DNA of 49,795 nucleotides from Candidatus Alcyoniella australis. Its GTDB lineage: Bacteria; Lernaellota; Lernaellaia; JAVCCG01; Alcyoniellaceae. The position numbers and the translations under genes were made by a program. The number at the start of each line of letters is the position of its first letter. Positions within the stretch are counted from its first letter, which is position 1. A model generated the notes under the pieces. It saw only the letters and a list, made by a program, of their open reading frames with translations, was not told where the DNA came from and ran no database searches. This document shows positions 1-49,795 of this stretch, piece by piece. The stretch lies in contig JAVCCG010000141.1 of assembly GCA_030765605.1 (NCBI GenBank), positions 1 to 49,795 on the forward strand, written 5' to 3'.

Positions 1-507
1 TATTTGGGCTCGCGGATAATGGGATTGTCCTTTGAGCCGGACTGGAACGCCGGCCTGGGGCAGGACGGCGCTCACTTCGGCAGCAGCGTCTCCACGGCCG
101 GCGACGTGAACGGCGACGGGTACGATGACGTGATCGTGGGCGCGCCGGATTACAGCAGGGGCCCGCAGCAGGATGATGAGGGCGGCGCTTTTGTCTATCA
201 CGGCACCTTCTTCGGCTGCGAGATCGACGGCGAGCACTACGGGCCGGGCGAGGCGAACCCGGACAACGTCTGCCTGTTGTGCGAACCGGACCAATCACAG
301 GACCAGTGGTCGTACAACGACGGCTCGGCCTGCGACGACGGCCTGTTTTGCAACGGCGAAGATGCCTGCCTAGAAGGAGATTGCCAGGAGCATGCGGGCG
401 ACCCGTGTGAGACTCAGGACGAAGTCTGCAACGAACAGACCGACGCTTGCGATGATGCGGACAACGACCAGGGAGATGATGACGATGATTCGTCGTGCTG
501 CGGTTGA
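1..507 (+). CDS. FG-GAP repeat exported protein, C-terminal part, with Asp-rich CCG tail (5' partial)
   Basis: The reading frame is open to the left edge, so this is the C-terminal end of a larger protein. It begins in an integrin-alpha-like FG-GAP blade (FGSSVSTAGDVNGDGYDDVIVGAP is split by the usual Ca-binding DVNGDGYDD loop), normally one of several blades of an extracellular beta-propeller. A Cys-rich segment follows with the DGLFCNG..C..G.C pattern known from exported proteins of deltaproteobacteria-like lineages; its cysteines probably form disulfides. The protein ends with a DDDDD tract and then SSCCG. The same kind of ending occurs in the secreted protein that ends at 3097. Likely extracellular or cell-surface; its ligand cannot be told. 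Family and partial status are secure, the role is not. Confidence 0.8.
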   Translation, partial: YLGSRIMGLSFEPDWNAGLGQDGAHFGSSVSTAGDVNGDGYDDVIVGAPDYSRGPQQDDEGGAFVYHGTFFGCEIDGEHYGPGEANPDNVCLLCEPDQSQDQWSYNDGSACDDGLFCNGEDACLEGDCQEHAGDPCETQDEVCNEQTDACDDADNDQGDDDDDSSCCG

Positions 508-514
508 CGTGCTG

Positions 515-1081
515 ATGAACAGGGCCGCGCTGCTGGCGATCGCCTGCTCGCTGTTGGTGCTGTGCGCGGCGTGCGGCCATGACGACCATGACGACGATGA
601 CGACCAGGGGGAAGACCCGGAGGGAGACGTGGTCAGCGACCCGCAACAGGGTCTGATGTGGCAAATCAAGCCGACCGCCGACTATCTTGACTGGCAGCAG
701 GCCGAGGAATACTGCGCGAGCCTCAGCTACGCGGGCTACGGCAACTGGCGCCTGCCCACAATTTCCGAGTTACGCAGTCTGATCCGCGGATGCCTGGATA
801 CAGAATCGGGTGGAGCATGTCGCGTTGAGGACGACTGCCTGGGGTACGATTGCGCAAACGAGGGGTGCGATGGTTGCTTGTATGGCAACGGACCGGCCGA
901 TGGCTGCTACTGGCCGGCCGCGCTGGTCGGCGATTGTTTCTTCTATTGGACCAGCTCGGAGGTCGAGGACTACGAGGTCCGCGTCTGGACCGTCTACTTC
1001 AACGAGGCGTTTATCTCGCCCAATCCCAAGGTCAGCACCTGCGATTATTATGGAGCCACGCGCTGCGTGCGCTCCCTGTGA
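515..1081 (+). CDS. DUF1566 (Lcl C-terminal domain) lipoprotein
   Basis: A 188-residue protein with a lipoprotein signal peptide: MNR, a hydrophobic stretch, then LCAAC as the probable lipidation site (Cys at -3 is atypical for a lipobox). An Asp/His-rich linker (HDDHDDDDD) follows. The rest fits the DUF1566/Lcl_C family, seen in phrases such as QGLMWQ, NWRLPTISELRSLI, YWTSSE and a final CVRSL; these domains occur in surface lipoproteins of Gram-negative bacteria. Several cysteines in an inserted loop (CRVEDDCLGYDC, CDGCLYG) may form disulfides. The start is uncertain: an in-frame ATG at 485 has a better ribosome site (GGGAG at 471-475) and would overlap the preceding gene by 23 bases, while the ATG at 515 gives the more normal signal peptide. 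Function unknown. Confidence 0.75.
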   Translation: MNRAALLAIACSLLVLCAACGHDDHDDDDDQGEDPEGDVVSDPQQGLMWQIKPTADYLDWQQAEEYCASLSYAGYGNWRLPTISELRSLIRGCLDTESGGACRVEDDCLGYDCANEGCDGCLYGNGPADGCYWPAALVGDCFFYWTSSEVEDYEVRVWTVYFNEAFISPNPKVSTCDYYGATRCVRSL

Positions 1082-1097
1082 TTGGCGGCCGGTATTC

Positions 1098-1505
1098 TCA
1101 GACGTCGATGTTGTTATCGTCGATGTCGATGATCCCCTGCTTGACCATGATCCTATCCGCGTAATGCTTTTTCAGCTTGAGCACAACGGCCTTTCTCACC
1201 TGCGGTAACAGCAGCAGCAGGCCCACGCTGTCGGTGATGAATCCCGGGGTGATCAGGGTCAGGGCCGAGGCCAATACCAGCACGCCCTCGAGGATCGCGT
1301 CACCGGGCAGTTGCCCGGACTTGATCTGCGACTGGAAGTCGGCGTAGACCCGCAAACCCTCGCGTCGCGCCAGTACGGCGCCGACCCAGGCGGTGCAGAC
1401 CACGATCAGGATCGTGGTCATCGCGCCGATACGGCCGCCGACCTGGATCAACACCACCAGCTCGGCAAGCGGCAGCAGCGTAAACAGCAAAAATAATCGT
1501 CCCAA
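1098..1505 (-). CDS. fxsA: FxsA family membrane protein
   Basis: A 135-residue inner-membrane protein with the FxsA pattern: an N-terminal hydrophobic hairpin (FLLFTLLPLAELVVLI), a second segment (TTILIVVCTAWVGAVLARREG) and a GD.ILEG.L.L..ALTLITPGFITD..G motif followed by a basic cytoplasmic tail. In E. coli FxsA is a small inner-membrane protein whose overproduction relieves exclusion of phage T7 by the F plasmid; its normal role is unknown. It is divergent from the secreted protein starting at 1616 and convergent with the DUF1566 lipoprotein. The tail IIDIDDNNIDV is acidic. Family assignment is good; no functional inference beyond membrane location. Confidence 0.88.
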   Translation of the reverse strand: MGRLFLLFTLLPLAELVVLIQVGGRIGAMTTILIVVCTAWVGAVLARREGLRVYADFQSQIKSGQLPGDAILEGVLVLASALTLITPGFITDSVGLLLLLPQVRKAVVLKLKKHYADRIMVKQGIIDIDDNNIDV

Positions 1506-1605
1506 GGCGACCTCCGCGAACCTTGTACCCCAGGGTCAATGTTGAGACAAGCCTCTGGCACACGTCCGGTGGATCGGGTAACAATGTCGGCTCCCTCGAA
1601 CCCAC

Positions 1606-1618
1606 GGAGGTTGTCTTG
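1606..1618 (+). promoter_or_regulatory. Ribosome binding site and TTG start of the 493-residue secreted protein
   Basis: GGAGG at 1606-1610 lies five bases before a TTG at 1616. Starting here gives MGRLSILTILLLIVATAPAVA, a clean Sec signal peptide. An in-frame codon further upstream (1523) would put 31 polar residues ahead of the signal peptide and overlap the promoter region of fxsA, so it was not chosen. Confidence 0.75.
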
Positions 1619-3097
1619 GGCAGATTGAGCATATTGACGATCCTGTTGTTGATCGTAGCGACTGCGCCCGCTGTTGCCGATGACTTCGACCCGTACCTCA
1701 ACGGCAAGGCCGAGGACTATCAGCAGTGGATCGAGAACTGGTGGCACACCGGCGATCTGGGCGGGCTGACCACCGTGGCCTTGTTCAGCGACGAGACCTA
1801 CACCGACGTCACCTGGCTGCACAACCAGGGCGACAGCATGATCTGGACCGGGATGTACCTCGCGGCCGAATCCCAGCGCTACATCATCACCCAGGACCCT
1901 GCGGCCCGCGAGGAGGTGATCCGTATTGTCGGGTACATGCACGACGCAATGCAGATCACCGATACGCCGGGCTACATCCCGCGCTACGCTGCGCACGATT
2001 CGTGGCCCTGGAACTGCAACTTCCCGGACGATCACGGCTGGAAGGTGCACGGCAGCGGCGAGTGGGAGGACTACTTCTGGGTCCACCAGACCAGCCGCGA
2101 TCAATACAGCGGCTACTGGTACGGCATGACCTGGGCCTACCAGGCGTTGGGCGACGAGGACCACGACGTGCGGCAGATCATCCGCGAGGACCTTGCATCT
2201 GTGGTGCAGATGCTCGAGGAGAACCAGTGGAACATCCGCGATGAGAACGGCGAATACACGGGCAACAACGCAGCATGGATAGGGCCGCTCAAACGTTTGG
2301 CCTGGCTGGTGCAAGCAGCCTACGTGATCGACGAGCCGTACTACTGGGAGCTGCTCGACCTGCAGTTCGATCTCAACAAGCCCTATTTGCCCGTGGACGT
2401 CAGCGCGTTTCTCAACCGCTACCAGGAGTACTACGGCAACAACCTGCGGCACCTGGACTTCCAGGCGATCTTCCGCCTGTGGCCGATGGACTCGCGCCTG
2501 TATCACTTCTGGGAGCTGTGGCAGAACTACAACCGGCCGTGGGTCGAGGGGACCTACAATCCGTGGTTCGACGCAGTGCACGTCACCGGCTGCCTGCGGC
2601 TAGGCCATTGCGACGAGGCCGAACTGCAACAGATTGAGGACGACACGCTGCTGACACTCAACCAGTATTGGGATCCGCCGGACTACAAGCGCGCCATCAC
2701 CTGCTCGGAGATGGAGCTCGATCCGCTCTCCGTGTTGCTTGCGCAGTTGACCGAGATTTTCCCGTTTCTCGAAGGCCTGATTCGCATCGAGCCCCAGACC
2801 CGCGACGCTCGTCAGCTCAACGACCGGCACTGGACCGATATGTACTGGCAGAGCTCGGGCGTGTTCCAGGCCGCATGCAGCCATCCCGAGGATCGCAACC
2901 TGGTGGGTTCGGGATTTGATTACCTGCTGGCCTACTGGGTCAATGTCTACTACGGCGTGTTGCCCGGAGAGGGGCCCTACGATGACGACGACGACGTGCC
3001 TGATGACGACGATGATGATGTGTCCGACGATGACGAGGAAGACGATGACCAAGCTGGCGATGACGACGATGACCGCGATGCAAAGTGCTGCGGTTGA
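1616..3097 (+). CDS. Secreted protein of unknown family with Asp-rich C-terminal tail ending in CCG
   Basis: A 493-residue exported protein from a TTG start with a good ribosome site. The signal peptide ends near APAVA-DD. The body (about residues 25-460) is rich in Trp, Tyr and acidic residues. It has the look of an all-helical (alpha/alpha)-barrel: GDSMIWTGMYLAAESQRYI, then repeated helix pairs with aromatic faces, as in several secreted glycan- or lipid-acting enzymes; no catalytic residues can be assigned. The C-terminal 40 residues alternate Asp runs with VP, VS, EE, QAG and RDAK and end in CCG, like the FG-GAP protein ending at 507. A hypothetical protein, probably extracellular or anchored through its tail. 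Confidence 0.7.
   Translation: MGRLSILTILLLIVATAPAVADDFDPYLNGKAEDYQQWIENWWHTGDLGGLTTVALFSDETYTDVTWLHNQGDSMIWTGMYLAAESQRYIITQDPAAREEVIRIVGYMHDAMQITDTPGYIPRYAAHDSWPWNCNFPDDHGWKVHGSGEWEDYFWVHQTSRDQYSGYWYGMTWAYQALGDEDHDVRQIIREDLASVVQMLEENQWNIRDENGEYTGNNAAWIGPLKRLAWLVQAAYVIDEPYYWELLDLQFDLNKPYLPVDVSAFLNRYQEYYGNNLRHLDFQAIFRLWPMDSRLYHFWELWQNYNRPWVEGTYNPWFDAVHVTGCLRLGHCDEAELQQIEDDTLLTLNQYWDPPDYKRAITCSEMELDPLSVLLAQLTEIFPFLEGLIRIEPQTRDARQLNDRHWTDMYWQSSGVFQAACSHPEDRNLVGSGFDYLLAYWVNVYYGVLPGEGPYDDDDDVPDDDDDDVSDDDEEDDDQAGDDDDDRDAKCCG
2980..3082 (+). repeat. GAY-codon low-complexity tract (Asp-rich linker)
   Basis: A run of GAT/GAC codons encodes the Asp-rich tail of the secreted protein. Similar shorter tracts occur near 460-490, 585-605, 3262-3290 and, on the minus strand, 37800-37890, always inside exported proteins or lipoproteins. 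They are coding low-complexity sequence, and may be slippage-prone. Confidence 0.8.
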
Positions 3098-3109
3098 ATT
3101 TTGATAAGA

Positions 3110-3121
3110 GGAAATATTTCC
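3110..3121. other. Perfect 12-bp palindrome in the intergenic gap before the haem-flavin lipoprotein gene
   Basis: GGAAATATTTCC is a perfect 12-bp dyad with no loop, 64 bases upstream of the next start codon. A TATAGA hexamer, which could be a -10 box, begins at 3132. It could be a small operator; it is not a terminator, because there is no loop and no T run. Weak support. Confidence 0.25.
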
Positions 3122-3184
3122 GGCGCTGTGCTATAGAATTCTGAAGACACCGCCCGCTCGATCAGATCAAGTTAAGGAGGCCCG

Positions 3185-5122
3185 ATGTCCCGTATCAGCC
3201 TGTTCAAGTTGCTGCCGTTGCTGTGCGTGGCGCTGTTGCTCACGCTGTGCATTGCCTGCGAATCAGGCGACGATGACGACGACGACCAGGCGCCTCCCGA
3301 TGCCGTGAGCAGCGCCAGCCCGGACGTAGTGTCGGCCCAACTGGGCGGCATGCACTCGGGGTGGGGCAACGCCGACTGCGCCGGGTGCCATGGACAGATG
3401 CACTACGATGGTTTTCTCGACGGCGAGTGCGTGACCTGCCACGGTTCCAACGGCGCGCCGTTGCGGCCCGCCGGACACGCCCTTGACCAATGCTCGAGCT
3501 GCCACGCGGGGAGCCATGCGGCGCTCAATTTCGTGGACGAACGCCACTGCACGGCCTGCCACAAGTTCGACCCGCAGATCCAGTGCCCGGCAGAGCAAGA
3601 CGTCGACGTGGTGGTGATCGGCGCGGGCGGCGGCGGCGTGGCTGCCGCGGCAGCCCTGGCGCTGGCCGGGATGGACGTGGTGCTGATCGAGAAGCACTAC
3701 AAGGTCGGCGGTTACATGACCACCTTCCAGCGCGACGGCTACACCTTCGAGGCTTCGCTGCACGCCATGAGCGGCCTGGGCGAGGGCGGCTCGACCCGCG
3801 CGATGTTCGAGGACCTGGACATCATGCATCGCATAAATCCGATTTTGTGCGACCCGACCTACCGCGCGGTCTTTCCCGGAGTCGACGTGCTGGTGCCCGG
3901 AGACATCTGGGAGTATCGCAAGCTGCTGATCGAGAGCTATCCCGACGAGGAAGACGGGATCGTCGAGCTGTTCGAGGACATGCGCCGTTGCAGCAGGGCG
4001 CTACAAGAGCTGATGGCCTTGGGCGATGGCGTAACCATCGAAGAGATTTTTAAGCTGGTCAACGATCTGCCCTACGCGATCAATCTGCTGCGCTACATGG
4101 ACATGCCGCTGGCCGAGATGGTCGGCCAGTACATTAACGATCCTGAGCTGGTCGGACTGTTCGAACAATTAGTAACCTACATCGGCCTGGGCCCCTCCGA
4201 GCTGCAGGCGCTGTACTTCGTTACGATGTGGGGCGGCTACCACCTCGAGGGCTTCTACTATTTCGAGGGTGGGTCGGCCACCATCACCGAGGGGCTGGCG
4301 CAGGTGTTCCTTGAGAACGGCGGCAGCCTGCGGCTGAACACCACCGCTACCAAGATTGTGATCCAGGACGGCCGCGCGGTGCAGGTGCAGACCGCGGACG
4401 ACGCTTGCTACAACACGCGCTACGTGGTCTCCAACGCCAACGCTTGGTCCACACTGCTGGGCATGGTCGGCGAGGAATATCTCCCCGCCGATTACGTGCA
4501 GAAGCTCAAGGGCATGACCCTGGGCGTGGCCACGCTGCAGGTTTTCATGGGCGTGGATTACGATTACAACGACCTGTTCCAGGGCTCGCACGAGCTGATG
4601 GTCAACGAGTCCAACGATATGGACGTTAACTTCCAGTATTCCTCCAGCGGTGATCTGGAAAACACGTTCTTCATTATCTCCAACTACTCCAAGGTCGATC
4701 CGGGCTTCGCGCCCGAGGGTAAGAGCTCGATCTCGCTCACGACCTATCTGCCCTACGACATCGACCAACGCTGGGGATTCGACGAGGGCTACGAGGAGTA
4801 CCTGGAGTACCGCGAGAACGTGGCGCAGGTGTTGATCGCACGCGCAGAGGAATATTTGCCCGGACTGTCTGAACACATCGAGGTCTTGGAGATCGGCACG
4901 CCGGTGACCAACGAGCTGTTCAGTTTCAACCCGGCGGGCACGATCCTGGGTTGGGCCAATACCGTGGACCAGGGCACGTTGCGCAGGCTGCAGCAGCAGA
5001 CACCGATCGAGAACCTCTATCTTGCCGGCGCCTATACTTTCCCCGGCGGCGGGCAGTCCGCAGTGCTCAGCTCGGGCCAGACCGCGGCATCGATGATCCT
5101 CGAGGCTGAGGCGGATCAATAA
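3185..5122 (+). CDS. Lipoprotein fusing a tetrahaem cytochrome c domain to a CrtI/phytoene-desaturase-like FAD oxidoreductase
   Basis: A 645-residue protein with an AAGGAGG site four bases before the ATG. Residues 1-25 form a lipoprotein signal (LCIAC, lipid Cys25), followed by a DDDDDD linker. Residues 65-126 hold four CxxCH haem-c motifs (CAGCH, CVTCH, CSSCH, CTACH). From residue 140 there is an FAD-binding Rossmann motif (VIGAGGGGV, with Glu169 at the end of strand 2), VGGYMTTFQRDGYTFE, and near the C-terminus NLYLAGAYTFPGGG with a following SGQTAA, as in phytoene desaturase and carotenoid-isomerase-like oxidoreductases. By analogy with periplasmic flavocytochromes c, the haems could pass electrons to or from a flavin acting on a hydrophobic or unsaturated substrate. 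The substrate is unknown. The domains are certain; the joint function is inferred. Confidence 0.88.
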   Translation: MSRISLFKLLPLLCVALLLTLCIACESGDDDDDDQAPPDAVSSASPDVVSAQLGGMHSGWGNADCAGCHGQMHYDGFLDGECVTCHGSNGAPLRPAGHALDQCSSCHAGSHAALNFVDERHCTACHKFDPQIQCPAEQDVDVVVIGAGGGGVAAAAALALAGMDVVLIEKHYKVGGYMTTFQRDGYTFEASLHAMSGLGEGGSTRAMFEDLDIMHRINPILCDPTYRAVFPGVDVLVPGDIWEYRKLLIESYPDEEDGIVELFEDMRRCSRALQELMALGDGVTIEEIFKLVNDLPYAINLLRYMDMPLAEMVGQYINDPELVGLFEQLVTYIGLGPSELQALYFVTMWGGYHLEGFYYFEGGSATITEGLAQVFLENGGSLRLNTTATKIVIQDGRAVQVQTADDACYNTRYVVSNANAWSTLLGMVGEEYLPADYVQKLKGMTLGVATLQVFMGVDYDYNDLFQGSHELMVNESNDMDVNFQYSSSGDLENTFFIISNYSKVDPGFAPEGKSSISLTTYLPYDIDQRWGFDEGYEEYLEYRENVAQVLIARAEEYLPGLSEHIEVLEIGTPVTNELFSFNPAGTILGWANTVDQGTLRRLQQQTPIENLYLAGAYTFPGGGQSAVLSSGQTAASMILEAEADQ

Positions 5123-5229
5123 TCGATCAATAGACCAAGCCCTTTTCTTTAGATCGGCTGCGGGAGGAGCGCATCTTTCCGCGTTGTTGCTGAACAAATC
5201 AAATTAGAAAATCGGAATGTCGAGCGAAT

Positions 5230-5247
5230 ACATGACGCATGTCATGT
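5230..5247. promoter_or_regulatory. Inverted repeat, candidate CRP/FNR-family operator
   Basis: ACATGAC and GTCATGT are perfect 7-bp inverted arms separated by GCAT. The inner ATGAC-N4-GTCAT has the 5-4-5 geometry of CRP/FNR superfamily sites. It lies about 95 bases upstream of the DsrE2 start. A weak -10-like TTATCT at 5267-5272 would place the dyad near -41, the class II activator position. The surrounding 5123-5341 gap holds nothing else recognised. The regulator is not in the window. Confidence 0.5.
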
Positions 5248-5341
5248 TTACCGTGTGGGTATCGTTTTATCTTTATTCTCGATGGATTGAAACTATTCGC
5301 CCACGCCGATCAAAGCGACGCGGCAAACCGGAGCATAAATC

Positions 5342-5887
5342 ATGAGCGCTGAAATACAGACACAATTGGACGAACTCAAGGCTGCGGTGGCTCAGACCGG
5401 GACCGGCCAGCAGAACAAGCTGTCGATGGTCGTCTTTTCCGGCGATCTGGATAAACTGATGGCGGCGATGATCATCGCCACGGGCGCGGCGGCCATGGGC
5501 ATGCAGGTCGTGCAGTTCTTCACATTCTGGGGAACGACCGCCCTGCGCAAGCCCCAGGGCAAGGTGCGCGGCAAGGACCTGATGTCCAAGATGTTCGGCA
5601 TGCTGCTCCCCAAGGGGCGCAACAAAACGAAACTCTCGCAGATGAACATGGCCGGCATGGGCACCGCGATGATGAAGGACCTGATGAAGAAGAAGAACGC
5701 GCCGAGCCTCGACCAGCTGTTCGAGATGGCGGCGATGCTCGGCATCAAGATCAAGGTCTGCGAAATGTCGATGGACCTGATGGGCTTCAAGCGCGAGGAG
5801 ATCATCGAATACCCCGATCTGGACTACTGCGGGGTGGCCACGTTCCTCGCCGAGGCCAAAGATTCAAAAATCCAGCTTTTCATCTAA
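5342..5887 (+). CDS. DsrE/DsrF/DrsH-like (DsrE2) sulfur-carrier family protein
   Basis: A 181-residue protein of the DsrE2 type. It starts with a strand-turn typical of the family (KLSMVVFSGDLDKLMAAMIIATGAAAMGMQVVQFFTFWG), carries a Met/Lys-rich insertion (about residues 80-125) and then the conserved Cys segment KVCEMSMDLMGFKREEI, in which the Cys is the expected persulfide site. DsrE2 proteins partner with TusA and rhodanese in sulfur relay. The TusA gene lies 18 bases downstream and the two membrane/Fe-S redox genes follow, so this is probably the first gene of a four-gene operon preceded by the inverted repeat at 5230. Whether sulfur moves in the oxidative or the assimilatory direction cannot be told from the sequence. 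Confidence 0.85.
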   Translation: MSAEIQTQLDELKAAVAQTGTGQQNKLSMVVFSGDLDKLMAAMIIATGAAAMGMQVVQFFTFWGTTALRKPQGKVRGKDLMSKMFGMLLPKGRNKTKLSQMNMAGMGTAMMKDLMKKKNAPSLDQLFEMAAMLGIKIKVCEMSMDLMGFKREEIIEYPDLDYCGVATFLAEAKDSKIQLFI

Positions 5888-5905
5888 TTCGCAAGGAGCC
5901 GAGAG

Positions 5906-6145
5906 ATGCCAGATTATGCAGTAACCAAGACGGTAGATTACAAGGGCCTGCCCTGTCCGATGCCCGTGGTCAAGATCAGCCAGGATATCAGCTCGGTCCA
6001 GACCGGCGAGGTGATCGAGGTGCTGACCACCGATCCGGGATCGCTTTCCGATTTCCCGGCCTGGGCCCAGACCACCGGGCACGAGATAGTCGAGACCAAG
6101 CAAGAGGCCGGGATGATCCGCATCTTTGTCAAGCGCCTGAAATAG
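5906..6145 (+). CDS. tusA: TusA family sulfurtransferase
   Basis: A 79-residue protein with the diagnostic CPxP motif near the N-terminus (DYKGLPCPMPVVK), the Cys being the persulfide carrier, followed by the usual beta-alpha-beta fold and a second segment (DPGSLSDFPAWAQTTGHEIVE) ending in F-V-K-R. An AAGGAG ribosome site precedes the ATG. TusA proteins pass sulfane sulfur between carriers. Placement between DsrE2 and DsrM/DsrK-like genes suggests a role in sulfur delivery linked to membrane electron transfer rather than a tRNA-thiolation housekeeping role. The symbol is given at family level. Confidence 0.88.
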   Translation: MPDYAVTKTVDYKGLPCPMPVVKISQDISSVQTGEVIEVLTTDPGSLSDFPAWAQTTGHEIVETKQEAGMIRIFVKRLK

Positions 6146-6163
6146 ACCGCGGGCGAGCCGACG

Positions 6164-6892
6164 ATGATCGACAAGCTCTTCTATTTTGTGACCGTCCCGA
6201 TGGTTTACCTGGCGGTGGCCTGGGCGATCGTCGGTATAATCATCCGCGCGGTCCAGATCTGGCGCAGACCGCGGCACCCGTTCACGCTCAAGGTCTTTGA
6301 GCAGCGCAGCACGCTGCTTGGCCGCATGCCGCTGATCGGAGCGATCGTCGACGTCTTTACCATGCCCACGGTGCGCAAACATCAGCCGCTGTTCTGGGTC
6401 TTTCTCGGACTGTTCCATCTGGCGCTGCTGGCGCTGCTCGTTGCGCACCTGGACCTGCTGCCGCAGATCAACATCATGCCTACCGGGTCCAAGCACATGC
6501 TGGGATACGGCGGCGTGGGCGTGGTGCTGACCGTGTCCGTGCTGTACTTCATGTGGCGCAGGTTCCGCAGCCCGGTACGCGAGATCAGCGTGCCCGCCGA
6601 CTACCTGCTGCTGCTGTTGCTGTTCCTGATCTTTATCACCGGCGACACGATTAGTTGGGCCAACTCCTGGAACAGCGGCGGGTTCGTGATCGGCAAGCCC
6701 GAGTTTGCGGCCTACCTCGATGGTCTGGTCAAGTTCACGTTCGACAATCCGCGCGACGTGCTCTACGGCTCGCACTACGTGGTGGTGGTACTCCACGTGC
6801 TGTTGGCCAACCTGCTGTTGCTGCTGCTGCCTTTTAGCAAGGTGATGCACTTCTTCTTCGCGCTGCCGATGAACAAGCTTCGCAGGGGATGA
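6164..6892 (+). CDS. NarI/DsrM-like cytochrome b membrane subunit
   Basis: A 242-residue polytopic protein with about five membrane segments: residues near 7-27 (FVTVPMVYLAVAWAIVGIII), a pair around FLGLFHLALLALLVAHLDLL, GYGGVGVVLTVSVLYFMW, YLLLLLLFLIFITGDTI, and HYVVVVLHVLLANLLLLLLPF. Histidines in paired helices (FHLALL..AHL and SHYVVVVLH) are suitable bis-His haem b ligands, as in the nitrate reductase gamma/DsrM family. Its stop overlaps the start of the downstream Fe-S protein (ATGA), the normal DsrM-DsrK arrangement. It probably exchanges electrons between the quinone pool and the cytoplasmic Fe-S partner. No nitrate reductase genes are nearby, so NarI itself is excluded. Confidence 0.85.
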   Translation: MIDKLFYFVTVPMVYLAVAWAIVGIIIRAVQIWRRPRHPFTLKVFEQRSTLLGRMPLIGAIVDVFTMPTVRKHQPLFWVFLGLFHLALLALLVAHLDLLPQINIMPTGSKHMLGYGGVGVVLTVSVLYFMWRRFRSPVREISVPADYLLLLLLFLIFITGDTISWANSWNSGGFVIGKPEFAAYLDGLVKFTFDNPRDVLYGSHYVVVVLHVLLANLLLLLLPFSKVMHFFFALPMNKLRRG

Positions 6893-8145
6893 CCATGGAA
6901 GACGACCAGAGACAGGAACTGCTGAAGCTGTTCCGCGAGCGGCTGACCTCCGCGGTGCGGATGTACATGGAGAACTGCACGCGTTGTGGCCTGTGCATCG
7001 AGGCCTGCCACGCCTATGCCTCGTCGCCCGAGACCCGCTACAGCGCGGTTGGCCGCGCACAGAACATCCGCCGACTGTTCGACCGCTACTTCAAGCTCAG
7101 CGGCAAGCTGGCCCCGGCGCTGAACGAGGCGATCGATCTGGACGACGGTTGGCTGGACAAGATCTACGAGACGGCCTACACCTGCACCGGCTGCCGCCGC
7201 TGCATGACCTATTGCCCGTTCGGTATCGATACCCAGACGATCCAGGGCATTGCCAAGATGCTGCTGATCGGCTCGGACAAAGAGCCCAAGGTGCTGAGCA
7301 TGCTCTCGGACATGTCGATCGCCAAAGGCCAGAACATCGAGCAGACCAAGCAGACCTTTGCCCAGGCCGTGCACAATCTCGAGTCCGAGGTGCTCGATAT
7401 GTGGCGCAGCGAAGGCGGGCAAGAGGCCGTGCCGCTGGACGTGATGGGCGCCAACGTGCTCTACGTGGCGCTGGCCGGCAAACACTCGATGATTCCCGCG
7501 GCAGCGATTATGAACGCGGCGCAGGAGAAGTGGTCGCTGTCCTACTTCGAGGCGGTCAACTTCGGCGCGTTCGTGGGCAACCCTCAGAAGACCCGTGAGA
7601 TCTCGCAGCGGATTATCGACGAGGCCGTGCGCCTGGGCGTCAAAGAGGTGGCGATCTGCGAGTGCGGCACTGCCTACCGCGTGATGAAACAACAGATGGG
7701 CGAGCTGCCCTTCGAGGTGATCTCGTTCGTCGAGCTGATGGCGCGCTATTTGCGCGAGGGGCGGATCAAGGTCGATCGCAGCAAGATCGAGGGACGGCTG
7801 ACCTACCACGACCCGTGTCAGATCGCGCGCAACGGCGGAATCTACGAGGATCCGCGCTACATCATTGAACAGCTCACCGGCGAGTTCGTCGAGATGCAGC
7901 CCAACCGCGCAGCCAACTGGTGTTGCGGCGGGGGCGGAGGCCTGGTGGCGATGGGCGAAAAGGACTTCCGCATGAAATCGGCAAAGGTCAAGGCCGACCA
8001 AGTGCGCGATACCGGCGCCAAGGTGCTGGCCACTGCCTGCGAGAACTGCCACACGCAGCTTTCAGACCTCAACGAGCATTATCAGCTGGACGTCAAGGTC
8101 GAGTACCTGTCGAACTTGGTGGCCGAGGCGCTGGTTCAGGATTAA
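6889..8145 (+). CDS. DsrK/HdrD-like (Fe-S)-binding oxidoreductase
   Basis: A 418-residue cytoplasmic protein with two 4Fe-4S motifs, at residues 30-40 (CTRCGLCIEAC) and 99-109 (CTGCRRCMTYC), then two CCG-type domains: CECGTAYR with YHDPCQIARNGG, and NWCCGGGGGL followed by ACENCH. This is the architecture of DsrK and HdrD, whose CCG domains can bind a noncubane 4Fe-4S cluster that reduces disulfides or persulfides. It overlaps the cytochrome b gene by four bases; an alternative ATG lies at 6895. With DsrE2 and TusA upstream, the likely substrate is a protein-bound persulfide or trisulfide, or a small thiol disulfide. Family certain, substrate inferred. Confidence 0.9.
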   Translation: MTMEDDQRQELLKLFRERLTSAVRMYMENCTRCGLCIEACHAYASSPETRYSAVGRAQNIRRLFDRYFKLSGKLAPALNEAIDLDDGWLDKIYETAYTCTGCRRCMTYCPFGIDTQTIQGIAKMLLIGSDKEPKVLSMLSDMSIAKGQNIEQTKQTFAQAVHNLESEVLDMWRSEGGQEAVPLDVMGANVLYVALAGKHSMIPAAAIMNAAQEKWSLSYFEAVNFGAFVGNPQKTREISQRIIDEAVRLGVKEVAICECGTAYRVMKQQMGELPFEVISFVELMARYLREGRIKVDRSKIEGRLTYHDPCQIARNGGIYEDPRYIIEQLTGEFVEMQPNRAANWCCGGGGGLVAMGEKDFRMKSAKVKADQVRDTGAKVLATACENCHTQLSDLNEHYQLDVKVEYLSNLVAEALVQD

Positions 8146-8154
8146 TTAAAGCTG

Positions 8155-9546
8155 TTACCAGATGAACGCCTTGCGGAACAGGAACCGTAAGATGTAGGGC
8201 ACTTGTGTCAGCTTGTTCGGCAGCAGACGTGCGATGCGCCACAGGCGGACCGGCGAGGCGTAAAAACGGATGAACGCCCAGCGCTTAAGCCGGCGGATCT
8301 TGTGCTCGGGAACGTCGGTGAGGTTGACAGAAGTCGAGAGCAGGTTGAACTGGTCGAAATCTTCAGGCACCAGTCCGTGGTCGCGCACTGCCAAATCGTA
8401 CAGCTCGGTATTTTTAAACGGGATCACGCGCAGGAACGTGGCCGAGTGCAGTTTCGATTTCACGGCCAGCCGCACCGTTGATTTCATCTCCTCATAGGTC
8501 TCGGTGGGAAATCCGATCATGAACGCGCCGTTGGTCAGCACCCCCAAGTCCGAGGCCGCGGACACAATTTTGAGCACCTTGTCGATATCGAGATCTTTCT
8601 TAATGTATTTTTGCAGCCGCGCGCTTCCGGTCTCAAAGGCGAACATGCAGCGGTACATGCCGGCCTGTTTGAGCAATCGCAAGGCCTCAACGTCCATCCG
8701 ATCGCCGCGCAAACCCGAGGGAAACGACAGCGTAATTCCCAGTTTGCGGCGAATTACTTCGCGCGCGAAATTCTTGGTGCGCTCCAAGTCGAGGTTGAAT
8801 ATGTCGTCCATCACCACGAACTCGCGGATGTTAAAGTCGGCCATCAGGCGCTCGATCAGGGCCAGCACATAGTCGACGCTGTGGTTGCGCAGCCGCTTGC
8901 CCAACACGCGGTGGCAGTAGGCGCAGCGGTAGGGGCAGCCGCGCGAGGTGATCAGTGTGGCGTAGCGTTTATTGACGTAGATCACTCCGACTCGCGGTAG
9001 GTCGAAGTAACGCTCGACCTGTAGCAGGTCGAAGGCCGGGAAGGGCAGGCTGTCCAGGTCCTCGATGTACGGCTCTTCCGCGGTGTGGATCAACTCGCCG
9101 TTGCTGCGGAAGCTCAGGCTGGCGACTCCGTCGAGCTTGCCGCCGCTGTCCAGCGCCGCGATCAGCTGCTCAAAGGCGCGCTCTCCCTCGCCGCGGATCA
9201 GATAATCGACGTGTTCGTCGGCCATCACGTCCTCGGGGTAACACGTAGCATGGGTGCCGCCGGCCACGGTGATCGTCTGCGGCAGCTCGGCCTTGATCCG
9301 CCCGGCTAGCTGATGCAGCACCGGCGCGTCAAAGGTCATGGCGCTGAAGCCGACCAGATCGGGCGCAATCCGCCGGGCGTGATCGATCACGCTGTCGACG
9401 TTGCCCGTGTCCAGCTGCATGTCCAGCAGTTCGACCTGCGCAGCGTTGCGCCCGTTGAGGTACGAGGCGAGGTACATGATCCCCTGCGGATGGGATTTCT
9501 CCGCGTGGGGAAAACGGGATGCTGCGTGGACGAGCAGGATTCTCAT
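8155..9546 (-). CDS. B12-binding-type radical SAM protein (paralogue 1)
   Basis: A 463-residue cytoplasmic protein. Residues 1-140 resemble a cobalamin-binding Rossmann domain (ILLVHAASR, GIMYLASYL, VGFSAMTFDAP, TVAGGTHATCYPE); the base-off DxHxxG signature is not visible, as in many members. The radical SAM core has RGCPYRCAYC (Cx3Cx2C) for the 4Fe-4S cluster and a conserved LDSLPFPAFDL just before it. The C-terminal tail is basic and amphipathic (LWRIARLLPNKL..). Two close relatives lie upstream on the same strand (starting at 10979 and 14213). The next gene upstream is 38 bases away, so the first two are probably co-transcribed. The family includes methylases and C-C bond-forming enzymes of lipid and natural-product pathways; no substrate can be assigned. 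Confidence 0.85.
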   Translation of the reverse strand: MRILLVHAASRFPHAEKSHPQGIMYLASYLNGRNAAQVELLDMQLDTGNVDSVIDHARRIAPDLVGFSAMTFDAPVLHQLAGRIKAELPQTITVAGGTHATCYPEDVMADEHVDYLIRGEGERAFEQLIAALDSGGKLDGVASLSFRSNGELIHTAEEPYIEDLDSLPFPAFDLLQVERYFDLPRVGVIYVNKRYATLITSRGCPYRCAYCHRVLGKRLRNHSVDYVLALIERLMADFNIREFVVMDDIFNLDLERTKNFAREVIRRKLGITLSFPSGLRGDRMDVEALRLLKQAGMYRCMFAFETGSARLQKYIKKDLDIDKVLKIVSAASDLGVLTNGAFMIGFPTETYEEMKSTVRLAVKSKLHSATFLRVIPFKNTELYDLAVRDHGLVPEDFDQFNLLSTSVNLTDVPEHKIRRLKRWAFIRFYASPVRLWRIARLLPNKLTQVPYILRFLFRKAFIW

Positions 9547-9584
9547 GGCATCAAGTCAGCGATGGCTGCGCGGCATGCGGCCGA

Positions 9585-10979
9585 TCACCAGACCAGCGCC
9601 TTGCGGATCCAGGTCAGGGTCAGCAGCGGCAACAACCGCAACGGATTGGGCAGGGTCTGCAGGATTCTCCACAGCCGCGAGGGCCGTAGGTAGAAGCTCC
9701 GATAGGCCTGACGACGTAGACGGCTGAGCGTCTCGTCGGGCATTTGCGACATGTTGATCGCGTCGGACTTGTGGAACTCGTAGTGCTCCATCTCCTGGGG
9801 CATCTCGACTCCGGCGTCCAGCGCCATGCGATACAGGTCGGTGCCCCAGTAGGGAATGACGCGGTAGAACGCCGCGGTGTGCAGCCGTGAGCGTCGGGCC
9901 AGCTCGAGGGTGGCCAACGCCTCTTGCTCGGTCTCGGTGGGGAATCCGAGCATAAACGTCCCGTGGACCATCACTCCCTGGCGTTGTGTGTAGTCGATGA
10001 TGTGTAAAATCTTGTCCAGGTCGTTGTTCTTACGAATCATCTTTTGCAAACGCGGAGAGGCGGTCTCCACGGCGTACATGCAACGGAACATGCCGGCCTT
10101 TTTAAGCAGCCGCACCGACTCCTCGGTCATGATGTCGCCGCGCATGCCGATCGGGAAATGCAGTTTGATGTCGAGTTTGCGTTCGATGATCAGCTCGGCG
10201 ATGCGGTTGATTCGCTTGGGGTAGAGATTAACCATGTCGTCCATGATCACGAACTCACCGACCCCGTATTCGCGTACCAGCGATTGCATCTCATTGACGA
10301 CGTTCTCCGGGCTGCGCACGCGGTTATGTTTGCCCAGGATGTTGTGACAGTAGGCGCAGCGGTAGGGGCAGCCGCGCGATGTGACCATCGCCGCGTAGCG
10401 CTTGTGCGAGAAAATCACGCCGCAACGCTGGATCTTGTAGTAGCCCTCGATATCGATCAGGTCGAAGGCCGGAAAGGGCAGGCTGTCCAGGTCTTCGATG
10501 TAGGGCGCGGGCTCGTGCTGCACCGTCTGGCCATCGCGGCGATAGAGGATGCTCGGCACGTCTTGCAGCTCGCGTTCGCCGCGTAGATGCTCGACCAGCG
10601 CCCCGAGGGCCAGTTCGCCCTCGTTGGGAATCAGGTAGTCGCAGTCGGTCTCGTCCAACGTGCGTTCCGGGCAGTTGGTGGCGTGGGCTCCGCCGATCAC
10701 CAGCGGCACGTCGGGGAATTCGCGCCTGATTGCTTGGGTCAGGGACTGGATTGCCCTGGCGTCGGGACTCATTCCGCTGATGCCGATCAGTTCGGGGCCG
10801 AACTCCCGAGCCGCCTGGATCACCGGCTCGACGCGTTTGATCCGCAGCTGCATATCGAACAGCTTGACCTCGCAGCCGTAGCGTTCGCGCAAATACGATG
10901 CAAGGTACATGATCCCCAACGGCATGCTGCGTTCAACGTCCGGCGTATAGACTGCCGCCTGTGCTAAGAAGACTTTCAT
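9585..10979 (-). CDS. B12-binding-type radical SAM protein (paralogue 2)
   Basis: A 464-residue protein of the same build as its neighbours: an N-terminal cobalamin-type domain (MKVFLAQAAVY, LGIMYLASYL, GISGMSPDARA, VIGGAHATNCPE), then LDSLPFPAFDL and RGCPYRCAYCHNILGK with the Cx3Cx2C cluster motif, and a tail LWRILQTLPNPLRLLP. The start chosen is the ATG whose protein aligns with the other two paralogues; a longer frame back to 11036 adds 19 residues with no family match. The DUF2079-like gene lies divergently 115 bases away. Probably acts with the other paralogues, perhaps on related lipid or polyketide substrates; this is inference. Confidence 0.85.
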   Translation of the reverse strand: MKVFLAQAAVYTPDVERSMPLGIMYLASYLRERYGCEVKLFDMQLRIKRVEPVIQAAREFGPELIGISGMSPDARAIQSLTQAIRREFPDVPLVIGGAHATNCPERTLDETDCDYLIPNEGELALGALVEHLRGERELQDVPSILYRRDGQTVQHEPAPYIEDLDSLPFPAFDLIDIEGYYKIQRCGVIFSHKRYAAMVTSRGCPYRCAYCHNILGKHNRVRSPENVVNEMQSLVREYGVGEFVIMDDMVNLYPKRINRIAELIIERKLDIKLHFPIGMRGDIMTEESVRLLKKAGMFRCMYAVETASPRLQKMIRKNNDLDKILHIIDYTQRQGVMVHGTFMLGFPTETEQEALATLELARRSRLHTAAFYRVIPYWGTDLYRMALDAGVEMPQEMEHYEFHKSDAINMSQMPDETLSRLRRQAYRSFYLRPSRLWRILQTLPNPLRLLPLLTLTWIRKALVW

Positions 10980-11094
10980 GGCCGGGATTATAGCAACGCG
11001 CCTGCGGACCTTGAAAGCGTGTGCACAACTTTCCATGGGTGTAAGTTGCGGATTTGCCTTGGTTGATGTTTGCCAGTATACAAGGCTTTGACCG

Positions 11095-12801
11095 ATGTCG
11101 CAGACTCAGCGAAACAATGATACGCCCGCTACGACAGTAGGGCGCAGAGCGCTGGCAGCCCATTTGACGGTAGCCGCGCTGACATTGAGCTATGCCATTT
11201 GTTTCGCTGTGCTCAAGTGCCTGAAGCTGCGCAACGGTGAGTGGTCGACCATCGATGTTGCGAACAACCTCTATTGGTTCGACCTGATTCTCTCGCCGTG
11301 GTGGCGGGAAATGACGTTCGAGCAGTTTAGCTATTTCCTGACCGGGATCGTGATCCAGCCGATAAGTCTGTTGGTCGGTCTGCTCTGCAAATTGCTGCGC
11401 ACGCCCTATGTTCTGCCGGTGTTGCAGGCACTTTCGATTGCGGCCTGCATCCCGTTGCTTTACGCCGTCGCACTACGCCGGTTGGGGTCGCCGTGGCAGG
11501 CGTTGGTAGTGGCCGCGGCCTTTGCGCTCAATCCTTACATCAACACCGAGACGATGTTCGGCTTCCGTTGGGACGCCTTGGCCTTGCCGCTGATGATCGC
11601 CCTGGTTTTAGCCAGGCAGCTTAACAATCGGCGGCTGTTCTGGGCTGTGTTGGTGCTCGGCTGCGCCTGCAAATTAAATATCCTGCTGATCAACGGCATC
11701 TATTGCGCTATAGCCTATCGCCGCAGCGGACTGTCGTACTTGCGGCGCGGCGTCTGGGTCTGCGCGATCTGGTTCGTCGCCGCGCTGAGTGCGAGCACGC
11801 TGATCAAGCTCTACGCGCCGAACCTGATATTCGACCAAACCCCGCCGGCGATGCTCAGCGCAAATTTGCTCGGACCGTTGGCCGACGATCCGTCCATGCT
11901 CTGGCCGGTACTGGGCGATTTCTTTGGTTCCGGCGCCTGGCTGTGGCTGCCCGAGTATCTGCTGCCGCTGCTGTTTCTGCCGCTGGCCGCTCCAGCTGCG
12001 CTGCTGCCGGTGCTCGTGGAGTTCGGATACGTGTTGCTGTTCTCGCTGGGACTGGAGCAGATGCCCGGACTCAATATTCTGCACGAGCTGATGCTCGATA
12101 AGGGATATCTGTTCATCTATCCGGCGGTGTTTTTAGTCGGGTACCTGCACCTGGCTTCAATCGAGGCAATAGCGAGCCTAAGACAGCGCTATGGCGTGCG
12201 CCGCATACATGCGTTGGCCGGTCTGTGGCTCGTCATGGCCCTGGCCACGCACTGGTTTTTAACGCCGTCGATTTTTGGCCCGGTTCCGCTGACAGACAAG
12301 TTCAACCTGGACTACTACAGGATGTCGGATCATCAGCGTACAGCGTTGGCAGCTTTCGAAAGTTTCCCCAAAGACCTCCAGCCGCTGCTCTCCAGCACGT
12401 TCTGCGAACGTCCCGACGGATACCCGGTTCGTGATTACATCGCTGAATGGCTGCCGGCTGAGTATCACGAATTTAACGTTGTGCTCGTCGATCTCTACGC
12501 TTTCGAGTTCGCCATCAGCCGCCAACGGCTAATCGACAAGCTGTTGTTCCTCACGGTCTCGCACCCGCGAATGGGCGTCACCTATTTCGAGGACGGAATC
12601 ATCGAAATGCGAATGGGCGCGCCGAGGACTCGCAATCGCGAGGTTGCACAGTTCATCGCCGAGAACCTTCCGCTGTTGCTGCACAACCTACCCAATCCCT
12701 ATACCGACGGAGGCCAGATCGATCTCGGGCCTGGGGCTGAGCGCAGATTCTACTCGCCGACCCAGTTGACGTCCGCGGATCGGCAGCGCCTGGGATTATA
12801 A
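11095..12801 (+). CDS. DUF2079-like polytopic membrane protein
   Basis: A 568-residue inner-membrane protein with roughly ten hydrophobic segments in the first 380 residues and a soluble C-terminal region of about 180 residues. Near the N-terminus it has the acidic loop ANNLYWFDLILSPWW and later NTETMFGFRWDALALPL, which resemble conserved stretches of DUF2079 proteins, a family with a glycosyltransferase-C-like layout. If the family call is right it may transfer a sugar from a polyprenyl donor, but no catalytic residue can be named. It is flanked on both sides by minus-strand radical SAM paralogues, and tandem beta-propeller membrane proteins follow. No clear Shine-Dalgarno sequence precedes the ATG. 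Confidence 0.6.
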   Translation: MSQTQRNNDTPATTVGRRALAAHLTVAALTLSYAICFAVLKCLKLRNGEWSTIDVANNLYWFDLILSPWWREMTFEQFSYFLTGIVIQPISLLVGLLCKLLRTPYVLPVLQALSIAACIPLLYAVALRRLGSPWQALVVAAAFALNPYINTETMFGFRWDALALPLMIALVLARQLNNRRLFWAVLVLGCACKLNILLINGIYCAIAYRRSGLSYLRRGVWVCAIWFVAALSASTLIKLYAPNLIFDQTPPAMLSANLLGPLADDPSMLWPVLGDFFGSGAWLWLPEYLLPLLFLPLAAPAALLPVLVEFGYVLLFSLGLEQMPGLNILHELMLDKGYLFIYPAVFLVGYLHLASIEAIASLRQRYGVRRIHALAGLWLVMALATHWFLTPSIFGPVPLTDKFNLDYYRMSDHQRTALAAFESFPKDLQPLLSSTFCERPDGYPVRDYIAEWLPAEYHEFNVVLVDLYAFEFAISRQRLIDKLLFLTVSHPRMGVTYFEDGIIEMRMGAPRTRNREVAQFIAENLPLLLHNLPNPYTDGGQIDLGPGAERRFYSPTQLTSADRQRLGL

Positions 12802-12812
12802 GGACGCTACTT

Positions 12813-14213
12813 TCAGCCGTATCCGCGGATATTTTTTATGAATAGTTTGACGAGCAGCGGCAGCATCAGCAGCTTGTTGGGTAGGCGGCTGATCAGCGAG
12901 AGCATCCGTAATGGATTGCCGTAAAACTGAAAGTAGGCGTTGCGCGAAATGCGGTTGACCGTCTCGAGCGGCTCCGCGCTGAGATTGACGTTGCTTTCCC
13001 ACAGCGACATGGTGCTGCTCGAATCGGGTAGCTCGATCCCCATCCGCTTGGCGATCTCGAACAGCTCGCAACCCTTGTAAGGCGTGGCGCGGTACAGCCC
13101 GATGGTGTGCAGCGGCGAGCGGCGGATGTAGCGGACCGTGTCGCGCATCTCCTGCTCGGTCTCGGTCGGAAGGCCGAGCATCACAGCGCCGTGCAACAGC
13201 ATGCCAAGTTTGTGGGCCGTGTGCATCGCGCGTTCGAGCTTGGGAAAATCGACGTTTTTGTTGATCAGCTTTTGCAGCCGAGGCGTGGCGGTCTCAATGG
13301 CGAACATGATGCGGTAGGTGCCGGCGCGTCGTAAAAGCACGAGCGTCTCATCGTCGAGCACATCGCCGCGAATGCCGGTGGGGAAGGTGATGGCGATCTT
13401 CAGCCCGCGCTCCAAAATCATCTCGCAGATTTTATGTACCCGCTCGCGGATCAGATTGAACGAATCGTCGGCGATCACGATCTCGCGCACGCCGTAATCG
13501 CAATAGAGCCGTTCGATCTCGTCCACGACGTTGCCGGCGCTGCGCGGGCGATAGCGGCGTCCCATGTTGTGATGACAGTAGGCGCAGTCGTAGGGGCAGC
13601 CGCGCGAGGTGAGCATCAGCATGTACTCGCGCCGCGCGGCGATCACCCCCAGCCTGGGATAGCGGTAGTAGGCCTGCATGTCGATCAGGTCCCAGGCCGG
13701 GAAGGGCAGGGAGTCCAGATCCTCGATCGGTTCGCGCGGGGCGGTGCGTTCCGGGCCGTTGGGACCGCGGACGACGCAGCCTGCAATCGCGGACAGCGGG
13801 GAGTCCGATCCCCAGGCGTCGATCAACTCAAGCAGCGTGCGCTCGCCTTCGCCGATCACGGCCGCGTCGATTTGCGGACCTTGCGCGAGAGTTTCGTCCG
13901 GATAGTTGGTGGCATGGCTGCCGCCGACGAAGATCGGCAGGTCGGGCCGCTCCTCGCGCGCCATGGCCGCAAGGCGATACATCACCGGCGATTCGGGGCT
14001 GTGCGAGGAGATGCCCAGTACGTCCGGTTTGAAATCGCGCAGTACTGGTCGAGCACGTTCGGGTTCGCAATCGTCAAAGGTGCGCAAATCGAAGATCCGC
14101 GGTTGGTGGCCGCGTGCACGCAGGGTCGATGCCAGGTACATCAGCCCCAGCGGCTGAGTGCGTTCGATGCGCCAGCGATGAGTTGCAGCCTGCAACAGCA
14201 GGACCTTGGCCAT
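12813..14213 (-). CDS. B12-binding-type radical SAM protein (paralogue 3)
   Basis: A 466-residue protein with the same layout as the two radical SAM genes between 8155 and 10979: an N-terminal cobalamin-type domain (MAKVLLLQAATH, LGLMYLASTLRARGH, LGISSHSPESP, FVGGSHATNYPDE), then LDSLPFPAWDL and RGCPYDCAYCHHNMGRRY with Cx3Cx2C, and a basic tail SRLPNKLLMLPLLVKL. The start at 14213 is supported by AAGGAG four to six bases upstream. A frame extending to 14435 adds 74 residues unlike the paralogues and is rejected. It converges on the DUF2079-like gene with an 11-base gap. Confidence 0.85.
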   Translation of the reverse strand: MAKVLLLQAATHRWRIERTQPLGLMYLASTLRARGHQPRIFDLRTFDDCEPERARPVLRDFKPDVLGISSHSPESPVMYRLAAMAREERPDLPIFVGGSHATNYPDETLAQGPQIDAAVIGEGERTLLELIDAWGSDSPLSAIAGCVVRGPNGPERTAPREPIEDLDSLPFPAWDLIDMQAYYRYPRLGVIAARREYMLMLTSRGCPYDCAYCHHNMGRRYRPRSAGNVVDEIERLYCDYGVREIVIADDSFNLIRERVHKICEMILERGLKIAITFPTGIRGDVLDDETLVLLRRAGTYRIMFAIETATPRLQKLINKNVDFPKLERAMHTAHKLGMLLHGAVMLGLPTETEQEMRDTVRYIRRSPLHTIGLYRATPYKGCELFEIAKRMGIELPDSSSTMSLWESNVNLSAEPLETVNRISRNAYFQFYGNPLRMLSLISRLPNKLLMLPLLVKLFIKNIRGYG

Positions 14214-14576
14214 TACGCTCTCCTTGGAGTTCCTAATTGCGTGCAGTTTTACACGAGGCTCGATCGGAGTCCATGGCCTTGACCACGGACAAGCTTTGCC
14301 CGGGCACGATCTCAACTCCGGAGAAAGTCGTGGGTTAAAGTGTTCTGATATGCACAGCACTGCTGTACGACCCACCTGGCCGGCATTCCACAACAAGATA
14401 CGATCCATGCCCCGGACGTGCCGTACCTGCCGCACCCGGCAGCGATCCAGCGATGTGGGCGAAGTGCTGTCCAGCGGCGGATATAATCGCTGATAAGCTG
14501 TAAATCAATCATGGTTTTACATTAAACTGCGATATCGCTGTTGGAAGCTGAATACCGTATCGAGCTGGTGGTCGCG
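14214..14576. other. Intergenic region (363 bp) between divergent genes
   Basis: Non-coding gap between the minus-strand radical SAM gene and the plus-strand beta-propeller gene, so it should carry two divergent promoters. The only ordered element seen is a 13-bp dyad, ACAGCA-C-TGCTGT, at 14354-14366, enclosed by distant 6-bp arms GTGGGT (14330-14335) and ACCCAC (14370-14375). No convincing -35/-10 pair, RNA gene or conserved short reading frame was recognised. Confidence 0.5.
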
Positions 14577-16088
14577 ATGAGCAATCTAATAATAAGACTT
14601 ATCAAACAGTGGCGGATGCGCTATTCATTTTCAGAGGCGATTTTTCTGTTACTCGCCGTACTGCCGATTCTGGCCTGGATCGAAAACGCGTTACGTCGCG
14701 GCGGATCGCTGAGTTGGATCGACGACTACCTGCTGGAGCTGGTCGCCATTAGCGGGCCGATTTCCACTGCAGTCCTGATGGATCCGTGGCTGTTGACGGC
14801 GTTCTTTTCTCTAATGGCGCTGGTGTCCCTGGTTATCGGCCTGCGTAATTATTTCAAGACAAGGTCGCTCGATGTCGCCTTGCGAGCGGTATTTCGTTTT
14901 CTGTTCCGTACGGCATTGGTGATCTGGATTCTGATGGCACTCTCGTGCTGGGCCTATCTGAGCTGCTGGTATACCGGGTTAAGCGCAATTGCCGGGATTG
15001 TGTTGCTCGGCGTGTACATTGCCATGCGAATCCTCAACAGTCGACTTCGTAAAAAAATGCTGCTGATCTGTTCGAGTCTGGGGCTGACGTTGTTCCTTTT
15101 AATCAACACAGCGTGGTTCTACCTGGCCCCGCAGGTGAGTCAACGCGCTATCTATACTGAGGCCGCCTACGACGTGGAGGAGCTCGACGGCAGGTACTAC
15201 ATAACATCCCACGAGGAAAAGCAGCTTGTGATTGTCTCCCAGGGCGATGTCCATTTGGTGGACAGCACTATTCGTCCGCAACGGTTGGACATCCACCAGG
15301 CATCAGGGACGGTTTACGCGGCCAACTTCTGCGCCATGCCGCACAGGTCCCTTAGCGCGATTAATGGGTACGAGGACAAGACGATACAAATTAGTAACTG
15401 TAGGTTCGCGGTCTACGCGGCGGTAGATGATCCACGCGAGCAAGTGTTGGTGGTCTGCGAACACAGTTGCAGCGCGCATCTGTATTCGATCGAGCGCTCT
15501 GCTGTTATTCAGGAATGGGAGCTGCCATGCCTGCCGGACGCCACCGCCGTCGACCGCCAACGGGCTCGGGGCTACGTCACAAGCGAGATCATCTCACCGA
15601 CATTGAGCGTGCTTGAACTGACCGGCGAATACAAGCAGAGCGAGCGGTTTATCGGCCTGATCTCTTGGGACGTTATCGTGGACGAGCAGACGGGCAACGT
15701 CTTCATCTCGCGCGCGTTCCAGGGAGAAGTTGTGGTCTTCGACGAGAATCTGAACCTGCTAAAAAGGATCAGAGTCGGAGGAGGTCCGCGCGATATGGCA
15801 ATTGACGAAGCACGCCGCCTGCTGTTGGTGGGCAATTACTTCAGCGGCACGCTCTCGCTGATCGATCTGGATCGGCTGAGGGCTATCGGCAATCTGTCGG
15901 TGGGCGACAGACGCTGGAGCATGCGACTGGTCGAGTTCCGCATCGATGTTATCAAGGCGCTGTTCCGCAGGCTGCGCGGAGTGTCTGTCTCGACCGAAGG
16001 AAAATGGCTGATCGCCGATGCCACCGGCGTGTGGGAGATTGAAGCCGAAGAGGCGTTGCACAGCATTGATCGAGCCCGAGGGGATTGA
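14577..16088 (+). CDS. Membrane-anchored beta-propeller (YncE-like) protein, tandem copy 1
   Basis: A 503-residue protein. The first 200 residues hold about five hydrophobic segments (AIFLLLAVLPILAWI, WLLTAFFSLMALVSLVIGL, ALVIWILMALSCWAYL, AIAGIVLLGVYIAM, LLICSSLGLTLFLLI). The remaining 300 form YncE/NHL-like blades: RLDIHQASGTVYAANFC, WDVIVDEQTGNVFISRAFQG, GGGPRDMAIDEARRLLLVG, NYFSGTLSLIDLDRL and a closing GKWLIADATGVWEIE. The propeller should face the periplasm. The next gene is a full-length duplicate of identical length, and a more distant third copy lies at 33643-35271 on the minus strand. Function unknown; propellers of this type usually bind proteins or small ligands. The start at 14577 puts the first membrane segment near the N-terminus; a TTG at 14541 is possible. 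Confidence 0.7.
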   Translation: MSNLIIRLIKQWRMRYSFSEAIFLLLAVLPILAWIENALRRGGSLSWIDDYLLELVAISGPISTAVLMDPWLLTAFFSLMALVSLVIGLRNYFKTRSLDVALRAVFRFLFRTALVIWILMALSCWAYLSCWYTGLSAIAGIVLLGVYIAMRILNSRLRKKMLLICSSLGLTLFLLINTAWFYLAPQVSQRAIYTEAAYDVEELDGRYYITSHEEKQLVIVSQGDVHLVDSTIRPQRLDIHQASGTVYAANFCAMPHRSLSAINGYEDKTIQISNCRFAVYAAVDDPREQVLVVCEHSCSAHLYSIERSAVIQEWELPCLPDATAVDRQRARGYVTSEIISPTLSVLELTGEYKQSERFIGLISWDVIVDEQTGNVFISRAFQGEVVVFDENLNLLKRIRVGGGPRDMAIDEARRLLLVGNYFSGTLSLIDLDRLRAIGNLSVGDRRWSMRLVEFRIDVIKALFRRLRGVSVSTEGKWLIADATGVWEIEAEEALHSIDRARGD

Positions 16089-16121
16089 CGTGCCCCGCAG
16101 CAGGATCGCGGCTTGCGGTAA

Positions 16122-17633
16122 ATGAGCGGGTCGCGGCAAAACACCCGAAGTTATCCGCTTAGATTCTCCGAGCTTATTTTCTTAAGTCTGGTGGCGCTGC
16201 ATCTGATCGCCGAGCTCGAGCATATACTCCGAAGCGGCCCACAGATCGGGTTCGTTGATGGCACGTTGCTCGAGGCGGTTGTCGTTGCCGGTCCGCTGTT
16301 GGTCGCGTTGCTTTGCGATGATCAAGCGCGGATCTTGTTCCTGGGTATTGTCGCGCTGGTTGCGCTGTTGGTCGTTGCTAGAAGCGTGTACGCGGGCCGC
16401 AGAGGGCCAGCCGAATTGCTGCGTTTGATCTGGACGATCGCAGTCCGGATCGTCCTGGCACTGTGGATCGCAGTGGCCGTGGGCTGTTGGACTTTTCTAG
16501 TGTGTCGCCACAACTTCTACGGCGCGGCAGCGTCGCTGGCGGCGCTGACCATATTCGGGCTGCTCAGGCGTCGGGCAGAATTCGTAGCCCGCCGGATGTT
16601 GTTGATCAGCTCGACTCTTGGGCTGCTGTTCTTTATCGGGTTGAATCCAACGCTGTACTACAGCGCCCAACAGATCGAGCAGAGCCCGATATTCAGCGAG
16701 TCGTCCTACGATGCCGAGTATCTGCAGGGAAATTATTTTATCGCCTCGGCACAGCGTCGCGAGGTCGTGATCCTGGAGGGCGAAGTCGAGCGAGCGGTAG
16801 AAAACACCTGGCTTACTCAGCGAATGGTGGTCGATCCTGACGGGGAAACGGTCTTTGCTGTGAACTACTGTAAACGACCGGGCATGTGCATTACAGCCAT
16901 TGGAAACGGCCAGACTCGCCAGATTCCGATCGAGGGCTGCGATATGCCGGTATCTGCACAGTTCGACCGCAAGACGCGGGAATTGGTCGTCGTTTGCGAG
17001 CACAGTTGCAGCGTGCACCTGCTGGACCCCCAGCAGGGAGTCCAACGCCATCACTGGAACGTGGGCTGCCTGCCCGACTCGGTGGCAGTGGACAGCGTCC
17101 GCCGTCGCGCCTATGTCAGTGCCGAGGTGATGACCGTATTTTTAACAATGCTCCAACTCGATGGACAGCGCGACGCGCAACGCCGATACGCCGGACTTGT
17201 CAACTGGGACGTCAAGGTCGACGAGACTACGGGGAGGATTTTTGTAGCCCGCGGCATTCAGGGCGAGGTGGCTGTGTTCGATTCGGAACTGCGGCTGCTC
17301 AAACTGATCCGCGTGGGGTCCGGCCCGCGCGACATGGAGATTGATCAGCAACGTCGGCTGTTGCTCGTGGGCAATTATTTCAGCGGCACGCTGTCGCTGA
17401 TCGACATCGACCGGCTGGAGTTGGTGCTGCACGGCGCCGTGGGTAAGCGTGGAGTGGCTCAAGACAGGTTCGAGCTTCTACTTCCTCTCGATCAACTGCT
17501 ACTGCGAAAATTGCGAGGGGTAAGCGTTACATCGCAGGGTAAGTGGTTGATCGCAGACATTACCGGCGTGTGGGAGATCGACCCCGATCAAGTTCTGCCC
17601 CGCCAATACGATTCGTCAGCTACTGAGATATGA
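16122..17633 (+). CDS. Membrane-anchored beta-propeller (YncE-like) protein, tandem copy 2
   Basis: A 503-residue paralogue of the gene ending at 16088, with the same segment order: an N-terminal multi-pass region (LIFLSLVALHLIAELEHIL, LFLGIVALVALLVVA, IVLALWIAVAVGCWTFLVC, LLISSTLGLLFFIGL) and a C-terminal propeller. Nearly shared strings include VGNYFSGTLSLID and KWLIAD.TGVWEI. Conserved Cys pairs in both copies (CEHSCS and NYCKRPGMC/NFCAMPHRS) suggest periplasmic structural or metal sites. The last 18 bases overlap the convergent alkylsulfatase-like gene. Equal length and high similarity point to a gene duplication in place. Function unknown. Confidence 0.72.
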   Translation: MSGSRQNTRSYPLRFSELIFLSLVALHLIAELEHILRSGPQIGFVDGTLLEAVVVAGPLLVALLCDDQARILFLGIVALVALLVVARSVYAGRRGPAELLRLIWTIAVRIVLALWIAVAVGCWTFLVCRHNFYGAAASLAALTIFGLLRRRAEFVARRMLLISSTLGLLFFIGLNPTLYYSAQQIEQSPIFSESSYDAEYLQGNYFIASAQRREVVILEGEVERAVENTWLTQRMVVDPDGETVFAVNYCKRPGMCITAIGNGQTRQIPIEGCDMPVSAQFDRKTRELVVVCEHSCSVHLLDPQQGVQRHHWNVGCLPDSVAVDSVRRRAYVSAEVMTVFLTMLQLDGQRDAQRRYAGLVNWDVKVDETTGRIFVARGIQGEVAVFDSELRLLKLIRVGSGPRDMEIDQQRRLLLVGNYFSGTLSLIDIDRLELVLHGAVGKRGVAQDRFELLLPLDQLLLRKLRGVSVTSQGKWLIADITGVWEIDPDQVLPRQYDSSATEI

Positions 17634-19337
17634 GCTGAAGGCGACAAGTTCGGACAGCCCGCCCTCGACCTTGACCCGGCCCGTGGCCAGGGCCGTTGCC
17701 GGCGAGAGGTCGCCGATGACGAACGCTTTGAAGTTGGGCTCGGTGGCAATGAACTTCAGGTCGAATTCGTCCGATAGCCCACGACGAAGCTCTCCCACGC
17801 CGCGGCGAATTATAAACGTGTACTGTTCGCCCGTGTCCAAGAACTCAAAGCAGATCGTTTTATATACTTGGGCGGTTTTCTCCGGCCGCAGACGTTCGGG
17901 GAAGGTGCGCAGGATCACCTCGGCCGGCAGATCGCGCACGGTTTGGGCGTCGATTTTCGGAGAACCAGGGGCTTTGAAATCGCCGCGCAGCTCGAGAGCC
18001 GAGCTGAGCAGATAGCAGCGGGCATTGGTGTTGTGCTCCTGCAAGCCAAGCTGCCACAGCGCCTCGGCCTTGGCCTTGCGGGCTGCGCTGTTGTCAGGTT
18101 CCGCAGCTAGTAAGATGTCGGCAAGCTGCGCGGTCCACTGAAAGTCGCCGGCGTCAAGCGAAAGTTCGATTTGCTCGATCAACGCCGCGGATCCGCCGAG
18201 CAGCGGCAACAATCTTTCCGCGCTTTGGCTCGGATGCAGACGTCCCAGGTTGGTCGGATTGCCGTCGAACCAACCCAAGTACCCGTCGTAAATCCCGCGC
18301 ACCGACCAGGAGACTTTGCCGTAGATCTGCGCCAAGTACGGGTCGTTTGCCAAATGCGGCGGCAGCGCGATGTCGCGCGCCATGTCATCGGGGGATCTGC
18401 CGAGGTTCGCCATACGGATCACCGAGTCGTGGACAAAGCTGATGGCGTCGCGGTACACGGTGAGCGTCCGCGCAATCCGCTCGCGTCCGGCCAGCGGCGA
18501 GGTGTGACACGGCACCAGATAGTCCGGCTGGAGTGCACGCATCCTGTCCAGCGAATCGATCCAGCCGCGCACCGGTCGCGGGCTGACGCCGCGGGTCGAA
18601 TACAGATTTGGAAACGCCATATAGATGTTGTCGCCGGGGATCAGGACGCGCTGCTGCGGCAGCCAGACGAAAAGCTGGTCAACGGTCTCGCCCGGCGCCT
18701 CGTGCAGCTCAAAGCGCACGCCGCCGATCTCGAGCTGTTTAATCCCGGTGAACGTATCGGTCGGATAAATAATCGGCGGTACCGGGCCCGAGTCGAGTTT
18801 GATTCTCGGTCCGATACCGTTGTTCTCGACCAGCTCCGGGGAAAGCGCTTCGCCGAACTGTTTGGATCCGCGGTAACGCAGGGTGGCGCCGAGGCTGGCG
18901 AACTGGTCGTTGAGCATTTCCGGCGCACGTAAATGAGCCCAGATCGGCACTCCGGGCTCGTGGAACACGCTGCAACCAAGAACGTGGTCCGGGTGCGTAT
19001 GGGTGTAGATAATCGCCTTGACCGGTCCGGGTTCGATCCTGTCGAATTCCTCCTTGATCCGTTGTGCCGACTCCACGCTCTCGGTGGTGTCGATGATGAC
19101 CTTGCCCTGGTCGACAACGACCATGATGCTGTTGGCTAGGCCGTAGCCGATCGCCACATACACGCCGTCGCAGACCTGCTCCACGCGCTCGTCGAAAAGC
19201 TGCGTATGGTGTGCGCGCGGCGGCTGGTCAAGGGATGTGAGGGTCGCCGGACGCTGATCGGCGTTGCAGCCGCAAAGCGACGCTGCTACGTACAGCGCCG
19301 CTGCTACGATCATCTTCAGACGCATGACACGCTCCAT
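17616..19337 (-). CDS. Alkylsulfatase-type metallo-beta-lactamase-fold lipoprotein
   Basis: A 573-residue protein with a lipobox at LCGC (lipid Cys24). Residues 60-290 are a metallo-beta-lactamase fold with THTHPDH at 112-118, a further metal region PGDNIYMAFPNLYSTRG, and a later PCHTSPLAG. The NLY..RG string is typical of the SdsA1/YjcS alkylsulfatase family. A helical dimerisation-like region (about residues 310-430) and a C-terminal SCP2-like sterol-carrier domain (about 450-573) complete the family layout. SdsA1 enzymes hydrolyse alkyl sulfate esters such as SDS. Here the enzyme seems anchored to a membrane, and some family members have other substrates. It overlaps the convergent propeller gene by 18 bases. 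Fold secure, exact activity not. Confidence 0.82.
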   Translation of the reverse strand: MERVMRLKMIVAAALYVAASLCGCNADQRPATLTSLDQPPRAHHTQLFDERVEQVCDGVYVAIGYGLANSIMVVVDQGKVIIDTTESVESAQRIKEEFDRIEPGPVKAIIYTHTHPDHVLGCSVFHEPGVPIWAHLRAPEMLNDQFASLGATLRYRGSKQFGEALSPELVENNGIGPRIKLDSGPVPPIIYPTDTFTGIKQLEIGGVRFELHEAPGETVDQLFVWLPQQRVLIPGDNIYMAFPNLYSTRGVSPRPVRGWIDSLDRMRALQPDYLVPCHTSPLAGRERIARTLTVYRDAISFVHDSVIRMANLGRSPDDMARDIALPPHLANDPYLAQIYGKVSWSVRGIYDGYLGWFDGNPTNLGRLHPSQSAERLLPLLGGSAALIEQIELSLDAGDFQWTAQLADILLAAEPDNSAARKAKAEALWQLGLQEHNTNARCYLLSSALELRGDFKAPGSPKIDAQTVRDLPAEVILRTFPERLRPEKTAQVYKTICFEFLDTGEQYTFIIRRGVGELRRGLSDEFDLKFIATEPNFKAFVIGDLSPATALATGRVKVEGGLSELVAFSSYLSS

Positions 19338-19381
19338 TGATATTGCAAAATCGGCCCCCTGGGACCGCAGACCAAGGCGGA

Positions 19382-20173
19382 TCAGTCTTTGAACAATGCG
19401 CGATCCAGAACGCCGAAACCGTTGAAGCTGCTGCGGCCGGTGAGCAGCAGCGCCAGCAGGACCGTGAGCGACGTGCCGCTGAAGATCGCGATCATGATCG
19501 CGATCTGATACTTGATTGCGACCATCGGGTCGGCGCCGCCGAGGATCACGCCGGTCATCATTCCGGGCAGGGCGACCAGGCCGATGGTGGCGATGGTGGC
19601 CACAGTCGGCGCCAGTGAGGCCTCGATCGCGTCACGCATGTACGGACCCAGAGCCTCCTTGAGGCTCGCGCCCTGTGCCAGAGTGTTGAGGTAGGCCTTA
19701 TCGCCGCGGCGCACCGCGTCGTAAAAGCTCTTGATGCCGACGATATCGGCCCGCAGGCAGTTGCCCAGGATCATCCCGGCGATCGGGATCGCGTATTGCG
19801 CATCAAGCAGGTTCGGCCGCCGCAGGATCGGACCGAGAAAGAACAGCAATGGCACGGCAGTGCCCACCAGCAGAGAGATGAACAGCGGCAATGCGAAGCG
19901 CCGCAGTCTCAGGCCCGAGCCGCGGGCGATGGAGATATCAGCGACCACGATCATCACCAATACCCACAGCGAGTTGAGCCAAGGATTGTTCAGCCGGAAG
20001 ATCACCTGCAAATACAGGCCGACGAACAGCAGTTGGACCGTCATCCGCACCAGGGCGATCAGCGTCCGTCCGAAAATCGGCACGCGCATAAACAGAATAA
20101 CGCCCAGCGGAATCAGCAGCAGCGAATAACCGGCGATCAGGCTCGAAATTTTGATGTCTATCACGCCGTCCAT
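19382..20173 (-). CDS. fetB: FetB/UPF0014-type ABC transporter permease
   Basis: A 263-residue membrane protein with about seven hydrophobic segments and the conserved UPF0014 motifs: PIAGMILGNCLRAD, then E/A-rich cytoplasmic loop with LAQGASLKEALGPYMRDAIEASLAPT, and VALPGMMTGVILGGADPM..A.KYQIAIM. In E. coli FetAB is linked to iron export and oxidative-stress tolerance. The start chosen (ATG at 20173) overlaps the stop of the ATPase gene by one base (TGATG), the usual translational coupling for a two-component transporter; a longer frame to 20230 runs into the ATPase gene and is rejected. Substrate at family level: possibly iron or another metal. Confidence 0.88.
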   Translation of the reverse strand: MDGVIDIKISSLIAGYSLLLIPLGVILFMRVPIFGRTLIALVRMTVQLLFVGLYLQVIFRLNNPWLNSLWVLVMIVVADISIARGSGLRLRRFALPLFISLLVGTAVPLLFFLGPILRRPNLLDAQYAIPIAGMILGNCLRADIVGIKSFYDAVRRGDKAYLNTLAQGASLKEALGPYMRDAIEASLAPTVATIATIGLVALPGMMTGVILGGADPMVAIKYQIAIMIAIFSGTSLTVLLALLLTGRSSFNGFGVLDRALFKD

Positions 20174-20823
20174 CACTGCATCCTGCGCGTATCGGGCAGC
20201 TCGACGCTGCGGCTGGTGAAAGAGAGCCACTGTTTGTCGTGTGAAACAGAGAGCACGCTCATATGTTTCTGGCCGGACAAAAAATCGATGATCTTTTGTT
20301 TGCTTTGCTCGTCCAGGGCTGAGGATGCCTCGTCCAGCAGCAGGATTCGCCGGTCGAGCACGATTGCGCTGATCAGCGCCACGCGCTGCTTCTCTCCGCC
20401 CGAAAGCAGGGGCAGCGCTTTATCGAGAAGCAAGCGCTCGAGGCCGAAGCGATCGAACAGCTCCGGTACGCGCTCGATGTTGGATTTGAGACTGCGGTTG
20501 GAGCGAAAGGCGAACATCCGTTCGAAGAACTGCCGCACAGTGCCCTGACCAAGATCGGGCTCCTGGGCTACGAAGGCCACAAGTCTGCGAAGTTGCCAAA
20601 CGCTGTGTTCGTCCACGAGCTCGCCGCTGATGCGAATCGAACCCGAGTCAGGCTTGATGAATCCCATGATGCAACGCAGCAAAGTGCTTTTACCGGTCCC
20701 GGAACTGCCGACGAGCGCCACCTTCTCCGAGCCGGCCACGCTCATGCACAGCCGATCGATCAGGGTCCGACCGTCGAAGCTCAGGCTAAGATCATTGATC
20801 TCGATTGCCGGTAGATCACCCAT
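20173..20823 (-). CDS. fetA: FetA-type ABC transporter ATP-binding protein
   Basis: A 216-residue cytoplasmic ATPase with Walker A GSSGTGKST, signature LSGGEKQRV, Walker B ILLLDEASSALD and a switch His in VSHD. Its short length and immediate coupling to the UPF0014 permease identify it as the FetA/YbbL partner. It is transcribed divergently from the TetR-type regulator at 20995, with a shared 171-base promoter region that also carries a large dyad at 20956-20978, so the TetR protein could influence both directions; that link is inferred only from position. Confidence 0.88.
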   Translation of the reverse strand: MGDLPAIEINDLSLSFDGRTLIDRLCMSVAGSEKVALVGSSGTGKSTLLRCIMGFIKPDSGSIRISGELVDEHSVWQLRRLVAFVAQEPDLGQGTVRQFFERMFAFRSNRSLKSNIERVPELFDRFGLERLLLDKALPLLSGGEKQRVALISAIVLDRRILLLDEASSALDEQSKQKIIDFLSGQKHMSVLSVSHDKQWLSFTSRSVELPDTRRMQ

Positions 20824-20930
20824 CGATAAAAACGCCTTTCAGTTGTGACAGTAGTAAAGAGACGATGGCGATCTGTAAAGAGGGGGCAGGTAAGCGATGT
20901 TCAAAACAACTAGAAAAGTCCGATCATGAT

Positions 20931-20936
20931 TTGACA
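20931..20936 (+). promoter_or_regulatory. Candidate -35 box of the TetR gene
   Basis: TTGACA, a perfect -35 hexamer, 59 bases ahead of the TetR start. A good -10 at the standard distance is not obvious; the sequence at 20954-20959 (TCAAAA) is poor. If it is used, the TetR dyad at 20956-20978 would cover the -10 and start site. Confidence 0.3.
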
Positions 20937-20955
20937 CGGGAACGTAAATCTGGTC

Positions 20956-20978
20956 AAAAGTAACTGACGGTTATTTTT
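20956..20978. promoter_or_regulatory. Inverted repeat, candidate TetR autoregulatory operator
   Basis: A 23-bp dyad: 9-bp arms AAAAGTAAC and GTTATTTTT around TGACG, with one mismatch. It ends 16 bases before the TetR ATG at 20995. Size, odd centre and position are typical of TetR-family operators that repress their own gene and the downstream operon. It was found by eye; no binding data. Confidence 0.5.
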
Positions 20979-20994
20979 ATTGTCGGAAGCATTT

Positions 20995-21639
20995 ATGACA
21001 GCAGATCGCAAGTCAAGGCGCGGTGATCGCGCGCCGGCACTGTTGCCCGTTGCCAGGCGTCTGTTTTTCGAACGCGGATATCACGGCACGACCATGGAAC
21101 AGGTCGCAACGGGCGCCGGCTTTTCCAAACGCACGGTCTACCTCTATTTTCGCAACAAGGACGAGCTGTTCATCGCTGTTGCCGAAGAAGGTTTATTAAT
21201 CCTGCGCAATCGGCTGGAGCAGATCGATGTCGAGGCGTTGCAGATCGAGCCGTGCATCGAGCAGATTACGCAATGCTACCTATGGTTCGCGCGCGAGCAC
21301 GCGGATTATTTTAAGATCATCTTTCACGAGCCGACCCAGGGCATGATCGCCAATGTCTCCCAGGACCTACGCAAGCGTATTGAGCAGCATGAGCGGGCTT
21401 GCCTGGGTATCGTGGTTAAGGTCGTGGAAAAAGCGGTCAGGCTCGGCGTGGTGTTCGACGTTGACCCCTGGGAGATTGCCGCGATTTTTTGGGGTGCGGT
21501 GACCGGGGTAGTGTTGCTCTCGATGGGCGGAAGCCAGACGATCTTCACCCAACGCACGCGCGAGGAACTCAGCGCCAAGGCGACTTGGATCATCTATCGG
21601 GGGCTGCGCGCGGATGCCGCAAACACTGAACAGGAGTAG
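20995..21639 (+). CDS. TetR/AcrR family transcriptional regulator
   Basis: A 214-residue regulator. Its N-terminal helix-turn-helix is typical: ARRLFFERGYHGTTMEQVA, then GAGFSKRTVYLYFRNKDELF. The C-terminal ligand domain (about residues 75-214) resembles those responding to acyl-CoA or hydrophobic compounds but cannot be assigned to a ligand. GGAAG six bases before the ATG supports this start; an in-frame TTG at 20980 is less likely. It is the first gene of a chain that continues three bases later with two acyl-CoA dehydrogenases and runs to 32177, so it probably controls the whole acyl-CoA operon through the dyad at 20956-20978. Confidence 0.88.
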   Translation: MTADRKSRRGDRAPALLPVARRLFFERGYHGTTMEQVATGAGFSKRTVYLYFRNKDELFIAVAEEGLLILRNRLEQIDVEALQIEPCIEQITQCYLWFAREHADYFKIIFHEPTQGMIANVSQDLRKRIEQHERACLGIVVKVVEKAVRLGVVFDVDPWEIAAIFWGAVTGVVLLSMGGSQTIFTQRTREELSAKATWIIYRGLRADAANTEQE

Positions 21640-21642
21640 ACG

Positions 21643-22872
21643 GTGATCTATCAGGATGTGTTCGCTCTTCCTCTTCCGTGGCTTGGCGAGCTGGATTGCT
21701 CTTTGGCCGATACGGTTGAGCGTTGGGCACAGCAGGAATTAATCCCCAAACGTCATGAGCTGGGAGAGGATTATCAGCTGCTGCTGCGACCGGCCCTTGA
21801 AAAGCTGTTCGTCGAGATCGGATTGCAAAAACTGATCTGGCCCGAGGATCAGGGCGGAGCCGGACTGGACGGCGCACAGTCCGCGCTCGCGGTCTGTGCA
21901 GTGCTTGAGCAAATCGGACGGGCCGACGTGGGAATCGGACTACTGTTGTCCAGCACGCTCGCCGTGCAATCGAGCTGCGGCATCGCAGAGCAACACGACG
22001 CCGAATTGTTTAAACGCTTTAGCCCGTTTTTCTGCAATGACCAGGCGAGCATCGCCGCGCTGATCTTGCCCGATTACAGCATTGACGATCGTGCCTCAGG
22101 CGATTTTCACGGGCTGCCCTATCAGCTGCGAACGCGTTGCGAAAATGACGAGTGGATCCTCGATGGCGAAGAGGTCCGAGCGCTGTGCTCCGGCTTTGAC
22201 GCCGCATTGTTCGGCGTTGTCTGTCTGCTGGACGGCAAACCCGGCATGCTGCTGGTACCCGCTGATTCAGATGGTTTGACCCGTGGCGATCAGTTGCTCA
22301 CCACCGGTCTTGCCGCCAGCCGCGATTGCGAGCTGTGCTTTGACAACGTACGCGTGCCCAAGGGCAATCTGGTATTCGCCGACGAGGAGCAATTGGTTTT
22401 GTTGCTTGCCCGGCAAATGCTGGGATCTGCCGCGACAAGCGCCGGGGCTGGACTGGCCTGCTACGAGATCCTCAAGGAATGGGGCGAGACGCGGGTGATC
22501 AAGGGGCGCGGCTGCGTGTTCAAGGACAACCCGTTGACCGCGGCGCTGATGGGACGCATCGGCGGCAAAATCTGCACAGCGCGTCTGCAGGCCTACTCAT
22601 TGGCCAAGCTGATCGCCGATCCGATGTCGTTCGGACTCAACGCCGCCGAGCACTTGTTGGCCAACGCCACTGCCGTAGCCTCATCAATCTGTAGCTCGAC
22701 GATCGAGGCGTTGGATCACACCATGGAACTGATGGCCTCGGCCGGGTACGCCAGCGAATGGCAGCTCGAGCGCTATTGGCGCGACATTAAGACGCTTCAA
22801 TCACGCCTCGGCCCGCTGCCCCAGCGCGAGGCGAGCATGGCTCGGGGCTTCTTCGGCTCCGCGGGGGTTTAG
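21643..22872 (+). CDS. Acyl-CoA dehydrogenase-like flavoprotein, subunit/paralogue 1
   Basis: A 409-residue protein (GTG start, AGGAG upstream) with the acyl-CoA dehydrogenase order: an N-terminal helical domain (LADTVERWAQQELIPKR, WPEDQGGAGLDG), a middle beta domain (DCELCFDNVRVPKGNL) and a C-terminal helical domain. The FAD/CoA-base region that normally reads RD.K...IYEGT reads RDIKTLQSRLGPL: the catalytic Glu position appears to be Leu389. The classic middle-domain FAD motif is also weak. It is followed one base later by a second, better-preserved paralogue, so the two may form a hetero-oligomer such as is known for mycobacterial ChsE1-ChsE2. It may be catalytically inactive or use another base. 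Confidence 0.82.
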   Translation: MIYQDVFALPLPWLGELDCSLADTVERWAQQELIPKRHELGEDYQLLLRPALEKLFVEIGLQKLIWPEDQGGAGLDGAQSALAVCAVLEQIGRADVGIGLLLSSTLAVQSSCGIAEQHDAELFKRFSPFFCNDQASIAALILPDYSIDDRASGDFHGLPYQLRTRCENDEWILDGEEVRALCSGFDAALFGVVCLLDGKPGMLLVPADSDGLTRGDQLLTTGLAASRDCELCFDNVRVPKGNLVFADEEQLVLLLARQMLGSAATSAGAGLACYEILKEWGETRVIKGRGCVFKDNPLTAALMGRIGGKICTARLQAYSLAKLIADPMSFGLNAAEHLLANATAVASSICSSTIEALDHTMELMASAGYASEWQLERYWRDIKTLQSRLGPLPQREASMARGFFGSAGV

Positions 22873-22873
22873 C

Positions 22874-24142
22874 ATGCGCAGCATCGACGATTTCACGCGA
22901 CCGCTTGAATATTTGGCACTGCTCGACGATCCACTGGGCAAGATCGTGCGCCACTGGGCCGATACCGAGGTGATCCCGAACCGTCGCCGCTATGACGAGG
23001 ATTGGGAACGCCACGAGTTGATCGAGCCGGCCTTTGACAAGCTGATGGCCGGGCTGGGACTACAGCGGATGCTGCTGCCCCAGGACCTCGGCGGTTTCGG
23101 AATGGGCAGCTCGAGCTATTTGGGCACCGGCGCCTGTCGGATTTTCGAGGAGGTGGCGCGAGCCGACTCGGGCATGGCCGTGGCCTTCGGCGTTGTGTTT
23201 TGGCCGCTGCTGATGATCTGTTGCGAGCCGCACGTCAATCGACGGTTGTGCGAGGAGTTCGCACCGCTGTTTCTCGATCCGCACAAGGCGCGCTTTGCAG
23301 CCAACGCGATGACCGAGCCCCAGGGCGGAGCTGACATCGAGAACATGGATTTGCTCAAGGGCAGCACAATTCGCACTACCGCCAAGCTCGATGGCGACCA
23401 GTGGGTGATTAACGGGCACAAGCTGTGGCCGACCAACTCCGGCGGAATCGCCGATCTGTTCGGCGTGGTTTGCACTACCGATCCGGGCTCCCAGCGTCCC
23501 GAGGACTTCGCCTTTATTTTCGTGCCCGCAAACACTCCGGGCGTGACCCAAAGCAAGCCCTACCAAAAGGCGGGTATGGCCGCGGACAAGAACAGCGACA
23601 TCTGGTTCGACAATGTGCGCGTGCCCGACTATTTTCGCGCCTGCGGGCCGGGTGATGATTTCCGTCGCTTCAAAGAGGTCGTCAGTTTCGGCAACCTGGG
23701 AAGCCTGTCCTTTGTCAGCGGCGTGCTGCTCAACACCTTCGAGATTGTCTCTGATTTTTGTTCCAAGCGTAGGTTCCGCAACAAGCCGCTGCTGGAAAAC
23801 GACGATGTCGCCGGATCGCTGGCAGACCTGGCGAGCTCAATCGAGGTAATACGCATTTGCGCATACCAGTACGCGCGAATGATCGACAGGCCGGACCTCT
23901 ATGGCGAGCGCGGCAGCGATAAGATCGTGGCCAAGGGCAGGGCGCTCAAATATTTTGCCTGCGACCGCGCCATGTCCGAGATCGGCCGCGCCATCGAGCT
24001 GATGGGCCAGCACGGCGCAGATCGCGAGCTGGATCTGGAGAAACATTGGCGCGATTTGAAGATCGTTCAGCTCTGGATGGGCGGCAAACAACTTTGCCAG
24101 GTCGAGACAGCGCGCTGGTTTTACGGATGCAAGACATTATGA
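22874..24142 (+). CDS. Acyl-CoA dehydrogenase-like flavoprotein, subunit/paralogue 2
   Basis: A 422-residue paralogue of the preceding gene. The middle domain is better kept: NAMTEPQGGADIENM, WVINGHKLWPTNSG and DIWFDNVRVPDY, which match FAD- and substrate-binding stretches. At the expected catalytic segment it reads RDLKIVQLWMGGKQ, so Glu in YEG is replaced by Met402. A Glu in FKEVVSFGNLGS lies near where isovaleryl-CoA dehydrogenase and some relatives carry their base, and could serve; this is a by-eye alignment. The stop overlaps the next start (ATGA). With the reductase-like genes downstream, it may act on an acyl-CoA made or consumed by that complex. Confidence 0.84.
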   Translation: MRSIDDFTRPLEYLALLDDPLGKIVRHWADTEVIPNRRRYDEDWERHELIEPAFDKLMAGLGLQRMLLPQDLGGFGMGSSSYLGTGACRIFEEVARADSGMAVAFGVVFWPLLMICCEPHVNRRLCEEFAPLFLDPHKARFAANAMTEPQGGADIENMDLLKGSTIRTTAKLDGDQWVINGHKLWPTNSGGIADLFGVVCTTDPGSQRPEDFAFIFVPANTPGVTQSKPYQKAGMAADKNSDIWFDNVRVPDYFRACGPGDDFRRFKEVVSFGNLGSLSFVSGVLLNTFEIVSDFCSKRRFRNKPLLENDDVAGSLADLASSIEVIRICAYQYARMIDRPDLYGERGSDKIVAKGRALKYFACDRAMSEIGRAIELMGQHGADRELDLEKHWRDLKIVQLWMGGKQLCQVETARWFYGCKTL

Positions 24143-24843
24143 GCGAGCAACGGATTGAACGGCGCGGTGTGTTCGACGGCAGCGCCCGCGTGTTGCGCGA
24201 GCTGCTGGCTTCGCCTAGATGGCGGCAGACGATCCGCATCCTGCTGAACGAGCTCGACCCGCAAAACGCTCATCGACTGGTGGCGGTACTGTTCGAGGTC
24301 GACCCGGAGCTGGCTCTTTCAGCCGCCGCGTCCGCTCCCAAGCTTTGCAACGCAATGATCGACGGCGGAGCCGAGCTGCTGGGGCGCATGGCCGATTTTC
24401 AACCCGATTTGCTGCGGGAGTTTTTCAACCAATTAGTCGATCAAATTGACCTGCGGGGATTGGGGCGGCTGACCGGACTGTATTTAATTCTGGCAGCGCG
24501 AATCGCTGCACCGCGCGAAATTAACAATAAAGATGAACAAGGCGTGCGGACCGATGGGTTCGCTGAAGGCCTGAGCGAGGTGCTTGTTCAGCGCGAAGCA
24601 AAGCTGGACGTGCTGTTGCCGCAACTTGCCGACACGCTGATCAATGCCGCGGATCGGGCTGCCCGCACGCTGGCCGCGGATGTGAAGCGCGAGGATTCGA
24701 CCACGGTAAAAACAGTTGAGACGCTTACCAGCGGTATCAGACGCGTTGCCGCTGACAACCCGGATTTCATCGAGCGGGTGCTACGTCCGCTGGCACTGGC
24801 AATGAGCGACGCCGTGGGAACGGAGGGCTCGGACAATGGCTGA
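24139..24843 (+). CDS. Helical protein of unknown function, member 1 of a three-gene family
   Basis: A 234-residue, predicted soluble and all-helical protein of no family I recognise. It opens with SARVLRELLASPRWRQT, followed by a module of about 75 residues (DPELALSAAASAPKLCNAMI..ELL..F.PDLLREFFNQLVDQIDL..LGRL) that recurs in the next two genes. No signal peptide, no cysteine motif. The ATG overlaps the stop of the acyl-CoA dehydrogenase gene and the gene ends eight bases inside the next one, so production is probably coupled. It may be a scaffold or assembly factor for the flanking enzyme; that rests on context only. Confidence 0.7.
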   Translation: MSEQRIERRGVFDGSARVLRELLASPRWRQTIRILLNELDPQNAHRLVAVLFEVDPELALSAAASAPKLCNAMIDGGAELLGRMADFQPDLLREFFNQLVDQIDLRGLGRLTGLYLILAARIAAPREINNKDEQGVRTDGFAEGLSEVLVQREAKLDVLLPQLADTLINAADRAARTLAADVKREDSTTVKTVETLTSGIRRVAADNPDFIERVLRPLALAMSDAVGTEGSDNG

Positions 24844-25402
24844 GCTGCAATCGACGTCGGCCCGCGTGCTCCGCGAGCTGCTGGCCACTCCAGCGTTTCG
24901 CGAGATCGTGCTGCTCAACGTGCGTGAGATGCAGCCCGAAGAGGCGCGAGAGCTGGTGCGCACCGCACTGTGGACTGATCCGGCTTTCTCGCTGAGCATG
25001 GCGGCTGCCGCGCCCCAGGCGGTCAATTGTCTGATAGAGGCGTTGGTGGAGCTGGCCGTACAGTTGAACAGTTTTCCGCCGCAGATGATGAATGAGTTCG
25101 GCGCAGGGTTGGCGCAACAGGTTCGAACCGAACGCTTGACCGACCTGGCAGGCGAGCTGCGCACGTTGATCCAGCGCACGCTGCAGAACGATCCGCAGCT
25201 TGGGAAACAACTGACAAGCAATGCGATCAAGGCGGTAAACGGCCTGGTGCGCGCGGCGAATCAGATGCTCGATGATCGCCGACGTTCCCGCGAGCTGTTC
25301 GCCGATCTGGACGTCGGGCAGCTGCTGCGGCTGGCATGGCGCCTTGGCTGGTCGCTGGTGCGCGAACTTGTATCACGAGCGCTTGGTGGACGAGGCAGAT
25401 AG
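24836..25402 (+). CDS. Helical protein of unknown function, member 2 of a three-gene family
   Basis: A 188-residue helical protein, clearly related to the gene just before it: SARVLRELLATPAFREI at the N-terminus, then DPAFSLSMAAAAPQAVNCLI, ELAVQLNSFPPQMMNEFGAGL and a helix pair LRTLIQRTLQ..LGKQL. The C-terminal third (residues 150-188) is basic and amphipathic (LLRLAWRLGWSLVRELVSRAL), possibly a membrane-surface helix. It starts inside the previous gene (8-base overlap). No catalytic motif. Function unknown, tied by operon position to the acyl-CoA system. Confidence 0.7.
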   Translation: MAELQSTSARVLRELLATPAFREIVLLNVREMQPEEARELVRTALWTDPAFSLSMAAAAPQAVNCLIEALVELAVQLNSFPPQMMNEFGAGLAQQVRTERLTDLAGELRTLIQRTLQNDPQLGKQLTSNAIKAVNGLVRAANQMLDDRRRSRELFADLDVGQLLRLAWRLGWSLVRELVSRALGGRGR

Positions 25403-25436
25403 TGCGCGGCGCACGACACGGCTTTTGGGGGAGATA

Positions 25437-26615
25437 ATGGAAGAACAAGTTACCCGCAAGATGACCGACGAGCTTCCGGCGCTGATTAAAAGTCAGGCAA
25501 AGGCTTGCGACGAGTTGAGGCCGGCGGTTGGCGAGACGGTTGCGGCGCTCGATTTTGGCAAGCTGCGCATCAGCGTAATCGGGCTCTCGGACTCGGCCAC
25601 CTTGCTCGGCGAGGAGTTCATTGATCACGCCTTGGCCGACCCGGTCTCGTTCGCCAACCTGTTCAGCATGATCGTGCCGCTGGTAAACAATGAACTGCGG
25701 CTGTTGGCGCACTTACTCGAACAAATCGACCTGCCCGACGAGATTCTCGCCAGTTCGGTATTCAACATGCTCGGGGATCTTGATACCGAGCAGATCGCCC
25801 GAGCGCTCAATGCTTTGGCCGTGCGCCTTAACGAGATCCATCGCGGCAGCATGATTTTGGGCCGCGATGAACCCCGGCTGCGTAAGGTTTTGACCGAGTT
25901 CGGCGAGTCGCTGATGAACAAATTCGATCATGAACAGCTCGCGGCCGCATCGCTGGCACTGGCCGAGGACCTGGAAGTTGCGCTGAAGGTATCCAACGCG
26001 CTGCTCGCCTCGGACCCCAAATTATTGCAAATCAGCGGTAATGCGGCACTGGCCTTTGGCAGCGCGACGCTTTCGGGGATGGCCGGCATGTTGCGGGCCA
26101 TCGAGGGCATGCCGGAAGACGAGTTGACCAGCTTCTTGGCCGGGATCGGCAATGAACAGCAGGTCGAAAGCATGGCCGAGGCGCTCAACGCTGCCTTGGC
26201 GCTGGTCAATAGATTTGCCGCGCTGAATAAAGACGACAACGTAACCGCGGGGCTGGTCGAGCGCATCGATCGACAACAACTCGAGTTGGCCGCGTGCAAC
26301 CTGACGCAAAATCAGGCGTTGCAAAACGCCTTGAATCCCGAGCAGGTCGGAAAATGGCTCAACGCACGACTGACGAGTTTCAACAGCCGGGCAAAGCAGG
26401 GGGATGATCGCCCGCCGGGATATTTTAGGCAGGTATTTGATCAGCTCGATTCGCAACAGCTCGAGCAGGCGTTGAACAAGGTGCTGCGCGGCGCGACCGA
26501 CGCGCTGCTCTCGAGTCCGAAACGCGCCGCTGCCCTGATCCGTCCGCTGCTGGCCGCCGGTTGGAGAATCGTCACCATGCCGCTGAGGCGTCTGGTGCGG
26601 AGGGTCTGGAGATGA
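25437..26615 (+). CDS. Helical protein of unknown function, member 3 (long) of a three-gene family
   Basis: A 392-residue helical protein starting at an ATG preceded by GGGGGAG. It carries the family module in its middle (DPKLLQISGNAALAFGSATL, then AIEGMPEDELTSFLAGIG) and additional similar helical units on both sides, so it looks like a multi-unit version of the two shorter neighbours. The C-terminus ends in a very basic helix (MPLRRLVRRVWR). Longer starts overlapping the previous gene lack a ribosome site. Its stop overlaps the ATG of the next gene. No known function; scaffold, chaperone or membrane-surface tether are possibilities only. Confidence 0.68.
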   Translation: MEEQVTRKMTDELPALIKSQAKACDELRPAVGETVAALDFGKLRISVIGLSDSATLLGEEFIDHALADPVSFANLFSMIVPLVNNELRLLAHLLEQIDLPDEILASSVFNMLGDLDTEQIARALNALAVRLNEIHRGSMILGRDEPRLRKVLTEFGESLMNKFDHEQLAAASLALAEDLEVALKVSNALLASDPKLLQISGNAALAFGSATLSGMAGMLRAIEGMPEDELTSFLAGIGNEQQVESMAEALNAALALVNRFAALNKDDNVTAGLVERIDRQQLELAACNLTQNQALQNALNPEQVGKWLNARLTSFNSRAKQGDDRPPGYFRQVFDQLDSQQLEQALNKVLRGATDALLSSPKRAAALIRPLLAAGWRIVTMPLRRLVRRVWR

Positions 26616-27736
26616 TGATGCAACAGTTGATGGAACAGGCGGGCATGCTGCGCAACGATTACCTCGCGGCCTGGCAGGAGGACGGCGGTAAGGTCGTGGG
26701 CTACGCTTGCGTGGCCACGCCGACCGAGATAATCGAGGCCGCCGGATTGCTGCCCTATCGCATTCGCGCCTTGGGCAACAACCGCACCGAGTTGGCCGAT
26801 GCGCACCTCTCGCGTTTCAATTGCAGCTTCTGCCGCTCGTGCCTGCAACTCGGGCTCGAGGGCAGTCTCGACTTTCTCGACGGGCTGATCGAGACCAACG
26901 GATGCGACCACATCCGCGGGATGTTCGAGAACTGGCAATACGCCAAGCCCAGCGAGTTTTTCCACTACGTTAAAGTCCCGCATCTGGTTAACCAGGACAG
27001 CCTGGAATACTTCAGCGAAGAGCTGCGGCTATTTGGCAAGGCGTTGGGGGATCACTTCGGGGCCGATATTACCGACGAGAAACTATGGCAGGCGATCGAG
27101 AACGAGGATCGTCTGCGCGGGTTGCAGCGAGAGATCTATACCATGCGTGAGGGATCGCAGCCGTTGTTCAGCGGCAGCGAATCTTTGTCGCTTTGCCTGG
27201 TGGCGAGCTCCACGCCAACGGAGAAGACCATCGAATTGCTGCGTTCGGCGATCGACGAGCGCAAGGAAAACGGGATCAAGGAGTATCGAGCGCGGCTGAT
27301 GTTCGGAGGCTCGGCAACCGACGAGATCGAGCTGTTGCAGATGATCGAAAAACTCGGCGGCCTGATCGTCAGCGATTTGCTGTGCTACGGCTCACGCAGC
27401 TTCTGGGATCGCAACCTCGATCGCGGGTCAGACCCCTACGACACCTTGGCAAAATTATATCTGCAAAACCTCTCGTGCCCGCGGATGTTCGACGAGTTTT
27501 CCTATCGCCGAAAACTGCTGCTCGACGCGGTGAGTCGATCGGCAGCGGACGGGGTGATCCTGGTCCACAATAAATTCTGCGACGTGCACGGCATCGACAA
27601 TGTCCAGCTAAGACTGGCGTTGGAGAAAGAGGGGGTTCCGGTTTTGACCCTCGAAAAGGAGTACGGCGCAGCGGCTGATCTGGGTCGAATGCGCACACGC
27701 GTGCAGGCTTTCCTCGAGCGGATCGGAGCACGCTGA
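26612..27736 (+). CDS. 2-hydroxyacyl-CoA dehydratase / benzoyl-CoA reductase family subunit (BcrC/HgdB-like)
   Basis: A 374-residue cytoplasmic Fe-S subunit. Family signs run in order: GYACVATPTEIIEAAGLLPYR, then NCSFCRSCLQLGLEG, DHIRGMFENWQY, MFGGSATDEIELLQMIEKLG and, near the end, VHNKFCDVHG with TLEKEYG...RTRVQAFLE. Cysteines at ACVA, CSFCRSC and KFC are the likely 4Fe-4S ligands. Members catalyse radical-type eliminations or ATP-dependent ring reduction on acyl-CoA, powered by an activator ATPase. GGAGG at 26599-26603 and the ATGA overlap support the start. Together with the next gene it would form the substrate-binding heterodimer. Whether it is a dehydratase or a reductase cannot be decided from sequence. 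Confidence 0.85.
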   Translation: MMMQQLMEQAGMLRNDYLAAWQEDGGKVVGYACVATPTEIIEAAGLLPYRIRALGNNRTELADAHLSRFNCSFCRSCLQLGLEGSLDFLDGLIETNGCDHIRGMFENWQYAKPSEFFHYVKVPHLVNQDSLEYFSEELRLFGKALGDHFGADITDEKLWQAIENEDRLRGLQREIYTMREGSQPLFSGSESLSLCLVASSTPTEKTIELLRSAIDERKENGIKEYRARLMFGGSATDEIELLQMIEKLGGLIVSDLLCYGSRSFWDRNLDRGSDPYDTLAKLYLQNLSCPRMFDEFSYRRKLLLDAVSRSAADGVILVHNKFCDVHGIDNVQLRLALEKEGVPVLTLEKEYGAAADLGRMRTRVQAFLERIGAR

Positions 27737-29142
27737 TGTACTCCGAGCAGGTGGGATTGTTCGATCGGGTGGCCTCGATCCTCGATCTGTGCAAGCGCAT
27801 GCCCGACACGATGAGCGACGAGGAAGTGGAGGGGCTGCTCAAGTTTCTGCCCACGGATTCGCAGAATTCGATCCGCGCGATGCTCGTGCCACGCTTTCGC
27901 GACGTCAGCGTCAAGTTTCTCAAGCTGGTGGCCAAATGGGTGCACACCGCGCGCAAGGCTCCGTTGGAGGGCAAGAAGGTAATTATCGTGCCGTTCAATT
28001 TCCCGCCGGAGCTGATTCACGCCTTTGACAATGCCTGCCCGATCACCAGTGAGATCCTCTCGACGCTGGGCGTGGTGGCCCTGGAGGGGCAGGGCGAGCG
28101 CTATTGGGACATGGCGATGGGGCTTGGATTGCCCGACCACTCTTGCTCGTCGAGCACCATCGAGCTGGGATCGATGCTCGGCTCGAGCGACTTTCGGCCG
28201 CAGGCCATCGTCTCGGCCGCACCCGGCGGGTGCGACGTCAACGCCAAGATCCACGAGTTCGTCTCGAACTATCTGGACATCCCGCAGTTTTTCCTGGCCA
28301 AGATCCCGGACGACTCCCAGCGTGGCCACGCTCAATACAGCGTGGAGGCGCGAAAGCTGATCAAGAGTCTGGAGCAGTTTGTGGGCGAGGAGCTGACCGA
28401 GGACAAGCTGCGCAAAGTGATGGAGCGCGCCAACCGCTGCACTGAGCTGCACTACGAGCTGTGGGATCTGCAACGCGCGCGGCCATGCCCGGTCCCCAAC
28501 CTGTTCTCGCTCTACCTCTACGGCGTGCGCTTCTCGATGTGGGGCACCCAGGACGGGATCGAGATGCTTGAGGCGATGGTCGATCTCGCTAAACAGCGGC
28601 TCAAGCAAGGGGCCTACCCGGCGCCGCAAGAAAAAGCCCGCACCCTGTGGTGCTACACCAGCTACTATTTCGACTTTGCCAACCTGTTCAACTGGATGGA
28701 GGAGAGCGGTTACACGCACCTCGGCGACGGACTGGACCTGTATTTTCCGCAGCCGGTGGACACATCGAGCATGGACAGCATGATCGAAGGCTTTGCCGAG
28801 GCTGCGCGCAACATGCCGATGACGCGCCAGGTGGGCGGCCAGTCGATGTCCGGCCAATGGACCGAAGACTGCATTACCGCGGCGCAACAGCTCGATGCAG
28901 ACTGTGTGATCTACTGCGGACATCACTCATGCAAGCAGACCTGGTCGGTGCTCTCGATATTGCGTAGCGAGATCGAGCGGCGCACGGGACTGCCGATGTT
29001 GGTACTGCAGGGCGACTCGTGGATCAGGCGCATGACTCCGATCAGCGTGATCCAACACGAGATCGACGAGTTCGTACAAAACGTCGTGGCGCGCAAGGAA
29101 CAGGGCAAGCGTCGGTCGCGAAAACACAAATCGATAAACTGA
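27736..29142 (+). CDS. 2-hydroxyacyl-CoA dehydratase / benzoyl-CoA reductase family subunit (BcrB-like)
   Basis: A 468-residue partner of the preceding subunit, starting within its stop codon (TGATG). It matches the larger subunit type: FNFPPELIHAFDNACPITSE, then CSSSTIELGSMLG, SAAPGGCDVNAKIHEF, and a C-terminal VIYCGHHSCKQTWS followed by GLPMLVLQGDSWIRR and a final helical stretch. Cys residues in NACP, CSSS, GGCD and HHSC are candidates for the second 4Fe-4S cluster. Class I benzoyl-CoA reductase has exactly such a pair plus two ATPases, and the two ATPase genes follow. The very basic tail (KRRSRKHKSIN) is unusual. Substrate unknown. Confidence 0.84.
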   Translation: MYSEQVGLFDRVASILDLCKRMPDTMSDEEVEGLLKFLPTDSQNSIRAMLVPRFRDVSVKFLKLVAKWVHTARKAPLEGKKVIIVPFNFPPELIHAFDNACPITSEILSTLGVVALEGQGERYWDMAMGLGLPDHSCSSSTIELGSMLGSSDFRPQAIVSAAPGGCDVNAKIHEFVSNYLDIPQFFLAKIPDDSQRGHAQYSVEARKLIKSLEQFVGEELTEDKLRKVMERANRCTELHYELWDLQRARPCPVPNLFSLYLYGVRFSMWGTQDGIEMLEAMVDLAKQRLKQGAYPAPQEKARTLWCYTSYYFDFANLFNWMEESGYTHLGDGLDLYFPQPVDTSSMDSMIEGFAEAARNMPMTRQVGGQSMSGQWTEDCITAAQQLDADCVIYCGHHSCKQTWSVLSILRSEIERRTGLPMLVLQGDSWIRRMTPISVIQHEIDEFVQNVVARKEQGKRRSRKHKSIN

Positions 29143-29151
29143 GGGAGCCCG

Positions 29152-29943
29152 ATGCTGTTCGCCGGAATCGACGTCGGATCGCTCACCGCAGAAGCGGTGG
29201 TGGTCAACTCAACAGGAATCGTGGCCGGACAGAGCATGTCGGTGCTGCCCAATCCGGTGGACTCGGCGCGCGAAGTGCTGGGCAGACTGCTGCGGCAGCA
29301 GGGCATTGCACTAAAGCAGATCGAATACACGATCAGCACGGGCTACGGCCGTGAGCAGGTGCAGCTCGAGGGCATGGCCCAGAGCAACGTCAGCGAGATC
29401 TCGTGTCACGGCATGGGAGCCTACGCGCAGTTGCCGCGGGTGCGCACGGTGATCGATATCGGCGGCCAGGATGCCAAGGTAATCAAACTCGACGAGGCGG
29501 GCGAGTTGGCCGACTTTGTGATGAACGACAAGTGCGCCGCGGGCACCGGGCATTTCCTCGAGATCATGAGCCGGGCATTGGGCGTCACGCTGGAGCAGCT
29601 CGGGCCGCTGTCGTTGGGTTCCAGGACGCCGATCGAGATGAGCAATCGTTGCAGCATTTACGTTGAGACCGAGGTGATCCATTACTTGCAACGCGGTGCG
29701 TCAAAGGTCGATTTGGCCGCTGGGATCAACCGTTCAATGGCCGAACGCGTCGTTGCTCTGGTGCGGCGCGTGAAGCCCAAGCGCGAGGTGATGCTCACCG
29801 GCGGTGTGGCCAAGAACGTTGCTGTGCGTGCGGAACTAGAGCGCATGTTGCAGGTCAAGATGGTTCGTCCGCAAATCGACCCGCAGCTGATCGGCGCCTA
29901 CGGTGCGGCTGTGCTTGCATCGCGCATCGGAGATGCACAGTGA
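29152..29943 (+). CDS. BcrA/BcrD/HgdC-type acyl-CoA dehydratase/reductase activator ATPase 1
   Basis: A 263-residue ATPase of the ASKHA fold, short activator type. Motifs: GIDVGSLTAEAVV (phosphate 1), VIDIGGQDAKVIK (phosphate 2), NDKCAAGTGHFLEIMSRALG with the first cluster Cys, SNRCSIYVETEV with the second, and LTGGVAKN (adenosine). In HgdC two such cysteines from a homodimer hold one bridging 4Fe-4S cluster; ATP hydrolysis drives electrons to very low potential into the partner. The spacing from the previous gene is nine bases with GAGGGAG before the ATG. Function within the family is secure. Confidence 0.9.
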   Translation: MLFAGIDVGSLTAEAVVVNSTGIVAGQSMSVLPNPVDSAREVLGRLLRQQGIALKQIEYTISTGYGREQVQLEGMAQSNVSEISCHGMGAYAQLPRVRTVIDIGGQDAKVIKLDEAGELADFVMNDKCAAGTGHFLEIMSRALGVTLEQLGPLSLGSRTPIEMSNRCSIYVETEVIHYLQRGASKVDLAAGINRSMAERVVALVRRVKPKREVMLTGGVAKNVAVRAELERMLQVKMVRPQIDPQLIGAYGAAVLASRIGDAQ

Positions 29944-30707
29944 TCACAGTGGGTGTGGATGTGGGCAGTCTGCTGACCAAGATGGTCGTGCTCGATGGCG
30001 ACGATTTGGTCGCGAGTTCGATTAACGACACCACGGGAAACATCGTCGACGAGCTTCCGGTCTGGATCGAAGATCTTTTGTCTAAAGCAAAGCTCGAGCG
30101 TTCGCAAATTAAACGGCTGGCCGCAACCGGCAACGGCGCCGATCTGGTCAAGGGCGCGGATTTTAGCGAGGACGAGGTCGCCTGTGTGGCTGCCGCAGCC
30201 TACTTTTCCATTGCACAAATTGAAATGGCGATTCACATCGGCGGCCAGAGCATTACAGCGCTGAGCATGGACGAAAACGGCGAGGTTAAAAGCTTCATGC
30301 GCAACGATAAATGCGCCTCGGGCTCCGGACGATTTATAGAAAACATGGCGTCCAAACTCAATGTCTCGCTGACCGATATTGAAGATTTGGTGGCGCAGTC
30401 GGAAAAACAGGTTTTGATCAGCAATCAATGCGGGGTGTTCGCGGAGAGCGAGGTGATCAGCCACGTCAACGACGGAGAACGGGTGCCCGATATTTTCGCC
30501 GGGATCTGCGCTGCGGTTGCCAACATTGTGGTTTCACAAGGACGCCGGTTCGCCGCTGCCGAACATTTCACACTTACCGGCGGCGTGGCCCGCATAACGC
30601 CGATTGTGAAGATGATCTGCGATAAGCTCGGCGGCGAATATCACGAACTGCCCTACGATCCGCGCCTGGCCGCGGCGATCGGGGCGGCCGTGCTTGCAGG
30701 ATCGTGA
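29940..30707 (+). CDS. BcrA/BcrD/HgdC-type activator ATPase 2
   Basis: A 255-residue paralogue of the preceding ATPase (GTG start overlapping its stop, GTGA). It retains GVDVGSLLTKMVVLDGD, IGGQSITALSMDENG (Ser for the usual Asp), NDKCASGSGRFIENMA and SNQCGVFAESEV with both cluster cysteines, and LTGGVARI. Two different activator ATPases side by side is the pattern of class I benzoyl-CoA reductase (BcrA plus BcrD) rather than of dehydratases, which use a single homodimeric activator. It probably forms a heterodimer with the preceding protein that injects electrons into the two Fe-S subunits upstream. Confidence 0.88.
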   Translation: MITVGVDVGSLLTKMVVLDGDDLVASSINDTTGNIVDELPVWIEDLLSKAKLERSQIKRLAATGNGADLVKGADFSEDEVACVAAAAYFSIAQIEMAIHIGGQSITALSMDENGEVKSFMRNDKCASGSGRFIENMASKLNVSLTDIEDLVAQSEKQVLISNQCGVFAESEVISHVNDGERVPDIFAGICAAVANIVVSQGRRFAAAEHFTLTGGVARITPIVKMICDKLGGEYHELPYDPRLAAAIGAAVLAGS

Positions 30708-30711
30708 ACCG

Positions 30712-31428
30712 ATGGGTCTGTTCGATGAACAGCTGACAACGCTACGCAGCCTGGTCCGCGATATCGAAGCGGCATCCCAGATTCAAACTTTTAATCAAGA
30801 GCAGTGTCCGACGTGGCCCCGCGGCTCGAGTCTGGTGCTCGAGGAAGACACAGCACTGGAGCTGGGTAATCCCAGCCTTGGATCGCTGATGCTGCTGCTG
30901 TGGTCTGAAGACCCTGCGGCCGTGGACAACGGTCGCGTGACCCTGATCGGTCCGGACGTCGATCAGTTGGAACGCTCGAGTGCATTTTGTCAGGTATTGA
31001 TAGTGGCCGGACGATTTGACGAGCCGTACGAGCGTTATCGCGATCTGCGTGACGCTGTCTACAATACGCGGCTGGATGGGTTGATGGTGCGCAGCGTGGC
31101 CAGCCGACAGACCGCGTGGTGCAGGATCAGTCACGACGCTTTGAAGCGCGGAATGACGCTGCCGATTATCGGCGCTGAACTGTTGCGCTCGTTAAGCGAG
31201 TTGGAATTTGTCGATGCCGCGGAAACGCTGTTGATAACCGCGGGCAAGGAGACAATCGAGAAACTCAGGCCATTGGCCGACATGCTGGGAAACATCGTCG
31301 GTGCGTTGATTAAAATGCACGAGGAGCCGCTGCTTCAATGCGATAGCTGCGACTATCGCGAGATCTGCGAAGGGGTCGCGGAGCTCAAGCGGATCAGACG
31401 AGAGCTGAGGACGGGAGCGGATCGATGA
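30712..31428 (+). CDS. Acetyl-CoA synthase (CdhC/AcsB)-like domain protein, short form
   Basis: A 238-residue protein resembling one domain of the acetyl-CoA synthase beta subunit. By memory alignment: EEDTALELGNPSLGSL, GRVTLIGPDVDQL, VLIVAGRFDEPYERYRDLRD and TAWCRISHDALKRGMTLPIIG correspond to ACS segments around ELGGP, GPDID, ERRIH and RISK....G....IG. It ends with LQCDSCDYREICEG, a Cx2Cx5C set placed where ACS has the first cysteines of its A-cluster (Cx2Cx8C). The fourth cluster Cys and the CGC that holds the second nickel are absent, and ACS is about three times longer. Possibly a small Fe-S or nickel protein serving the reductase-like complex. A TTG at 30694 is an alternative start. The CooC-like gene overlaps its stop. 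Confidence 0.62.
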   Translation: MGLFDEQLTTLRSLVRDIEAASQIQTFNQEQCPTWPRGSSLVLEEDTALELGNPSLGSLMLLLWSEDPAAVDNGRVTLIGPDVDQLERSSAFCQVLIVAGRFDEPYERYRDLRDAVYNTRLDGLMVRSVASRQTAWCRISHDALKRGMTLPIIGAELLRSLSELEFVDAAETLLITAGKETIEKLRPLADMLGNIVGALIKMHEEPLLQCDSCDYREICEGVAELKRIRRELRTGADR

Positions 31429-32177
31429 GCAAGATGATTATTGCGGTCTGCGGCAAGGGCGGAGTGGGTAAAACCACAGTCTCCGCGATGATCTCCCGCA
31501 GCCTGTTTCTTTCCGGCAAACCGCGTACGTTGCTGGTCGACGCTGATCCGTCCAGCGGCCTTGCCATTGCCTTGGGAATGGAGCCGGAGCGCACGGTGGA
31601 GTATCTGCGTAACAACACCATCGGCGAGGTCAGGCAGGGCCGGACCGACAAGCGCGATCTTGCGCAATCGCTGGACTACTTGCTGCTCGATGCATTGGTC
31701 GAACGCGGCAACCTGGCGCTGCTCTCTATCGGACGACCGGAACAGCGCGGTTGCTACTGTTCGGTAAACTCACTTTTACGTGAGGCGATCGAACTGCTGG
31801 CCGGGCAGTTCGATCTGGTGCTGATCGACGCTGAGGCCGGAGTGGAGCAGGTCAACCGCGAGGTGCTGCGCGGAGTCGATAAATTGCTGCTGGTGGGCGA
31901 CACGTCGCAGAAATCGTTGCGCGTAACCATGACCATCGATGAGGTGGCCCGCAAGTACGCAGCTGACATTGAATCGTTGCTGCTAATCAACCGTGTGCGC
32001 GAGACAGATGAATATTCGCAATCAGTCGCATCGACCAATCTCAAGTTTGCGCTGGGGATTCCCGAGGACGGAACCGTGCGCGAGTACGACGCCGAGGCGC
32101 GCTCGTTTTTGCAGATGCCCGATTGCCCGGCCACAGCAGCGGTGGATGAGCTGCTGGCCTTAATGCGCTTGACCTGA
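31425..32177 (+). CDS. CooC-type nickel-insertion ATPase (MinD/SIMIBI class)
   Basis: A 250-residue P-loop ATPase. The deviant Walker A is CGKGGVGKTT (residues 9-18), DADPSSGLAIALG follows the P-loop strand, and LVLIDAEAGVEQVNREVL corresponds to the CooC switch II region. A Cys-X-Cys motif, GRPEQRGCYCSVNSLLRE (Cys110 and Cys112), matches the pair that binds nickel at the dimer interface in CooC1. CooC proteins insert nickel into CO dehydrogenase or acetyl-CoA synthase. No CODH gene is in the window, so the client is probably the ACS-like protein whose gene it overlaps by four bases, or the Fe-S subunits upstream. Family call strong, client inferred. Confidence 0.88.
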   Translation: MSKMIIAVCGKGGVGKTTVSAMISRSLFLSGKPRTLLVDADPSSGLAIALGMEPERTVEYLRNNTIGEVRQGRTDKRDLAQSLDYLLLDALVERGNLALLSIGRPEQRGCYCSVNSLLREAIELLAGQFDLVLIDAEAGVEQVNREVLRGVDKLLLVGDTSQKSLRVTMTIDEVARKYAADIESLLLINRVRETDEYSQSVASTNLKFALGIPEDGTVREYDAEARSFLQMPDCPATAAVDELLALMRLT

Positions 32178-32179
32178 TT

Positions 32180-32950
32180 CTATTCTTTTTTAAGCTCAAA
32201 GATCGAAGGGTCGAGCGTGGCGTTGGGCTCGAAGGCGATGATCTTGTAGCTCAGTTGCAGCTTGCCGTTGAAGTCGTACGATTCGACGAAACGCGGCATG
32301 TCGGTCCGTTCGTCAATGCCGACCACCGATCGCGAGTAAAGCACTCCGCCCGACGGATCGTCCGAGAGCTTGATGTCGTAGACCCTGAGTTTGAGACCGG
32401 GAATCAGGCTGGTGGAGTAGCCCTTGTCCTGGACTTGGATCGTGTTTTTAGCGATCGCATTGTTGTGGATCGAGATCACGTGGTTCAGTAAAAACCCCAG
32501 GCAATATTCGTTGATGCGGAAGTTGTGCGGGTACAGCCCATAGATGATGCGGCTGTCCAGGTGCCAGCTTTGAACTCCGATCAGTCCGCGTATGCCGGTT
32601 TCCAGTGCGAGGAAATGCTCCGGTCCGTCGCGGTTGATATCGTAGCTCGCCTGAAGTCCCTCGTAGGGCCCGCCGTGCATCCATTTGAAGTACAGGCGTA
32701 GCGGCTGTTGATTGTAGATGCACAGCACGCGCTCGGTGCCTTTGCATTTTCCATCGTTGTACTCGGTGAGCAGGATCTGGGCGCGGTAGGTTTTAATACC
32801 GCGAAAATAGGCCTGGCCGTTCCCATAGGTTTGGCTGAGCTTGTTGACCAGGCTTTGGTCCTGCGGCAACGCCTCCTGGACAATGAAAACGAGCGCGATG
32901 AATAGGACCAGCAGGGTCGCACTGGTTGCAACCATCTTGGATTTGGTCAT
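32180..32950 (-). CDS. Exported DUF1571-like protein
   Basis: A 256-residue protein with an N-terminal hydrophobic anchor or signal peptide (MVATSATLLVLFIALVFIV) and a soluble body resembling DUF1571: YRAQILLTEYNDGKCKGTERV, PLRLYFKWM, LHPNF-like GLYPHNFRINEYCLGFLLNHV and a final DPSIFEL. GGGGGAG before ATG 32950 fixes the start; the frame continues to 33010 without support. Probably periplasmic. DUF1571 proteins have a half-barrel fold reminiscent of lipoprotein carriers (LolA/LolB). It is convergent with the CooC-like gene, two bases apart, and so lies outside that operon. Confidence 0.62.
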   Translation of the reverse strand: MTKSKMVATSATLLVLFIALVFIVQEALPQDQSLVNKLSQTYGNGQAYFRGIKTYRAQILLTEYNDGKCKGTERVLCIYNQQPLRLYFKWMHGGPYEGLQASYDINRDGPEHFLALETGIRGLIGVQSWHLDSRIIYGLYPHNFRINEYCLGFLLNHVISIHNNAIAKNTIQVQDKGYSTSLIPGLKLRVYDIKLSDDPSGGVLYSRSVVGIDERTDMPRFVESYDFNGKLQLSYKIIAFEPNATLDPSIFELKKE

Positions 32951-33141
32951 GGTCTCCCCCTGTAATACACGGATTGCATCGAATCCGACGCTGCCCCGGC
33001 AACGAATCAATAATCAAAACCTATCTGCAAGATATCGCATCGGGGATCAAAATTAAATCTAATGGCGTTGTGTTGGCCGCATTACATTTTTGCACTGGGT
33101 GATCGAATATTGATGACGCAATCACATTTAAATGGGAGAAC

Positions 33142-33633
33142 ATGATGAAACGTAGCGCGTGGCTTGTGTATCCAATGGTGCTGCTGCTGGTCGGCGTGAT
33201 GGCGGCTATCGCCGGAGCGATGATGAACGGACCGGGCATGTTCGTCGCAGATTATGCTGAAAACAGCAACTTCTTCACGATGATGGACTCAATGCAGATG
33301 GGCAAGAGCCCACACGGATCGGTCCAGATCTACTATTCGACCAATCTTAAAAATATGCTTGGCATGGCTTCGTTTACCGCACCCGAGGGAAGTGTGTCGA
33401 TCAAACCCTTTGACAACGACGGCAAGTCCGGAGTGGACGGTATCGCCGTGATGATCAAAAAACCTGCGGGCTATGATCCGCAGAACGGCGACTGGATGTA
33501 CGAGATGCGCACTCCCGCCGGCGATCTGATGAAAAAAGACGGCATGCCGATGTCGGGCAAGATCCCAATGTGCATCGGTTGTCACGCGGAATATTCGGCC
33601 ACGGATTACTTAGGCGGAACCAAAATGCGCTGA
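33142..33633 (+). CDS. Cytochrome P460-like monohaem protein
   Basis: A 163-residue protein with an N-terminal membrane anchor or uncleaved signal (LVYPMVLLLVGVMAAIAGAM) and a C-terminal domain containing NGDWMYEMRTPAGDLM and the haem-c motif CIGCH at about residue 145, followed by AEYSATDYLGG. The order W..E...P.G....C.GCH......DY is that of cytochrome P460 domains, which in some ammonia oxidisers turn over hydroxylamine. The Lys that crosslinks to haem in true P460 cannot be confirmed here. GGGAG lies upstream; the second Met (33145) has the better spacing. Single gene between two minus-strand genes. Confidence 0.7.
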   Translation: MMKRSAWLVYPMVLLLVGVMAAIAGAMMNGPGMFVADYAENSNFFTMMDSMQMGKSPHGSVQIYYSTNLKNMLGMASFTAPEGSVSIKPFDNDGKSGVDGIAVMIKKPAGYDPQNGDWMYEMRTPAGDLMKKDGMPMSGKIPMCIGCHAEYSATDYLGGTKMR

Positions 33634-33642
33634 AAGATTTAG

Positions 33643-35271
33643 TCAGAGCAACCCCAGCCGGTTTAGCAGCAAACGCGCTGTTAACGAAGCCAATGCGTAG
33701 AACGGATCATAACGTTTTAGTTGATCGCGCCAACCTGGGTTGGCCGCTGAATCCAGATCAAGGGCATAAACGCCGGCGAGGCACGAGCTCAGATAGGCGC
33801 GGCCACGTTCCTCGTCCAGTTCGATCCAACGCATCCACGACGGTGCGGTCATGCGTGCGATCAAGCTGAAGTCCTGCAGGTCGCGTATCTCCAGCACCGG
33901 GGAGAATCCAGCCAGCAGCAATAAATTGCGGGGCTGATCGATCGCCGCGACTCGCACACCGGGGAAGGCGGTAATGCGCTCGAGTTCAACGCGGTGATCC
34001 GGGTCGATAACCGCCACCTGACCGTTTAGCGGCATGGTTACGAAAAGTCGGCGACCAACTCTATCCAGTGCCAGGCGTTCAGGCATACCGGGCAAAGGAA
34101 GGCTGAATTTCTCGGAGAGATCATCCGAGCTCAGACTGACAAGCCGTCCGGGGTACCAGCCCGTCAAGTAAATTTCGGCTGCCGTTTCGTCAAACAGCGC
34201 GTCGGCTTGGGTCAGTATGGCCGCGAAACGGAACTGCCGTCCACCCTGGTCCATCAGTCCCATCCACTCCGCGCAATAGCTGAACACACGGTTTTCCCCA
34301 AGTAACAAGGTGCGCCAAGGGAAGTTTCCCTCCATATTCAGCGGGTGGTCGGCAATGGAAGTATCTAATGTGGTCTTAAGCGTACGCCAATCCAGGCGCA
34401 ACAGATGACCCTCGTAGGGATCGGCAAACACCAGCTCGTCAGTCGATTTTTCATAAGCCACGGCTTGGATAAAAGGTGTGGGGGCTTTACGTTCTGCAAG
34501 CAGCCCGCGACCGTAAGCATCGACCAGGTATAACCGCTGATCGTCCGCACATATAATCAGCTTATCCCTCTGCGGTGCGACCATAACCTGGTAGGGGGAG
34601 AGCGCGGCGAGTTTGATCAGTTGTGGGTCGAGCCGTGGATTGTGCTTCAGCGGCGCAGGGTCGACCAGCCAGGGCGCGACTAAAAGTCCGCACACGAACA
34701 GGCTTGGCAATAGACGAAGCGGGCCTACCCAGCGGCCACGCTGGGCCCGATAGGCAGCCCAGACCAGCAGCGGCGCGAACAGGTCGGCGACTACTACCAT
34801 GCGGCGTATCGCGCGTCGCACCCGTTCGTCCCAACAGCCGGCGACGTGGAAATATAGGAATAGGGCCGCGTTCAATCCCAGAATGATCGATGCGGCCTGA
34901 TAGCCGGGTGGTAAATCTAAGCCCGGTCTTGTGAAATCCAGTCCGCGTTGGGGCAGATACAGTGTCAGCAGACCTCCGGCCAGCGAAAGCAACGCTGCCT
35001 TGCCTGACCAGAGCGGACCATTGTTGCGCCGGGCGCCCGCCAGCATGAACAACAACCCCACAGGCAACAGCGCGTAGAATAGAACTCGCAATAGGTCAAG
35101 TTCGCATATAAGAGAAAGCGATGCGAGCGGGTCGGCCTCCATGTTGATCCTTGATTGAAAGCTGCTCAGCAAAAACAAGTAAAGCACGAACAGTGGCAAA
35201 ACGGCGCGTAGCGGATATACAACAATTCCCCATAACGCGCGGATAGCTGCAATTATTTTGTGCTGATTCAT
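33643..35271 (-). CDS. Membrane-anchored beta-propeller protein, third paralogue
   Basis: A 542-residue protein with the same layout as the two tandem genes at 14577-17633. About five hydrophobic segments come first (VLPLFVLYLFLLSSF, LLRVLFYALLPVGLLFMLAG, ALLSLAGGLLTLYL, IILGLNAALFLYFHV, LLPSLFVCGLLVAPWLV). A YncE-like propeller follows: DKLIICADDQRLYLVDAYG, DRVGRRLFVTMPLNGQVAVID, QPRNLLLLAG, RGRAYLSSCLAGVYALDLD. Sequence identity to the tandem pair looks low, so it is an older member. It starts close to the frameshifted lipoprotein gene upstream on the same strand. Function unknown. Confidence 0.68.
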   Translation of the reverse strand: MNQHKIIAAIRALWGIVVYPLRAVLPLFVLYLFLLSSFQSRINMEADPLASLSLICELDLLRVLFYALLPVGLLFMLAGARRNNGPLWSGKAALLSLAGGLLTLYLPQRGLDFTRPGLDLPPGYQAASIILGLNAALFLYFHVAGCWDERVRRAIRRMVVVADLFAPLLVWAAYRAQRGRWVGPLRLLPSLFVCGLLVAPWLVDPAPLKHNPRLDPQLIKLAALSPYQVMVAPQRDKLIICADDQRLYLVDAYGRGLLAERKAPTPFIQAVAYEKSTDELVFADPYEGHLLRLDWRTLKTTLDTSIADHPLNMEGNFPWRTLLLGENRVFSYCAEWMGLMDQGGRQFRFAAILTQADALFDETAAEIYLTGWYPGRLVSLSSDDLSEKFSLPLPGMPERLALDRVGRRLFVTMPLNGQVAVIDPDHRVELERITAFPGVRVAAIDQPRNLLLLAGFSPVLEIRDLQDFSLIARMTAPSWMRWIELDEERGRAYLSSCLAGVYALDLDSAANPGWRDQLKRYDPFYALASLTARLLLNRLGLL

Positions 35272-35302
35272 ATGATGATGATCCTACAAAAAATAAACAG
35301 CG

Positions 35303-36207
35303 TCAGGGGCAGGCGTCGCCGAGCAGATCCAGGCCGTATTCGTCGGCGAACTCGTCGCATCCGGGCAGATCGGGAACATCGAAATCAGACTGCGCCTCGA
35401 TTACCAGGTCGAAGCGTTCGAGCCTCAGGTGCCAGTTGATCATCTCTTCAATGCCAGGGCAGTTGCTGGTGTCGTTGGCGATCAGGCCCTGCACCAGGCA
35501 CAGTCCGAACTCATTGACGATTTCTTTAAGATTGGCGCCGTTGGAGAAGTCGGCCATCCGGTACAGGCCCTTGTAGCCGATGCCGATGGTCGACGAATTA
35601 TTGAGTGCGTCGACCAGGTGCGGCACGTTGTCAATGGAGAGCTCGATGCTTTCGCCGGGGGCCACGATGAACTGACCGTCATCAACGCGTTCGTCGGCAA
35701 ATGGAATGCTCACTGATTCGTCCCAGGCCTCGGCCAACTCGCCGTCGCCCAGGTAGAGCTTGAACTCCACGGGCACCGAGACCCAAACGTCGGTTTGATT
35801 GGTGAAGGCGAAGTTCACGCCCACGCGAGTGACCTCAATGTAGTCGCGCAGCACGTCGGTGACGCGGTTGTCGACCGCCACGGAAAGCACACCGGGTTGC
35901 AGGATCTCAAGCGAGGCGGCCCGCAGCCTTTGCTCTACATCGTCGAAAAAATCCTCGACCTCGTCGATGCCGAACAGCCAACCCACCCCAGGTCGTCCAG
36001 TTCGTCGCCGACCCAGTCCTCGAGCCCCTCCAGGGTTACGTCGGTGGGGAAGATCGGCAAATCGATCGGCAGCAGGGGCAGCGTGACCCGTACCTTGAGA
36101 TTCCCGTCTTCTGCCGAACAGCCGTCCCCCGCGCCGCAGGAGAGAATCACGAGCAGCGATAGGATCGCCGCAACCAGTGCCGCTACGGTCAGGCTGCTGC
36201 GCTGCAT
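35303..36207 (-). pseudogene. Lipoprotein gene of unknown function with an internal frameshift
   Basis: The signal peptide and lipobox (AILSLLVILSCGAG) lie in one frame, starting at ATG 36207 with GGAGG five bases upstream, and continue as LPLLPIDLPIFPTDVTLEGLE, then WVGDELDDLG, before running out after about 90 codons (near 35935). The rest of the protein continues in the neighbouring frame from about 35990 as GWLFGIDEVEDFFDDVEQRL to the stop at 35303. One missing G in the GGGG run (CCCC on the plus strand, about 35986-35990) would join the halves. The downstream half has LEA/Ig-like beta features (VGVNFAFTNQTDVWVSVPVEF, FIVAPGESIELSI). Either a recent pseudogene or a sequencing/assembly error; intact length would be about 300 residues. 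Probably outer-membrane or periplasmic. Confidence 0.75.
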
Positions 36208-36272
36208 TCCCACCTCCGGTTTCGTCTTTTACCTGGATCAAGTTTCAAGCTAGCACGACGGTGAAAGGATGG

Positions 36273-37967
36273 TCAAAAGTCGAAGCGCGAGTCTGTGAGC
36301 CAATCAAGACTCAGGCCGGCGAAGCTGATTTTATCGTACGGTAGATCTTCTCCGCGTTCGTAGAGCAGTCCGAAATCACCGTTGTTCAGGCCGACAAGAT
36401 CCGAGTAAGCGGACGGACCCAGGTGCAGCCATTTGGCGATCGGCCAGGCAGCTCCCTGGTCAAGACTCAATCGAACGGTCATTGCCTCGCGTTCCGTTGA
36501 TGCTGGATTGGAAAACAACAGCAGCCGGCCCGTTGCGGGACGATCAAGGTCGAGGATCGATCCCTGGCAAATCGGCTCGACCAACCAGTAATTATCATAC
36601 GGCTCGCCCCAGCTCAATCCGTTATCCGTGCTGATCGCTGCGGCTCGGCGATTGAGGCCGCGCCGACTGCGCATGTTCAGCAGTAGTGATCCGTCATCGA
36701 GCTGCACCACGGTCGACTCGTTGGTGCGCCCGCCGGGTACAGTGCCGCCGATGCGCCATGAGGCTCCATGATCATCGCTGAGGATTACGTGAGAGAAGGT
36801 CCGGTCCGCTCCGGTCCCGGTCGTATGATCGCAAGGCACGACCAATGTACCGTTCTCAAGCTGAACGCCATGGCATGGTCCCGTGGCGTACCAGCGCCAG
36901 TCGGGCAGCTTGACCTGAGCGCTGATCAACGATGGAGCGGCCCAACTTAGACCGTCGTCGTCACTGTGTGTGATCCAGACCTCGCGGCTGCCGATGCCGC
37001 GGTTGATTTGCCCCTCGTTGATCTGGCCGTCGTTGGTGGTGAACGGCAACCAGATCCGGCCGGTGTCGCGATCGACGATCGGTGCGGGATTGCCGCAGGT
37101 GTCGGCGCCGAAATCGCAGACCACGATCAACGCACTCCAGGAAATACCCTGATCTACGCTGCGTTTGAGCACCAGATCGATATTTCCGCTGTCCCCGAGA
37201 TTGTCCACACGTCCTTCGCAAAATGCCAGCAGCGTTCCATCAAGCGTGCGCGTGATGGCGGGAATGCGGAACGTACCGTATCCGTCGTCCCCGGCGATAA
37301 AGATGTCGGTCTGGTAAGGCTCAGCACTAAGCGGGTAGAGGTATCCGTAAGCTCGGAAATCGTGAACTCTTAGTGTGGCTTTTGAAGGACAGAGACCGAT
37401 CGTGCCCAGTTCGCCGGGAAAGTTCATTAAATAAACCGTCTGCTGTTGAACGCGGATGAGTAGTTCAATATCTGAACGAACCAGCTCTACGGTTATCGCC
37501 TGGTTCCAATCAAGATTAAGGGGCGGAAGCTCAACCCGGTCGGCATTAAACATCGGACCTTGCAGCACGGCCCTGTCCAGCAAGTCCGAGAGAATAAAGC
37601 GACTGTTGCCGTTGATTACAATCGACGCAGAGGAGCGTTGGAGATTCGTTCCGCTGAGGGTGACGCTGATCGTAAAATCACCCTGATTCAATCCATGATC
37701 GCCGTGAAGAAAATTGTAGCGTCCGCTGCCCTCTAGATAACCCGAACCCTTTAGCCAGGGCTCTCCATTGATTCGGACGGCAAGTGGTACGCCGTTATCA
37801 ACAAAGACGATTTCAAATGGCTCGTCGTCGCTTTGCCCAGCGTCGTCTTCACCCTCTGGCGGATCGTGCTGATCGTCATCAACAGGATCATCGGCTTGAT
37901 CAACGCAGCACGGCAATGCGAGCAGTGTGATCAGCAGCAGAAGCAGAGGAAGCAATCGCAACTTCAC
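36273..37967 (-). CDS. Sialidase (GH33-type) lipoprotein with N-terminal lectin-like domain
   Basis: A 564-residue exported enzyme: a lipoprotein signal (LLALPCC), an Asp-rich linker (about residues 23-48), a beta-sandwich domain (about 50-205) and a six-bladed sialidase propeller. The FRIP motif is at 233-236 with the first Arg of the triad, followed by AFCEGR, and at least five Asp-boxes are visible (SVDQGISW, SDDDGLSW, SDDHGASW, STDNGLSW, SLDQGAAW). Near the end NESTVVQL, then AYSDLV with the likely Tyr nucleophile and LLYERG with its Glu partner are present, so the active site looks complete. It would release sialic or related nonulosonic acids outside the cell. No sialic-acid uptake or catabolic gene is in the window. 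Sugar specificity cannot be stated. Confidence 0.88.
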   Translation of the reverse strand: MKLRLLPLLLLLITLLALPCCVDQADDPVDDDQHDPPEGEDDAGQSDDEPFEIVFVDNGVPLAVRINGEPWLKGSGYLEGSGRYNFLHGDHGLNQGDFTISVTLSGTNLQRSSASIVINGNSRFILSDLLDRAVLQGPMFNADRVELPPLNLDWNQAITVELVRSDIELLIRVQQQTVYLMNFPGELGTIGLCPSKATLRVHDFRAYGYLYPLSAEPYQTDIFIAGDDGYGTFRIPAITRTLDGTLLAFCEGRVDNLGDSGNIDLVLKRSVDQGISWSALIVVCDFGADTCGNPAPIVDRDTGRIWLPFTTNDGQINEGQINRGIGSREVWITHSDDDGLSWAAPSLISAQVKLPDWRWYATGPCHGVQLENGTLVVPCDHTTGTGADRTFSHVILSDDHGASWRIGGTVPGGRTNESTVVQLDDGSLLLNMRSRRGLNRRAAAISTDNGLSWGEPYDNYWLVEPICQGSILDLDRPATGRLLLFSNPASTEREAMTVRLSLDQGAAWPIAKWLHLGPSAYSDLVGLNNGDFGLLYERGEDLPYDKISFAGLSLDWLTDSRFDF

Positions 37968-38026
37968 AAATCCGATATATTAGAGTTCGCGATCAATGCT
38001 AACAGAAGATGAGGGACGTAGTCATG

Positions 38027-38043
38027 CGTTCAAAATGTGAACG
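38027..38043. promoter_or_regulatory. Inverted repeat upstream of the MarR-type regulator
   Basis: CGTTCA-AAATG-TGAACG, perfect 6-bp arms around five bases, located just ahead of the candidate -35 at 38051. It is placed as an operator or activator site for the polysaccharide locus, perhaps bound by the regulator itself. Confidence 0.4.
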
Positions 38044-38050
38044 ATAAGGC

Positions 38051-38080
38051 TTGACCCTCAATGGAATGCGGTGCTAGCAT
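38051..38080 (+). promoter_or_regulatory. Candidate sigma-70 promoter of the polysaccharide locus
   Basis: TTGACC (38051-38056) and TAGCAT (38075-38080) with an 18-base spacer; TGC directly before the second box makes an extended -10. The transcript would begin near 38087, just ahead of the GGAGG at 38089-38093 and the GTG start at 38098. Confidence 0.4.
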
Positions 38081-38097
38081 CCAAAGCTGGAGGAGCG

Positions 38098-38706
38098 GTG
38101 GAAAAGGATTATCGCAATACGCTGGCGATCATGGAGCAGATCGAGCTCGACGGCTCGCAGTCCCAGCGCAATATTTCACACAAGGTCGGCATGGCGCTGG
38201 GCATGACAAATGCCTATCTCAAGCGTCTGGTCAACAAGGGCCACGTGATGGTATTGACCATGCCGCGCAACCGGATTCTGTACAACCTCACGCCAAAGGG
38301 GATCTCTGAAAAAGCGCGGCTGACCATGCTCTATATGCGCGATTCAGTCGATTTCTACTCCGACCTGAAGTTCAAAATATCCCGCGCATTGCTCGAGATC
38401 GAACGCAGCGGCGTTCAGAGCGTAGCGCTGGTGGGAGAGGGCGAGATACTCGAAATAGCCCTGCTGTGCATGCTCGACACCAAACTAAGGCTTGATGGGA
38501 TCTACTCGCAAGGCACCCAGATTAAGCGGGTAGCGCGCAAGCAGGTCAAACCCCTGGAGCGGCTTGACGAGGGGCGCTACCAAGCTGTGCTGCTCGCGCA
38601 GCTTAATCCCGACGAAAAGTTGATCGACAGGCTGCAATCATTGGGCGCCGATAAGTCGCGGATCATGCTGATCAATGGACAATGGGCTTATCATGACGGC
38701 GCATGA
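38098..38706 (+). CDS. MarR-like EPS-associated winged-helix transcriptional regulator
   Basis: A 202-residue regulator. GGAGG at 38089-38093, four bases before GTG 38098, sets the start. Residues 1-85 form a winged helix like the EPS-associated MarR family: SQSQRNISHKVGMALGMTNAYLKRLVNKGHV, then NRILYNLTPKGISEKARLT. The C-terminal half (about 95-202) adds a Rossmann-like domain (VQSVALVGEGEILEIALLC, KLRLDGIY, RYQAVLLAQL), also seen as a sugar-nucleotide-sensing-like extension in some such regulators. It stands first in a run of co-directional polysaccharide genes and probably regulates them, possibly by processive antitermination or repression; only the position supports this. Confidence 0.8.
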   Translation: MEKDYRNTLAIMEQIELDGSQSQRNISHKVGMALGMTNAYLKRLVNKGHVMVLTMPRNRILYNLTPKGISEKARLTMLYMRDSVDFYSDLKFKISRALLEIERSGVQSVALVGEGEILEIALLCMLDTKLRLDGIYSQGTQIKRVARKQVKPLERLDEGRYQAVLLAQLNPDEKLIDRLQSLGADKSRIMLINGQWAYHDGA

Positions 38707-38718
38707 GCGTGGTGGAAG

Positions 38719-39891
38719 ATGATCAGCAAGCGAGCCAAGGATTATCTTTTCTCATTGCTGAGCATCGTCGCTGTATTGGCGCTGGTCGGTTTAATATCCG
38801 AGATCGTCTTGCGCGCCCAAGACCCGCAGGGATTCAAGATCTCCCTTTTCGGATCAAAGGGGAACTACGTCGATGACGAAGTGCTGGGTTGGCGGCCGGT
38901 GCAGGAACAGTATTTTTGGCACGAAAGCACCAGACCGCTGGTTTTGCAAAAGTCGGAGAACGCAATTCGCGTCTTTGCAATGGGCGATTCGTTTACAAAG
39001 GCTCACGGCGGCATCGGTCGTGAAAACAGCTTCTATCATCTAATCGAACAACGCCTGGAACAGCGCTGTCAACCTGGCGAGCTAGAGGTTTTTCACTTTG
39101 GAGTAAGCGGATATTGCCAACGGCAGCAACAGGCGCTGATCGAGCGTTTCGGTAGTGAGTATTCGCCTGATCTGGTGATTATCCAGGCCTACCTTGGCAA
39201 TGATGTGGGCGAGAACGGAGAGCTGATCATTCGCCGGGTTGACTCAGAGGGCAAGTGGCACAACAGCTATCAAGGACAGTCGGAACAGCCGAACCAGGAA
39301 CGGGTCGAACCTGCGACAAAGCGTCTGGCCGACTTCCTGTACGTGCATTCCTACGCTACGCGATTCTACGGCAGGCGGCTGAAGATTATCTGGTGGAAGA
39401 TTAACGGCATACCGATCGAGGTCAAACATCCCGGCCGCGGACATCAACCCAAACCCACGGCCTTGGACTCGATCAACGTTTCGCCCCACATTTTGCAACT
39501 GATGAACCGCGATGTCCCGCAGCCGATCGAGCTGGCCTGGGAGCGAACCGACTCGCTCATCGGACAGATCCAACGGACTGCGCAAGCAATGGACTGCGGC
39601 TTGTTTTTTATCCTCGTACCCCAAGAACTACAGGTGAACCACGACGCATGGCGCGAGGCGGTCGAATCGTTTCACCTCGACCAGGCGCTCTTTGATCGCG
39701 AATTACCCAACGCGCGCTTCATCCGGATCCTTGAGCAACACCAGATCGATTACCTCGACCTGACACCGATATTCCGTCGGCTGATCGAAAACGGTTCTGA
39801 TTTGTACGATGGCCACTTCAACGCAGAAGGCCATCGCGCGACCGCCGAGGCCACGCTGGAGGCCCTGTCCGCAAGCGGGATGTTGCCATGA
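38719..39891 (+). CDS. SGNH/GDSL-type hydrolase or O-acyltransferase-like protein, membrane-anchored
   Basis: A 390-residue protein with an N-terminal membrane segment (LFSLLSIVAVLALVGLISEIV), after which the rest should lie in the periplasm. SGNH blocks: FAMGDSFTKAHG with nucleophile Ser91, FGVSGY, LGNDVGE (block III Asn), and near the C-terminus DGHFNAEGH with the catalytic Asp and His. Proteins of this type in polysaccharide loci remove or transfer O-acyl groups on the exported glycan. The stop overlaps the next gene by four bases (ATGA). A region of about 90 residues (200-290) between blocks is family-specific. Likely a modifying enzyme of the surface polymer. Confidence 0.75.
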   Translation: MISKRAKDYLFSLLSIVAVLALVGLISEIVLRAQDPQGFKISLFGSKGNYVDDEVLGWRPVQEQYFWHESTRPLVLQKSENAIRVFAMGDSFTKAHGGIGRENSFYHLIEQRLEQRCQPGELEVFHFGVSGYCQRQQQALIERFGSEYSPDLVIIQAYLGNDVGENGELIIRRVDSEGKWHNSYQGQSEQPNQERVEPATKRLADFLYVHSYATRFYGRRLKIIWWKINGIPIEVKHPGRGHQPKPTALDSINVSPHILQLMNRDVPQPIELAWERTDSLIGQIQRTAQAMDCGLFFILVPQELQVNHDAWREAVESFHLDQALFDRELPNARFIRILEQHQIDYLDLTPIFRRLIENGSDLYDGHFNAEGHRATAEATLEALSASGMLP

Positions 39892-41075
39892 GCCGTTTGC
39901 CGCAACGTCCGATGTATCTCACCGCGGGCAACTTCCCGTCGATCGCCGCCAACACGATCCAGGTCGCCAAGATGTCAGCCGCGTACTCAAAGCTGCTGCC
40001 AAACCTCAGCTGCGTAGCTCTGTGCGGGATGCCGGCGAGAATATTTCAAGAGCCGCCTGACCTGCAGCAGATGTACGGCCTTTCCGGTCCGCTTGACGTG
40101 CGCTATCTGCCGTTGTTGCCCTTCCAGCGAACCTATACATTTAACCGTGAATATCGGCCGCCGAAATGGTTTTACAATCTGGCGGCGCGTTATGCCCGAT
40201 CCGCCGGCGCGGACCTGGTGTTTACACGCAAGCCCGAGACCGCAATCGTCGCCGTTCGTCTCGGCCTGCCCACGATTTTGGAGACCCACATCCATTGGGA
40301 GCAGATCGCCCACCTGCACAAATACCGTGAGCTGTTTTGTCAGCCGCAGCTGTTGGCGATTGTTGTAGTGGTCGATGTGCTCAAACAGGGATTCATCGAG
40401 GCGGGCATTGCCGAAGACCGTCTGATCGTCGAGCCCGACGCTGCGGACCTCGAGCTGTATCGAAAGCCGCTCTCGAAGTCCGAGGCACGATCCGAGCTCG
40501 GCCTGGATGCCGATGACTTCCTCTGCGTCTACACCGGTCACCTCTACAGGGACCGCGGTATCGAACTGATCATCGAGGTGGCAAAACGTCTTGCGCATGT
40601 CCGGTTCCTGATCGTCGGGGGCTGGGACGAAGACGTGCGTCACTATCGAAATTTATCACAGCGGCAAGGCGTGACGAATGTTCGTTTTAGTGGTTTCGTC
40701 GACAACGGCCGAATACCGATCTACCAGTTCGCCGCAGATGCCCTGCTGATGCAATACAGCGCGGGCACGCATCATGCCGAGCGTTGTTCGCCGATCAAAC
40801 TGTTCGAGTACCTCGCCGCGGGCAGGCCGATAATCGCCACCGACCTACCGGTATTGACCAAGGTACTGCATGATCGGCAAAACGCGCTGCTTGTGGAATC
40901 GGACTCCGTAGACTCCCTGGTCGACGCGATCGAACTGCTGCGCAACGACTCTGGGTTGGCTCAGCGCCTGGCCGATTGCGGCTGCCGATCGAGTACGCAA
41001 TACGGCTGGCAGCAAAGGGCAGCGCGCATACTTGATCGGGCATTGCCGCGTTGGGAAGCCCTATGCCGGGCATAG
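39888..41075 (+). CDS. Glycosyltransferase family 4 protein
   Basis: A 395-residue GT-B enzyme. The N-terminal domain begins with FPSIAANTIQVAKMS, typical for acceptor binding; the C-terminal domain has LCVYTGHLYRDRGIELIIEVA, FLIVGGW, NVRFSGFVDNGRIPIYQFAADALLM and the donor motif ERCSPIKLFEYLAAGRPIIATD, in which the Glu pair (E-x7-E-like) contacts the nucleotide sugar. It is cytoplasmic and adds a sugar during assembly of the repeat unit. Overlaps both neighbours (ATGA at the start, 13 bases with the next gene). Donor and acceptor are not predictable. Confidence 0.88.
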   Translation: MSRLPQRPMYLTAGNFPSIAANTIQVAKMSAAYSKLLPNLSCVALCGMPARIFQEPPDLQQMYGLSGPLDVRYLPLLPFQRTYTFNREYRPPKWFYNLAARYARSAGADLVFTRKPETAIVAVRLGLPTILETHIHWEQIAHLHKYRELFCQPQLLAIVVVVDVLKQGFIEAGIAEDRLIVEPDAADLELYRKPLSKSEARSELGLDADDFLCVYTGHLYRDRGIELIIEVAKRLAHVRFLIVGGWDEDVRHYRNLSQRQGVTNVRFSGFVDNGRIPIYQFAADALLMQYSAGTHHAERCSPIKLFEYLAAGRPIIATDLPVLTKVLHDRQNALLVESDSVDSLVDAIELLRNDSGLAQRLADCGCRSSTQYGWQQRAARILDRALPRWEALCRA

Positions 41076-42928
41076 CCGGACTGTTCGACAGCTCGCTGAA
41101 CGCGGCCCAGATTGAGCAGCGGCTGAACTCGGGCTCGCGCAGGATACGACGCACGGACGATCAGAGCATCGATTCCCAGGCAGTCGACTCTTTTGGCGTT
41201 GCAGCAATATTCCGCAACAGAGCAGTTCCCGGCGCAAGCCTGCTGCATGGCGATGAGGGGCTGCTGGTCGCGGTGGACGGCGAACTCAGGAGATGCGCGG
41301 CGATACATCCTGATAAAAATCCGGCGACGTTGGTCGCTACACTCTACCGCGAGCACGGCGAAGATTGGGTCAAGCTCGTTCAGGGCGAATTCTCGACGGC
41401 GATCTACGACCCGGACCGATCAGCGCTGCTGTTGCAGTCCGATCGATTCGGTATCAGGCCGCTGTATTACGCGAGCAACGATCAATCGGTCTGTTTTGCC
41501 TCGACCATGGCCGCGCTGGTCGCCATCGATCCGCAGTTTGGAAAAGAGTTGGATTGGCAGTCGGTAGCCGATTATTTCGCCTACGAGATGCTGCTTGCCG
41601 ACCGCAGCTTTCTTCGTGGCGTGCAGCTGGTGCCGGCCGGTTCAACGGTGAGGGTATCGGACAATGCGATACAGGTCGGTCGATACTGGAGCATCGAGCA
41701 GATCGAGATCCGCAGGGATGAGAGCTTCGATGCGGCGGTGGACAGAGCCGACGAGCTGTTGCAAACGGCGGTGGACGGATGTTGCTCCGATGGACTACGA
41801 CACGGCCTGTACATCACCAGCGGTCTGGACAGCCGACTGATCGCCGGTTGCCTGCAGCGTAGCGGGCGAGAGTTCGACTCATTCACCTACGGCATTCCCG
41901 GCTGCCGCGACATGGTATGGGGCGCGGAACTGGCTGCGCTGACCGGCGGCAGGCACCACCGGTTTCCGTTGGAGAACGGACGCTGGATCGTCGAGCATGC
42001 CCAAGGATTCATCGCTGCGACAGAGGGAATCGTCCAGCCGTTCCATTCGCACGGAATTAGCGTATACCCAGCGGCATCAGAATTGATCGACGTCCACCTC
42101 AGCGGTCATGGCGGCGGCGCGTTCCTCGGATTGGACACCAGCGATCAGGGGCTTTACGCGGAAAACGATCCACAACAAAAGCGCGAGAAGCTCGATGCGC
42201 TGTTCCGCCTGCGGCTGTGCAAAGGATTTTCGCAGGCCGACTATCAACGCCTTTTCACGCCCGAGGCGTACGCTCAACTTGACGGTCTCTACGGACGATC
42301 ATTCGGGCGCGAGCTCGATCGCTTCATTGCATTGCCCAGTGAGCTGATGGTGGACGGCCTTACGCTCAACAGCCGCTTCCGCAAGTTCTTCAGCTACCTG
42401 ATGGCGGCTGAGAGAGATTTCTACGAGCTGCGTTGTCCATTTATGGATTACAATCTGATCGACTATGTATGCTCGTTGCCGTTCGAGATCAGGGCTGGTA
42501 GGCGTTTGCAGATCGGCATGATTTCACAAAAATTCCCAAACCTGGCCAAGGTGCCCTGGCAGGGGAGCGGATCATCGCTGGGCGAGGGCAACGCCTGGGA
42601 CCGACTGCGCAATCGCCTCCGACTTTCCGCCGATCGCCTGCTTGGCGACACGATCCCGGCCCTGCGATTGCCGACCGAGCCGGGACGCAACTACCCGCAG
42701 TGGGCTTTTGCCGACTGCACGGACTGGATGAGGCGGATTTTCGGCAGCGAGCGGCTACGGCATCGAGGAATCCTCAACGCCGACTATCTGATCGAAATGC
42801 TCGATGGCTTGCCCGAGGTGATGCAAAACCAGCCCTATCAACAACAGCGAATCAGGGTCTACCGATTGGGGATGGCGATTTCGTTCGAGCTGATGTGCCG
42901 CAGGGTCTTCGACGGGAGCGAGAATTGA
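41063..42928 (+). CDS. Asparagine synthase-like protein with a degenerate glutaminase domain
   Basis: A 621-residue protein shaped like AsnB. The N-terminal class II amidotransferase domain starts MPGIAGLFD instead of MCGIAGLFD, so the nucleophile Cys2 is Pro; other parts of the fold are kept (VDGELRR, SDRFGIRPLYY). The synthetase domain has TSGLDSRLIAG (residues 252-262) as the ATP pyrophosphatase loop, then GHGGGAFLG and CPFMDYNLIDYV. It could make an amide or AMP-activated sugar acid with free ammonia, or be a non-hydrolysing structural protein; such relatives are frequent in capsule and exopolysaccharide loci, where they amidate uronic acids. The start overlaps the glycosyltransferase gene by 13 bases; a TTG at 41051 would hide the degenerate position. 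Confidence 0.82.
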   Translation: MPGIAGLFDSSLNAAQIEQRLNSGSRRIRRTDDQSIDSQAVDSFGVAAIFRNRAVPGASLLHGDEGLLVAVDGELRRCAAIHPDKNPATLVATLYREHGEDWVKLVQGEFSTAIYDPDRSALLLQSDRFGIRPLYYASNDQSVCFASTMAALVAIDPQFGKELDWQSVADYFAYEMLLADRSFLRGVQLVPAGSTVRVSDNAIQVGRYWSIEQIEIRRDESFDAAVDRADELLQTAVDGCCSDGLRHGLYITSGLDSRLIAGCLQRSGREFDSFTYGIPGCRDMVWGAELAALTGGRHHRFPLENGRWIVEHAQGFIAATEGIVQPFHSHGISVYPAASELIDVHLSGHGGGAFLGLDTSDQGLYAENDPQQKREKLDALFRLRLCKGFSQADYQRLFTPEAYAQLDGLYGRSFGRELDRFIALPSELMVDGLTLNSRFRKFFSYLMAAERDFYELRCPFMDYNLIDYVCSLPFEIRAGRRLQIGMISQKFPNLAKVPWQGSGSSLGEGNAWDRLRNRLRLSADRLLGDTIPALRLPTEPGRNYPQWAFADCTDWMRRIFGSERLRHRGILNADYLIEMLDGLPEVMQNQPYQQQRIRVYRLGMAISFELMCRRVFDGSEN

Positions 42929-42933
42929 GAGCA

Positions 42934-43761
42934 ATGAGCAATCGTTCGATAACCGTAATCGAGCCACCCAAAGGTTGGGAAGCGATCGATCTGCGCGAGC
43001 TGTGGCAATACCGCGAGCTGCTGTACTTCCTGGCCTGGCGCGACATCAAGGTGCGCTACAAGCAGTCGTTTCTCGGTATCGCCTGGGCGATTCTCCAGCC
43101 GTTCGTGACGATGGTCGTGTTCACGTTGATTTTCGGCAGGATGATCAAGATGGAGGGCGAGCAGATCCCGTACTCGATCTTCGCCTTCATCGGACTGGTG
43201 ATCTGGACCTATTTCTCGCGGGCATTGGGCACCTCGACCCTGAGCCTGGTGGCCAACTCACCGCTGCTGACCAAGATCTACACGCCGCGGGCGATATTGC
43301 CGATCAGCGGTTCGCTGGCCGCGCTGGTCGACCTGGTGGTCAGCGTGATCTTTATGCTTGGACTGCTGGCGCTCTACGGCTATTACCCGAACTGGGGATT
43401 CCTCTGGATGCTGCCGTTCTGCCTGCTGGCGATGCTGACCGCGGTCGGCTGCGGGCTATGGCTTTCGGCGATCAACGTGCGCTACCGCGACATCGGCCAA
43501 ATCGTGCCGTTCGTGATCCAGATCTGGTTCTTTCTCACGCCGATCGTCTATCCGCTGAGCGTGCTGGGCGAGAAGTGGCGCTTCCTGTTTTGGCTCAACC
43601 CGATGACCTTTATCATCGACGGATTCCGCTGGGCGGTTACCGACTATCCGTTCCCGCCGCTGGGAGGGGCCGCTGCGTCGCTGCTGATCGTCGCGTTCCT
43701 GCTGGTGAGCGGATCGTACTATTTCCGTCGCATGGAAAGCAGCTTCGCGGACGTGGTGTGA
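42934..43761 (+). CDS. wzm: ABC-2 type polysaccharide exporter permease
   Basis: A 275-residue inner-membrane protein with six hydrophobic segments and the Wzm/TagG pattern: YRELLYFLAWRDIKVRYKQS at the cytosolic start, LGIAWAILQPFVTMVVFTLIFG, then RYRDIGQIVPFVIQIWFFLTPIVYPLS and LNPMTFIIDGFRWA. It forms the channel through which a lipid-linked polysaccharide is flipped to the periplasm. The ATPase gene starts two bases after its stop. The longer frame (back to 42700) overlaps the asparagine-synthase gene in a wrong frame and is rejected. This gene keeps the high GC of the chromosome. Confidence 0.92.
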   Translation: MSNRSITVIEPPKGWEAIDLRELWQYRELLYFLAWRDIKVRYKQSFLGIAWAILQPFVTMVVFTLIFGRMIKMEGEQIPYSIFAFIGLVIWTYFSRALGTSTLSLVANSPLLTKIYTPRAILPISGSLAALVDLVVSVIFMLGLLALYGYYPNWGFLWMLPFCLLAMLTAVGCGLWLSAINVRYRDIGQIVPFVIQIWFFLTPIVYPLSVLGEKWRFLFWLNPMTFIIDGFRWAVTDYPFPPLGGAAASLLIVAFLLVSGSYYFRRMESSFADVV

Positions 43762-43763
43762 CA

Positions 43764-45080
43764 ATGAATGACGACATCGCAATCAGGGTCGAGGGGCTGG
43801 GCAAGCGCTACCGTTTGGGCACGATGCGCAAAGCCTACGATCTGCTCAGCGAGAACATCGGCGATTTTGTGCGCAGCCGAGTGCTGCATCGGCAGGCGCA
43901 GGAAAAACCGCCCGACGACCAGATTCTCTGGGCGCTTAAGGACATCTCGTTCGAGGTCAAACGCGGCGAGGTGCTGGGGATTATCGGCCGCAACGGCGCG
44001 GGCAAGAGCACGCTTTTAAAAATTCTCTCGCGGATCACCACTCCCACCGAGGGCCGGGCCGAGATCCACGGCCGCGTGGGCTCGCTGCTCGAGGTCGGCA
44101 CGGGCTTTCACATGGAGCTCACCGGACGCGAGAACATCTATCTCAACGGCTCGATCCTGGGCATGTCCCGCGACGAGATCGCGGCCAAATACGACGAGAT
44201 CGTCGAGTTCTCCGAGATCGACCGCTTTATCGACACGCCGGTCAAACGCTACTCCAGCGGGATGAAGATCCGCCTCGGGTTCGCCGTGGCCGCGCATTTG
44301 CAGCCCGAGATCCTGCTGGTCGACGAAGTGCTGGCCGTGGGCGATGAGGCGTTTCAGAGAAAATGTCTGGGAAAGATGGGGAATATTGCTGCAACAGGTA
44401 GCACGGTTGTATTTGTCAGCCACAATCTACAAACGGTCAGGCGACTTTGCCAACGAGGGATGATTATAGAAAATGGAAGTATATCCAAGACGGGCGAGGT
44501 CGACTTGGTAATACACTCATACCTCGAACAGGTTGTCGGACCGGATCAAGATGCTATGGATATTTCTCAGTATCGAAAGACCCGTATGACACAGGAGTTC
44601 GATATCGATAGAGTTGAGATACGGAACAGCCAAGGCGTGATTACAAATCTGGTATTGATGGACGAGGAAATAGAGATCAGAATATTTTTCAGGATTCAGA
44701 ATGATTCGAGGAGTTATCGTATAGGTTTGGTTTTCCGTGCACAGGATGGAACGCGCATCGCAACCCTTGTTAGCACACACAACGGCAAACAGCCGATACG
44801 CGTCGATTCGAACAAAACTTATTTGATATCCGTTCGTACGCACGGCCCACTTTTGCCCGGGTCTTATTATATCGATATTAACGCTAAAAATTCTCATGAT
44901 AAATATGTATTTGCAGTTGAAGGGTTTCCTTTTACGATCGCCCCTGTCGGGAAGGAGGAAAAAGTTTACGATGGAGTCGGGATTATTAGAATGGAAAATG
45001 AATGGTCAGATATAGTTCCGGTTGAAAATTGGGATGCAATTTCAGATTGCGGTGGTTCCAATAATTCAAAAGGTAAATGA
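43764..45080 (+). CDS. wzt: ABC polysaccharide exporter ATPase with C-terminal glycan-binding domain
   Basis: A 438-residue ATPase. Residues 1-245 hold Walker A GRNGAGKST (75-83), a Wzt-type signature YSSGMKIRLGFAVAAHL, Walker B ILLVDEVLAVGDEAF and FVSHNLQTV. The C-terminal domain (about 265-420) has the beta-sandwich look of Wzt-C, which recognises the end of the O-polysaccharide in species such as E. coli O9a. Reading frame upstream of 43764 is noise. Base composition changes from GC-rich to AT-rich at about 44360 (codon 199), just after the Walker B region, and stays AT-rich in the downstream genes, so the specificity half was probably acquired separately. Confidence 0.9.
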   Translation: MNDDIAIRVEGLGKRYRLGTMRKAYDLLSENIGDFVRSRVLHRQAQEKPPDDQILWALKDISFEVKRGEVLGIIGRNGAGKSTLLKILSRITTPTEGRAEIHGRVGSLLEVGTGFHMELTGRENIYLNGSILGMSRDEIAAKYDEIVEFSEIDRFIDTPVKRYSSGMKIRLGFAVAAHLQPEILLVDEVLAVGDEAFQRKCLGKMGNIAATGSTVVFVSHNLQTVRRLCQRGMIIENGSISKTGEVDLVIHSYLEQVVGPDQDAMDISQYRKTRMTQEFDIDRVEIRNSQGVITNLVLMDEEIEIRIFFRIQNDSRSYRIGLVFRAQDGTRIATLVSTHNGKQPIRVDSNKTYLISVRTHGPLLPGSYYIDINAKNSHDKYVFAVEGFPFTIAPVGKEEKVYDGVGIIRMENEWSDIVPVENWDAISDCGGSNNSKGK

Positions 45081-45096
45081 GTAAGGAGAGCTGTGC

Positions 45097-45735
45097 ATGA
45101 TGACGATAAAAGAATACTCATACAGTGAGTTGACGCAATGGCGCACGGAGTGTTTTAAGAGATTTCATGGAGTATTCAACCTACCGATAGTTTCTCCTGG
45201 AGATAAATTACGTGAATATTTAGGGCCGGACAGTGTTCTGTTGGACGTGGGCGCGGGTCATCAAAAGGTGCTTAAAACCTCGTTGGGTTTGACTAACCAT
45301 CAATATTTCTCAATGGATGATGATCCGGTGGGAGAATTCAATTTTGATAATTTTAGCGACATCCCGGAAACTCTGTTTTTCGATATCATCGTTGCCAATC
45401 AGCTTCTGGAGCACTTAACGATAAGCGAAGCGATACCGATGATGCAAGCTGTCTATAAAAAATTGAAAATAGGGGGACACTTTATCGGGACGGTACCAAA
45501 TGCACAACACCCCGTAAGGCAGTGGGGGGATGCTACGCATGTTACCGCATGGCCGTTGGGCGATTTGTATGGCCTGCTAAGTATGGTTGGCTTCTCAAAA
45601 CCGCAACCTTATCGATATACTAAGAGGCATCTGACGCGCAATCCTATTGAGCGCTTCATTGTTAAAATAGTGTCAAAAAATTATCGAATTGATTGGTGCG
45701 ACAGCTTGATGATCGTCGGACGGAAGAACGATTGA
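45097..45735 (+). CDS. Class I SAM-dependent methyltransferase
   Basis: A 212-residue enzyme with SAM-binding motif I LLDVGAGHQKVLK, an acidic residue at the end of strand 2 (YFSMDDDPVG), and FFDIIVANQLLEHL as motif IV-like, followed by LKIGGHFIGTVPNA. AAGGAG precedes the start; ATG at 45100 is an alternative. In this AT-rich block it probably methylates a sugar or a chain-terminating group of the polymer; Wzt-C domains often recognise such a methylated terminus. The role is suggested by position only. Codon usage differs from the genes left of 44 kb. Confidence 0.82.
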   Translation: MMTIKEYSYSELTQWRTECFKRFHGVFNLPIVSPGDKLREYLGPDSVLLDVGAGHQKVLKTSLGLTNHQYFSMDDDPVGEFNFDNFSDIPETLFFDIIVANQLLEHLTISEAIPMMQAVYKKLKIGGHFIGTVPNAQHPVRQWGDATHVTAWPLGDLYGLLSMVGFSKPQPYRYTKRHLTRNPIERFIVKIVSKNYRIDWCDSLMIVGRKND

Positions 45736-45750
45736 AAAAGTAGAACGAAG

Positions 45751-46680
45751 ATGAGTATTGAGAAGATAAAAAAATGTGAGATTATCAAACTGGAGATTGA
45801 TCGCCGTTTATACGCTATACAGCTTTGCCGCAAATCTCATGCCGTTGCCGAAGCGCCAAGGCTCGTTGTGGTAGGTTATCAGCCCAACGAGTTGTCGCGG
45901 AAGATACTAAAGATCTGCATCGAAAGTATACAGCGTTTTACCATTGTGCCTTATGAGCTTTGGGTTGTGGACAACAACTCACCGTTTCAGAACGCGCAGT
46001 GGCTGCTCGATTGGCCCAATATAAATGTGGTCTTGAATCGGACCGAGCCGAGAAGTCAATTGAAGTTGCATCGGCGATTGATGCCGTGGCGCGAGCTGAG
46101 TTCAAAGCAGCATAGCGGCAGTTATGCCAATGCAGCGGCCCTGGAAATCGCCGCGAAATTGATCGACAATGAATCCAGGTACATAATGACGTTGCACATG
46201 GATACAATGCCCGCGACTTTCGGCTGGCTCGGCTTTTTACAAGGCAAGATTAACGATACAGTGCGGGCCGCGGGAGTAAGAATGGATACTGCCCGCGTTG
46301 AGCAAGGCGTACTGCATGTATTGGGATGTCTTGTCGATTTTCAGTTGCTAACACAATTGAAGGTCGGCTTTTTCCCGGACCTTCCGCGATTGGATGTCGG
46401 CGACAGGGTGACTGTTGCGCTTAGAGAAGCCGGCTATCAGGTTTATGCCTGCCGCAACACGTTATGGCAGCCGGAGCTGGCAAGTAATATCCCCGGAGAT
46501 TCGCCGTTCCGATCTTTGAACGTGGATCGTTCATTTGATGATGACGACAACATTATTTTCCTGCACCTGGGAAGAGGCATCGTGAAATCAGAGGGCAAAA
46601 AATTGAACGGCATGAACCCACAGCAGTGGATCGAGTTTGCCGAGGATTATTTGGCTAAATCGCCTGGAAAACCTAAATGA
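45751..46680 (+). CDS. Glycosyltransferase family 2-like (GT-A) protein
   Basis: A 309-residue protein with a GT-A opening: RLVVVGYQPNELSRKILKIC, then PYELWVVDNNSPFQN (the usual D-N-N-S nucleotide contact) and RYIMTLHMDTMPATFGW, where HMDT takes the place of the metal-binding DxD. The C-terminal part has DVGDRVTVALREAGYQVYAC, common in rhamnosyl- or galactosyl-like transferases. Cytoplasmic; it would add one sugar of the repeat. A four-base overlap links it to the next methyltransferase. Sugar not predictable. Within the AT-rich segment. Confidence 0.78.
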   Translation: MSIEKIKKCEIIKLEIDRRLYAIQLCRKSHAVAEAPRLVVVGYQPNELSRKILKICIESIQRFTIVPYELWVVDNNSPFQNAQWLLDWPNINVVLNRTEPRSQLKLHRRLMPWRELSSKQHSGSYANAAALEIAAKLIDNESRYIMTLHMDTMPATFGWLGFLQGKINDTVRAAGVRMDTARVEQGVLHVLGCLVDFQLLTQLKVGFFPDLPRLDVGDRVTVALREAGYQVYACRNTLWQPELASNIPGDSPFRSLNVDRSFDDDDNIIFLHLGRGIVKSEGKKLNGMNPQQWIEFAEDYLAKSPGKPK

Positions 46681-47444
46681 ACAATACAATGCCATCGAAG
46701 AATGTTGTCCCTAAAAAGATGTTTAATCGACTGGACTACAGCCTGCGACGCTATTATGTGGATGAATATTTGTCGCGTAATGTATCGCTGATTCCAATTG
46801 CTGGGTCGGTGCTCGACCTCGGAGGAAATAAAATACGAAAGCGCGGTGCGTTCGATATTGAGAAATACGGCTTGAGGGTTGTATATGCGAATCTGTCCAT
46901 TGACAAGCTCCCCGATGTACAGACGGATGCGAGCTACGTTCCGTTTATGGATAATACATTCGATGCGGTGATCTGCTCGGAGCTGCTGGAGCATGTGCCG
47001 GAGCCGATGTCGGTACTAAGGGAGGCTTGGAGGTTGCTCAAGCCTGGAGGACTTATGCTTATCTGTGTGCCGTTTCTAGTGCCGATTCATGGCGACCCGG
47101 ACGATTATGGCCGATATACGGATACTTTTTGGCTCAAAGCCCTGGAACAGTCGGGGTGGTCGGATATTTTAATTGAAAAACAGTGGTACTTTTGGAGCGT
47201 TCTTTTGGATTTCATTCGCGCCTACTTACATCAGAGAATTAAAGAGGGGCGTCCGCGGACCACTTTTCTTCAACAACGGATCAAGGGAATTGTAGCCCGA
47301 ACAAAGCACATGGCTCTGAGACGCGACGCACGGCACGGACTTGCCGAGCATCCATTTTACACCAAGTTCACAACTGGATTCGGAATAAATGCGGAGAAGC
47401 AATTGGCAGAGAAACTAATATCAGAAACTGGAGCTAAAGAGTGA
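46677..47444 (+). CDS. SAM-dependent methyltransferase (Methyltransf_11 type)
   Basis: A 255-residue enzyme. SVLDLGGNKIRKRGAF is motif I in a slightly divergent form, NTFDAVICSELLEHVPEP is the conserved post-motif segment, and LKPGGLMLICVPF with HGDPDDYGRYT follows, typical of methyltransferases in surface-glycan clusters. A C-terminal extension (about residues 180-255) is basic. Its start overlaps the preceding stop and its stop overlaps the GTG of the next gene, so the block 45751-49596 is a tightly coupled unit. Probably methylates the growing or finished glycan. Confidence 0.82.
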   Translation: MNNTMPSKNVVPKKMFNRLDYSLRRYYVDEYLSRNVSLIPIAGSVLDLGGNKIRKRGAFDIEKYGLRVVYANLSIDKLPDVQTDASYVPFMDNTFDAVICSELLEHVPEPMSVLREAWRLLKPGGLMLICVPFLVPIHGDPDDYGRYTDTFWLKALEQSGWSDILIEKQWYFWSVLLDFIRAYLHQRIKEGRPRTTFLQQRIKGIVARTKHMALRRDARHGLAEHPFYTKFTTGFGINAEKQLAEKLISETGAKE

Positions 47445-48502
47445 AGCTTCGCATCGCAATAAACGCCAAGCGGATCGATGGGCCATACGGCGGTGGAAAT
47501 CAATTCCTGAAGGCCCTGGAAAAATATCTGGTCGCACAGGGGCATGAACTTTTCCGCAAGCTTATACCCGGACTGGATGTAGTCTTAATAGCAATCGCCA
47601 ACGACAATGCTAGAATAAATGCTTTTAGATCTCAGGAAATAGAACGTTATCTGTTGGTATTTCCCAATACAATTGTGGTGCATAGGGTGAATACCTGCGA
47701 CGAACAGCGCGGATCTGACTTGGGAAACAACAGCACGATTATGAAAATCAACCGCTTGACCGATCATACGGTGTTCGTTAGCGAATTCTTAAAGCAGGTA
47801 TTTGTCGGGCACGGCTGGTCGCAGGACAAGCCAAATAGCGTGATTCATAACGCGGCCGACCAATCGATCTTTAATACCACCGAAAAAGCCACCTGGGAAC
47901 CTGGACAGAAAATGAAGGTCGTCACACATCACTGGTCATCGAATTATTTAAAAGGCTTCGATATTTACGAACGTTTAGACCAGTTGCTCGGTACTGAACC
48001 GTACAGCAATCTATTTGAATTTACCGTGATCGGCAACGTGCCGTTAGGCCTCGAATTTAAAAACTCCAAGAGACTGGCCCCGATGCACGGGCCTGAGTTG
48101 GCCGAGGAGCTGAAAAGTCGGCATCTCTATTTATCGGCGGCGCGACATGAAGCAGGTGGCAACCATTACATTGAAGCCATGGCCTGTGGCTTGCCCGTAT
48201 TGTATTTGAAAAGCGGATCGCTGCCTGAATATTGCGTAGATTATGGGATCGGGTTCGATTTAGTTGATTTTGAAAAGCGGTTGATCGAAGCGAGAGATAC
48301 ATACAAGATGTTAAGCGATCGTGTGCTTGAGTATAAGTATAGTGCAGAAGATGCGGCACAAAGATACGAAAAGATCTTTATCCGTATGGTGAATGATGGC
48401 GATTCAACCATTTCTTCTACTTCAAGATTTGCTAGATATCGATGGTGGATAGGATACAATATACCCAAAATGATACGGTATGTAATGCGAGCGATTAAAT
48501 GA
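47441..48502 (+). CDS. Glycosyltransferase (GT-B, family 4-like)
   Basis: A 353-residue protein with a GTG start overlapping the preceding stop (GTGA). The N-terminal half includes RIDGPYGGGNQFLKALEKYL, an acceptor-side loop, and TVFVSEFLKQVF. The C-terminal half has the donor motif HEAGGNHYIEAMACGLPVLYLKSGSLPEY with the E-x7-E pair, here followed by ECV-like CVDYGIGFD. The usual GxLxxxKG stretch is replaced by HHWSSNYLKGFDIYERL, as in some family members acting on lipid-linked glycans. Codon use is AT-rich. It likely acts on the repeat unit or its terminus. Confidence 0.8.
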   Translation: MKLRIAINAKRIDGPYGGGNQFLKALEKYLVAQGHELFRKLIPGLDVVLIAIANDNARINAFRSQEIERYLLVFPNTIVVHRVNTCDEQRGSDLGNNSTIMKINRLTDHTVFVSEFLKQVFVGHGWSQDKPNSVIHNAADQSIFNTTEKATWEPGQKMKVVTHHWSSNYLKGFDIYERLDQLLGTEPYSNLFEFTVIGNVPLGLEFKNSKRLAPMHGPELAEELKSRHLYLSAARHEAGGNHYIEAMACGLPVLYLKSGSLPEYCVDYGIGFDLVDFEKRLIEARDTYKMLSDRVLEYKYSAEDAAQRYEKIFIRMVNDGDSTISSTSRFARYRWWIGYNIPKMIRYVMRAIK

Positions 48503-49596
48503 GAAGATTGCAGGCGATATTTTCTCTGCCGAGCGTCAGGCGTTGGCCACAGTATTCCCGATTGTTCTTGTTGAAGGACAGGGCCTTATGGGTTTTATCC
48601 GAAGAGGCCAGGGCGTTGAACAGTATCTGCAATAAACTGGGCTGCCAGGTCGCTGATACACGATATTTACCCTACGCAAAAAAACAAGCGGTCTTCCATT
48701 TCAACCGTTATGAACTGTTTTTCAGTGATTATTGGGAAAGAAGTTCCCACCGTTTGGCGACAGTTTACTACCATGGAATGCCAGGCTGCGGCGAGCCCGC
48801 CTTTGACAAATCCTTTGATGGGCTGTGCCGGATGCATCAACGCCTGGACCGGATTCAAGTCACAAATAACAGGATGAAGGAGCTGATACTTAGTTCCGGC
48901 ATTGATCCTGCCAAGGTGTTTCTGATCCCGATAGGTGTGGATAGCGGACTGTTTAGGCGGCCGAACGCTGAGCAGAGACAATCGATTCGTGCCCGACTGG
49001 GCATTCCCGATGGTTCGATTGTCATTGGATCGTTTCAGAAAGATGGCTGTGGTTGGGGTGAAGGCAACGAGCCCAAGATGGTTAAGGGACCGGATGTGTT
49101 TTTGAAGGCGATCGAACTTTTACGAGAAAATAATCCACATATTTGTGTGTTGCTGACCGGTCCCTCGCGAGGTTTTGTCATGAACGGGCTGAAAAGATTG
49201 GGAATAGAGTACAAGCATATATTTGTGGAACGATACGAGGAGATGGCGGATATCTATCACGCGTTGGATATCTATATCGTTGCCTCCCGGGAGGAAGGAG
49301 GGCCCAAGGCAGTATTGGAAGCCATGGCCAGCGGCGTACCGCTTGTCAGCACTCGAGTCGGTCAAGCTGTTGAGCTGGTGGAGCACTGTGTTAACGGGTG
49401 GATTGTAGATCTGGAGGATGCCGAGGGTCTGGCGCATTGGGCTGGTTATATTATCTACAACCAGGGGAATTTAGAGCAGGTCCTTGACAGCGCGCGGAAC
49501 ACTGCGGAGATGAACTGTCTCGACGACCAACTGCCCTTGTGGCGTAATTTCATGAATGGTTTTGTTGAGGGAATGCCCAACTCGTATCCTAAGTGA
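48499..49596 (+). CDS. Glycosyltransferase family 4 protein
   Basis: A 365-residue GT-B enzyme with ATGA overlap to the previous gene. RIQVTNNRMKELILSSG and VFLIPIGVDSGLFRRP mark the linker between domains; the second domain has VIGSFQKDGCGWGEGNEPKMVKGP, HICVLLTGPSRG and the donor motif REEGGPKAVLEAMASGVPLVSTRVG with E-x7-E. Family 4 membership is clear. It is the last gene of the plus-strand polysaccharide operon in this window. A 21-codon frame that follows immediately from 49596 is probably not a gene. Confidence 0.86.
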   Translation: MRRLQAIFSLPSVRRWPQYSRLFLLKDRALWVLSEEARALNSICNKLGCQVADTRYLPYAKKQAVFHFNRYELFFSDYWERSSHRLATVYYHGMPGCGEPAFDKSFDGLCRMHQRLDRIQVTNNRMKELILSSGIDPAKVFLIPIGVDSGLFRRPNAEQRQSIRARLGIPDGSIVIGSFQKDGCGWGEGNEPKMVKGPDVFLKAIELLRENNPHICVLLTGPSRGFVMNGLKRLGIEYKHIFVERYEEMADIYHALDIYIVASREEGGPKAVLEAMASGVPLVSTRVGQAVELVEHCVNGWIVDLEDAEGLAHWAGYIIYNQGNLEQVLDSARNTAEMNCLDDQLPLWRNFMNGFVEGMPNSYPK

Positions 49597-49657
49597 TGCG
49601 CTTAATGGGGAAGCTGCTTCGAGACATGGTAAAGCACGCGGGACGAATCCTCCGGGG

Positions 49658-49795
49658 TTAGAAATCGAACAGCGGATCGGCTCTGCGAGCCCTACGGAAT
49701 TTCAGCCAGGCGAGCCTCATGGCCCAGGACCAGGCTTGCATAAAACCGATCCGTCCAGCCAGGCTGTATAACGTTGACCATTGTGCGCCTGAAGA
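49658..49795 (-). CDS. C-terminal end of a minus-strand gene (5' partial at the window edge)
   Basis: On the minus strand a frame is open from the right edge to a TAA at 49658-49660, giving 45 codons. The residues (LAGRIGFMQAWSWAMRLAW, then LKFRRARRADPLFDF) form a credible amphipathic, Arg-rich C-terminal helix, with sensible codon use. It converges on the last glycosyltransferase gene, leaving 61 bases between them. It is too short to classify; a glycan- or radical-SAM-type enzyme tail are both possible. Could also be chance. Confidence 0.35.
   Translation of the reverse strand, partial: SSGAQWSTLYSLAGRIGFMQAWSWAMRLAWLKFRRARRADPLFDF

Follow-up and report, generated by a model that had tools for sequence, protein, structure and literature searches.

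Do the Asp-rich run and the Cys-Cys-Gly that close two otherwise different exported proteins of Candidatus Alcyoniella australis form a tail that the cell recognises, and, if so, what does the tail do? An initial annotation of the window (the whole 49,795-nucleotide stretch of DNA analysed here) had claimed such endings for an FG-GAP protein and for a protein finishing at position 3097, and had proposed a new sorting tail for anchoring, modification or cross-linking. Both endings are confirmed. The FG-GAP protein (positions 1 to 507, + strand; PF01839, E=4.7e-10) has lost its 5' part to the contig end, so that its frame is open from base 1 and stops at 505-507; its Asp-rich tail (451 to 504, + strand), DDADNDQGDDDDDSSCCG, closes with DDDDDSSCCG and has Cys-Cys-Gly at the extreme C-terminus. 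The second tail protein (1616 to 3097, + strand) probably starts at a TTG codon, carries an SPase-I type signal without a lipobox (MGRLSILTILLLIVATAPAVA, with DD directly after the cut), and has the C-terminus DDDDDRDAKCCG before a stop codon at 3095-3097; its Asp-rich spacer and tail together comprise 38 residues (2981 to 3094, + strand), of which the last are RDAKCCG.

Such endings are far more frequent in this genome than expected by chance. In 4.29 Mb of sequence on 157 contigs, TGYTGYGGNTRA occurs at 91 sites vs. 27 for the backwards pattern, and the stricter pattern DDxxCCG-stop occurs 20 times vs. 0 for its backwards counterpart. Reading every TGYTGYGGNTRA site in frame yields about 32 Asp-rich ends, the commonest being DDDDDDSGCCG directly before the stop, and about 30 unrelated exported proteins of the genome carry an Asp-rich ending closed by CCG. 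The Cys and Gly codons vary freely, with all synonymous codons and all three stops in use; conservation of the tail therefore acts at the protein level.

The bodies that carry the tail are unrelated to one another: calcineurin-like phosphoesterase, GDPD, papain, M14 peptidase with PKD, subtilase (S8), GDSL lipase, amidase, kelch, beta-propeller repeats and FG-GAP. Choice-of-anchor J and Z domains also occur on tail proteins, the Z match lying below its own cut-off; choice-of-anchor is the NCBI name for domains found ahead of alternative anchors. The body of the second tail protein (1679 to 2956, + strand) is an alpha/alpha-toroid domain of a family that no Pfam model matches and that gives 7-18 matches per class genome. 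AlphaFold predicts a confident helical toroid (pLDDT 93.8) with weak PDB matches to GlcNAc/cellobiose 2-epimerases, GH9 and GH76, and a PDB sequence search with this body returned no convincing relative.

The anatomy of the tail is simple. Of 133 collected tails, 127 have Cys at -3, nearly all have Gly or Cys at -1 and -2, and more than four fifths have Asp at -7 to -10. These tails were gathered partly by a pattern that itself fixes Cys at -3; in a family set gathered by homology only, and with its ends read by eye, Cys is at -3 in 19 of 21 tails, the remaining two ending GGGCG. The acidic spacer spans about 15-105 residues, and the cap reads CCG, CCGC or GCGC at the stop. Further tail-like endings in the class are DDDDDDDFCGG, DDGCG and EASCGCGC (L351, L352 and L374). 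Where the start of a tail ORF can be read, a heuristic mostly finds a Sec signal peptide of the SPase-I type. No transmembrane helix follows the signature, since the stop codon comes directly after it or no more than about two codons later, and no Arg cluster or basic C-terminal end was found in the tails, as the initial annotation had claimed. A helix hidden by read-through can be rejected, as nothing helix-like appears in the translated bases downstream of the tails.

It is possible that this cap is a disulfide tail, in which the Cys pair joins tail proteins to one another or to a surface partner while the acidic run serves as a spacer or calcium binder. In its favour, most tails hold two or three Cys, adjacent and suited to oxidation outside the cell, and Asp runs could bind divalent ions. 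However, some members keep just one Cys (GGGCG, GCGL or RRCGA at the stop), and this explanation does not account for the exclusion of the lipobox or for the exchanges with lipid anchors and with a MYXO-CTERM-like end, all considered below.

The tail is a feature of a whole class, whose seven genomes in three families belong to FEN-1099, a phylum proposed as Ca. Lernaellota or Podoxiota (PMC13248872). In each class genome, dozens of exported proteins have a long Asp run followed by Cys-Cys-Gly or Cys-Gly-Cys. The six other class genomes carry the form CCGC or GCGC, mostly DDDDDD(G)GCCGC in G001, G003 and G005; DDxxCGC-stop sites number 23, 17, 20, 27 and 12 in G001-G005, respectively, and 2 in G000, and G006 has 0 such sites, yet contains GCGC tails with a different spacing. 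Outside the class, a scan of 283 genomes gave only two stray CGC-stop matches, neither of which we accept as a true tail: one is an 11-residue frame and the other a stray open frame. In a partial scan of a genome collection, C-terminal Asp-rich matches came only from FR_14 (class genome G005). The initial annotation would have been refuted by scarcity of such endings in the genome or by random C-termini in orthologues; the first did not occur, given the about 30 proteins found, nor did the second, as related proteins from six further genera retain it. Its claim of one tail on different bodies also held.

The tail and the N-terminal lipid anchor are never found in one ORF (125 tail ORFs, 34 lipoproteins): a lipobox plus Asp run is present in 0 of the 125 tail ORFs, where two flagged lipobox-like strings sit inside signals that continue to an AxA site, and a C-terminal tail is present in 0 of the 34 lipoproteins with visible ends. 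The lipoproteins of the class instead mirror the tail, with an N-terminal C-(G/S)-(C/S/G)-(G/D)-DDDD, often with a second Cys, and then a long Asp run; as the order is Cys, G/S, Cys, Gly and Asp run, an N-terminal CGCGDDDD is the mirror image of a C-terminal DDDDGCGC. Two neighbouring lipoproteins in the window have this mirror layout and no C-terminal tail: one at 515 to 1081 (+ strand; signal, Cys, GHDDHDDDDDQ) and one at 3185 to 5122 (+ strand; signal, Cys, ESGDDDDDDQ). The latter appears to be an unusual cytochrome-oxidoreductase fusion, with four CxxCH haem-binding motifs (CAGCH, CVTCH, CSSCH and CTACH) ahead of an FAD-binding phytoene-desaturase-like domain. A probable lipoprotein at 36276-37979 (- strand) has an acidic linker, CCVDQADDPVDDDQHDPPEGEDD, and no C-terminal tail. 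Many class lipoproteins (L424, L427, L428, L431, L439, L441, L442 and L462) have the second Cys at +3, as CSCGDDDD or CGCGDDDD.

The same exclusion runs through the helical-toroid family of the second tail protein (L393-L442), about half of which are lipoproteins and half tail proteins. Its 46 members comprise 21 with the C-terminal tail and 25 with the N-terminal lipoprotein layout, a split set by the C-terminal extension, with which the readable N-termini agree. In the 25 lipoprotein-layout members, the chain stops 6-8 residues past the domain and the Cys cap is absent; all 21 non-lipoprotein members, gathered solely by body homology, have an Asp-rich tail with Cys within the last three residues. 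The tree of the 46 members needs one change of anchor state, and the family therefore records one ancient switch held without exception, not many events. Accordingly, an exchange with lipid anchors through many independent events is unsupported. Exchanges other than that in the main family are few; a second lipoprotein/tail pair, L381 vs. L094, shows the same exchange, the N-terminus of L094 being unclassed by the heuristic.

These data all but exclude low-complexity drift, in which expanding GAY repeats would have produced the Asp runs, and the Cys-Gly ends would serve no function. The Asp runs are indeed of low complexity and free to vary in length, in the lipoproteins as well. However, the Cys cap holds its place at the very end of the chain despite free synonymous change, is retained across seven genera, and is missing from the lipoprotein members of the toroid family.

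The closest known system is MYXO-CTERM (TIGR03901, Myxococcota; MrtX), which likewise places a GCGC or CCG signature after an acidic flexible stretch on exported surface hydrolases and adhesins, dozens per genome, and for which a lipid on Cys has been proposed. GCGC is its generic motif. In M. xanthus TraA, both Cys are required for processing/cleavage and surface anchoring; the authors of that work propose that an Lgt-like acyltransferase acts ahead of MrtX, and which enzyme modifies the MYXO-CTERM Cys has yet to be established (PMC11980579). MYXO-CTERM continues into a transmembrane helix and an Arg cluster that are removed by MrtX, whereas the class tail stops at the Cys signature. Both forms occur in the class: at least one match to TIGR03901 above cut-off is present in 7 of 7 class genomes, several reading DDDDDDDGCGCSV, then a helix, then RR; among the subtilases of the genome that contains the window, L069 has a MYXO-CTERM-like end of helix plus RRRR (GLCALSTSSSRVAASLLTALAALLFIARRRRAK, below the model cut-off) and L044 and L081 end in CCG, with 34-35% identity over about 580 residues. 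Conversely, a protein of a Myxococcales MAG reads DDDDGGCCG-TAPV-helix-RRRR. NCBIfam matched neither tail protein of the window, so the TIGR03901 cut-off was not reached, and the CTERM models gave no match up to E 0.1 to ten further tail proteins. The tail has the GCGC/CCG signature already known from MYXO-CTERM, and we therefore infer from sequence alone that the tail is likely a stripped-down MYXO-CTERM variant without helix, Arg cluster or protease, and not wholly unrelated. By analogy, the short tail may resemble the product of the MYXO-CTERM pathway, encoded directly. A CPBP protease/myxosortase is not an obligatory partner of the short tails: PF02517 (CPBP) proteins are found in six of the seven class genomes, their orthology to MrtX not being established, and G003, at 99% completeness, lacks any such match although its tails are numerous.

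Other known systems are less similar. GlyGly-CTERM/rhombosortase, PEP-CTERM/exosortase and LPXTG/sortase also give numerous exported proteins that are otherwise unrelated a common C-terminal tag, but these tags have a hydrophobic helix, a basic end and a processing protease, whereas the class tails have neither helix nor basic end. N-terminal lipoproteins (Lgt/LspA) share with the tail a membrane-adjacent Cys, an Asp-rich spacer and then the body, and swap with it inside one family; however, they are anchored at the opposite chain end, and tail proteins use an SPase-I signal without lipobox or LspA-type cut. In the Bacteroidetes lipoprotein export signal (K-(D/E)2 or Q-A-(D/E)2), acidic residues near the anchored Cys are likewise tied to surface display, but that signal is N-terminal, short and from another phylum, whereas the class tail is C-terminal and up to about 100 residues long. 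One could suppose that the tail, itself unlipidated, is a secretion or docking tag read by an outer-membrane export system (e.g. type II secretion) or a surface receptor. MYXO-CTERM cargo relies on type II secretion (PMC11980579), and acidic residues near the N-terminus steer surface export of Bacteroidetes lipoproteins (PMC5080379). Nevertheless, whichever chain end carries the Cys, the Asp run separates it from the body, which fits a spacer from an anchored Cys, and a pure export signal has no need to exclude the lipobox; we consider this alternative unlikely.

The exchanges with lipid anchors and with a MYXO-CTERM-like end point to anchoring. Since relatives bear either the tail or an N-terminal lipid anchor and never both, the tail very probably anchors proteins at the cell surface without a membrane helix or cutting enzyme, although this is an inference and a surface location has not been shown. 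Lipid on Cys is the leading, though unproven, chemistry: the lipid, the enzyme and the outer-membrane route are hypothetical. A candidate enzyme is suggested by the Lgt homologues: all seven class genomes have three each (fragments joined by hand), vs. at least three matches in 4 of 109 other genomes (fragments counted). Group A adjoins an apparent lspA, plus ileS in two genomes, and therefore looks like the housekeeping copy; the extra copies share no conserved neighbour that could be a tail-processing candidate. The EASCGCGC end adjoins an extra Lgt gene in G001. Among the Lgt types (L353-L372), G000 has one GNFxNSE type (C8) and two of the GCC type, and the other genomes read have the GCC type only. 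The GCC-motif Lgt is rejected as a class-specific enzyme, the motif being common in other bacteria; because CC-containing motifs are widespread, copy number alone is unusual, and because the class is one lineage, that number is a single correlation. A tail-modifying role of the extra copies is thus conceivable and no more than suggestive.

We propose that the tail anchors proteins to the surface by their C-terminus, as a lipoprotein in reversed orientation would: the protein would be exported via Sec with an ordinary signal peptide and its body would fold outside; a flexible, strongly acidic spacer would follow, and then the Cys cap, in which the third-last residue is nearly always Cys; this -3 Cys would be fixed to the outer surface, most likely through thiol lipidation by an Lgt-type enzyme; and the spacer would lie between lipid and body, matching the N-terminal lipoproteins of the same cells. 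As the chain would already end at the would-be myxosortase cut site, helix, Arg cluster and protease would be dispensable. We lean only modestly towards this mechanism as a whole, a surface-anchoring tail that is probably Cys-lipidated, as it is inferred from sequence without data on chemistry, localisation or enzyme. Two further points weigh against it: without a helix, it is unexplained how a membrane enzyme would gain access to the C-terminus, and the multiple Cys of most tails would also fit disulfides or metal binding. The proposal of the initial annotation is supported, with two refinements: the motif is wider than it supposed (CCGC and GCGC as well as CCG) and its signature is the known MYXO-CTERM one; anchoring is supported by the exchanges, and modification and cross-linking are not shown.

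A bolder reading, which in our judgement falls slightly short of being the better bet, is that these are reverse lipoproteins whose -3 Cys is lipidated directly by an extra Lgt-type enzyme, with neither helix nor protease. If it is true, anchoring by a C-terminal lipid can be uncoupled from cleavage at that end: known bacterial C-terminal sorting tags need a membrane helix and a protease, and a Cys cap with an acidic spacer alone would prove both dispensable. With the finished end written into its genes and three Lgt homologues per genome, this phylum would be a clean place to seek the enzyme that modifies the MYXO-CTERM Cys, and the tail would make the surface proteome of an uncultured phylum simple to recognise.

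Follow-up and report, generated by a model that had tools for sequence, protein, structure and literature searches.

The window, a 49,795-nucleotide stretch of DNA from Candidatus Alcyoniella australis (contig JAVCCG010000141.1), encodes a small relative, here called mini-ACS, of acetyl-CoA synthase (ACS), an ancient enzyme of carbon fixation. Mini-ACS is passed on together with a CooC-family ATPase of its own and, in most cases, with a double-cubane reductase of the HgdB/BadF type. The gene neighborhood is the strongest clue to the role of this protein. Our tentative reading, to which we give somewhat less than an even chance, is that mini-ACS is an accessory protein carrying an Fe−S cluster or metal and that, together with its CooC, it may serve a benzoyl-CoA-reductase-like enzyme. 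Ancestry in the ACS middle domain is already known. What appears to be new is its free-standing occurrence with a rewired cysteine motif, a CooC as constant partner and a double-cubane neighborhood, since no description of the family was found in the open-access literature, including that on CdhC-like proteins, on CooC together with benzoyl-CoA reductase and on Archaeoglobus dehydratase operons.

The mini-ACS gene (30712 to 31428, plus strand; 238 amino acids) begins with an ATG four bases past the BadF2 gene and overlaps the following gene by four bases at its 3′ end. The initial annotation had pointed to segments resembling ACS, and these are present: ELGNP (residues 50 to 54), IGPDVD and RISH....G....IG. 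The one significant Pfam domain is CdhC, the ACS middle domain (PF03598; 44.5 bits against a cut-off of 24, E = 2e-11), over residues 44 to 178 (30841 to 31245, plus strand). The ACS models of NCBIfam hit this region too (E = 2e-10 to 6e-9), but with scores that fall far short of the equivalog cut-offs (39.6 of 800 and 35.3 of 355.95 bits). A sequence comparison with the PDB gave 15 chains at E values up to 10, every one of them ACS/CdhC, and a profile built from ten members of the family finds ACS at E = 9e-15 in a profile-profile comparison. In a joint alignment, E50, G52, G123, W136, R138, A143, G147 and T176 are common to the mini-ACS and ACS families. A complete AcsB of 734 amino acids is encoded elsewhere in the same genome (contig C88); measured against it, mini-ACS has, as first described, about a third of the length of ACS.

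To predict the fold, template-free AlphaFold2 was run on the window protein together with five sequences from Archaeoglobi. Among the five models, the top one had a mean pLDDT of 85 and a pTM of 0.83, the remaining four having mean pLDDT values of 76.5, 70.4, 48.9 and 36.7. All 22 Foldseek matches under 0.001 are ACS. VIA-align superimposed the model on residues 316 to 496 of 1OAO, the ACS middle domain, with a Z score of 17.9 (2.6 Å over 171 residues). Only ACS scored above Z 5, the best unrelated row reaching Z 4.1; non-ACS folds (Z about 4 or less) were not counted as relatives. The link to ACS thus stands by both the CdhC profile search and the fold comparison. Because the superposition is confined to ACS residues 316 to 496, the modeled mini-ACS consists of an ACS middle domain preceded by a helix and followed by a short tail, which bears the cysteines. 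Family and fold are shared with ACS/CdhC over mini-ACS residues 30 to 205, whereas mini-ACS has no N-terminal domain for binding CODH and hardly any of the A-cluster domain. The earlier name “mini ACS” therefore holds as a statement of kinship, supported by profile, profile-profile and fold comparisons, but not as that of a whole ACS made smaller.

The tail contains the motif Cx2Cx5C (CDSCDYREIC, residues 210 to 219; 31339 to 31368, plus strand), standing where the A-cluster motif starts in ACS. It had been noted from the window alone, and we found its three cysteines, C210, C213 and C219, in all 17 members of the family, as are E50, G52, S58, G123, W136, R138 and R229. Because the three cysteines persist in 17 of 17 relatives, whose identity is about 26 to 45%, the motif is no product of chance. 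The A-cluster cubane motif Cx2Cx8Cx9C, whose spacing is present in all 34 ACS rows compared, does not occur in mini-ACS; nor do the CGC distal-nickel ligands, which the AcsB of the same genome has. The reported absence of a fourth cysteine and of CGC is thus confirmed, only C210, C213 and C219 being invariant in the family, and mini-ACS as a true ACS was ruled out by the missing A-cluster motif and CGC. A hidden fourth conserved cysteine was sought in the branch containing the window protein, and none was found among C32, C93, C137 and the position of C94 in Archaeoglobi. The spacing does differ from that of ACS, as claimed, but the change goes beyond the loss of a fourth ligand, and a sister branch has four cysteines.

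Two alignment registers relate the tail to the A-cluster. The profile alignment places C210 and C213 on the first two A-cluster cysteines of ACS. In the joint MAFFT alignment, the first cysteine of the sister branch, C210 and C219 correspond to ACS cluster cysteines 1, 2 and 3, and C213 is new; one reading sets ACS ‘YSCT---LCQSFAPxHVC’ against mini-ACS ‘YECTTGLDCTECPEKPVC’. The latter register would mean that the A-cluster motif was kept in part and rewired, while the profile register differs. SPASM and Cas4-type iron-sulfur motifs also have the Cx2Cx5C form; the spacing is alike, but kinship in sequence or fold to mini-ACS was not seen here.

The 17 mini-ACS genes are scattered over bacteria and Archaeoglobi: the window gene, two in genome G045, one each in G002, G030, G177, G315, G262, G380, G190 and G322, and six in Archaeoglobi (6 of 59 genomes). 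Searches of the small phyla to which G030, G262 and G380 belong yielded no further members. A tree that also contained 28 ACS rows places all 17 on one side of a branch with support of 100/100. Within them, two branches have only moderate supports (91/92 and 93/88): a four-cysteine branch (Cx4-5Cx2Cx5C, n = 8) of G030, G177, G315, G262, G380, G190, G322 and one G045 copy (G045b), and a three-cysteine branch (Cx2Cx5C) of the window protein, the other G045 copy (G045a), G002 and the Archaeoglobi. Since mini-ACS is a partial ACS, it might be a decayed acsB fragment devoid of function. The chance of this is next to negligible, given a clade of its own with long branches and invariant residues, the same gene order in bacteria and archaea, and tight gene overlaps; conservation, synteny and the separate full acsB led us to reject it.

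In the window, mini-ACS lies in an operon, not mentioned in the initial annotation, that is read entirely from the plus strand: two acyl-CoA dehydrogenases (21643 to 22872 and 22874 to 24142), three open reading frames for helical-repeat proteins, HgdB1, HgdB2, BadF1, BadF2, mini-ACS and CooC. The second dehydrogenase is 55 to 57% identical in Archaeoglobi and 75% in G002. The listed start of the first helical-repeat protein (24046 to 24843) overlaps this dehydrogenase, the real start probably being later; the second (24836 to 25402) is followed by a third (25434 to 26615), whose start codon is uncertain and which is kept at the same place in Archaeoglobi. The Archaeoglobi homologue, which occupies the place of the window frames at 24046 to 26615, is 25 to 27% identical, and neither it (427 amino acids) nor the G002 homologue (617 amino acids) matched a Pfam family. 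Outside the operon, we noticed by eye a TetR-like regulator gene directly upstream (20980 to 21639) and, grouped together at 8155 to 14435, three related radical-SAM-like genes of the B12-binding kind. A DsrK/TmcB-like iron-sulfur electron-transfer protein (6889 to 8145), with a small membrane protein upstream, is possibly an electron outlet for acyl-CoA.

HgdB1 (26561 to 27736, plus strand; PF06050, E = 3.2e-85) belongs to the HGD-D family and is closest to BzdN (E = 3.6e-48), for which the six cysteine ligands of the [8Fe-9S] cluster have been given (PMC11971306). C50, C88, C115, C275, C306 and C340 of HgdB1 align with C36, C73, C100, C263, C293 and C327 of BzdN, and these six double-cubane ligands are invariant in all seven close relatives compared. 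HgdB2, a more distant protein of the same family (27736 to 29142, plus strand; PF06050, E = 1e-52), conserves C137, C166 and C399, the putative cluster cysteines, as well as C390 and H396. BzdO has three such cysteines and the catalytic residues Glu65 and His131; His131 lies three residues past the second cluster cysteine, a place taken in HgdB2 by Asn (N169) as judged by spacing relative to the cysteines, a direct HgdB2-BzdO alignment not having been obtained; the chemistry therefore need not be benzoyl-CoA reduction. Activator ATPases are expected to have two cysteines each, and both BcrAD/BadFG-type proteins of the window retain them: BadF1 (29152 to 29943, plus strand; PF01869, E = 2.7e-57) with C128 and C167, and BadF2 (29940 to 30707, plus strand; PF01869, E = 1.4e-40) with C125 and C164. 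The NCBIfam equivalog cut-offs for benzoyl-CoA reductase are not reached by these neighbors (161 of 453.8 and 118.8 of 421.2, among others). In the six [8Fe-9S] ligands of HgdB1, the three putative cluster cysteines of HgdB2 and the two BadF proteins, the operon resembles class I benzoyl-CoA reductase BzdNOPQ, 2-hydroxyacyl-CoA dehydratases and double-cubane cluster proteins; unlike it, the described systems lack mini-ACS, CooC and the helical proteins.

This gene order is repeated in G002 and, with a single helical gene, at four Archaeoglobi loci (L003, L004, L007 and L086). The other two Archaeoglobi loci are partly cut or have two HgdB2 copies, a tandem pair replacing the single gene at L005:3683-6461 and L006:84-2232. 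HgdB-type subunits adjoin mini-ACS in 15 of the 17 loci, usually with BadF activators. In the four-cysteine branch, the order HgdB1-HgdB2-BadF-mini-ACS-CooC is found in G380, in G262 with one gene before CooC, and in G315 as a variant with an interposed molybdopterin enzyme; a molybdopterin enzyme of DMSO-reductase type II, similar to ethylbenzene dehydrogenase, lies between both HgdB genes at L055:4336-7242. G045b, G322 and, in a locus cut by the contig start, G190 have the order BadF-mini-ACS-HgdB1-HgdB2. In G030 and G177 (L021 and L054), mini-ACS and CooC stand beside a divergent tungsten-type aldehyde ferredoxin oxidoreductase (AOR) and ferredoxin (L021:11303-13802 and L054:9436-11859), with HgdB genes absent from the flanking DNA examined but numerous elsewhere in both genomes. 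In two related genomes, the gene right after mini-ACS-CooC encodes LarE, the sulfur transferase of the nickel-pincer cofactor (TIGR00268; L021:8665-9483 and L055:11121-11948).

The gene for the partner ATPase (31425 to 32177, plus strand) overlaps mini-ACS by four bases. Its best PDB match is CooC1 (3KJE, E = 4e-12), and it keeps the Walker A motif GKGGVGKT and a CxC site, C110-Y-C112; all mini-ACS-linked CooCs examined have kept both P-loop and CxC. AcsF delivers nickel to ACS. Nickel delivery to CODH is the role of CooC proteins, and the two conserved cysteines of CooC1 hold Zn or Ni at the dimer interface (PMC6006190). The window ATPase shares the deviant Walker A and CxC with CooC1 and AcsF, but it is not located beside CODH or ACS and branches apart from the CooC of the acs locus in its own genome. 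CooC adjoins mini-ACS in 14 of 17 loci, counting G262 with its one intervening gene; in the remaining three (G045b, G322 and G190), mini-ACS lies beside HgdB without a neighboring CooC, and a CooC-type ATPase is encoded elsewhere in each genome. The linked CooCs form a clade (support 98/99) that includes the distant CooC of G322 but neither the copy at the acs locus of the window genome (C88) nor a G045 CooC that is not linked to mini-ACS; a similar gene in G190 is incomplete and was left out of the tree. Because the canonical acsB locus of the window genome has a separate CooC, the mini-ACS-linked copy is not the general one. A putative CooC of this kind is encoded in every genome with mini-ACS, and it is mainly for this reason that we consider the two a functional pair.

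An adaptor or carrier is the simplest reading of a free-standing ACS domain that has a cysteine cluster and its own CooC. The initial suggestion of a remodeled metal-cluster carrier fits, as far as sequences can indicate, the invariant cysteines and the CooC-type partner. The tail of mini-ACS would bind an Fe−S cluster or metal; the ATPase may dock on mini-ACS, by analogy with the CooC/AcsF ATPases that serve CODH/ACS, and spend ATP to load or hand on the metal or cluster; and the pair could thereby mature, repair or activate the neighboring enzyme. The client would usually be the HgdB1-HgdB2 reductase fed by BadF1-BadF2 and, in two genomes, perhaps the tungsten AOR. In the window, this enzyme probably acts on an acyl-CoA along with the two acyl-CoA dehydrogenases. 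That the branch of the window protein has only three conserved cysteines counts against a carrier. Recombinant production of double-cubane proteins, DCCP for example, has succeeded without the mini-ACS-CooC pair, which is therefore no general requirement for a double-cubane cluster. A more specific proposal, which we regard as a long shot, is that the pair would supply nickel or another hetero-metal, or else an unusual cluster, either to mini-ACS itself or to the active site of HgdB2.

It is tempting to ask whether mini-ACS instead retains organonickel/CO chemistry at a rebuilt nickel-iron-sulfur site loaded by CooC. The ACS ancestry, the CxC site of the partner ATPase and the LarE genes beside the pair would agree with this, but such chemistry is very unlikely in a protein that lacks the CGC ligands of nickel, the fourth ligand of the ACS cluster and all but a remnant of the A-cluster domain. 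Alternatively, mini-ACS might sense redox state or acyl-CoA and so gate CooC or the reductase without carrying a metal to it. This role would suit a small protein with a probable ligand-binding domain and a short cysteine tail able to bind zinc or Fe−S; we consider it improbable, as Pfam finds no DNA-binding or signaling domain and mini-ACS is always encoded alongside enzymes and an ATPase.

The main rival, and a serious one, makes mini-ACS a working subunit of the reductase: its ACS middle domain would hold CoA or acyl-CoA while Fe−S in the tail would relay electrons between the activator, HgdB and acyl-CoA. It is serious because an interaction of CoA with the middle domain of ACS, exactly the part that mini-ACS keeps, has been reported in a passage citing the C. 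autoethanogenum complex (PMC12289521). The residues common to both families and the acyl-CoA enzymes encoded nearby agree with this role, and the three loci that tie mini-ACS to HgdB without an adjoining CooC fit a subunit or electron carrier. It leaves unexplained, however, why CooC is kept in every genome, and by homology HgdB2 should already own an acyl-CoA site. The presence of the pair beside AOR, without HgdB in the flanking DNA examined (L021 and L054), favors an accessory pair over an obligatory enzyme subunit. We thus regard the subunit as a possibility on the doubtful side and retain the accessory carrier as our preferred, tentative reading.

Mini-ACS represents the reuse of an ancient ACS middle domain that has shed its nickel chemistry, has a cysteine motif and a CooC-type ATPase to itself, and lies beside double-cubane reductases, with which its lineage travels between bacteria and archaea. 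Short matches annotated as ‘CO dehydrogenase beta subunit’ are no proof of a Wood-Ljungdahl pathway. If a hetero-metal were indeed loaded, a new Ni-Fe-S or remodeled A-cluster-derived cofactor would operate in an ATP-driven acyl-CoA reductase. If the pair serves to mature or activate an enzyme, the way in which some of the lowest-potential biological reductases gain or keep unusual iron-sulfur centers would become directly testable. The usual location of mini-ACS-CooC beside an ATP-driven, benzoyl-CoA-reductase-like enzyme hints at a helper or subunit, so far undescribed, of a demanding reduction.
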